Assembly: GCA_947643415.1 (NCBI GenBank)
Contig: CANRWA010000041.1
Coordinates: 1-32,450, forward strand
Direction: 5' to 3'
DNA length: 32,450 nt
From: an uncultured Clostridia bacterium
Lineage (GTDB): Bacteria; Bacillota; Clostridia; Lachnospirales; Lachnospiraceae
A program made the position numbers and the translations under genes. Positions within the stretch are counted from its first letter, which is position 1. Each line of letters begins with the position of its first letter. The notes under the pieces were generated by a model. The model searched no databases and was not told the DNA's origin. It saw only the letters and a list, made by a program, of their open reading frames with translations. Below, piece after piece: positions 1-32,450 of this stretch.

Positions 1-635
1 ACATACTCATGCAGGATGGGAATAAACCTTCCGCTGTATGTTGTATTGTCAGAAAGGCAGTTATGCTGCACCTTGATAATGATATTCTCCAGCGTCCCTG
101 GTTTGGCGATCTCCGAAATCATACTGTATAAATGTCCTTTTTTCTTGATGTCACCCATCAGGACTGCCATCCGTCCGCCCTGCTCCAGTGCGGAATACTG
201 CTTTAACATCGCAGTATTCATTGCCTTTACAAACTGGTTCCAGTCCGGAATCCGGGACAGGTCGTACTTTCTGGGGTCGTACCCATACCGTGCCTCCACT
301 TCCTTTGCCTGGTACATCTTATCCGAATAGATTACCATGTCCCAGTAGGGCGGGTGCCAAAAAATGAATTCCGGCCGCTCCGGTATCTCGCTGTTCATCA
401 GGTCAAACCCACTGTGCAGGTCATAGATCCTGCTCTGGATCCCCATGTTGTCCGCTGCTGCTTTCGTTGTCCCACTGCCGCACATATAGTCGCATATCAT
501 CTCCGGATGGAAGAACCTAATCAGGTCTTCAATCAGCCTGGGGGAGCAGTTCCCACGGTATCGGTTACTGCCGCCCTCCCCGCGTTCCGGATAGGAAACA
601 ATGCTGGTCAGTGGTTTTATACTTGTATAACTCAC
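1..635 (-). CDS. DNA methyltransferase, 3' part off the left edge
   Basis: This is a putative SAM-dependent DNA base methyltransferase. The frame is open from a GTG start at 635 to the window edge, about 211 codons, so the C-terminus is missing. GTG follows GGAGGTGCAAA and overlaps the stop of the gene upstream (GTGA), which fixes the start and implies translational coupling. The SAM-binding motif appears as DYMCGSGTT near residue 57. The catalytic motif, usually (D/N)PPY, appears as FWHPPYWD near residue 95. His replacing Asp or Asn is known in a subset of amino-methyltransferase-like proteins, so N4-cytosine or N6-adenine methylation is plausible but not proven. No restriction endonuclease gene lies next to it. 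It is the last visible gene of the long minus-strand operon. Confidence 0.75.
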   Translation of the reverse strand, partial: MSYTSIKPLTSIVSYPERGEGGSNRYRGNCSPRLIEDLIRFFHPEMICDYMCGSGTTKAAADNMGIQSRIYDLHSGFDLMNSEIPERPEFIFWHPPYWDMVIYSDKMYQAKEVEARYGYDPRKYDLSRIPDWNQFVKAMNTAMLKQYSALEQGGRMAVLMGDIKKKGHLYSMISEIAKPGTLENIIIKVQHNCLSDNTTYSGRFIPILHEY

Positions 636-1282
636 TTTGCACCTCCTGTCTCCCCCGTGATTTCCCGGATAAATGCAGGACCCATCACAAGGTCTTTTCT
701 CTCTATGTAAATATGGTAATGGTTCTTCTGATAATCTTCTTTCTCATAGCACTCATAACTGTCATCACCAGATACTGCCGCATACCTGTCATCTGACTGC
801 CACTGTAGCAGTGTGCTGTTATCAAATTCCTCTGACAGATATTCCGTCAGTTTTCTTTTTGCATCCGGATAATCCATACAAATTTCTTCCAGATGCCCAT
901 GCTCCCCATGCCAGGACCAGTCTATGACCACGGCCCAGACAGTTTTCTTTTTCCTGCCTGCCCAGGGTTCTAACGGTTCTATCATTTCCGGCGCCATAAT
1001 AACTTCGTCCAGACTGATATCCTCCAGTTTCTTTGGTTCCCCGTACAGAGCGGAAAACCGTTCCTCCAGCTCTGTTACATCTGCCGGCAGAACCGGGACA
1101 TCAAAACTGCAGTAGATATCCGGTGTCTCATTTTCCGTCTCTTTATCCCCATCTGTCCGGATTTCCGTTATCTCTCCGAAAAGGCCTTCCCAGTCACTCT
1201 GTCCATTGGCATAAATCCTCTGCCCGATGGCAAATGTCATGTTTTCATAGTGGTAAGTGTCACCTGTCCTCTTTATAACCAT
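632..1282 (-). CDS. Hypothetical protein of mobile-element type (216 aa)
   Basis: I do not recognise this protein with certainty. The start at 1282 is preceded by GGAGGG at good spacing, and its stop overlaps the GTG start of the methyltransferase. It is acidic, soluble, and has no signal peptide or membrane segment. A central stretch around FSALYGEPKKLEDISLDEV, followed by MAPEM, resembles domains that accompany large polyvalent proteins of phages and conjugative elements (tentative, from memory of the family). The C-terminal half is rich in aromatic and acidic residues, with several Trp and Tyr. It sits 14 bases downstream of the 377-residue unknown protein in the same operon, so a shared role in the element is likely. 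No enzymatic motif is visible. Confidence 0.7.
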   Translation of the reverse strand: MVIKRTGDTYHYENMTFAIGQRIYANGQSDWEGLFGEITEIRTDGDKETENETPDIYCSFDVPVLPADVTELEERFSALYGEPKKLEDISLDEVIMAPEMIEPLEPWAGRKKKTVWAVVIDWSWHGEHGHLEEICMDYPDAKRKLTEYLSEEFDNSTLLQWQSDDRYAAVSGDDSYECYEKEDYQKNHYHIYIERKDLVMGPAFIREITGETGGAK

Positions 1283-1296
1283 AACCGTTCCCTCCT

Positions 1297-2430
1297 TTAC
1301 ATATGGCAGTCCACACTGACAAGTACCGTCTCATCGTCCAGCCCGTCAATAAACTGCTCCAGTTCATCTTCCCAGTCCCCATTGTCCTCGAACCTGCTGT
1401 TTTCGCCATCCGGGATAAAGCGCTCTGTCGTTGTCCAGATACCATCCTTCAGAAACGCATAGAGACTAAGCGGGTATTTCTTTCTTTTGAGATTTACAAA
1501 TCGTTCCAGATATTCGTCCTCTGTCTCTCCTTTTCGGTATAACAGCTCGCCAAATCTGCGGATGCCATCTTCTGCCATACAAAGACCGGCGTTCCCTGGC
1601 ACCTCTCCGGATGCAAACCATCCTGAAATTTTGGCAAAACTCTGTCTGGCTTTCTTCAATTCCCAGTCGTACATCACCTGCCAGGCAATGTCCTTCTTTC
1701 TGGCGGCACAGGTCCAGTGGTATCCATCCGGGGCTTTTGTCTCTTCATCTGCACACGTCCAGCTTCGGTCTGCAATGCCGTATTCTTTACAGTCGTCTTT
1801 TACCAGAAACAGATCCGGCCAGCGTCCGCCAATGGAATACCAGTCATAAAAAGCATCCGGGTTGTAATAATAGCCAAACGCCCCCTGCTCTTCATAATAA
1901 GGTGTCCCATGCTCTTTCTCCACAAACTCCTGAAAGTTCTGGTAAACCTTAGAATACGGAACATTCTCTTCCACCTGCATCCTCCTGCACATCTTCGTGC
2001 GTTTCCGGTGGTGCAGCGGTCCCCAGTTCCTCTCATACAGCCTGCCATCCACAATCTCATATTTACAGTAAACATCGCAATGATCGTCTGTAAGAACTGT
2101 CCCATTAGGAAAACGGACCAGATTTACTGTTTCCGTCTCATATTCTTTCCGGTATTCCTCCGTCTTATCTTCAAATTCCAGATAATCCGGATTATCCGTC
2201 TCACAGTAAAAAGGCTCCATAACGGCATCCACTTCCTCCGCCATCCGGCTGGAAAAAGCAGTGCTCCGCATTTTTACCTCAGACCGGTATATATCTAACA
2301 TGATGTGGTATTCCGGATTTTCCTTCTTTTGCTCTTCGATTTCCTGAATGATACTTCTGGCTTCATCTGCCCTTGCCATATCTTCCTCACATGGTTCGAT
2401 CTCCACAGTTACTAATGTCGCATAATGCAT
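1297..2430 (-). CDS. Hypothetical phage/plasmid-type protein (377 aa)
   Basis: The start ATG at 2430 follows AAAAAGGAGG with an 8-base spacer. The protein is soluble and rich in Glu, Asp, Tyr and Trp. A central block YYNPDAFYDWYSIGGRW (near residue 188) and an ending close to VSVDCHM are hallmarks of a family of unknown function widespread in phages and plasmids, where YNP, WY.IGGRW and a terminal VDCH are conserved (from memory of the family). The conserved aromatic, Asp, Arg and terminal Asp-Cys-His residues suggest a metal- or nucleic-acid-related role, but that is speculation. It lies between the VWA protein and the 216-residue unknown gene in one operon. Confidence 0.75.
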   Translation of the reverse strand: MHYATLVTVEIEPCEEDMARADEARSIIQEIEEQKKENPEYHIMLDIYRSEVKMRSTAFSSRMAEEVDAVMEPFYCETDNPDYLEFEDKTEEYRKEYETETVNLVRFPNGTVLTDDHCDVYCKYEIVDGRLYERNWGPLHHRKRTKMCRRMQVEENVPYSKVYQNFQEFVEKEHGTPYYEEQGAFGYYYNPDAFYDWYSIGGRWPDLFLVKDDCKEYGIADRSWTCADEETKAPDGYHWTCAARKKDIAWQVMYDWELKKARQSFAKISGWFASGEVPGNAGLCMAEDGIRRFGELLYRKGETEDEYLERFVNLKRKKYPLSLYAFLKDGIWTTTERFIPDGENSRFEDNGDWEDELEQFIDGLDDETVLVSVDCHM

Positions 2431-2592
2431 ACGCTCGTCCTCCTTTTTGAAAAAGGACAGGCCGTATATCCAGAAAATATGGGCGGCAGAAACAGCAGCC
2501 TGCCCTGTACCATAAAAACTTTCTGAACATACTGCTGTCCTGTCATTTTTGTTATAATGAATGAATTATCTTGTATCTTTTCCTGTCATCTG

Positions 2593-4929
2593 TCATATCC
2601 GGATATGCCTTCTGACTACCCCGGTCAGTTTTGCTGGCAGCTGGTTCAAATCCGTGATGTCCATAAAAGAATCCCCATAGATTCTTTCTATGTTCTGCTT
2701 ATCATTGCCAATGGCTGCCGCCACGAAAATAATGTTTTTCCGCTGATATTCCTGTCGGATTCCCCGGAGGTCCTCTTCTGCCGCAGTCCCGCTGTAACCG
2801 GTATCTGCAGGCTGCCCGTCGGATACGATCATTAAAATTTTAATCTCCTCCGGTCGCTTTGACAGCTGTTCGGCTACAAACCGCAGGGCTGCCCCGTCAC
2901 GGTTGCCGCCCCTGGCGCTGATGTCCATCATCCGGTACTGGTCCTCCTGGTCGATACTTTCAAACTCTGCATAGGAATACAGGTCCACTACATCACCATG
3001 ATGGGAATCATACCCTGTGCTGTGCCCGTATATCATCACCGGAATATCCAGCCCCCGGCAGAAATCATACAGGATGATTGCTGTGGCTCTGGCATAGGTA
3101 CAGCGGTCACAGGAACTCATGGAACCGGACTCGTCCAATAACAGTCCTACTGCCATTTCCGGAATCTCATTGGGCAGGGAATTTTTATAAAACACCTTCC
3201 CATCATTCCGGCACAGTGCATGGGTGTCTAACCGCCTTCCCATTAGAAGGCCTGTCATCTTACCGCCACGCCTGCTTTCCTTTAACTGCTTTACCAGGCT
3301 TTTCTGCATCTGTTTTGAAATGGTCAGCAGAGAACCGGCAATCTGGCCATACTGTTCCACCAGTTCCTCATCCACGCTGCTGATCCGATTAACCCGGATG
3401 CCGACTCCCTCATGGATGTTGCCATAAGAGATATTCTGTGCGGTTTCATTCAGTTCCTGCAGCCGCTCGTTTTCTAACTGCTCACAGGCGGAACGCTCTG
3501 CCATCTTATCCAGTATCCGCTCAATGTCGGCTGCGGCACGTTCATCGCATTCCCTTTCATAATCCTCATTGCGGCTGATTTCGCCGCTTGCCGGATTTGA
3601 CACACTGGATGTCTGCGTGAGGGGTATCCTGCCCTGCTCCTGCTCTGTCGCTTTCTGTTTCCCCGTATTTCCCGCTTTTTGAGATGGCACCGGAGTCTCC
3701 TCACCGGATTGGTCTTCACCGGAGGTTATTCCGGATGGATCCTCATTTTCATCCCCGGACTCATTTTCCCCGGTTCCCTCTGCTTCGTCAGACTCAGATT
3801 CCCCTTCGTCCGCTCCGCCGGTTTCCCCAGACCCGGAACTTTCTTCTGATTCTTCCGCGTCTGCATGGGTTTTTGCCCGGTTTCCGGCAGTCTGTCCGCC
3901 AGATATCTCTTCCGAATCCTCCCCGTCTGCCACCGGCCTGCTCACGCATCCCGTAGCGCTGGTGGAAGTCCCGGCCAGGCTTCCCAGCCCTGCTTCCAGC
4001 AGTTCCTCCGCCGATATGCTCTCTCCGGCTGCTGTCATTTCGTCGCGCCGTTTTTTTATCTCTTCCAGATAATCCTCGATGTAATCCCACAATCTTACCA
4101 GAATGGTATTTACCACATCACAGCGAGATTTGGCTGACTTTACCATCACTGCCTGGTCAATCTCTGTAATGAGGCCGAACACTGACTGGATACGCTCATC
4201 TGTCAATGCCTCATCCCCATACTTAATTTCCCCGAACAGGGCATAAGACAGCATCACCTGCAGGATGCTCTGGAAAATATGTCCGCTTTCCTCTTCCTGT
4301 TCTTTCATCTGCGTCACGTCAGGCATCAGTTTCCACTCCCGCTCCCGCAGGGTTTCCAACCCGTAGCCTAATGTTCCCGGAAACTGGTTTAGAAAGCGGT
4401 GTTCGATGTAGCCGTCCTCCATGACATTCCAGATATCATGTGCCACTTTCAGAAACAGCTTTTTGTTGATTTCATCCGCACGCACATAATCCCAGACCGC
4501 TCTCTCATTCAGCTTATCCTTTGCCGCTTTTAAATCAGGCGCTGCCGGATACCACCGTTCATCCGCCAGGGCGTTAAAGTAGGACTGGCTGCACAGAAAA
4601 TCCGTATACAGCACATGCCCCAGTTCATGGGAAAACAGCCCGCAGACAATCTGGTAGCGGTTTTCCCGCCCCCTTACTTTCGTAACCATCGGGTGTCCCG
4701 CATTGATGCGGATTGAATGGTTATCGGTATCTGCCCCATCCTGTACTTTTGGTTTCCAGTAGATGTTGACATGAACCCTCCGGTTATAATGGTACCGTTT
4801 TGTCTGTGCCACTGCCAGGTCCTCAAAATGCCCGGCCAGTATCCTTGATGTAAAAAACTGCTTATCCGTGATCTTACTCCGCTTTTCGTTCATTAAACGC
4901 TTTACTGTTTTGTGATTCACCCTTGCCAT
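2593..4929 (-). CDS. VWA-domain protein with N-terminal HELGH motif (CobT-like partner of AAA+ ATPase)
   Basis: The protein has 778 residues when started at ATG 4929, which follows AAAGGAGG; an in-frame codon 30 bases upstream lacks a ribosome site. The N-terminal part has HELGH at about residues 101-105, a zinc-metallopeptidase-like signature. A long acidic, low-complexity Ser/Glu/Gly linker spans roughly residues 330-470. The C-terminal von Willebrand A domain starts near residue 593. It shows a metal-ion-dependent adhesion site: DESGS at about 599-603, an Asp in GGNRDG, and a later SDGQP. This order (variable N-terminus, acidic linker, C-terminal VWA) is that of CobT-like proteins working with MoxR/CobS-type AAA+ ATPases, and such an ATPase is encoded immediately upstream. 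The pair probably forms a remodelling complex acting on an unknown client. There is no evidence here for cobalamin synthesis. Confidence 0.88.
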   Translation of the reverse strand: MARVNHKTVKRLMNEKRSKITDKQFFTSRILAGHFEDLAVAQTKRYHYNRRVHVNIYWKPKVQDGADTDNHSIRINAGHPMVTKVRGRENRYQIVCGLFSHELGHVLYTDFLCSQSYFNALADERWYPAAPDLKAAKDKLNERAVWDYVRADEINKKLFLKVAHDIWNVMEDGYIEHRFLNQFPGTLGYGLETLREREWKLMPDVTQMKEQEEESGHIFQSILQVMLSYALFGEIKYGDEALTDERIQSVFGLITEIDQAVMVKSAKSRCDVVNTILVRLWDYIEDYLEEIKKRRDEMTAAGESISAEELLEAGLGSLAGTSTSATGCVSRPVADGEDSEEISGGQTAGNRAKTHADAEESEESSGSGETGGADEGESESDEAEGTGENESGDENEDPSGITSGEDQSGEETPVPSQKAGNTGKQKATEQEQGRIPLTQTSSVSNPASGEISRNEDYERECDERAAADIERILDKMAERSACEQLENERLQELNETAQNISYGNIHEGVGIRVNRISSVDEELVEQYGQIAGSLLTISKQMQKSLVKQLKESRRGGKMTGLLMGRRLDTHALCRNDGKVFYKNSLPNEIPEMAVGLLLDESGSMSSCDRCTYARATAIILYDFCRGLDIPVMIYGHSTGYDSHHGDVVDLYSYAEFESIDQEDQYRMMDISARGGNRDGAALRFVAEQLSKRPEEIKILMIVSDGQPADTGYSGTAAEEDLRGIRQEYQRKNIIFVAAAIGNDKQNIERIYGDSFMDITDLNQLPAKLTGVVRRHIRI

Positions 4930-4951
4930 AGGGTACCTCCTTTCCTGTTGA

Positions 4952-4985
4952 AAACGCACTGTCAGGAAATTCCTGCAGTGCGTTT
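4952..4985 (-). other. Strong hairpin in AAA+/VWA intergenic gap
   Basis: AAACGCACTG (4952-4961) pairs with CAGTGCGTTT (4976-4985). Inside it CAGGAA (4963-4968) pairs with TTCCTG (4970-4975), leaving a one-base loop and one bulge. It lies just upstream of the VWA ribosome site and lacks a strong T run on the minus strand. It is more likely a processing, stability or attenuation element than a full terminator. Confidence 0.6.
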
Positions 4986-5071
4986 ATGTTGCAGCGTATT
5001 TTCATAACGCTGTTACTGTTTTGTATTCTCCTTGCATAGATGCACAATACTACTGTCCCATGATGTACGCC

Positions 5072-6946
5072 TCACACAGCGGCCCGCATTCTCTTGGGCG
5101 GAAAGATTGGTTCCAGCACCGTTGTAACCAGTGCCTCCCGGTCTACTTCATCCGAAGTTGCCTTGCTGATAATGGTATACAGTGCCGATTCATAAGGATT
5201 TCCCGTAATCTCGGTACTGATCACCCAGTCAATCAGGCTCCTCATGCCATACGAACCGTCCGTGATACTGTTTTTCCGGCAGTAGTCTGCCAGGTCATTT
5301 ACCACCTGCACCATCTGGGATACCTGGAACTCATCCGTGGCTCCCGTCACACTCATGGCACGCTGTACCATCACTTCCGGTTTCGGCAGCTCCACGTCTT
5401 TTACCAGACTCATTCTGTCAATGACTGACTGGTTCATCGACCGGCATCCCTCATAACTGACATTGGTGGTAATGACCACCACCGCATCCGGATGTCTCTC
5501 GATGATTTCACCGGTAGGAAGGGTAATCCCTCCTGACTGCTCCAGTAAGGAATTTAATCCCACCAGAACGCCCGGCTGCACAATGGTCGTCGGCTCCTGA
5601 ATTTCCAGCAAATAGCCGTTTTTCAAGGCTTTGATAAAATCCGTCTCCACATAAGAGTAGGTCTGCCCGCTGCTTTTAGAGCCTTCCGTCCGTCTGGAAA
5701 GCGCCTGTACTTTTTTTGTTACCATGTCAAGCACCACTGCCATGCAGTCCTGCGTACTGGCATTGTCGTTTTCTTTTCCGGTCAGCTGCTGGTACACGCC
5801 GGCCGGGTCAAAATCCATGTCATCCAGATCGGGCAGCTCCATCAGCTTCGCCACGTTTTCATAGCTTATGCCGCCCATGCTTTTCAGCATGGCAAGCTCT
5901 TTATCCAGTGTGGCATCCCCGGTCGAACCGGAATCCGAATCCGGGAAGATCATCCCCACAAAGTCAAAAATCTCCGTGCCTGCCGAACAGGTGTATTTCA
6001 TGTAGGGAAGATGCAGCCCTGCTGCAATCGCCTTTGCTCCCATTGTCTTACCGGTTCCTGCCGGTCCCCGTAAAAGGAAGTTCCGCATCTGCATGGATTT
6101 TCCTGTCGTTTCTTTTGCGTGCCTGCAGATTTCCACCACTTCCGGCGGGATGATGTACCAGTCCGGTATTTCCGGCACCAGGCTCTCCTCCACCGCATTC
6201 AGTGTCCGTCCCTGCATGACATATTTCCCCTCGAAGTCTGCTTTCTCTACCAGGATGCCGGCTTTTTTTATCGTTGCCGGCCCGGTCTTTGCAAAGATGG
6301 TAAATTCCCCTGCTGTCACACTGACCGGGGTAAATGCCCCCGAATCCAGCTGTGCATTGGATACCCGCATCAGGTTGCCGGAAGCATCCACATCCAGTTT
6401 CAGATGGGCGCTGCATGTCTCATCCTTTATCCTGCGGTACGCATTGTCACACAAAACCGCCATGCTCTCCTTTGCCGCATCGAAATCCGGATACCCTTTC
6501 TGGTACTGCTCATAGTAACGCTCATACTGTTCTGCAAATTCCTCATCCTCCATCAGAAACGGCATCATTGCCATAATGACAGCAGCGCCGTCCCTTCCTT
6601 TCGGATTCATGGTGTAGGTTTCCATCATCTCCGTATCCTTGTTGTAGACACTGGCTAATGCCATCCCCTTGGAACGGTCATAAACCGCCAGATGATAGGC
6701 GGATTCCTCCACAGAGGACTTGTACTCCGCCACGGAACGGTGGTCAATCAGGCCAGCCGCCCCTTCGCCTGTCCCATTCATACACTGGCAGACTGCATGG
6801 ACTGCCTTGATCATCGTACAGTTGAGCGTGGCTTCCGTCCCGCTCCCATACCTGGAACTGACTTTGACCTTTTTATTTGCCAGCGTATCAAAAGGCTCCG
6901 GGAGTTTCCGGTTAAAGTTAAAAATGTTGTTCATATTTGTACTCAT
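5072..6946 (-). CDS. MoxR/CobS-like AAA+ ATPase
   Basis: The 624-residue protein starts at ATG 6946 after AAGGAGGG; an in-frame codon 66 bases upstream lies in a hairpin leader and lacks a ribosome site. The first 260 residues are a unique N-terminal region. Walker A is GPAGTGKT at about residues 294-301. A Walker B-like segment YLLEIQEP and sensor-1 segment VVVITTNVSYEG follow about 160 and 220 residues later. The LEIQEP arrangement and the insertions are typical of MoxR/CobS-type AAA+ ATPases, which form rings that remodel a client through a VWA partner. That partner is the next gene downstream. It sits in an operon with single-stranded-DNA-binding protein and phage-type proteins, so the client may belong to element maintenance or replication. 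This last point is inference. Confidence 0.88.
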   Translation of the reverse strand: MSTNMNNIFNFNRKLPEPFDTLANKKVKVSSRYGSGTEATLNCTMIKAVHAVCQCMNGTGEGAAGLIDHRSVAEYKSSVEESAYHLAVYDRSKGMALASVYNKDTEMMETYTMNPKGRDGAAVIMAMMPFLMEDEEFAEQYERYYEQYQKGYPDFDAAKESMAVLCDNAYRRIKDETCSAHLKLDVDASGNLMRVSNAQLDSGAFTPVSVTAGEFTIFAKTGPATIKKAGILVEKADFEGKYVMQGRTLNAVEESLVPEIPDWYIIPPEVVEICRHAKETTGKSMQMRNFLLRGPAGTGKTMGAKAIAAGLHLPYMKYTCSAGTEIFDFVGMIFPDSDSGSTGDATLDKELAMLKSMGGISYENVAKLMELPDLDDMDFDPAGVYQQLTGKENDNASTQDCMAVVLDMVTKKVQALSRRTEGSKSSGQTYSYVETDFIKALKNGYLLEIQEPTTIVQPGVLVGLNSLLEQSGGITLPTGEIIERHPDAVVVITTNVSYEGCRSMNQSVIDRMSLVKDVELPKPEVMVQRAMSVTGATDEFQVSQMVQVVNDLADYCRKNSITDGSYGMRSLIDWVISTEITGNPYESALYTIISKATSDEVDREALVTTVLEPIFPPKRMRAAV

Positions 6947-6981
6947 GTTTCCCTCCTTCTGCACTGCTCTCTGTGCATAAC

Positions 6982-7018
6982 GCAAGTTTGTGCAAGCAGT
7001 GCACAGGCACAAACTTGC
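6982..7018 (-). other. Perfect 12-bp inverted repeat in AAA+ leader
   Basis: GCAAGTTTGTGC (6982-6993) and GCACAAACTTGC (7007-7018) form a perfect stem with a 13-base loop. A smaller dyad CTGAAC/GTTCAG (7022-7036) lies next to it. There is no T tract after it on the minus strand, so it is not a standard terminator. It could be an mRNA processing site or a protein-binding dyad. Confidence 0.55.
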
Positions 7019-7053
7019 CAGCTGAACGAAGTTCAGGTTATTCCCTTTCTTAG

Positions 7054-7785
7054 CTATAAAATAATTACAATGCCATCCGTTACCGTTTTTACCCTGTCAA
7101 GCCCGGCCCGTTCCAGTTCCCGGCAGATATCCGGCCAGCTCTCTGGAGAGGGCAGTTCCTCCAAGGGTATCAGAATTTCGTTCTTTCCCTGTCCAATCGC
7201 CTCATTGCAGCGTTCGTTCAGTTCCAGCATGTGTGCCTCGCTCCATTCAAAGGCCAGTAACTCATAATTGTTTTCCACCGGCTCTTCGTCAAAAACCTCT
7301 TCCCCTTCTGATTCCGGGGATAACGGCTCTTTCGTTCCTTCCGGCTGGTAATCAATCCCCACCACCTGAAGGTTTTTGTGCAGCACTTCTGCCCTGCGGT
7401 AGCCTCCCGCCCGGTTCAGGAGAATAAACACCTCCCCGCCAGCCATAATCTCCTGCATGGCATCCGGTGTCTCCCAGACCCATCTGGCTTCGGGATACTC
7501 CTGTATCACCAGTTCCGTAATTTTTGCCAGTATGACAGAATATGCCGTCCGCTCCAGGTCCTTTATGGTCGGATTTTGTTTTGGTTCCGGCAGTAAGGGT
7601 ACTGGTGTCAGTACCTCGATTTTGTCCGGCCTGCTGCACAGCGCCTTTAATGCCGCTGCAAAAATCCCCAGTATCATCAACAGAAGGATGGGCCAGAGCC
7701 TGCAGATGGCAGAAAGCAATGCCAGCATTCCCAGTAAAATCAGGATGTCAGCGGCTTTCCTGTCTCTTTTTTCTTTCCGGTTCAT
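7054..7785 (-). CDS. Membrane-anchored hypothetical protein (243 aa)
   Basis: I do not recognise the family. The start at 7785 shares an ATGA overlap with the stop of the upstream gene, which argues against the longer 263-residue reading. After a basic start (MNRKEKRDRKAAD) there are two adjacent hydrophobic helices at about residues 13-30 and 31-48. The remaining 190 residues form a soluble, acidic, probably cytosolic domain. The layout suggests a membrane-tethered factor. It lies directly upstream of the AAA+ ATPase and VWA genes, so it may be the membrane contact of that complex (inference from order only). Confidence 0.75.
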   Translation of the reverse strand: MNRKEKRDRKAADILILLGMLALLSAICRLWPILLLMILGIFAAALKALCSRPDKIEVLTPVPLLPEPKQNPTIKDLERTAYSVILAKITELVIQEYPEARWVWETPDAMQEIMAGGEVFILLNRAGGYRRAEVLHKNLQVVGIDYQPEGTKEPLSPESEGEEVFDEEPVENNYELLAFEWSEAHMLELNERCNEAIGQGKNEILIPLEELPSPESWPDICRELERAGLDRVKTVTDGIVIIL

Positions 7786-8174
7786 AGGCACTCCTGCTCC
7801 TTTCTGCAGCGTTCCGGTGGAATCAGGATGTGCAGCTGGCTGCATTCCTCCGAAGAGGATTTTTTCCTGACCGCTATGGCGACTGCCTGGGACTGCACGT
7901 CACACTCCAGTTTTCCTTCCTGGTTTCTGGAAGCCTGAAAATCCGTCCCCAGTATGAGCCGCTTTCTGACCCCCTTCATCCGGGTAACGCCTCTACAGAA
8001 CTCATCTGTCTTTTGGTAGACCAGGATTTCATACTGCCTATCTGCCGGCAGGACGTGGAGAATTTCCTGAATCTCATCCCCGGTCAGTCCGCCTCCGGTT
8101 TTGGTATGAAGCGCTGCTTTGAATTTTGCATTCCTCTCCTGCTCCGTGAGGAGAAGAAAGCCTTTGTTTTTCAT
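7782..8174 (-). CDS. Hypothetical protein (130 aa)
   Basis: The start ATG at 8174 follows AAAGGAGATGATTCC; the upstream in-frame codon overlaps a terminator-like hairpin and has no ribosome site. The product is a soluble protein of mixed charge with no recognised motif. A basic central segment (GVTRMKGVRKRLILGTDF) is followed by a Cys-containing C-terminus. It is the first gene after the hairpin that follows the SSB gene and is translationally coupled to the membrane-anchored protein downstream. I assign no function. Confidence 0.7.
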   Translation of the reverse strand: MKNKGFLLLTEQERNAKFKAALHTKTGGGLTGDEIQEILHVLPADRQYEILVYQKTDEFCRGVTRMKGVRKRLILGTDFQASRNQEGKLECDVQSQAVAIAVRKKSSSEECSQLHILIPPERCRKEQECL

Positions 8175-8201
8175 GGAATCATCTCCTTTCCCATAACGCA
8201 A

Positions 8202-8247
8202 AAAGACCGCACACAAGACTACGAAACGTAACTTATGTGCGGTCTTT
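8202..8247 (-). terminator. Intrinsic terminator or attenuator after SSB gene
   Basis: On the minus strand AAAGACCGCACA-T-AAG pairs with CTT-G-TGTGCGGTCTTT across a 14-base loop, followed by TTTTTGC. It lies 28 bases after the SSB stop and just before the next ribosome site. It likely lowers expression of the downstream AAA+/VWA genes relative to SSB. Confidence 0.75.
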
Positions 8248-8275
8248 CACGCCGGTATTTGATTGTTGTGCCATG

Positions 8276-8827
8276 TTAGTCCTGAAACAGGTTGTTGCCG
8301 CCAAACGCCTCAAATCCCATAAATCCATCCGATTCCATTGGATTTGCCTGCTGCAGTGCCGACTGTGCGGCTGCCTGGTCTGCCGCAGGTGCCTGTCCCG
8401 GATTTGCCGGAGCCTCCCCTGCGGGTGCTGCCTGCTGCGGCTGCCCCTGCCTCTGGGACTGATTCTGTCCGGTATTCTGGCTCTCACCGGATTTTCCGAC
8501 ATAGGCATACTCGATATCCTCCACGATAAGGACATGCTGGCTTCTTTCTTCCTTTGTTTTCTTGTCAGGCCATTTTTCCTCATCCAGCCTCGCTGTCAGA
8601 TTGACAAAGGAACCCTCCTTGAGTTTCATTTTTTTGATTCTCTCACAGACAGCACCAAAGGCTTTTACCGATATATTCAGCCAGCGGTAATTCCCCTCAA
8701 CACGGCTGTCATAGACCTTCTGGCCGATCCGGAACCTCACAGATTCCCCATTTTCGGAAAACCTCAGTGCATCTGCCTCCTTGTATCCCTTGGATACCAC
8801 TACGTTTGTTGCGAATGTCTTAAACAT
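8276..8827 (-). CDS. ssb: Single-stranded DNA-binding protein
   Basis: The 183-residue protein starts at ATG 8827 (MFKTFATNVVV), seven bases after AAGGAG; the ATG two codons upstream is too close to the ribosome site. The N-terminal 110 residues fit an OB fold: N-V-V-V strands, a basic central region with Trp and Phe for base stacking (NYRWLNISVKAFGAVCERI), and FVNLTARLDEEKW followed by VEDIEYAYVG. The tail is a Gln/Ala/Pro/Gly-rich linker typical of SSB. The extreme C-terminus reads NNLFQD rather than the usual acidic DDDIPF-type tip, so partner docking may differ from the chromosomal SSB. Plasmids and conjugative elements commonly carry such a divergent SSB to protect transferred or replicating single strands. 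Confidence 0.85.
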   Translation of the reverse strand: MFKTFATNVVVSKGYKEADALRFSENGESVRFRIGQKVYDSRVEGNYRWLNISVKAFGAVCERIKKMKLKEGSFVNLTARLDEEKWPDKKTKEERSQHVLIVEDIEYAYVGKSGESQNTGQNQSQRQGQPQQAAPAGEAPANPGQAPAADQAAAQSALQQANPMESDGFMGFEAFGGNNLFQD

Positions 8828-8909
8828 GGGCATTCTCCTTTCTTGCAGGAATCCCTGCCATTATGTATTTATTTCAACCTGGCCTGCAGGCGGAAACCAA
8901 AGTAACTGT

Positions 8910-8924
8910 GCGGAATTTTTCCGC
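8910..8924. other. Short dyad GCGGAA-TTT-TTCCGC upstream of SSB
   Basis: A perfect six-base inverted repeat with a three-base loop lies about 85 bases upstream of the SSB start, in an AT-rich gap. It may be an operator or a weak hairpin. No promoter consensus could be fixed with confidence next to it. Confidence 0.35.
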
Positions 8925-9055
8925 AACAAAAAAAGCGCCAAAAAGCACTTCTGTGCTGATTGACACTTTGTAACCTGAATACTCTGTATTTCTAAAATAA
9001 CCTGATACTGATATAGCAACTATACCATATCCCGCCTGCATCGTCAAATCATTCT

Positions 9056-9235
9056 TTATTTTTCTTTTGGGGCATCCGGACCGATACTGCCAGCCAGTTC
9101 CCTTTTGACAAAATCAAGGGCCACCTGCACCCGCCTAGCATCAAACGCATATGTGCCGTCTTCCTTTTCATTGCGGTCTATTTCTTCCCTGATTTCCTGC
9201 AAAAGCTGATATAATGCTTCTTTTTCCGTTTCCAT
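9056..9235 (-). CDS. Small hypothetical protein (59 aa)
   Basis: The start ATG at 9235 (METEKEALYQ) follows GGAGGTTGTT; a longer reading would start inside hairpin sequence. The peptide is a charged amphipathic helix-rich protein with no membrane segment, suited to a coiled-coil or protein-contact role. Its stop lies about 230 bases before the SSB start in the same direction. I do not recognise a family. Confidence 0.6.
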   Translation of the reverse strand: METEKEALYQLLQEIREEIDRNEKEDGTYAFDARRVQVALDFVKRELAGSIGPDAPKEK

Positions 9236-9272
9236 AACAACCTCCAGATGCACACATTTTTTGTAGCACACA

Positions 9273-9341
9273 AGGAACTAAAGTTCCTAAAAGTTTGGGC
9301 TTGTGCCTCCCAAACTTCCAATACAAACACAGTTTGTATTG
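9273..9341. repeat. Three consecutive perfect hairpins
   Basis: Within 69 bases there are three inverted repeats: AGGAACT/AGTTCCT (9273-9288), AAGTTTGGG/CCCAAACTT (9291-9317) and CAATACAAAC/GTTTGTATTG (9319-9341). None is followed by a T tract on the minus strand. They fill the gap between two operon genes and could act as an RNA-processing element, a protein-binding array or a single-strand replication signal. Confidence 0.6.
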
Positions 9342-9363
9342 TGAAACCATTCATTTTTCACCT

Positions 9364-9804
9364 TTACCTCCGAATCTCCATTGCGTAATAATTTCCAATA
9401 ATATATTCCCCGTCACGCTCGTACACAGGTGTTTTTTCTGCCACATAGACAACGATAGTGTCCCCCTCTGACAGTTTGCTTATGCGGTATCTGACTGGAA
9501 TTTTCACAGTCCCCTGCTCCAGTGCCAGATGGACAGCCCGAACCCGCTTTCGCAATCCTGACGTATCTACGCGGATACACTGCCCCTGCAGACGCATGTA
9601 ATTCCCCCCTGCCGCCTGCACAAACAACCAAAACCCACTGCCTGCCAGCCAGAACATACATAAAATACATGGCAGAAGCAGATACAAATCCCTGTTTCCT
9701 GTCATAAGAAACAGTAGTATCATCAAAAACAGCCCTCCGCCCCCAGACCGGAATAATACCTGTCTCTGTAATGCCTTCGGCATTTTTATCCACTTTTCTT
9801 TCAC
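9364..9804 (-). CDS. Two-helix membrane protein (146 aa)
   Basis: The likely start is GTG 9804, six bases after GAGGGGG; a GTG at 9819 overlaps the upstream stop but has no ribosome site. A basic N-terminus precedes two hydrophobic helices, roughly residues 22-36 and 40-62, separated by the short turn TGNRDLY. The C-terminal 80 residues look like a beta-rich soluble domain with VKIPVRYRI and GDTIVVYVAEK. This architecture is common among small membrane proteins of conjugative elements, but I cannot name a family. It lies downstream of the 188-residue unknown gene. Confidence 0.65.
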   Translation of the reverse strand: MKEKWIKMPKALQRQVLFRSGGGGLFLMILLFLMTGNRDLYLLLPCILCMFWLAGSGFWLFVQAAGGNYMRLQGQCIRVDTSGLRKRVRAVHLALEQGTVKIPVRYRISKLSEGDTIVVYVAEKTPVYERDGEYIIGNYYAMEIRR

Positions 9805-9815
9805 CGTAATCCCCC

Positions 9816-10382
9816 TCACACAATCAGTATCTTCTTTTTCTTCAAAAGCTGCATCAGGGCTTCCACCACCTCGTCACGACACTCTGCCTGCTCCATCTGG
9901 TGTTCCAGCAGGTTGTCCTGGATATTGTCTTTCGTGTAAATCGTTTCAATCAGCTTCTGACGATTCCTGTTGCCGAACATCCCACTATCTGCTGTTATGT
10001 GGTGTTCCTGAAGAAAAACCAGTTCTGCCACAGACAGGTGTAACCCTGCTTTCCGCATCCATGTATCAATCTGCCGCTCCAGACCACTCAGCCTGCTGCT
10101 CATATGCTGACTCTGCCTTACCGGACAGAATACGCACCGGGTAAGAATCCGGTATTTGTATACGGAACCCGTTTCTACTTCCATCTCTGCTAATCCTTTA
10201 CCAGCCAGACACCGGACTGCCTGCTCTTCTGCCTCTGATTCAATAATATGAAACCCAAACCTGCCCTGCAGCCATACAGCAGCTTCCCTTCCCTGAAGCT
10301 GGAATTTTTGATTTCCCCTTTCCAGAAAGAGATTTCCCGTTACCGACTCCGGACACACAATGCCTTTCGATAAATATAACAT
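9816..10382 (-). CDS. Hypothetical protein (188 aa)
   Basis: The start ATG at 10382 follows GGAGGTAAGGAAG. The protein is soluble. The N-terminal half (MLYLSKGIVCPESVTGN, then GREAAVWLQGRFGFHI) resembles a winged-helix-like alpha/beta arrangement. The C-terminal half is helical, with a pair of cysteines in CVFCPV and an amphipathic lysine-rich end (LLKKKKILIV). This could be a transcription or maintenance factor of the element, but no family is certain. It follows the zinc-ribbon gene by 65 bases. Confidence 0.65.
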   Translation of the reverse strand: MLYLSKGIVCPESVTGNLFLERGNQKFQLQGREAAVWLQGRFGFHIIESEAEEQAVRCLAGKGLAEMEVETGSVYKYRILTRCVFCPVRQSQHMSSRLSGLERQIDTWMRKAGLHLSVAELVFLQEHHITADSGMFGNRNRQKLIETIYTKDNIQDNLLEHQMEQAECRDEVVEALMQLLKKKKILIV

Positions 10383-10447
10383 CTTCCTTACCTCCTGCAC
10401 ATTTTAATTTTATTACACGACGAATAGCCCTAATTTACAACAGTTTT

Positions 10448-10945
10448 TTAAAGCACATACATCATGCCAACACACAAGGCAACAATCAGCAAGACTACAC
10501 CTATAATCACAATCACTTTCTTTATCAGGTTTTTATCCATGCCTTCACTGAACCGTCCCTCATCCGCAGGAAGAATATCATCATAATAACCGTCATAGTC
10601 ATCTTTTGGACCAGTTTCCAATATTAGCTCCGGCTCTTTTGCTGGTTCTGCTGACTGGCTTTTCTCTTCGGGCAGTTCTGACGGTCTACGTTTCTTTTTC
10701 GTTGTCCTTTCTCTGACTCCGGTGACATTCCGCTTTTTCGATGCTTTCTGACTGCGCTTTCCAGATGTTTTTTCTTTCTGGGATTCCATATCGAACCCTG
10801 CTGTTTTCTGAGCCGTCTCATTATGGTCTTTGTTCTGGGCTACGCTACTCTCCTCATCTTTTATCGGCAGTTTTTTCCCACACTCCATGCAAAAAGAAAC
10901 AGCACCGTCTATAAGAACAGTGCCGCAATAAGGACAATATTTCAT
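10448..10945 (-). CDS. Zinc-ribbon protein with C-terminal membrane anchor
   Basis: The start ATG at 10945 (MKYCPYCG) follows GGAGG with a 10-base spacer. Residues 3-24 form a zinc ribbon with two Cys pairs (CPYC and CMEC). A long, highly charged Lys/Glu/Ser linker follows, and a single hydrophobic helix near the C-terminus (VIVIIGVVLLIVALCVGMMYVL) anchors it in the membrane. It is 165 residues long. It is the first gene behind the operon promoter at 11020-11048. Zinc-ribbon plus single-helix proteins are common in Firmicutes and usually of unknown role. Confidence 0.75.
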   Translation of the reverse strand: MKYCPYCGTVLIDGAVSFCMECGKKLPIKDEESSVAQNKDHNETAQKTAGFDMESQKEKTSGKRSQKASKKRNVTGVRERTTKKKRRPSELPEEKSQSAEPAKEPELILETGPKDDYDGYYDDILPADEGRFSEGMDKNLIKKVIVIIGVVLLIVALCVGMMYVL

Positions 10946-11019
10946 TTTGTAAATGCCTCCTTCATATTGAATTGAAAAAGTGAGCCCTTCAAAAGAAAAA
11001 CCCACTTGTAGACAATATG

Positions 11020-11048
11020 ATTGTATCAGATTTACGTTTGCATGTCAT
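11020..11048 (-). promoter_or_regulatory. Sigma-A promoter of the 10945-to-1 operon
   Basis: On the minus strand -35 ATGACA (11043-11048) and -10 TACAAT (11020-11025) are separated by exactly 17 bases; each matches five of six consensus bases. The expected start is near 11013, within the motif TTGTCTACAA, about 70 bases upstream of the first gene. Confidence 0.7.
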
Positions 11049-11199
11049 CGGCATGGATGCGCCATTTTTGTGTGTAGACGTCACGAATGATACAAAGATA
11101 ATGTCTTGCACCATGATTTTACACGCTTTACACGGTTAGTGCGCCGTACTATACCGCATCTATTATTTAAAAATATTTTATGATTGTTGTAGACAAGGT

Positions 11200-11250
11200 A
11201 ATAAAAATGAAGATAAAGCCGACAGTAAGGTTTCATCTTCATTTTTTATT
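11200..11250. terminator. Bidirectional intrinsic terminator
   Basis: AATAAAAATGAAGAT (11200-11214) pairs with ATCTTCATTTTTTATT (11235-11250) with one bulge, and inner bases AAGCC/GGTTT extend the stem. The A/T-rich arms supply U tracts in both directions. It probably separates the small gene at 11381-11788 from the operon to its left. Confidence 0.65.
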
Positions 11251-11380
11251 CCAATTCAGGACTAGTGCTTCTAGATCTCCCTTGATAACATTAATATCTC
11301 GCTAGAACATCAAACGCAGAGCGAGATGTCTGAGAGTACGTGAACGAATTTCGTCAATAAGGACTCTGTCCTGAGGTGGT

Positions 11381-11788
11381 TTATTCCCACTTATAGTAGC
11401 ATGTAAGATTCCAATGGTCTCCTAGTTCATAATATATATCATAGCTATCAAGTATCGCTTCAAATTCATCTAAAATTCTTTCGTCAAATTCGACGCCAAA
11501 ACGACTTCCGTTTCCCAGGCAATGGCAAAAATCTCCTTCAAAACTCATACTCAAAATATGATTCGAAGCAACAAATTGAAAATAATCACGAGGATTCTTG
11601 TTTTCTAAAACAATTAGATGCCCGGGATCATTGTAATAAAAATTATCCTCATCGTCGGAAGTGGAGAATTCTTTCCCATTAAAATAAATATTGACATCTT
11701 GCCAAAGATTATTATCAAGCAAAAATTGCCGAATTTGCTTTGCAAGGCATTCTTTTTCAGTTTCCGTAAGTTCCCGTCCTGTTACCAT
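11381..11788 (-). CDS. Acidic hypothetical protein (135 aa)
   Basis: The start ATG at 11788 follows GGAGGTGTTACT. The product is an acidic soluble protein rich in Asp, Glu, Phe and Tyr, without a signal peptide. The size, acidity and aromatic content resemble small immunity or anti-effector proteins, but I cannot assign it to a family and no toxin gene is adjacent. It lies between the recombinase end of the element and the bidirectional terminator, so it may be outside the recombinase-borne element. Its own promoter is not clear. Confidence 0.65.
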   Translation of the reverse strand: MVTGRELTETEKECLAKQIRQFLLDNNLWQDVNIYFNGKEFSTSDDEDNFYYNDPGHLIVLENKNPRDYFQFVASNHILSMSFEGDFCHCLGNGSRFGVEFDERILDEFEAILDSYDIYYELGDHWNLTCYYKWE

Positions 11789-11851
11789 AGTAACACCTCC
11801 ATAAATTTGTTATATTATACCATCATTTTACCTTTGAAGCAATGGAGAATT

Positions 11852-11878
11852 AAAGCCCACGAAATCTCCGCAGGCTTT
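11852..11878 (-). terminator. Possible terminator of the recombinase operon
   Basis: AAAGCC (11852-11857) pairs with GGCTTT (11873-11878), with CG/CG inner pairs. On the minus strand it lies about 45 bases after the recombinase stop and is followed by TTTAATTC. A separate palindrome CACAGTT-A-AACTGTG (11893-11907) sits between it and the recombinase stop. Confidence 0.4.
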
Positions 11879-11923
11879 TTCATTAAGTTACTCACAGTTA
11901 AACTGTGCATTGTTAAAGTACTA

Positions 11924-13546
11924 CTATATTGTTTTGGTCACTTTTTGTTTTTCTGGCATCGGCACCGCAACTTCCGTCTCATCCCGGAATTGGAACTCCA
12001 GTATCTTGTTAGAGCATACGGTCACAGACTCAACCATAGAATTCCATAAGTCAAGATCAAATTCCTCCAGAATATTTCCACACTTCCGTAGCTCAGCAAG
12101 GCAGCGGCGGATTTGCTCTTTTCTGGCAGATTGTGACTGGATTTTTTTCTGCAGGTGCGCTATCTGCTTTTCGGCTTGTTTACATTCTGCATCCAGTTCA
12201 GCAAAGTGGCGGTTGTATGTTCCCTGGTCTTGGATATGCCTAGTGTTCTCCTCCATGTAGCGGCGGAGATTCCCCATTAGCTCCCCATGTTTTTTATCAG
12301 AGTCTTCCAACTGTTTTTCCAGACTGCTGGTATCAGCCAGTATTGGCATCATTTCTTCAAAGCGATCAATAAACTGCTTTTTATCGCCTAACACTTGATT
12401 AAACGCTTCCACGAAAGCAGTTTTGAGGACAGACTCATCTAAATTAGGCGTGGAGCAGAGGGTGCTATTCTGATATTTCTCGTTACACCGCCAGATATAT
12501 TTGCGGTGTTTACTGTTGCTGTGCCAGACTTTCCGGCCGTAATAGCCGCCACAGTCACCACAGATAATTTTAGCCGTAAATGGGCTGTTTCGGTGTAACT
12601 GCCTGCGCTTAGGGTGCCGCCTCTCAATTTCCTGCTGCACCAGCTCAAAGGTTTCCGGATCAATAATAGCCGGATGGGAGTTCTGGATATAATACTGCGG
12701 AACCTCCCCCTTGTTTTTCCTGATGCTTTTTGTGAGAAAATCTGCGGTATAGGTCTTTTGCAACAGGGCATCTCCTTTGTATTTTTCATTTCGAAGAATG
12801 CTCATAATGGTGGAGACGCTCCATTTAGTTTTGCCTGATGGCGTAGGTATTCCCTGCCCGGTAAGGTGATTTGCAATCGTACGGACAGTTTTTCCTTCCA
12901 GAAATAATCGGTAAATTTCACGGACAATTTCTGCTTCTTTCTCCACGATTTTAGGCAGACCATCCTCGCCCTTCTCATAGCCAAGAAAATTTTTGTATGC
13001 AAGGGAAAATTTGCCTTCTTCCATGCTGCGGCGTTTTCCCCAGGTAACATTCTCCGAAATGGAGCGGCTTTCTTCCTGTGCCAGGCTGCTCATAATCGTA
13101 ATCATTACCTCACCCTTTGCATCCAGGGTGTAAATATTCTCTTTTTCAAAATATACTTCTACTTTCTTTTCTTTGAGTTTGCGGACAGTGGTAAGCGTAT
13201 CTACTGTATTGCGGGCAAAGCGGCTGATTGACTTGGTAAGGATTAAATCAATTTTTCCAGCAAGCGCATCCGCCACCATGTGATTAAACCCTTCCCGTTT
13301 TCTGGTATTTGTGCCGGAGATGCCTTCATCCGTATATACACCGACAAACTCCCATTCCGGGTTGCTTTTGATGTGCCGGGTATAAAAATCCACCTGTGCC
13401 TCGTAGCTGGATAATTGTTCATCAGAATCCGTAGATACGCGGGCATATGCCGCCACACGCCGTTTTTGTCTGGTTTCCTCCGGTATAGTATTAAGCAGGC
13501 TGACCCGGCTTTCTATCTTTTGGATTTTTCTTGTTGGTGCTGCCAT
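11924..13546 (-). CDS. Large serine recombinase (TnpX-like), 540 aa
   Basis: This is a site-specific DNA recombinase that would integrate or excise an element through a covalent serine intermediate. The resolvase domain begins near residue 29 with RRVAAYARVSTDSDEQ, where Ser38 is the predicted nucleophile. Later Arg-containing motifs include SISRFARNTVDTL and SLAQEESRSISENV. The recombinase domain follows, then a zinc ribbon (CGDCGGYYGRK with a second Cys pair), and a long coiled coil around residues 400-490. This order is that of large serine integrases. Start ATG overlaps the stop of the second recombinase (TAATG), so the two are translationally coupled. It is the final gene of the minus-strand block, consistent with a position at the end of an integrated element. 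Confidence 0.93.
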   Translation of the reverse strand: MAAPTRKIQKIESRVSLLNTIPEETRQKRRVAAYARVSTDSDEQLSSYEAQVDFYTRHIKSNPEWEFVGVYTDEGISGTNTRKREGFNHMVADALAGKIDLILTKSISRFARNTVDTLTTVRKLKEKKVEVYFEKENIYTLDAKGEVMITIMSSLAQEESRSISENVTWGKRRSMEEGKFSLAYKNFLGYEKGEDGLPKIVEKEAEIVREIYRLFLEGKTVRTIANHLTGQGIPTPSGKTKWSVSTIMSILRNEKYKGDALLQKTYTADFLTKSIRKNKGEVPQYYIQNSHPAIIDPETFELVQQEIERRHPKRRQLHRNSPFTAKIICGDCGGYYGRKVWHSNSKHRKYIWRCNEKYQNSTLCSTPNLDESVLKTAFVEAFNQVLGDKKQFIDRFEEMMPILADTSSLEKQLEDSDKKHGELMGNLRRYMEENTRHIQDQGTYNRHFAELDAECKQAEKQIAHLQKKIQSQSARKEQIRRCLAELRKCGNILEEFDLDLWNSMVESVTVCSNKILEFQFRDETEVAVPMPEKQKVTKTI

Positions 13547-14877
13547 TATTTTTCTTCCCCCTTTCTTTTCTGTTCTCTAATTTTTTGCTGTCTTTCCCGT
13601 GCCGACTGTTTCATGGTGTCGCTCCAGCTTTCCCGCCGGGAAGGATTCTGCCAGGTTACTTCTTCCGTATGCCCATCTTGAAAGACATAGATTAAGGTAT
13701 TATGTCCCGGAACTTGGATTTCCCTGATATGCTCCAGCAGCATTGTCCGGTTCAGATCGTTTATTCCCAATAACTCTGAGGTTTTTGCAACGAGAATGGA
13801 TTCCGGGATCTGCTGGGAAGGGCAGGCCTCTTTGCCACAAGTATCAAAAGTACGGCAAATCCATGCGGCTTTTCTATACTTACTGCCTTGATGCAAGATA
13901 CGTCTGCGGTAGTGTTTGCCACATATCTTACAGCATAACAGACCTGTAAAAAGATACGGTTCAGACCTTGTGCTTGGATGATAAAACTTATTTGCACGCC
14001 ATTCCATTTCCTGCTGTACCCTCTCGAAGGTATCCTTCTCGATGATGGCCTCATGGCTGTCTTCCACATAATACATGGGAAGCTCACCATTGTTCCTGAC
14101 CGTCTTTTTACTGATGTGATCCATAGTATATGTTGTCTGTAATAGCAGGTTTCCAGTGTATTTGTCATTGCGGAGAATGTTATAGACGCTGGTTATACTC
14201 CACGGATTGCCCCGTTTAGTAGTAACCCCCATACTATTTAACTTTCTGACAATGGCACTTCTGCCCATGCCGCTGAGGAAGTCATCAAAAATCTGTTTTA
14301 CAATTGCCGCTTCCTCCGGGACTACCTGCAGCATACCATCTTCAAACCGGTATCCTAACATACTTCCACCATTCGGGATGCCATTCTCGAAATTTTTGCG
14401 GATGCGCCATTTAACGTTCTCGGAAACAGAGTGGCTTTCCTCCTGGGCAAACGATGCTAAGAGCGTCAGCATCAGCTCGCCATCTGTGCTTAAGGTGTGG
14501 ATATTTTCTTTTTCAAAATAAATATCAATCTCCAACGCTTTAAGCTCACGGGCAGTCTCCAACAGCGTTACAGTGTTGCGCGCTAGCCGGGTAATGGACT
14601 TAACGATTACCATGTCGATTTTCCCAGCCCGGCAATCGGTCAGCAATCTCTGAAATTCGGGGCGGTTTTCTTTTGTGCCCGTCATAGCCTCATCAGCATA
14701 AATCCCGGCAAACTCCCAATCACCCCGGCTGCCGATATAATTATTGTAATAACTGATCTGGGCAGACAGGGAGTGTATTTGCGCATCCTTACCGGAAGAC
14801 ACCCGGGCATAAGCTGCTACACGTTTCCGTTTGATGGATTGTACATTCTGGCTTTCTAATTTGGTTATTTTCCTCAT
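13546..14877 (-). CDS. Second large serine recombinase, 443 aa
   Basis: A second, shorter recombinase is encoded upstream of and coupled to the first. Start ATG 14877 follows GGAGGTGTCAT. The catalytic domain has VAAYARVSSGKDAQ, with the nucleophile expected at Ser27, and SITRLARNTVTLLE and SFAQEESHSVSENV as conserved motifs. A recombinase domain and a zinc ribbon (CKICGKHYRRR with a second Cys cluster) follow, but the long C-terminal coiled coil of the first enzyme is largely absent. Tandem serine recombinases occur in clostridial elements, where both may be needed for integration or one may set direction. The paralogues are clearly diverged, not a recent duplication. Confidence 0.93.
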   Translation of the reverse strand: MRKITKLESQNVQSIKRKRVAAYARVSSGKDAQIHSLSAQISYYNNYIGSRGDWEFAGIYADEAMTGTKENRPEFQRLLTDCRAGKIDMVIVKSITRLARNTVTLLETARELKALEIDIYFEKENIHTLSTDGELMLTLLASFAQEESHSVSENVKWRIRKNFENGIPNGGSMLGYRFEDGMLQVVPEEAAIVKQIFDDFLSGMGRSAIVRKLNSMGVTTKRGNPWSITSVYNILRNDKYTGNLLLQTTYTMDHISKKTVRNNGELPMYYVEDSHEAIIEKDTFERVQQEMEWRANKFYHPSTRSEPYLFTGLLCCKICGKHYRRRILHQGSKYRKAAWICRTFDTCGKEACPSQQIPESILVAKTSELLGINDLNRTMLLEHIREIQVPGHNTLIYVFQDGHTEEVTWQNPSRRESWSDTMKQSARERQQKIREQKRKGEEK

Positions 14878-14900
14878 ATGACACCTCCGTTTCTGAACCC

Positions 14901-14919
14901 CCACACACATCTATCACTC
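14901..14919. repeat. 19-bp direct repeat, copy 1
   Basis: CCACACACATCTATCACTC is identical to 15811-15829. On the minus strand it lies just upstream of the ribosome site of the second recombinase. Looser similarity extends to the right (TTGCG..AAAAAAGCAGG against TTGCC..TTAAAGCAAG). Confidence 0.7.
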
Positions 14920-14957
14920 ATTTTGCGTAAAAAAGCAGGGGTTGAGTTAAACTTTGT

Positions 14958-15002
14958 GAGGAGTTCCCGGTGGCATGTCCACCGTAAAGTACAGGGAGCC
15001 TC
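14958..15002 (-). other. Nested hairpin upstream of recombinases
   Basis: CGGTGG (14968-14973) pairs with CCACCG (14979-14984), and outer arms GAGG..TCCC and GGGA..CCTC extend the fold. It lies between the stop at 15041 and the recombinase start. It has no T tract and might be a leader structure or part of a recombination site. Confidence 0.4.
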
Positions 15003-15040
15003 ATTAGAGACCCCCATGTTAATGTGCTGTATTATTTTGT

Positions 15041-15790
15041 TCACTTTGTTTCTGCTGGCCGATTTGGTTTGTGCCCAGACTTCCAGCTGCTGTTGCCGGT
15101 AAGGTTCCTCAGCAGGATTTTCCGTGCAGTTTTGTACTCATCCCCGATAAAACCTAGACGGATCAGAAACATGCGCATGGTAAACTTAGCGTTCTCAATC
15201 GGTTTTTCTACCGCCGTCACCCGTTTCTGTGTCTTTGCCATTTTGCAGATGGCGGCAATGAAGCGGCTGTATGTATCTGCTTCGCCATCAAGCCCATGAT
15301 GCGTAAACCACGGGAAAGCGATTTTGCCGTCAAGTTCCACAATCGACAAATTGTCTGTCTCCAGAGCCTGCCCCAGCAATGTTGCTTTGCTGGCAACTAT
15401 CTTTTTGAGATTTTCCCGTGCTTCCGGGGTAAAACCCGTGTCAGGAATTTCGACCGTGAACTTGTCCAGGGCATTATCATTTGACACTGCCTCAGACACA
15501 TTGCTGTCCGCAGCATCTTCTCCACCGTTAGTTCCTACATCATTCATAACCACCTTTTCTGCCGTAAAGCCCCTTTTCCGCAGGTCTTCGACAAGTACTG
15601 CTGCAAAATCGGGATGGATATTGCTGCCATATGACAGCATGCCGTTCCTGTCGACGGTATAATCGCCCACCATGTAGGAAAAGCCGGGCGCCCCCTGGTA
15701 TACGGCGGGCTGGCCCAATATCTGGCTGATTGCCTCCACCAAAGGTTTTCTATTGCTGCCAGTGAGATTGTAATTATATTGGAAGCTCAT
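15041..15790 (-). CDS. Conjugative-element protein with amidoligase-like C-terminal module (249 aa)
   Basis: Similar proteins in clostridial integrative elements are often annotated as virulence-related without evidence (from memory). The start ATG at 15790 (MSFQYNYNLTG) follows GGAG with a 10-base spacer. Residues 1-90 are an alpha/beta domain with two glycine-rich strands (GAPGFSYMVGDYTVDRNG). The last 45 residues contain NAKFTMRMFLIRLGFIGDE, then GNSSWKSG. The amidoligase encoded upstream ends with the same pattern (EKFAMRVWLNRIGFIGEE, then GNAAWRYG). The shared module suggests a common partner or substrate. It has no membrane segment. Confidence 0.75.
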   Translation of the reverse strand: MSFQYNYNLTGSNRKPLVEAISQILGQPAVYQGAPGFSYMVGDYTVDRNGMLSYGSNIHPDFAAVLVEDLRKRGFTAEKVVMNDVGTNGGEDAADSNVSEAVSNDNALDKFTVEIPDTGFTPEARENLKKIVASKATLLGQALETDNLSIVELDGKIAFPWFTHHGLDGEADTYSRFIAAICKMAKTQKRVTAVEKPIENAKFTMRMFLIRLGFIGDEYKTARKILLRNLTGNSSWKSGHKPNRPAETK

Positions 15791-15810
15791 AATATTTTGT
15801 CTCCTTTCTT

Positions 15811-15829
15811 CCACACACATCTATCACTC
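15811..15829. repeat. 19-bp direct repeat, copy 2
   Basis: This copy is identical to 14901-14919 and, as there, lies directly upstream of a ribosome site (for the gene ending at 15041). The spacing between copies is 910 bases. Confidence 0.7.
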
Positions 15830-15885
15830 TGATTGCCTGTTAAAGCAAGTCTTGTTTTTGAGGTAATAATGTGGAGTAATGTGCG

Positions 15886-16074
15886 TTATTCTTTCTCTGG
15901 CGCTTCGCCGGTAAAAAGATAATTGACATATTCTTCCCGGTGTTCTTCCAGATAAATTACTAACTCAAAGTAGTTCTCACGGTTAGCGATCCACTGTACC
16001 ATTCGGGTGTCCAGCATATTGGTCTCCCCGCTTTTGCGGATGGCTTCAATCTGCCGTTTAATGGTTTCGGTCAT
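15886..16074 (-). CDS. DUF5049-like small protein (62 aa)
   Basis: The start ATG at 16074 (MTETIKRQIEAIRKSG) follows GGGGAGGTGAAACC, and its first 17 bases overlap the end of the cyclotransferase gene. Size and the pattern of MVQWIAN, FELVIYLEEHREEYV and FTGE match a widespread family of about 60 residues in phages and integrative elements, known as DUF5049 (recognised from memory). It is a helical, acidic, soluble protein of unknown function. Its place immediately after the cyclotransferase and amidoligase makes it a candidate substrate or regulator of those enzymes, but no direct evidence supports this. Confidence 0.7.
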   Translation of the reverse strand: MTETIKRQIEAIRKSGETNMLDTRMVQWIANRENYFELVIYLEEHREEYVNYLFTGEAPEKE

Positions 16075-16576
16075 GGGTTTCACCTCCCCTCGAATACTTT
16101 TCTGCCAGGTATGCCTCCCAGACCGAGTCAAGTACGGCATGGCGCAGAATACTGGTATCAAAGCCAGAACCCTCATAGCCTTGCCGGATTGTCTCAAAGT
16201 AGCTGGTGGATGGCGTACCGTAAGGATGCAGAGATTCGTTCATAATATAAACCATTGCCTGCACCCGTTTGCCGTTTACCGTTACCCTGAGTGTTTCTTT
16301 GCGGTAAAGATGGGGATAACCCTCGTAAACATCGAGGCTGCACTCATCATTTGGCTGCAACTGCCAGATTAGTACCGGCACTTTATTTCCCCTATGCTTT
16401 TCTATTGTTGCCGCCGCAGTGCTTTTCCCCCTGAACATTAAACGATGGTTATGCAGAAAGGACGCTTTAACAACTCTGGCTGTCGGGCAGCGTCTTGCCA
16501 TCTGTTCTAAGTTAAGATTAGAACCATAGGCGATATAGAATCTGTTTTTTGTTGGGTTATTATTATTTTTTCTCAT
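16058..16576 (-). CDS. Gamma-glutamylcyclotransferase-like (AIG2/GGCT) protein
   Basis: The 172-residue protein begins at ATG 16576 after GGAGGGCAAAACGT, overlapping the amidoligase stop (ATGA). The GGCT fold signature YGSNLN is at about residues 17-22. The candidate catalytic Glu lies in DVYEGYPHLYRKE, and a later strand has AMVYIMN. Members release gamma-linked amino acids by cyclising the gamma-glutamyl group to 5-oxoproline, or cleave related side-chain amide bonds. Coupling to an amidoligase gene is a known arrangement in Firmicutes elements and suggests a make-and-break pair for a gamma-glutamyl-type bond. The substrate is unknown. Confidence 0.85.
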   Translation of the reverse strand: MRKNNNNPTKNRFYIAYGSNLNLEQMARRCPTARVVKASFLHNHRLMFRGKSTAAATIEKHRGNKVPVLIWQLQPNDECSLDVYEGYPHLYRKETLRVTVNGKRVQAMVYIMNESLHPYGTPSTSYFETIRQGYEGSGFDTSILRHAVLDSVWEAYLAEKYSRGGETHDRNH

Positions 16577-17529
16577 ACGTTTTGCCCTCCATTTCCGGTA
16601 TTTCTTGTGTTGATGTGGCTTCTGACATTCTCTTTGGAACCATACCGCCAGGCGGCGTTTCCATCCAGATGCTGGTACAGATGCTCCCGGCAGCTCTTGA
16701 ACTCCTCACCGATGAATCCGATACGGTTGAGCCACACACGCATGGCAAACTTTTCATTTTCTTCCTGAACTTTGCGGCTGCTGGCGCTTTTCTGTATCAG
16801 AGCCTGGTGGTTCAAGGCAAGTGCCAGCACAATGTAGGCACGGATTTTCCCGGCATGGAGCGTGCTGTTGAAGCCTCTGAGCTCCACGGTATGGTTTCCA
16901 TGGAAAAAGCTGTGCAGATTTAGAAAATAGTAACGGCTGCTGTTATAGTGGCTGTTACGGTTTCCAAGGTACTTTTCGTACCAGATTTCTTCAATCTGCC
17001 CCAAAGTTTTTGGTTTCTCTTTGTTCATCCGTTCTACCAGATAGGCATCCATCTTCTTGCAGTAACGCATCCGTTCCGGCGCAATCTGCAGGGATTTGTA
17101 AAGCAGGTCATTGTGTGCATAAATGATGTTAACAAAGTTGCGGATGCTTCGGGGCGTATGGTTAGCGCCGTCGAGATGGATGTGGATGCCGCAGGATTTA
17201 TTTGCAAACCCTCCGGCTTTCCGGAGCCTTCTGGCTAAGGCCTGTACCTGGCCAATATCTTCCCGGTAGAGCAGGATAGGGCTGACCAGTTCCACACTGT
17301 AACGGTTATCAGCAGATATGGTCCTGCGCCCCTCCTTTTTCTGGCAGTGGATACTGCCGTCATACATGATTTTCCAGATACGCCCATCGGGAGCCGTTAT
17401 TTTGCGGGCATCGTAATAGTCCCCGGTGGCATCAATGCTGCCACCCAGGAAACGAACAGCGGTTTCTGCCGCCTTTTGCCGGGTAATCCCGGTGAACTCG
17501 ATCTCCAGACCGAACTTTCCAGTAAACAT
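16573..17529 (-). CDS. Amidoligase (amidoligase_2 family)
   Basis: The 318-residue protein starts at ATG 17529, three bases after AGGAGGG. It belongs to the glutamine-synthetase/gamma-glutamylcysteine-ligase-like amidoligases, which use ATP to join a carboxylate to an amine. Visible signatures are GLEIEFTG near residue 7 (metal/ATP-binding glutamates), VELVSPIL near 80, CGIHIHLDGANH near 118, and RYYFLNLHSFF...HTVELRGF near 210. The C-terminal module NEKFAMRVWLNRIGFIGEE is repeated in the neighbouring 249-residue protein. The enzyme could make a peptide tag, a modified small protein or a glutathione-like compound. The coupled cyclotransferase could reverse or finish the reaction. Confidence 0.88.
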   Translation of the reverse strand: MFTGKFGLEIEFTGITRQKAAETAVRFLGGSIDATGDYYDARKITAPDGRIWKIMYDGSIHCQKKEGRRTISADNRYSVELVSPILLYREDIGQVQALARRLRKAGGFANKSCGIHIHLDGANHTPRSIRNFVNIIYAHNDLLYKSLQIAPERMRYCKKMDAYLVERMNKEKPKTLGQIEEIWYEKYLGNRNSHYNSSRYYFLNLHSFFHGNHTVELRGFNSTLHAGKIRAYIVLALALNHQALIQKSASSRKVQEENEKFAMRVWLNRIGFIGEEFKSCREHLYQHLDGNAAWRYGSKENVRSHINTRNTGNGGQNV

Positions 17530-17556
17530 TTACCCTCCTTTCCTGTGGCTTTTGAA

Positions 17557-17603
17557 GTGCAGAACGGGGGCAGTCATGATGCGCCCCCAAAATCTGGCTG
17601 CAC
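17557..17603. other. Two-tier hairpin between SHOCT and amidoligase genes
   Basis: GTGCAG (17557-17562) pairs with CTGCAC (17598-17603), and inside it GGGGGC (17566-17571) pairs with GCCCCC (17583-17588). It lies 28 bases upstream of the amidoligase start and may set message levels of the amidoligase module. Confidence 0.5.
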
Positions 17604-17634
17604 ATCATGCCGCAATGCTTACTTGGTTTTTATG

Positions 17635-17859
17635 CTACCTACTGTTAAAATCCTCCTTTCCCGGAACTTTTTCCGTGTGATCGTTCAGCGCTGGGCTAAC
17701 CCCCGCTGCGGAATCGGTTGCCGGACAGTATTTTTTCTGTAACTGTGCCGTCAGCTTATGGTATTCCGCATCGGTAATCAACCCGCACTTATAAAGATGG
17801 CTGGCGATGGCAAGCATCGCGCCATGTTGTTTTATCTGTTCAAACTGTGCTTTATCCAT
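17635..17859 (-). CDS. SHOCT-like small protein (74 aa)
   Basis: Start ATG 17859 overlaps the upstream stop as TAATG and follows GGAGGG by nine bases. The segment AIASHLYKCGLITDAEYHKL (about residues 19-38) has the pattern of a SHOCT domain: a short amphipathic helix, Gly-Leu-Ile-Thr, then Glu-Tyr and a second helix. Such domains mediate oligomerisation or contact with partners. Proteins of this kind accompany the HTH/zinc-finger gene in clostridial integrative elements (from memory). The longer frame that starts at 18030 overlaps another gene and is rejected. Confidence 0.7.
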   Translation of the reverse strand: MDKAQFEQIKQHGAMLAIASHLYKCGLITDAEYHKLTAQLQKKYCPATDSAAGVSPALNDHTEKVPGKEDFNSR

Positions 17860-18251
17860 TATGGCAGTCCCTCCCCATAGCGGCCAAGGCGGTAACACTC
17901 CCGGCTGCAGAACTTCTTTTTGCGATTGCCGAAACTGATGAATTCTCTTCCACAGTAATAGCAGGTCAGGCGGTATGGTGTTCTGCTGCGGAATTGGTTC
18001 CACCATTGGTAACGGCACTGGTTGCTGCAAAAAGTCCTGCGTCCGTCACCAGGAGGCCGTAATAACGGTTTGCCACAATTTTTACATAGATTTGAATCCA
18101 GTTCCGGTGCGGTTTCAGCCTTTATGCCATTACGGCGGCAGATGGATTTTACGGTATTGGGGGAGAGTGATAATGCTTTTCCAATTTCTGCAAATGATTC
18201 TCCCTGCTGGCGAAGAATAATGATTGACTCCTTGGTTTCTGGTTTTATCAT
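17859..18251 (-). CDS. HTH protein with two FCS-type zinc fingers
   Basis: The 130-residue protein starts at ATG 18251, overlapping the methyltransferase stop (ATGA). Residues 5-42 form a sigma/resolvase-like helix-turn-helix: SIIILRQQGESFAEIGKAL, then SPNTVKSICRR. Two zinc fingers follow, CKNCGKPL...FCSNQC and CYYCGREF...FCSREC, each with the CxxC and FCSxxC pattern. It probably binds DNA and may regulate transfer or recombinase genes. Automatic annotation often calls such proteins sigma-70 subunits, which the zinc fingers do not support. Confidence 0.8.
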   Translation of the reverse strand: MIKPETKESIIILRQQGESFAEIGKALSLSPNTVKSICRRNGIKAETAPELDSNLCKNCGKPLLRPPGDGRRTFCSNQCRYQWWNQFRSRTPYRLTCYYCGREFISFGNRKKKFCSRECYRLGRYGEGLP

Positions 18252-19414
18252 GCTGCCTCCTTTTCTGCCCCGGTTCCTGCACTCGCCATGTATGCGGCTT
18301 TGATGCGCAGGCCAAGAGCGTGTATCACATTGACGGTTACGGCATTGCCGGCCTGTTTATATGCCTGGGTATCGGAAGTCACAGCCAGCAGTTTATCAAT
18401 CTGGCCATCAGAAAATCCCTGCAGCCGCAGGCATTCCCGTGGGACGAGGCGGCGGATCCTCATATCCGCGTCTACAACTGCCTTATCGGCATTCGTAGTG
18501 AGGGTATAGGCAATGCCGTGCCCTACCCGTGTCCGTTTTTTATTCTGGCCGGCATAGGAAGTATCGACTGAATCACCCGGCTCTGCCTCGCTGTACCCGT
18601 GCTTGGTGGCTTCCTTGATCAGGAGGACACCATCACGCGCCTGGCCTGAGCCTATGCCCTTGGAATAACTGGCGGTAAGGGTGCGGGCAGAATCCCGTGT
18701 GCCCGAGACTCCCTCACGGCTGCTGCAGCTTACAAGGTACAGCCCGGTTTTTCCGCCGCCTCCCCCGGAACTGGCGAGCTGGGTGCAGGCGACCCCGGAG
18801 GGGTCGTAGACCCGTGCCCCCTGCAACCCGCCGACGATCTGTATAAGAGCTTTTCCGTCTGTTTTTGGGAGAGGTAATATTTTCCCGGCACATTCTGGAT
18901 CAAGATATCCGACAATGTACACCCGTTTGCGCGACTGCGGGACTCCAAAATTCTTGCTGTTAAGCACCTGCCATTGCACGCCATACCCCAGTTCTGATAG
19001 CGTGTTGAGGATGGTTGTAAATGTCCGTCCTTCGTCATGGCTAAGCAGACCGGGAACGTTTTCAAGTATAAAAAACGCAGGCTGTTTGGCTTTAAGGACA
19101 CGCGCGATGTCAAAAAAGAGTGTGCCTCTCGCATCTTCAAAGCCACGGCGCTTTCCGGCAATGGAAAAGCTTTGGCAGGGGAACCCGGCGCAGAGCAGGT
19201 CGAAGTCCGGCATTTCTTCTGCATTGATGGTTTTTGCGTCTTCATAGTAAATTTCCTTTGGATTAATGGTATATATGTTCCGGTAGGCCCTGTCAGCATG
19301 TTTGTCAATTTCTGAGTGGCCGATGCAGGTAAATCCCCCAGCGCGCTCCAGTCCGGCACGGAACCCGCCGATGCCAGCAAACATGTCGAAGAACCTGATA
19401 TTTTGTGTCCCCAT
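18248..19414 (-). CDS. dcm: C5-cytosine DNA methyltransferase
   Basis: The 388-residue enzyme methylates cytosine at carbon 5 using SAM. Start ATG 19414 (MGTQNIRFF) is six bases after GGAAGG; an ATG two codons upstream is too close to the ribosome site. All main motifs are visible in order: I, FDMFAGIGGFRAGLERAG; IV, GFPCQSFS with the catalytic Cys; VI, ENVPGL; VIII, PQSRKRVYIVG; IX, RRLVPRECLRLQGF; X, QAGNAVTVNV. The target-recognition region between VIII and IX includes a Gly-rich stretch and SARTLTASYSKGIG. No restriction enzyme lies alongside, so it is an orphan enzyme that may protect the element from host restriction. Confidence 0.95.
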   Translation of the reverse strand: MGTQNIRFFDMFAGIGGFRAGLERAGGFTCIGHSEIDKHADRAYRNIYTINPKEIYYEDAKTINAEEMPDFDLLCAGFPCQSFSIAGKRRGFEDARGTLFFDIARVLKAKQPAFFILENVPGLLSHDEGRTFTTILNTLSELGYGVQWQVLNSKNFGVPQSRKRVYIVGYLDPECAGKILPLPKTDGKALIQIVGGLQGARVYDPSGVACTQLASSGGGGGKTGLYLVSCSSREGVSGTRDSARTLTASYSKGIGSGQARDGVLLIKEATKHGYSEAEPGDSVDTSYAGQNKKRTRVGHGIAYTLTTNADKAVVDADMRIRRLVPRECLRLQGFSDGQIDKLLAVTSDTQAYKQAGNAVTVNVIHALGLRIKAAYMASAGTGAEKEAA

Positions 19415-19507
19415 GATCATCCTTCCTTTCTTAAAGTTGTTATAAAAATGTTTAAGTACCTGCTGGTTATAGTGACATGGCAGCATTTCTATGTGTTTAA
19501 AGCCTGC

Positions 19508-20479
19508 CTAGCACAGCATTTCCCGGTCGCCCCCATTCAGGATGAGATGTTCCAGCTCATCGCAGGTAATTATGGCAAAAAGTTTTGCCTGCTTGTCAAA
19601 AGCCTTTTTTAGATGTCGGATGAGTTTTTCTTTTCGGCTGTCACTCGGTACAATCCAAACGGTCAGCGGGAACATCTCTGATTCTTCCTGTTCCAGGCCT
19701 GAGCGGTAGTAGGCATGGTATTTCTGGCACTTTTCTATAATTTTTGCAGGGGACTCGGTGTCAAGGTCTACCTCGATAAAGTAACGGTCTTCATATTCTT
19801 CGGTTGTGGTTGCCGCATAGAGGTCTGGTTTGAGGGAGAGCGATACTCCGGCGCTGCTGTATGCCCGCCAGCACTCCGGTTCCAGCTGCAAAGCGGTAAT
19901 CTGGGGCTCATGTTCCCGGCAGATTTCTGTGAACTTTATGGCAATTTCCGCAACAGCTAAGGTGTGTGCTAGGAAAAAGGGAGACGGTTCACAGTGTCTC
20001 CGCACGGGAAACGCCCTGTTGTCGTGGAGACGGAGCAGGCGTTCGCCGGCGTGGGTCAGATGCCAGATGAATGAACCTGACCCGGCCCGCACTCCGCCAA
20101 TTCGCCGGGAGAGGCTGCTGATTAGCCCGAGTTCGTTCAGCTTTTTGAGGTTGCGGCTGGCTGCCCGCAGCCCGGCAGATAGGTTAGCGGCATCAGTAAA
20201 TAACAGTCTCCCTATCTGTCCGGTCATGAGGTAGCGGTACTGCTGCACTGCGGCGAGCAGCTGTCGGTCGCGCTCCCCCAGGCGGCTGTCAATTTCCAGC
20301 AGTTGTCTTTTTGATATGCGCCGGGGTGCTTGGCAGTCAGTAACAGGGGTGCCGCCCACGGCAGAAGAATCCGCAGCAGGTACGCTGAAGGAATCCCGGA
20401 CGTTAAACTGCGCAAAGTCCTGTATCCCGGGTGTTTCCGCTTGTGGTTTGCCGTCCCCATTCGTCAGTCGGTTCGTCAT
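19508..20479 (-). CDS. Replication-relaxation family protein
   Basis: The 323-residue protein starts at ATG 20479, which overlaps the coupling-protein stop (ATGA) and follows AAGGAAGAAACGACC. After a disordered 60-residue lead, an N-terminal winged helix is visible (LLAAVQQYRYLMTGQIGRLL, then NLKKLNELGLI). The C-terminal part contains LSLKPDLYA and YFIEVDLDTES followed by Lys and KYHAYY, a pattern reminiscent of PD-(D/E)xK nuclease folds (my reading). Members are found beside VirD4-like ATPases in plasmids and integrative elements and are thought to act in DNA processing at the transfer or replication origin. The family name rests on recognition, not a search. Confidence 0.8.
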   Translation of the reverse strand: MTNRLTNGDGKPQAETPGIQDFAQFNVRDSFSVPAADSSAVGGTPVTDCQAPRRISKRQLLEIDSRLGERDRQLLAAVQQYRYLMTGQIGRLLFTDAANLSAGLRAASRNLKKLNELGLISSLSRRIGGVRAGSGSFIWHLTHAGERLLRLHDNRAFPVRRHCEPSPFFLAHTLAVAEIAIKFTEICREHEPQITALQLEPECWRAYSSAGVSLSLKPDLYAATTTEEYEDRYFIEVDLDTESPAKIIEKCQKYHAYYRSGLEQEESEMFPLTVWIVPSDSRKEKLIRHLKKAFDKQAKLFAIITCDELEHLILNGGDREMLC

Positions 20480-22641
20480 GGTCGTTTCTTCCTTCCAATG
20501 TTAATGTCGCCAGAGTTTTCCTCAGCGGTGCTGTTGTTAGTGGTAAATATACTGAGGTATTCCTGTTCAATTTGTTCTGCCGAGACACCATAGGTGGCTT
20601 GGCTCTTTGCTTTAAGGTCAGCAGCGTCCCGAAAGGCTGGCGGTGGCAGTAAAGTCTTACCCTGCACCCAGCCAACATTCCTGCCATTCGATTGGAACGA
20701 GGTATAAATCTGGTAACGGGGCAGCGTCATAAAATCTTCGACTGTGAGTTCCGGTGCCATTGCCGCCATGTCTTTGGCGTCTCGGCTGTTAAGCCCGAAT
20801 ACGATTTTGTTCCTCGCATTCGCATCAACCCCGGAGCGGATGTTTAGCGGCAGTTGGTCGCGGTATTGGTGCGCCAGTGTCAGCCCGACACCCAGCCCTC
20901 GTGCTTGCGCCAAAGCGTCTGATAAATCGGTTGGTAATGACAAATAATCCTGCAATTCGTCAATGTAGATTTCTACAATATGACGCTTTTCTGCGGGAAT
21001 GCCCGCCCTCGACAGTGCCAGTGTCCAGGTTAAACCGATAATCAGGCTTCCTAACAATCTCGCTGATTCTCCGCCAGTTAACCCTTTGTTAAGAGGGATT
21101 AGAACGATCTTCCGTTTATAAAATAAGTCTGTCAGAGAAAACTTTGGCTTTGCCTGGCCTAAAATGTTCCGAAGTCCGGGACGTAAGGTCAGCTGGCGTA
21201 ATTTGTTTAGCACGGGAGAAATTTGCTGTCTTTTCTCAGTGTCGCGCAGAGCCTCAAACTGTTCCCAAAATGGGCGAAGCGCCATGCGGTCTTTGACTTT
21301 GCTTGTGATTCTGCGCCGGAAGCTCTCATCCGTCAGTAAGGGCAACAGCCATAAAAGAGTTGCGTTGTCCGTGTCTGTCAGAGTCAGGAGAGCTGCCGTT
21401 AGTACATCCTGGGTGTAAATTCCCCAACAGTCACTAAATATTTCTTTGAGGACGGAGAGGATAGCGTCCGCAATCAGGGCTGGATTGCCATAGTCCTTAA
21501 ACGCCAGCGGGTTGAACCCGCAGGGGCAGGAATCCGAGGGGTCGATAATTGCCACGTCCCCAGTGCGTTCTTCTGGAATCCGTTCCAAGATAGATGTAAT
21601 CAAGTCCGCTTTTGGATCAAGGACGAGTATGCTCCGTCCAGCCGTAATGTCTGCCAAAATCAGGTGCAGCATGGCAGTTGATTTGCCACTGCCGGTCGGA
21701 CCAATCAGATGGCAATGTTCCAAACTGTCTTTTGGAGATATACTGAGCTGCTTTGGGTTTATGGCATCCATACTGACAGCAAAACTGCGGTCGGTTTTCT
21801 GGTTGGTTGGATTTCTATACCAGTGGGGCGGAAGTGTAAGTTTTGGGTGCAAGCCCGGCGTTCCCGGCAGTTCTTCCTCACCAGCGGGGAGCAGGAGAAA
21901 ATTAGCTAACTCTTTTACTGATAATATTAGCGGGAAGTGCCAAGGCACATGGGCGGTGTTGAGGTCGGCTGGTTTGGCTGTGTCTGCATGGATGCGGACG
22001 CCAGCGGCTTCCAATATTTTGAATGCACTGATAATACTGTGCATCTGGGCATTTGCACTTTTTCCAGATGCACCAATGCGGATGACAGCCTGGAACGTGT
22101 GCTGTTCGGCTTTTTCTCTAACCGTTTTGCGGCTCTCGGCAGAGGCTTTCTGTACATCGCCAAGTAAGATTTGCAGCCAGGTAGCGTTTGGATCAGCCAG
22201 GTTGGCTGGCACTGGGGAGGGAGCGTAAGCCCGCCCCAGTACAATCTGTATTGCCATTTCCGTACCGCTTTTATCTTCCGTTAGCGCCGCCAGACCTGCC
22301 CGGATGACCGATTCTGTGACATCGGTTTTGAGGGAAAGCGTCGGGTGGCTGATTCTCAATTGACGGGCAGTAGTAACGGCAGTACGTTTTTCTTCGCCGG
22401 CTTCATGAAACTGAATATCGCCATGCGCTTTGACCGCCTCCTCTATATTTCTGATGTATCTCGCTGCGGCACCAAGCAGGTAGCTCACTTTTCCGTTTTG
22501 GCTGCGTATTTCCCAGAGGACTGCGCCCCGCGGTGATGACAATGCCGCCAAATGCGAGAGGGTTTCCCATACTGTTTCTAGTTTATAGGGTCTTGTCCAG
22601 ACCATCTCCCTCCAGACCAGTTCTTCAATTTGATGCTTCAA
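20476..22641 (-). CDS. VirD4/TraG-like conjugative coupling ATPase
   Basis: A FtsK/HerA-type ATPase of about 721 residues that would bring DNA to a transfer channel. Walker A is LIGPTGSGKSTAMLHL near residue 325, followed by LVLDPKAD. The Walker B region is VEIYIDELQDYLSLPTDL, and a following segment AQARGLGVGLTLAHQYRDQL is typical of VirD4-like proteins. The start is uncertain: TTG 22641 follows AAAGGAG by nine bases and gives LKHQIEELVW at the front; an ATG at 22686, inside the upstream gene, also has GGAGG ahead of it. The N-terminus lacks membrane helices, unlike classical VirD4, but the gene upstream encodes a two-helix membrane protein. No VirB4 or relaxase gene lies in this window. Confidence 0.9.
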   Translation of the reverse strand: MKHQIEELVWREMVWTRPYKLETVWETLSHLAALSSPRGAVLWEIRSQNGKVSYLLGAAARYIRNIEEAVKAHGDIQFHEAGEEKRTAVTTARQLRISHPTLSLKTDVTESVIRAGLAALTEDKSGTEMAIQIVLGRAYAPSPVPANLADPNATWLQILLGDVQKASAESRKTVREKAEQHTFQAVIRIGASGKSANAQMHSIISAFKILEAAGVRIHADTAKPADLNTAHVPWHFPLILSVKELANFLLLPAGEEELPGTPGLHPKLTLPPHWYRNPTNQKTDRSFAVSMDAINPKQLSISPKDSLEHCHLIGPTGSGKSTAMLHLILADITAGRSILVLDPKADLITSILERIPEERTGDVAIIDPSDSCPCGFNPLAFKDYGNPALIADAILSVLKEIFSDCWGIYTQDVLTAALLTLTDTDNATLLWLLPLLTDESFRRRITSKVKDRMALRPFWEQFEALRDTEKRQQISPVLNKLRQLTLRPGLRNILGQAKPKFSLTDLFYKRKIVLIPLNKGLTGGESARLLGSLIIGLTWTLALSRAGIPAEKRHIVEIYIDELQDYLSLPTDLSDALAQARGLGVGLTLAHQYRDQLPLNIRSGVDANARNKIVFGLNSRDAKDMAAMAPELTVEDFMTLPRYQIYTSFQSNGRNVGWVQGKTLLPPPAFRDAADLKAKSQATYGVSAEQIEQEYLSIFTTNNSTAEENSGDINIGRKKRP

Positions 22642-22666
22642 GAATGCCCACTCCTTTCTTCTCTTT

Positions 22667-22867
22667 CTACCATTTTCCCAAATCATCGTGTTTGTGCCTC
22701 CAAATACGGAAACCAATGATAATGGCAGTGACGATGATGGCGATGGTGAGCAATACTGGCCAGACCTCGAATAACCAATATGCAGCAGATTTTATGAGAT
22801 AGGCACTCAAAGCCAGCATAAAGGCGGTTTCTAGGATTTTGGTAATTAACCGTTTTGGTGGTTCCAA
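22667..22867 (-). CDS. Two-helix membrane protein preceding the coupling ATPase (66 aa)
   Basis: A TTG start at 22867 follows GGAGGTGTGATGC; an ATG four bases upstream is in another frame whose product is not membrane-like. Two hydrophobic helices, FMLALSAYLIKSAAYWLF (about 16-33) and VLLTIAIIVTAIIIGFRIW (38-56), end in a basic-acidic tail RHKHDDLGKW. The gene lies between the MT-A70 and coupling-ATPase genes with short gaps. It may supply the membrane anchor that the coupling ATPase lacks (inference). Confidence 0.65.
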   Translation of the reverse strand: MEPPKRLITKILETAFMLALSAYLIKSAAYWLFEVWPVLLTIAIIVTAIIIGFRIWRHKHDDLGKW

Positions 22868-22870
22868 GCA

Positions 22871-23467
22871 TCACACCTCCCCCTTTGGCACTTTGTCACT
22901 ATACCGCGGCACAGGATAACCCGGAATCACAATATCACTGTCGATTTCGTTGCCCCAGACATCCCAGCCGGGCTGCCGACGGCGGGCGAAAAGTTCCAGG
23001 TAGGGACCAGGGCTAACCCGCTCTATGATTTTATGGACCTCCTCCGGTTTATGTGAGTGATCCTGAAGCGGAAAGACACCAAAATTTATTTGGTTTTTAC
23101 ATCGCACGGGTGCTTTTCCACGGGTCCCTAACAGAATATGTTCGGTGCAGTTCCTCAGGTAATTACCGAGTCCCATCCGAAGTTTAATCCAGGTGAACAC
23201 GGAACGCGGCGTAAATCCCCATGCCTCCAATACGTCAAAACCATATCGCAGGGTTCCATTTGTCGTCCACAACCAGCAATGGCTGTTGTCTTCTGCTAAA
23301 TCTTTTACTGGCATGGCCTTAATCTGCTCCAGGCTCATTAGAGGATAATGATTAATTGCACCATATGTTCCCGACTGGCTTGTACTCCATGGGGGATCTA
23401 TGAGCAGGGTAGCATAACGTTTGCTTGAATGGTTTCTGGTTTCTGTGCTGTTGATTATTTTTTCCAT
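22871..23467 (-). CDS. MT-A70-type N6-adenine methyltransferase
   Basis: The 198-residue protein starts at ATG 23467 (MEKIINSTE), seven bases after AAGGAG; a longer frame lacks a ribosome site. YATLLIDPPW near residue 20 carries the catalytic DPPW of MT-A70 enzymes. Further family signatures are CWLWTTNGTL, GFTPRSVFTWIK, TEHILLGTRGKAPV and SPGPYLELFARR. These enzymes methylate adenine N6 in DNA when found on phages and elements. With the C5 enzyme in the same operon it gives the element two different methylations, likely for anti-restriction. No cognate endonuclease is seen. Confidence 0.9.
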   Translation of the reverse strand: MEKIINSTETRNHSSKRYATLLIDPPWSTSQSGTYGAINHYPLMSLEQIKAMPVKDLAEDNSHCWLWTTNGTLRYGFDVLEAWGFTPRSVFTWIKLRMGLGNYLRNCTEHILLGTRGKAPVRCKNQINFGVFPLQDHSHKPEEVHKIIERVSPGPYLELFARRRQPGWDVWGNEIDSDIVIPGYPVPRYSDKVPKGEV

Positions 23468-23490
23468 AGAATTTCTCCTTTCTTTTGGTT

Positions 23491-23525
23491 GGCTGCTTTG
23501 ACGCCCATTGAACCTCAAAGCAGCC
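23491..23525. other. Hairpin in the MT-A70 leader
   Basis: GGCTGCTTTG (23491-23500) and CAAAGCAGCC (23516-23525) form a perfect 10-bp stem with a 15-base loop, 24 bases upstream of the MT-A70 start. There is no T tract on the minus strand. Confidence 0.5.
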
Positions 23526-23605
23526 TGGTTCCCAAACATAAACAATAAAACGCTTTTAGGGCGGTGGGACACCCCTTAACAGAGGCGAGGAACCAATTAA
23601 GGCGC

Positions 23606-23634
23606 AACATAAAATATTGTTGTAATATCGTCAA
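23606..23634 (-). promoter_or_regulatory. Candidate sigma-A promoter of the MT-A70/transfer operon
   Basis: On the minus strand -35 TTGACG (23629-23634) and -10 TATGTT (23606-23611) are 17 bases apart. The -10 is weak (four of six). It would drive the genes from 23467 leftwards. The rest of the 23468-23725 gap shows AT-rich repeats but no gene. Confidence 0.45.
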
Positions 23635-23725
23635 TGATATGTTGACAATGACTTATTTTTTCCGCTTTTTACCGCCCTCTCTGCAACGGTAGGGGCTTTT
23701 ATGCCGCACTTTCTCTGACAGGGTG

Positions 23726-23953
23726 CTACCCCTTTTTACGGAATTTCTTTTTTGCATTTTTCTGACAGGTCTTGCGGATTATTGCCTGGTATGCCGTCAT
23801 ATAGTCGTACTCGTTCTGGAAGCTATCTTGCATATACTGTAATATCAGTCTGCGCATAGCTTTCTTTTTACGGTAGTGCTTATAAAGCAGATAGCACACA
23901 TAACCAGCAATTATAACTATGCCTATCACATTTGCAATCAATTCTGATGTCAT
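23726..23953 (-). CDS. Small single-pass membrane protein (75 aa)
   Basis: ATG 23953 (MTSELIANVIG) follows GGTGGTG with nine bases between. Residues 5-24 are a hydrophobic helix, followed by a basic stretch (KHYRKKKAMRRL) and a Lys-rich tail. It would sit in the membrane with its tail in the cytosol. It lies eight bases after the upstream 104-residue gene. I do not recognise a family. Confidence 0.6.
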   Translation of the reverse strand: MTSELIANVIGIVIIAGYVCYLLYKHYRKKKAMRRLILQYMQDSFQNEYDYMTAYQAIIRKTCQKNAKKKFRKKG

Positions 23954-23961
23954 AATTATAT

Positions 23962-24276
23962 TCACCACCTTTTTAGCCGGGCCAGTGAATTTTTTGTGTA
24001 AACATTGATAATTGCAGCATAACATTTGGTCGCATCCGGGTTCATGTTAGAGAGTGTCTCAGCCGTTGTTGCCAAAACGCCGATGTTTTCCATTGATTTT
24101 CTGGCAAGCTGGGCAGAAAGTTTGTCCTGCGCAGCATCATACATGGCATTATCCAGCATCCTGTTCAATTCGTATTTTGCCGCCCAGCTAAGACTGCGTG
24201 GCATAGTAGTGTAGTTTGCGGTGGTTTCTATGACGGTGTCGTCATAACCACCTGGGTAAGTGTTTTGTTGGTTCAT
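23962..24276 (-). CDS. Hypothetical protein (104 aa)
   Basis: ATG 24276 follows AAAGGAGGTCATCTTT, a near-perfect ribosome site. The protein is soluble and mostly helical after a Thr/Tyr-rich lead (residues 1-30). No motif stands out. It is the first gene of the right part of the element's minus-strand block, so it marks the visible right limit of that block. The 230-base gap to its right holds the terminator of the next gene upstream and AT-rich sequence. Confidence 0.65.
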   Translation of the reverse strand: MNQQNTYPGGYDDTVIETTANYTTMPRSLSWAAKYELNRMLDNAMYDAAQDKLSAQLARKSMENIGVLATTAETLSNMNPDATKCYAAIINVYTKNSLARLKRW

Positions 24277-24409
24277 AAAGATGACCTCCTTTGATTTTTT
24301 TGAAACACATACTATGACATATTATTGATGTGCTTCTAATAGTTGGTCATCTAGTTGTTGGGGAATTTTACCCTGTTTACAAAGTTTTTGGATTTTTTAG
24401 AAACAAAAA

Positions 24410-24446
24410 AGACCCATCCTGTGTCTTAGTTATAAAGGATAGGTCT
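24410..24446 (-). terminator. Intrinsic terminator of the surface-protein gene
   Basis: AGACCCATCCT (24410-24420) pairs with AGGATAGGTCT (24436-24446) with one mismatch, and six A bases on the plus strand give a U tract for minus-strand transcripts. It lies about 60 bases after the stop at 24507. Confidence 0.75.
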
Positions 24447-24506
24447 ATGATTTGATCGTCATACTAAATGATTTCTAAAAATATATCAATATATTTCTAC
24501 AGCTAT

Positions 24507-26603
24507 TTATTGCTCAGTTTTTTGGACTATTACGACTGATGGGTTTTCTATTAAGTCGTTATCAACTGTTGCCTGGCCCCAGTTGTAGATGAAGTTCTCA
24601 CCACAATCGAGGCTAGTATCAACAACCTTTGCCTTGAAGCGGATAAATGCATTACCGCCGTTTTGGCCATCAGCGCTACCAACGTAGCCACCGATGTTCA
24701 CGCCACGGGTCACAATGTCTCCATCCGGAGTCAGTACAGCCCATTGACCTTTGGTGCTGTAATTGTAAAGCAAGGTCGTGTTAGGAACATATTCAAGGTT
24801 GCCAGGTAGAATGTCGCGAATCATCACGTCGTTCTGGGTCTCGGTGCTGGTATTGTTGTATTCGATCTGGAATTCAACTTCCTCACCAATCTCTGCATCG
24901 ACAACTTCGCTCCATTCCTCGTCACCAAGTTTACGAACTTTCGTGGTAACTGTGTATTTGTCATAAATTACATCAATCCAGGCAGTGATTTCACTACTGT
25001 ATTGTGAACCACCAGGAATCTCACCGTTAAGCTTATCATAACCAATCAGCACGCCACCCTCTGCGGCCTTTAGTGCAATATCGTTGCTTAACTGCAAACC
25101 GTTTGCGCCTATGGAGTCATTGTGGATCATGGCGGTATCTGGTCTAAACTTCAAGTGAAAAGGGTTGCCTGTGTCGCTGGTAAATACCACACTGTCCCAG
25201 TATTTAGAGGGTGTTGCATTGCTTGATTCAATATACCCACGTACCGGAATCTGCGTATCTGAATATGAGGGGATGCTCAAAGCTGCTTTTGCATCCTTCG
25301 CCACAGCATTATATCCCTTATTGTTATTATTGCTGATGTAAAGTTTTATCATATATGACTCTGCATCTTCCACGTTGATGTAGTTACTTTCCCACGAACT
25401 GCTATCATCGGGATCAGTATCTGGTCGGCAAACGCTGACGAAGTCTTTTTCATCGCCTGGATAAATAGCCTTATAATCTCCGGAACTGTACTCCCCATCA
25501 ATCGAATTGAATACAATTTGATTGCCAAGTTTACCATATTTTACTTCGCTGGCTGTGTAACTGGAGCGTCCCCCCTCGTTGTCACCCCAGTCAGGCTCAA
25601 TATGCCCATTCATAATGTTTTCAGAATCAGAAGTATCGCTTGAATTTTCCCGAACCGATTCACGGCTATTATGTATAAAATACGATAATATCGTTGCTAC
25701 TGATGCCAGCGCTAATATCAGCAAGGCTACCTGAAATAAAATCCGGTGTTTCTTTATAAATACGCATAAAGAGTGCGTATCTGATGGCTTGTCATCAGGG
25801 TCGGTCGTAGGCTCATTGGTTGTTTCACCCGCATCTAAACCTCCTAGCGGTTCGATAGAAACTTCATCGTCTTCCAAATCATCATCAACAGACACAGGTT
25901 TATTGAGCTCCTTATTATCCTCTGGAATGTTTAGTGGTTCAACAATGGCCTTGTCATTTTCCGAAACAACAGTAGCCTCAACGATGTGTTTATTATCCTC
26001 CAAATTAAGTGCAATACATTCGGGGAAGTCCGATGGCAGTTCTTCAGGGAGGCCATTCGGAAATTTTTTCTCCAGCTCATCAAAGACAGCCGTTGATAAC
26101 CCAAGTTTCTTATTGAGACCATCTGTTTCCGTATCCAGTTGTTTTGCTAACGCTTTTATTATTTTATCCTCAAAATCTGGAAGCCTGCTGTTTGGATCGC
26201 TCCACCCGGATACAGTAGTTCTAGCTCTCTCAAATTTGACATTTGGATTATCTTCTGCATATTTTTCGCGACGTTCTCCTACATTTAAATTCTTATATCC
26301 TGGCAAAATGCCATATACCGCAAAAAGCAGAAGACGGTCACGGATGATATCCACGTATTTTTCCAACAGTCTTATGACATATGCACTGTAAAACGTTTGA
26401 TATAACTCTTCTAATTTAACAGAATCATTCGCCCGATTGCCCAATGCTAACCTATTGAGACGCACCACATCGACATGATTCCCGCTTTCTCTTTCAAGTA
26501 ACAGGGCTAATTCGTGCATATCTGCTTCTGATTTACGAACTTGAGTCAAGCGAGCTTTAATCTTTTCGACAGCTGTGGGTGCGTTGTTCTTAGTTTCTCC
26601 CAT
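24507..26603 (-). CDS. Single-pass surface protein with cytosolic N-terminal domain and DUF11-like exterior
   Basis: The 698-residue protein starts at ATG 26603 (MGETKNN), seven bases after GGAGGG. Residues 1-190 are a helix-rich cytosolic domain without known motif. An acidic Pro/Thr/Asp linker follows (about 210-280). One transmembrane helix lies near residue 290-312 (ILFQVALLILALASVATIL). The outer 380 residues are beta-rich: YGKLGNQIVFNSIDG, NGYNAVAK-type strands, SIPSYSDTQIPVRGYI, then a DUF11-like domain (EFQIEYNNTSTETQNDVMIR, LPGNLEYVPN). The outer part resembles surface proteins seen in gut bacteria and Saccharibacteria (from memory). Inside-out layout suggests a sensor or signalling role. 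It has its own promoter and terminator. Confidence 0.8.
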   Translation of the reverse strand: MGETKNNAPTAVEKIKARLTQVRKSEADMHELALLLERESGNHVDVVRLNRLALGNRANDSVKLEELYQTFYSAYVIRLLEKYVDIIRDRLLLFAVYGILPGYKNLNVGERREKYAEDNPNVKFERARTTVSGWSDPNSRLPDFEDKIIKALAKQLDTETDGLNKKLGLSTAVFDELEKKFPNGLPEELPSDFPECIALNLEDNKHIVEATVVSENDKAIVEPLNIPEDNKELNKPVSVDDDLEDDEVSIEPLGGLDAGETTNEPTTDPDDKPSDTHSLCVFIKKHRILFQVALLILALASVATILSYFIHNSRESVRENSSDTSDSENIMNGHIEPDWGDNEGGRSSYTASEVKYGKLGNQIVFNSIDGEYSSGDYKAIYPGDEKDFVSVCRPDTDPDDSSSWESNYINVEDAESYMIKLYISNNNNKGYNAVAKDAKAALSIPSYSDTQIPVRGYIESSNATPSKYWDSVVFTSDTGNPFHLKFRPDTAMIHNDSIGANGLQLSNDIALKAAEGGVLIGYDKLNGEIPGGSQYSSEITAWIDVIYDKYTVTTKVRKLGDEEWSEVVDAEIGEEVEFQIEYNNTSTETQNDVMIRDILPGNLEYVPNTTLLYNYSTKGQWAVLTPDGDIVTRGVNIGGYVGSADGQNGGNAFIRFKAKVVDTSLDCGENFIYNWGQATVDNDLIENPSVVIVQKTEQ

Positions 26604-26633
26604 ATATAATCCCTCCACATGGATCTTTCTATT

Positions 26634-26662
26634 ATTATGTCATAACTGCTGTCATAAGTCAA
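26634..26662 (-). promoter_or_regulatory. Sigma-A promoter of the surface-protein gene with direct repeats
   Basis: -35 TTGACT (26657-26662) and -10 CATAAT (26634-26639) are 17 bases apart on the minus strand. Two direct copies of TTATGACA (26650-26657 and 26638-26645 as plus-strand TGTCATAA) lie 12 bases apart across the spacer, a possible regulator site. Confidence 0.65.
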
Positions 26663-26701
26663 AATATAGATTTCACAACATCACTTATATCCTGATAAAA
26701 A

Positions 26702-26727
26702 TCGCCATACGTTTTACCGCATGGCGA
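26702..26727 (-). terminator. Intrinsic terminator of the 198-aa gene
   Basis: TCGCCAT (26702-26708) pairs with ATGGCGA (26721-26727), with inner CG pairs. On the minus strand TTTTTAT follows. It ends transcription from the strong promoter at 27514-27542. Confidence 0.7.
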
Positions 26728-26733
26728 GGATGC

Positions 26734-27330
26734 TTAGAAACCTATAAATTCTGTAATTGTAACAATCGTGTTGTCATTATGAAAAATATCGTGGCTATCA
26801 TCCTTCCAACGGTCTTTGATTCTAAACTGGAGACGCCGATGACTATTGCCAAAATCTTCTTCAAGTATCGTAGCCGTCGCAGTGTATGTCAGATGATAGG
26901 TTGGTGTGATGCCCGATTTAGATTGTGGTCCTTCGAAGATAAGATTCAAAAATTCATAACCACAAATCCAAAAGTTGACTCTGTCATCCTTTGCCTCGTT
27001 CACATAGAATAACTGCACACCGCCAGCAAAAACCTTGAAACCGCTGAGTTCCCAATCCGGATGATTCCCCATCATAATTTCAATTATGTTGTCAGCAAAT
27101 TCATTTCCAGTGTTTTCCTGATCTTTTGGCAATTCGAAACAATCTGAACCAATATAGCGGAGCAATCTTTTCCATGCTTCTTCCGAATTATCTCTTTTTG
27201 CCATTTTCATTTGGATTGGCTGCCGTAAATTAGTTTGGCGGCAAGCTTCGAAGCAGTCAAAACTGCCATTGTTTCCAGAGACAATATAGCCGTTTCCTGC
27301 TAATTCAATTTTATAAGTCAGTTCTCTCAT
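26734..27330 (-). CDS. Hypothetical soluble protein (198 aa)
   Basis: ATG 27330 (MRELTYKIELAGNGYIV) follows GGAGGGGGAAG; a longer frame starts in the untranslated leader. The protein is soluble, beta-rich, and ends in NDNTIVTITEFIGF. There is no signal peptide or recognised motif. It is a single-gene unit with a strong sigma-A promoter, an operator-like palindrome at the transcription start and its own terminator. That suggests inducible expression. I assign no function. Confidence 0.7.
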   Translation of the reverse strand: MRELTYKIELAGNGYIVSGNNGSFDCFEACRQTNLRQPIQMKMAKRDNSEEAWKRLLRYIGSDCFELPKDQENTGNEFADNIIEIMMGNHPDWELSGFKVFAGGVQLFYVNEAKDDRVNFWICGYEFLNLIFEGPQSKSGITPTYHLTYTATATILEEDFGNSHRRLQFRIKDRWKDDSHDIFHNDNTIVTITEFIGF

Positions 27331-27490
27331 TCTTCCCCCTCCAATCTTTATATTTATAAGAATAATCGCATCATCACATATCCACATAGAATATGCGAAC
27401 TTTGCGATTATTCAAAAGATGTCAGGAAAGAAGGCTACCGAATGGCGCAAGAATACAGAATAATATTGAGGTTTCTTAATGTACTAAATG

Positions 27491-27506
27491 GTTAGTTTTA
27501 ACTAAC
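27491..27506. promoter_or_regulatory. Operator-like palindrome GTTAGTT-TT-AACTAAC
   Basis: Perfect seven-base arms with a two-base centre sit just downstream of the -10 box, covering the predicted first transcribed bases. A repressor bound here would block the promoter. No adjacent regulator gene is evident. Confidence 0.6.
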
Positions 27507-27513
27507 TTATTCT

Positions 27514-27542
27514 ATTGTAGCACACATGTTTGTTTTTGTCAA
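27514..27542 (-). promoter_or_regulatory. Strong sigma-A promoter of the 198-aa gene
   Basis: On the minus strand -35 TTGACA (27537-27542, perfect) and -10 TACAAT (27514-27519, five of six) are separated by 17 bases. The expected start lies near 27507. The leader from there to the ATG at 27330 is about 177 bases, long and without a gene. Confidence 0.8.
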
Positions 27543-27552
27543 TGGTTTTTAT

Positions 27553-27568
27553 GCTTTTTCGCATATTT
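27553..27568 (+). repeat. Left copy of flanking direct repeat of the IS30 element
   Basis: GCTTTTTCGCATATTT here and GCTTTTCGCATATTT at 29266-29280 differ by one T. They flank the insertion sequence a few bases outside its inverted repeats, so they are likely an imperfect target duplication. Confidence 0.55.
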
Positions 27569-27693
27569 CCTAAATTGCAAAAGTAAATTCTACTGTCTTT
27601 TTTCCTGATGGAAGTTACCTCTGCACAGGTTGAATTTAATTCTGCATATATATTATGATGTTCCTGCCTCCGACAGCAGTGGAAGGAGACATC

Positions 27694-29001
27694 ATGAGTA
27701 AATATATTCCTGGTAACCATAAACATCTTACCGCTTCTGACAGGCTTTACATAGAACGTGCCCTGAATGACGGTATCTCATTCAAAGAGATTGCACGCCA
27801 TCTCTGCAAAGACCCAAGCACGATATCCAAAGAGGTCCGTGCACACCGCCTGTCCGATTACTATCCGGGAAGAGGGCTCTTCCTGAATGCCAAAAATTTT
27901 TGTGTCCACCGTTTCCATTGCCAAAAGAAAAATGTCTGTGGAAAGATTATCCTTTGCGATATCAAATGTGCTTCCTGCCCTTCATGCAACCAGCACTGCA
28001 AGGATTTTGTAAGGGAACGCTGCAACAGGCTTGACCGGGCTCCGTATGTCTGTAATGGATGTGATAAGGGACATGTACGCTGCACCATCCCTCATAAGTA
28101 TCACTATGATGCACTCTTTGCAGACCGCAGATACCGGGAAACCCTCCGGGATTCCAGATCCGGTCTCCATCTCTCCAAAAAGGAGCTCCGTCACATTGAT
28201 GCAGTAGTTACTCCTCTAATCTGGCAGGGACATTCCCCTTACCAGATTGTTGTGGAACATCCGGAGCTTGGACTTTCCGTCCGTTCCATCTATCAATACA
28301 TAGAACTCGGACTGCTTACCGGCCGCAACATCGACCTGAAACGGAAAGTTAAATTTAAAGCCCGCAGGTGTCATAAATCACAGATTACTGACCGAGAAGT
28401 GTTCCATGGCCGGCTGTACAGTGATTTCCAGCAGCTTCCGCCTACACATGTGGTTGAAATGGATACGGTGAAATCCTCCCGTGACTCCAAAAAATGTATC
28501 CTTACATTCTATTTCCGGGATGAAAAACTGCTTCTCGCCTATCTTTTAAACCGGTGTACCAAAGGAGCCGTCCGTGCTGTTTTTGACCGGCTTGAAAAAC
28601 GGCTTGGCACGATAACCTTCCGTATCTTATTTGAAACAGTCCTGACCGACCGGGGTGGGGAGTTTGGAGACCCGGAAGCCTTGGAAACAGGCATGGATGA
28701 TTACCAACGTACCAGTATTTATTATTGTGATCCCATGCGCAGCGGGCAAAAGGGTGGCATAGAAAATGTTCATACAAAGCTGCGGGAAATACTTCCGAAA
28801 GGCACCAGTTTCGAGCACCTGACACAATGGGATCTGAATTTAATCGTAAACAATATCAACTCTGTTCCCAGACAGAGCCTGCTCAGACTTACCCCATACC
28901 AGAACGCAAAGGAAAACTTCGATATGGATGTCCTGTTAGCACTTCAGCTCAAGCCGGTTGACCCTGACAAAATCAATCTGACACCTGAGCTGATTAAGTA
29001 A
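27694..29001 (+). CDS. IS30-family transposase
   Basis: The 435-residue transposase starts at ATG 27694 (MSKYIPGNHKHL) after GGAAGGAGACATC. The N-terminal HTH is SFKEIARHLCKDPSTISKEV at about residues 28-47. A Cys/His-rich segment follows (CVHRFHCQKKNVC, CASCPSCNQHC), which is unlike classical IS30 and typical of a Firmicutes subgroup. The DDE residues are visible: Asp in VVEMDTVKSS, Asp in LTDRGGEFGD, and Glu in GGIENVHTKLREILPKG. The reading frame is uninterrupted, so the enzyme should be active. It would cut and join the element ends on both sides. Confidence 0.95.
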   Translation: MSKYIPGNHKHLTASDRLYIERALNDGISFKEIARHLCKDPSTISKEVRAHRLSDYYPGRGLFLNAKNFCVHRFHCQKKNVCGKIILCDIKCASCPSCNQHCKDFVRERCNRLDRAPYVCNGCDKGHVRCTIPHKYHYDALFADRRYRETLRDSRSGLHLSKKELRHIDAVVTPLIWQGHSPYQIVVEHPELGLSVRSIYQYIELGLLTGRNIDLKRKVKFKARRCHKSQITDREVFHGRLYSDFQQLPPTHVVEMDTVKSSRDSKKCILTFYFRDEKLLLAYLLNRCTKGAVRAVFDRLEKRLGTITFRILFETVLTDRGGEFGDPEALETGMDDYQRTSIYYCDPMRSGQKGGIENVHTKLREILPKGTSFEHLTQWDLNLIVNNINSVPRQSLLRLTPYQNAKENFDMDVLLALQLKPVDPDKINLTPELIK

Positions 29002-29249
29002 ACTATAAATCCAATCAAAAGAATCTGCTGTCAGGCAGCATAGCTTTACATCTTCATAAAAAACAAATCCAGTGGGTAGAATTTAGTCCTGCACACGACA
29101 ATTCATACCGGCTTGTTTGCCATACCCTTTTTTAGAATTTTTGCTTGGATCTGGTTATATTATAATCCATTCTTCTCTGTTATGGTTTAAAAAATATGAA
29201 AAAATCAGCATTTTTTAACGTGCAGTAGAATTTACTTCTGCACTGGAAG
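29002..29249 (+). other. 3' untranslated part of the IS element
   Basis: About 250 bases between the transposase stop and the right end. It contains a small TGCTG/CAGCA hairpin near 29030, AT-rich sequence and the tandem end motifs. No gene is seen. Confidence 0.5.
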
Positions 29250-29263
29250 TTACTTTTGCAATT

Positions 29264-29450
29264 AAGCTTTTCGCATATTTTGCCATCATTTTTGTAAGGA
29301 CAATCTAATATTTTTACCCTTTTTCGTTCCCTTTCCATTCTTCTTTGTTCTTCTTTGTTCTTTTCCAGGCAATGAGGTTTTATTTTGTTATCATCTATCT
29401 AAGCAGCAAGAATACCTTCTGCAAACCAAGAAGGAAGTGAGGTGGTCGCC
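29264..29450. other. AT-rich gap with tandem TTCTTTGTTC repeat
   Basis: This stretch holds the right flanking repeat (29266-29280) and two head-to-tail copies of TTCTTTGTTC near 29339-29358. It should contain the promoter of the leader/sigma transcript, but I could not fix a convincing -35/-10 pair. Confidence 0.4.
29266..29280 (+). repeat. Right copy of flanking direct repeat of the IS30 element
   Basis: GCTTTTCGCATATTT matches the left copy at 27553-27568 except for one T. Confidence 0.55.
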
Positions 29451-29522
29451 ATGACCTATGCCCGTCCACCCCCCTGGATAGGGGTTAGGACATTTAATCA
29501 TCGAGAATATTTAGAAATCTAA
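29451..29522 (+). CDS. 23-codon leader ORF with Pro-Pro-Pro
   Basis: ATG 29451 follows GAGGTGGTCGCC. The peptide reads MTYARPPPWIGVRTF followed by NHREYLEI and stop. Three consecutive prolines are a known ribosome-stalling motif. The Pro codons overlap a small CCCC/GGGG hairpin. It is too short to be a typical protein and lies about 200 bases upstream of a sigma-like gene with a structured leader, so it is probably a regulatory leader peptide. Confidence 0.5.
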   Translation: MTYARPPPWIGVRTFNHREYLEI

Positions 29523-29649
29523 AAACAAAATATCGTTAGCCTGATTTGCAATAGGGCTTAAGGATACAAATATCGTCTATTTTCACCAAAAACATTGGTG
29601 GGATAGCAGTATCGGTACCCTCTCCTTATTGCGCCCAATTAGGCTCGTG

Positions 29650-29677
29650 AGGTCTGTGTATCGAGCTGCACAGGCCT
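29650..29677 (+). terminator. Terminator-like hairpin upstream of sigma-like gene
   Basis: AGGTCTGTG (29650-29658) pairs with CACAGGCCT (29669-29677) with one G-T pair, followed by TATTTTATCC. It lies about 45 bases upstream of the sigma-like gene and could stop transcription before it. Confidence 0.5.
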
Positions 29678-29685
29678 TATTTTAT

Positions 29686-29713
29686 CCTTTCCACTGCCTA
29701 TCAGGCGGAAAGG
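29686..29713 (+). promoter_or_regulatory. Hairpin sequestering the ribosome site of the sigma-like gene
   Basis: CCTTTCC (29686-29692) pairs with GGAAAGG (29707-29713), which is the ribosome-binding sequence; GCCT/AGGC (29696-29706) extends the stem. Translation initiation should be low unless the hairpin is opened or disrupted. Confidence 0.6.
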
Positions 29714-29721
29714 ACAGAGTT

Positions 29722-30216
29722 ATGAAATTTAATTATGGATATGAAAGAAACAAGATGGAGAAAGAGTTTGAATGGATGAAGCAGTTATTCCTTGAAGCAG
29801 GTATGTCAGATGAAGCAATAGAAGAAATACATCGTATGTTGCTTGACGAAGTAAATAATAAAAGAAAGTATTATACGCATAATCAGTCGCTTGATATTAC
29901 AAATACTTCTGAAAATGAAAAATACGACGAAAGCTGGTCGCCATATTATGAGAAACATCTCGAGCAGTTTAGTGTTTATCAATACGAAATCAGCGAATGG
30001 GGACGCTATGACTGGATTGAGGATTTAGATACGCCTGATGTAATTTTGTGGGCTAAAAAACTCTCCGACACAGACAAAGAGCTCATCACTTACTTAATGG
30101 TAGAAAAATTGCAGAAACAGGAAGTGGCAACTATTCTAGGATGCAGCCCCTCTGCAGTCTCTAACCGCCTGAATCGTATAAAGAAACAACTGAAGAAAAT
30201 TTTACCACTAGACTAA
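29722..30216 (+). CDS. Sigma-70-like regulator of integrative-element type (164 aa)
   Basis: ATG 29722 (MKFNYGYERNK) lies eight bases after GGAAAGG. The C-terminal 45 residues form a region-4-type helix-turn-helix: KQEVATILGCSPSAVSNRLN, then RIKKQLKKIL. The first 60 residues (MSDEAIEEIHRMLLDEVNN) match the front part of sigma-like proteins common in Tn916/Tn1549-type elements (from memory). Region 2 is not obvious, so it may be a transcriptional activator rather than a full sigma factor. Its target promoters are not apparent. It is the only plus-strand gene besides the transposase and the leader ORF. Confidence 0.75.
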   Translation: MKFNYGYERNKMEKEFEWMKQLFLEAGMSDEAIEEIHRMLLDEVNNKRKYYTHNQSLDITNTSENEKYDESWSPYYEKHLEQFSVYQYEISEWGRYDWIEDLDTPDVILWAKKLSDTDKELITYLMVEKLQKQEVATILGCSPSAVSNRLNRIKKQLKKILPLD

Positions 30217-30249
30217 AATTCTATCAGCCAGTAGTTGCGCACTAAATAT

Positions 30250-30288
30250 GCCCATGAGGATAACTTTAACGAGTTCATCCTCATGGGC
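30250..30288. terminator. Intrinsic terminator after the sigma-like gene
   Basis: GCCCATGAGGAT (30250-30261) pairs with ATCCTCATGGGC (30277-30288), with inner AACT/AGTT. On the plus strand TCTTTCTCTTTT follows. It also faces the minus-strand cassette transcript. Confidence 0.75.
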
Positions 30289-30304
30289 TCTTTCTCTTTT
30301 ACAT

Positions 30305-30562
30305 CTACTTCGCACCACAGCGGACGGCAAAACCGTTTCCGCGGTCGTTATAATGTTGTGGGTCGACAGTGTTAGAACTGAAACTAAGATTGTAAGTATT
30401 GTCAGTCCAAAGTATAGTACGCGCCCAATAGATACCGCTTGAACCAACGTTACGCAATGAACCGTAGCTGTAATTATAGTTGCCCGTGAGCTCAAACCCG
30501 AGCGGCGCGCTACGTAACTGGGTAGAACCGGAGGAGGAGTTAGGTAGCGCGCCGCTCCCCCT
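30305..30562 (-). pseudogene. Start-less C-type-lectin-fold fragment, cassette B
   Basis: The minus-strand frame is open for 85 codons from the stop of cassette A to TAG 30305, without ATG or GTG near its beginning. It reads LRSAPLGFELTGNYNYSYGS, then SSGIYWARTI, NLSFSSNTVDPQHYN and DRGNGFAVRC. The pattern LRSAPL.F..(S/T)G, W, NL.F, V.PQ..N and GFAVRC is that of FISUMP/C-type-lectin-like variable domains in surface proteins. Asn is frequent at positions that vary between family members. It shares 20 identical bases over GFAVRC with cassette A. It is either a gene remnant, a silent recombination cassette or a template. Confidence 0.6.
30500..30557. repeat. GC-rich 14-bp inverted repeat between cassettes
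   Basis: GAGCGGCGCGCTAC (30500-30513) and GTAGCGCGCCGCTC (30544-30557) are perfect arms with a 30-base loop; TAACT/AGTTA extend the stem past one mismatch. One arm is the coding sequence of the conserved RSAPL segment of cassette B, and the other is its inverted copy. Confidence 0.8.
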
Positions 30563-30763
30563 TCACCCCTCCCGTACTACACAGCGGACGGCAAAACCGA
30601 AGCCGCGAGAACCGCCGCTTTGGGGTAAAACATAAGGAGCGTGCGTATCAAAAATACGGCCACGCGTACTAAGCCACCAGGTGCCATTTGTTATACGAAC
30701 ATATAGGTGGCCGTAAGAGTGATTGTACAGGCCCGTACGGAGAAAGTTGCACCGTTTCCCTCC
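30563..30763 (-). pseudogene. Start-less C-type-lectin-fold fragment, cassette A
   Basis: The frame is open for 66 codons between TGA 30764-30766 and TGA 30563. It starts GGKRCNFLRTGLYNHSYGHL, passes through TNGTWWLSTR and ends SRGFGFAVRCVVREG. It aligns with cassette B from F..TG.YN.SYG.L to PQ....RG.GFAVRC, with differences concentrated at scattered positions as in variable lectin domains. A promoter and a GAGGAGG sequence sit just upstream, yet no start codon is in this frame. The neighbouring ATG and GTG are in other frames and give short unrelated peptides. Confidence 0.6.
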
Positions 30764-30778
30764 TCATTCATGCTTATG

Positions 30779-30808
30779 ATTATAGCATACTTTAACTTAT
30801 TTTTACAA
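30779..30808 (-). promoter_or_regulatory. Extended -10 promoter reading into the cassettes
   Basis: On the minus strand -35 TTGTAA (30803-30808) and -10 TATAAT (30779-30784) are 18 bases apart, with TGC in front of the -10. It lies after the terminator of the gene to the right, so cassettes A and B would form their own transcript of roughly 500 bases. Confidence 0.65.
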
Positions 30809-30819
30809 TTTTACAAAGA

Positions 30820-30845
30820 AATAGCTCGCATTCCTGCGAGCTATT
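30820..30845 (-). terminator. Intrinsic terminator of the secreted-protein gene
   Basis: AATAGCTCGCA (30820-30830) and TGCGAGCTATT (30835-30845) form an 11-bp stem with a four-base loop, followed on the minus strand by TTCTTTG. Confidence 0.75.
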
Positions 30846-30871
30846 CATCTTTACAACCAACAACTAAGGGG

Positions 30872-32080
30872 TTACCAGTCATCTCTGCTCGCATTGGCAC
30901 GATACACTCTTATGCCAATCAGCTCGCCCGAAGGCCCAACAAATTGATCTGCTATCGCAACAAATTCTATGAGTTCCTGCTTAATTTGTTTCGCCTTAAC
31001 GATTTTCTTAACTTTCTTTTTATTCTTGTACCGTTTACGATACCGGACAAAAGCCTCCTCATACCTACATCCAACGTATTCGCTAGACGAATCAATCTCT
31101 CCGTCATGATAAATTGCATACTGAACTTTACCACTACGGGTTCTCATTTTTACTCTTACTGCGACACGACGATAGTTGGTTGGCCCTTTGATACACTCAA
31201 ATTCACCAATGTCATATACCGCGCATATTTTGCAAATTGCATGCGCAACATAAAGTGCTCGCCCATAAGCCTTTCTCGCATATAAATCTTTGAAACTAAT
31301 GCGGCGCCCCGTTGATGTCCTAGAAATTGAAGCCTTCGTCCACGGACTAGTCTCCGTATCACCGATTTCCAACAAGATTCGCGCCTTCATGGTATCAGAT
31401 AAGTCACGGAGTTTTGTTTCTCGCAAATAACGTTGCAACTCTAAACTTATTGTAGGGGCATCCTGTATATACCTAGCATACTCCGCTAGCCGTTCCGCCC
31501 CAAGCCGGTCCTGAGCATGTACCTTTGTAGTGTCACTCGTTAACCACGCATATGAATATTCAGCTTCATTGACAATATTATCAATATATTTCTTATACTC
31601 ATCAAACCTTCTTTCCGCAAACTTAATACCATAGATATACTCCTCGCAGTAAGCCTTTTTTACAAGAAACTTCGTATACTTTCCGGATTTTTTCGGTTTA
31701 TTGTCCTGTTTGTCAAAGCCAGCGCTTCCATAATAGCCAGAATCCTGTGCACATATCGGAAACACATCGAACCCCACATCCGTCTGCTTTGCCACCTTCT
31801 TGGTCAGCTTCTGAAACTTCTTATAGAAGCTTTTCTCGCCACCCTTAAACCGGATCGTAAAAGTTCTCCCTTTCAAAAGCTGCTGATGAACCTTTTTGGC
31901 AGTCTTCTGATCAATCTTTTTGACCGTTATGACCTTAGTTTTCGCCTTTGCCTCCACCTCTGTCTGCTGGCAAACTACGCTACCTACCAAAATAAGTCCA
32001 AAGGTTAACAGTAATCCAGCCGCCATTGTTAATACGGAGCCGGGAAACAACTTGCTACAAAAATCATTTTTTACCTTCAT
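30872..32080 (-). CDS. Secreted hypothetical protein (402 aa)
   Basis: ATG 32080 follows GGAGGGATTATC. A signal peptide is clear: basic MKVKNDFCSK, then hydrophobic VLTMAAGLLLTFGLILVGSV, with probable cleavage near VEAKA at about residue 45. The Cys at the end of the hydrophobic stretch lacks a proper lipobox. The mature part is basic, with many Lys and Tyr. A segment around AYGRALYVAHAICKICAVYD followed by RRVAVRVKMRTRSGKVQ and YAIYHDGEID recalls the layout of transglutaminase-like folds, but the catalytic Cys and His are not at the usual sites. The sequence is AT-rich like its right flank. Confidence 0.7.
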   Translation of the reverse strand: MKVKNDFCSKLFPGSVLTMAAGLLLTFGLILVGSVVCQQTEVEAKAKTKVITVKKIDQKTAKKVHQQLLKGRTFTIRFKGGEKSFYKKFQKLTKKVAKQTDVGFDVFPICAQDSGYYGSAGFDKQDNKPKKSGKYTKFLVKKAYCEEYIYGIKFAERRFDEYKKYIDNIVNEAEYSYAWLTSDTTKVHAQDRLGAERLAEYARYIQDAPTISLELQRYLRETKLRDLSDTMKARILLEIGDTETSPWTKASISRTSTGRRISFKDLYARKAYGRALYVAHAICKICAVYDIGEFECIKGPTNYRRVAVRVKMRTRSGKVQYAIYHDGEIDSSSEYVGCRYEEAFVRYRKRYKNKKKVKKIVKAKQIKQELIEFVAIADQFVGPSGELIGIRVYRANASRDDW

Positions 32081-32166
32081 GATAATCCCTCCTGTCTGTA
32101 AAGGTACAAATATTTATCACATCAAACAAAATATATAAAGTTAATGCGTCTAATTTTGTTGCCCTG

Positions 32167-32245
32167 ATTTTGCTTTGGAAATATAGTCAAGGTCGGGCTA
32201 ACAGCCCGTTACATTTAGCCTTGACGAGATTTCCGTAAGCAAAAT
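32167..32245. ncRNA. Long imperfect hairpin, candidate structured RNA or binding site
   Basis: Four nested pairs fold symmetrically: ATTTTGC (32167-32173) with GCAAAAT (32239-32245), GGAAAT with ATTTCC (32177-32182, 32229-32234), GTCAAGG with CCTTGAC (32186-32192, 32219-32225) and CGGGCT with AGCCCG (32194-32199, 32203-32208). Confidence 0.4.
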
Positions 32246-32413
32246 TAAAATATAAGAAAAAAATGCGCAAAAATAAAAAATCAAAATACGGAAACACAAA
32301 ACCCAACAAAAATCTGAACGCGCGCTTGCGCGCATTTGATAAAATCTGTTCGGGAACATCACATATTACAAAAAGTTTCCTTATTAAATGTCTTCCTTGG
32401 ATCACATATAAAA

Positions 32414-32434
32414 ATCCGCCTTCACAGGTCGGAT
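32414..32434 (-). terminator. Terminator of a gene beyond the right edge
   Basis: ATCCGCCT (32414-32421) and its near complement AGGTCGGAT (to 32434) form a short stem with a TTTTTAT tract on the minus strand. This implies a minus-strand gene just outside the window. Confidence 0.55.
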
Positions 32435-32450
32435 GTAACACTTTATCAAT

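Follow-up and report, generated by a model that had tools for sequence, protein, structure and literature searches.

The window analysed here, 32,450 nucleotides of DNA, is the entire contig C41 of assembly G000, an uncultured bacterium of the Lachnospiraceae. Two cassettes follow one another on its minus strand. The first, c2 (30566..30763), is a start-less C-terminal segment of the variable-repeat type, with 66 codons from stop to stop; its conserved part (30566-30748) reads NFLRTG...GFAVRCVVREG up to the stop codon. The second, c1 (30308..30562, with its stop at 30305-30307), is also start-less, comprises 85 codons and extends at its 5' side further into the domain (SGSTQLRSAPLGFELTG...GFAVRCGAK, then the stop). 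A single stop codon lies between the two frames. No in-frame ATG, GTG or TTG is found in c2, and c1, which has no ATG either, offers just one internal TTG (codon 36), in agreement with a preliminary description, made from the letters alone, of two open frames lacking a proper start. The same description had both frames end in GFAVRC and a stop, which is incorrect, as the termini just given show. Its statement that the fragments align to each other was confirmed by BLASTP, with 24 identities over 63 positions (E 1e-8), and by a 28-nt 3' anchor repeat, present as direct repeats on the minus strand at 30580..30607 in c2 and at 30316..30343 in c1, that is 89% identical between the two copies. From its position, the anchor of c2 may be the equivalent of the 3' end (IMH-like) of the repeats of a diversity-generating retroelement (DGR).

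Hairpin-capable inverted repeats are located 3' of both cassettes. The one downstream of c2 (30500..30557; arms 30500-30519 and 30538-30557, 20 nt, 95% complementary, z -2.8) overlaps the 5' part of c1. The one downstream of c1 (30250..30288; arms 30250-30261 and 30277-30288, 12 nt, 100% complementary, z -6.0) may simply be a terminator that c1 has in common with the convergent sigma-like gene. The 3' flank of a variable cassette from G790, a Saccharibacteria assembly considered below, folded no better than shuffles (z 0.46, one cassette). A promoter-like site with the proposed TTGTAA-18-TATAAT layout does exist on the minus strand (30779..30808; 10/12 match), but the 1.4-kb region has four such sites against 2.6 +/- 1.3 in shuffles, so that the idea of a dedicated promoter has no support above the chance level. 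Positions 30872-32080, on this strand and upstream of both cassettes, code for a putative secreted protein of 402 aa with no convincing family match.

Profile A2, which contains c1 and not c2, recovered c2 in the whole genome (E 2.9e-5), and c1 alone as the query retrieved cassettes of the Lachnospiraceae MAG G306 (E 3.8e-9). Matches of profile A5 to c1 and c2 had E values of 2.8e-28 and 2.3e-22, which are inflated because A5 contains both. When c2 was compared with L013, a separate record, we found an exact common 5' anchor of 18 nt (AACTTTCTCCGTACGGGC) and a nearly identical 3' tail, with diverged interiors in between. As far as sequence can tell, fixed ends around a diverged interior is the pattern of a variable cassette, and conserved cassette boundaries recur among cassettes elsewhere. 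For the C-type lectin fold proposed in the preliminary description, a search of the PDB with the cassette profile gave one weak match (8q4e HbP1, E 0.012). Searches of Pfam, NCBIfam and PHROGs with the cassettes alone gave nothing convincing (one PHROGs match at E 5.7), the window cassettes had no match to the FISUMP domain models, and Rfam and tRNA searches of the window returned nothing useful.

The window also codes, on the minus strand, for two large serine recombinases (11924..14910; Resolvase, Recombinase and zinc ribbon) and for a TrwB/VirD4-like coupling protein (20476..22716). The latter belongs to a backbone, shared with an element of G306, on which an MT-A70 methylase is also found; the two backbones are 67-74% identical at the nucleotide level, in pieces within 11852-23646. 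The contig thus has both of the components expected of an integrative conjugative element (ICE), a recombinase of the site-specific kind and a coupling protein for conjugation, and from the recombinases and the TrwB-like protein we regard the contig as ICE-like, that is, as a putative ICE whose transfer is presumed. In G306 the related element lies between iorA and a shortened iorB on one side and a paaK-like gene on the other (names assigned by eye), and L013 has a similar backbone (by eye). A 703-aa protein with a DUF11-type repeat is encoded at 24507..26618 (minus strand), and its relatives accompany cassettes: one is found in L013 (66% identity), and others, judged by eye, in G306 and on contig C2 of G790 (G790:C2). 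An IS30-family transposase (27655-29001) adjoins the cargo region.

We considered whether the contig may not come from a Lachnospiraceae genome, or whether the element was misjoined to foreign DNA. At 4.6 Mb, G000 is twice the size of the sole congener seen (2.3 Mb), its contamination is 3.54%, and cassettes are rare in the family, where the domain was found in 5 of 397 genomes, its own included. Related cassette-bearing elements, however, were found in independent records, namely G306, L013, L019 and the isolate Mediterraneibacter agrestimuris DSM 111629 (L021), and we consider an artefact of either kind to be quite improbable. In the phylum sample, profile A2 found only G000 itself among 398 genomes.

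Within G000 the cassettes appear to stand by themselves. The preliminary description had considered, among other options, an expressed surface gene elsewhere and had named the lack of a related full-length gene in the genome among the observations that would speak against its reading; our search of the assembly revealed neither a full-length relative nor a further copy, profile A5 matching the c1 and c2 sites only at E <= 1. It had also called for a search for a reverse transcriptase (RT). DGR-type RTs with the motif GNQTSQ do occur in the genome, at L054 (G000:C1, ~2459-2998) and L056 (C52, ~25114-25728), but they lie beside unrelated proteins ending in RPALHINL/RPAVHLNL, and RT searches of the whole assembly gave no match on C41. 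Because of these unrelated neighbours, L054 and L056 were rejected as the RTs to which the window cassettes belong, even if they could still act on them in trans. At L056, two short repeats with equal spacing, between the gene and a region beyond the RT, would fit a DGR separate from the cassettes.

In named genomes we detected 24 loci, 18 of which come from a single Saccharibacteria MAG (CANBEI, G790). Saccharibacteria are tiny bacteria that live on other bacteria. A whole-genome search of G790 gave 87 cassette matches at E <= 0.01, and a search of its relatives, to which G795-G853 were assigned as kin by that search itself, gave cassettes in 29 of 60 genomes, G790 included; G824 has 23. Single-sequence scans of collections of genome contigs and of viral contigs were unproductive, as were profile A2 in viral contigs, tblastn against plasmids and phages, and blastn of the right arm against plasmids; profile A4 in viral contigs returned only the L013 record again. 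The sequence of G790 was read in part (26 contigs, three of them partial; 536,742 bases of ~0.9 Mb), and the cassette-class and template counts that follow cover that part.

Full-length relatives of the cassettes carry a FISUMP domain, and it is the last ~65 residues of this domain that the cassettes match. One such relative, in G790:C59, passes both TIGR02145 (65.5 bits) and PF09603 (53.8 bits), and the cassettes can be aligned to its C-terminal end; another, in G790:C10, is below both cut-offs. A PDB search with a full-length relative was unproductive. Two classes could be recognised among 88 matches. In the template class (22/88), a stretch rich in asparagine codons is followed by a conserved trailer resembling CGGTGCCGATCTT; members of the variable class (50/88) are flanked by GATTIVQ and/or LYPGSA; the other 16 belong to neither. 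The exact trailer was counted 18 times in G790, five times in G818, three times in the isolate G791, twice in G306 and once each in G028, G792, G793 and G794. It was absent from G000, G262, G057, G807, G824 and G802, and a reversed control pattern gave no match in any of the 14. Although ORFs of at least 120 codons cover 83% of the G790 sequence, 63 of 70 cassettes are mainly outside them. Sixteen pairs of G790 cassettes are neighbours within 700 bases, 10 of them convergent, as compared with a mean of 6.2 and a maximum of 13 in 500 random placements. One template together with two variables was found in each of G306, G790:C2, L017 and L019.

That c1 and c2 are silent donors, used by gene conversion to alter an expressed full-length FISUMP surface gene, would follow the style of antigenic variation known from the silent cassettes of pilS and vlsE. 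The lack of start codons, the presence of several copies in relatives, the fixed ends around a variable interior and, again in relatives, a 5' flank that resembles full-length FISUMP sequence are all compatible with such a role. In G000, however, no full-length relative that might receive the donated sequence was found, and in G790 only 2 of the 87 matches are within frames of at least 300 codons, both FISUMP-type and of a different subtype. We consider this role unlikely.

We then looked at how templates and variables differ. In 19 same-locus template-variable pairs from RT loci of G790 relatives (the partner being the variable with the fewest non-A mismatches to the template, and L129 and L155 being a single locus counted twice), 354 of 982 template adenines were changed, but only 15 of 2336 other bases. 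The pair at L146 goes against this trend (3/44 A, 7/136 non-A). Two dispersed pairs behaved in the same manner as the majority: between template C15:9973 and variable C20:10261, 17 of 48 adenines and none of 135 other bases differ, and between template C35:427 and variable C16:11454, 9 of 45 and 1 of 144. A wider comparison, of 47 variables with the nearest of 22 templates (the 16 unclassed copies and three shorter than 170 nt were left out of the 88, and a few of those used are identical between loci), gave changes at 1015 of 2137 adenines and 1685 of 6500 other bases, as against 212/998 and 588/3025 in a control of each template with its nearest template. In the part of the sequence read, a template that differs at no more than 7% of non-A sites was found for only 3 of the 47 variables. 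Non-A changes between the 22 templates occur at rates of 0.19, 0.105 and 0.361 at codon positions 1, 2 and 3; this avoidance of positions 1 and 2 indicates that the encoded peptide is under constraint, even though the templates lack start codons.

The RTs at such loci, which lie next to adenine-rich template copies, have the motif IGNx[S/T]SQ in 24 of 28 printed sequences, and one more has GAMTSQ; the exceptions are L134, L136 and L147. We take this motif, of the general form GxxxSQ, to be the signature of DGR-type RTs. G790 itself codes for one such enzyme (C5:39606-40823, E 8e-172). A template repeat in the same orientation follows at C5:41035, 211 nt past the RT stop. An initial search with PF00078 had pointed to a Drt2-like protein on C21 as the only RT of G790, a view overturned by the DGR-RT profile match on C5; the C21 protein (3076-4428, L088) resembles the defence RT Drt2 (PADLOC, E 5.3e-91). 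The DGR-RT profile also identified DGR-type RTs in G818, G807 and G802. It gave no match in G824, with its 23 cassettes, and none or weak ones (best E 5.9e-5) in the carriers G306, G791, G792, G793 and G794. A different DGR-type RT, at L145 (G818:C22 13458-14441), has a frame that opens with an N-rich, template-like stretch (NHWASTENSSNNAWNVNFGSGNFNNNNKYN). In relatives of the Saccharibacteria assembly, the related cassettes are DGR variable repeats. The suggestion in the preliminary description that a retroelement diversifies such domains holds for these related cassettes, where adenine-specific changes are found at DGR-type RT loci, but the window has no template match.

Many of the templates are preceded by a structured leader. 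The upstream regions of 21 templates could be aligned, with 37 predicted pairs, 22 of which show compensatory change. In four named helices, both partners vary in 20 of 25 pairs, and 89.1% of the cells pair, as opposed to 31-46% when the alignment is slid; none of 500 shuffles reached any of five measures. Rfam gave no match at E <= 0.1 for three template-bearing loci. In the 537 kb of G790, a model of the leader gave 19 matches with scores of 133-169 bits; 18 of these arise by construction, since the model was trained on 21 templates, 18 from that part of G790; variable cassettes and sequences elsewhere scored no more than 27 bits. Matches outside the training set were found in G794 (L172, 123 bits), G818 (L177, 77 bits) and G807 (L182, 36 bits), L005, L017 and L021 being training sequences and L019 and L173-L176 repeating training sequences or near-copies of them. 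Weak matches (13-20 bits) lie just upstream of templates at the RT loci L155, L144 and L159. In G306:C12 (L005 13899-14105), a shortened template RNA gene, again outside the training set, has a leader of 83.5 bits (13899-14069) and the trailer, with a scrap of the repeat in between, and looks as though the template had been deleted. The G790 system is a dispersed one, with one DGR-type RT, many stand-alone templates with a folded leader and dozens of mostly intergenic, start-less variables. The preliminary description had offered silent cassettes or an RNA template as roles for the window pair. Relatives do have variable copies without a start as well as RNA templates that stand alone, but no template RNA of the kind modelled was found in the window: at E <= 0.05 there was no leader, and with filters off the best score in 27000-32450 was 5.5 bits, for a model that, like the trailer motif, derives from a subtype other than that of the window cassettes.

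The nearest of 47 N-rich copies differs from c1 at 39% and from c2 at 41% of non-A sites. As no template matches either cassette, adenine mutagenesis of c1 and c2 is suggested by membership of the family only. c1 was rejected as the template of c2 because their non-A bases differ. Since the assembly yielded neither a template nor a cognate RT nor a full-length gene, we consider it probable that c2 and c1 are stranded DGR variable-repeat cassettes, the 3' ends of FISUMP genes, carried as ICE cargo and now a silent remnant, recipient or donor. They would represent the ends of genes for FISUMP-domain surface proteins, lacking the N-terminal part and the start. The pair would have arrived on an element carrying both templates and variables, and would be stranded in G000, in whose assembly neither cognate template nor RT nor full-length gene was found. 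Rewriting or expression would occur only once a matching template and RT, or the N-terminal part of a gene, is brought in, whether in trans or through recombination.

It is also possible, if less probable, that the two cassettes have arisen by ordinary decay, as what is left of FISUMP genes that were gained by horizontal transfer and lost their 5' part, their frames staying open by chance and owing to codon make-up. The missing start, the failure to find a partner gene and a promoter at chance level would all be accounted for, and by the logic of the sequence itself the frames stay open cheaply, because a change of adenine to any base in AAY codons creates no stop. The sharp 5' boundary shared by c2 and L013, the recurrence of such boundaries elsewhere and the sparing of codon positions 1 and 2 by non-A changes between templates argue against decay, at the level of the family rather than of the window pair alone.

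A small tyrosine recombinase is found repeatedly near the variables of related elements. This 190-aa protein, with similarity to DNA invertases (tested for L101), is encoded at L101 3977-4549, L005 4820-5392 and L165 1875-2447. In G790:C2 the gene is convergent to a variable cassette, as is a similar gene in G262, and DNA matching it adjoins cassettes in L017, L019, L021 and L022. In the R64 shufflon, the precedent here, Rci acts on pilV. A shufflon-like arrangement in which the small recombinase shuffles start-less C-terminal segments would be in line with these positions and with the convergent orientation of 10 of the 16 close G790 pairs. No such recombinase, however, is beside c1 and c2 in the window ORF list, and site-specific recombination leaves the adenine-restricted differences in relatives unexplained; for the window pair we find this mechanism very unlikely.

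Our preferred reading, of stranded variable-repeat cassettes, has the pair travel on an element, and related elements in Lachnospiraceae, the isolate included, and on one G790 contig carry templates and variables. The element of G306 resembles that of G790:C2 with 82-97% identity in the backbone and 92-97% in the recombinase and one cassette region, other cargo being 70-76% identical. The element in question, at G790:C2 3704-26000 (L100, L101), has Lachnospiraceae relatives, and the contig also bears a prophage-like region. Because glyA-like and glyS-like genes (by eye) are found on the same contig, the element seems to lie within a Saccharibacteria chromosome, although the contig could be a chimera. 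Cross-phylum transfer of the ICE is therefore possible. Going further, it can be imagined, doubtful as we regard it, that the whole forms a distributed system in which, in some Saccharibacteria, one DGR-type RT serves many independent, structured template-RNA genes and several dozen start-less recipients dispersed between genes, an ICE family shuttles both to Lachnospiraceae lacking the RT, and rewritten cassettes are there recombined into surface genes.

The usual picture of a DGR is that of a compact locus with one RT, one template and one or a few target genes. The relatives of the window cassettes share with the DGR of Bordetella phage BPP-1 a variable repeat, adenine-specific transfer and an RT of the GxxxSQ type, and both window cassettes are followed by hairpins. 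Unlike BPP-1, however, the window holds recipients only, recipients in the relatives are often start-less and intergenic, and many G790 templates are separate structured RNA genes distant from the single RT. Homing in BPP-1 requires the IMH and a downstream hairpin (PMC3240598). Other reports describe remote DGR targets in Thiohalocapsa PB-PSB1 and Treponema denticola, with diversification in trans inferred by their authors (PMC10907252, PMC4891356), and also trans activity and several DGRs in CPR (PMC10907252). In the passages concerned the remote targets are genes, whereas in the present case a single genome has start-less cassettes by the dozen together with many independent template RNAs, and they are found on an ICE-like element as well. 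The cellular DGRs of CPR/Patescibacteria form DGR clade 2 and show adenine bias, as given in the portion of PMC8144416 used here; they occur in the same bacterial group as ours, an assignment made by group and not by RT clade, and that portion does not describe dispersed templates without an RT or start-less recipients. With FISUMP/Fib_succ_major (TIGR02145, PF09603) the likeness is the alignment to the C-terminal ~65 residues, the difference being that the cassettes alone match no family convincingly. The R64 shufflon and silent antigenic cassettes similarly consist of start-less C-terminal segments in several orientations, but they lack the adenine-restricted differences of the relatives, and no recombinase lies beside the window pair. 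Among the titles and abstract openings listed by searches of an open-licence library, none described dispersed start-less recipients together with stand-alone template RNAs.

In contrast to compact DGRs, then, the recipients of this family are start-less and dispersed, and each template is an RNA gene of its own; the covarying leader makes the template family searchable. This arrangement raises the question of how a variable end without a beginning gets into a protein. The link to an ICE, if true, would provide a route by which hypervariable modules pass between Saccharibacteria and gut Firmicutes.
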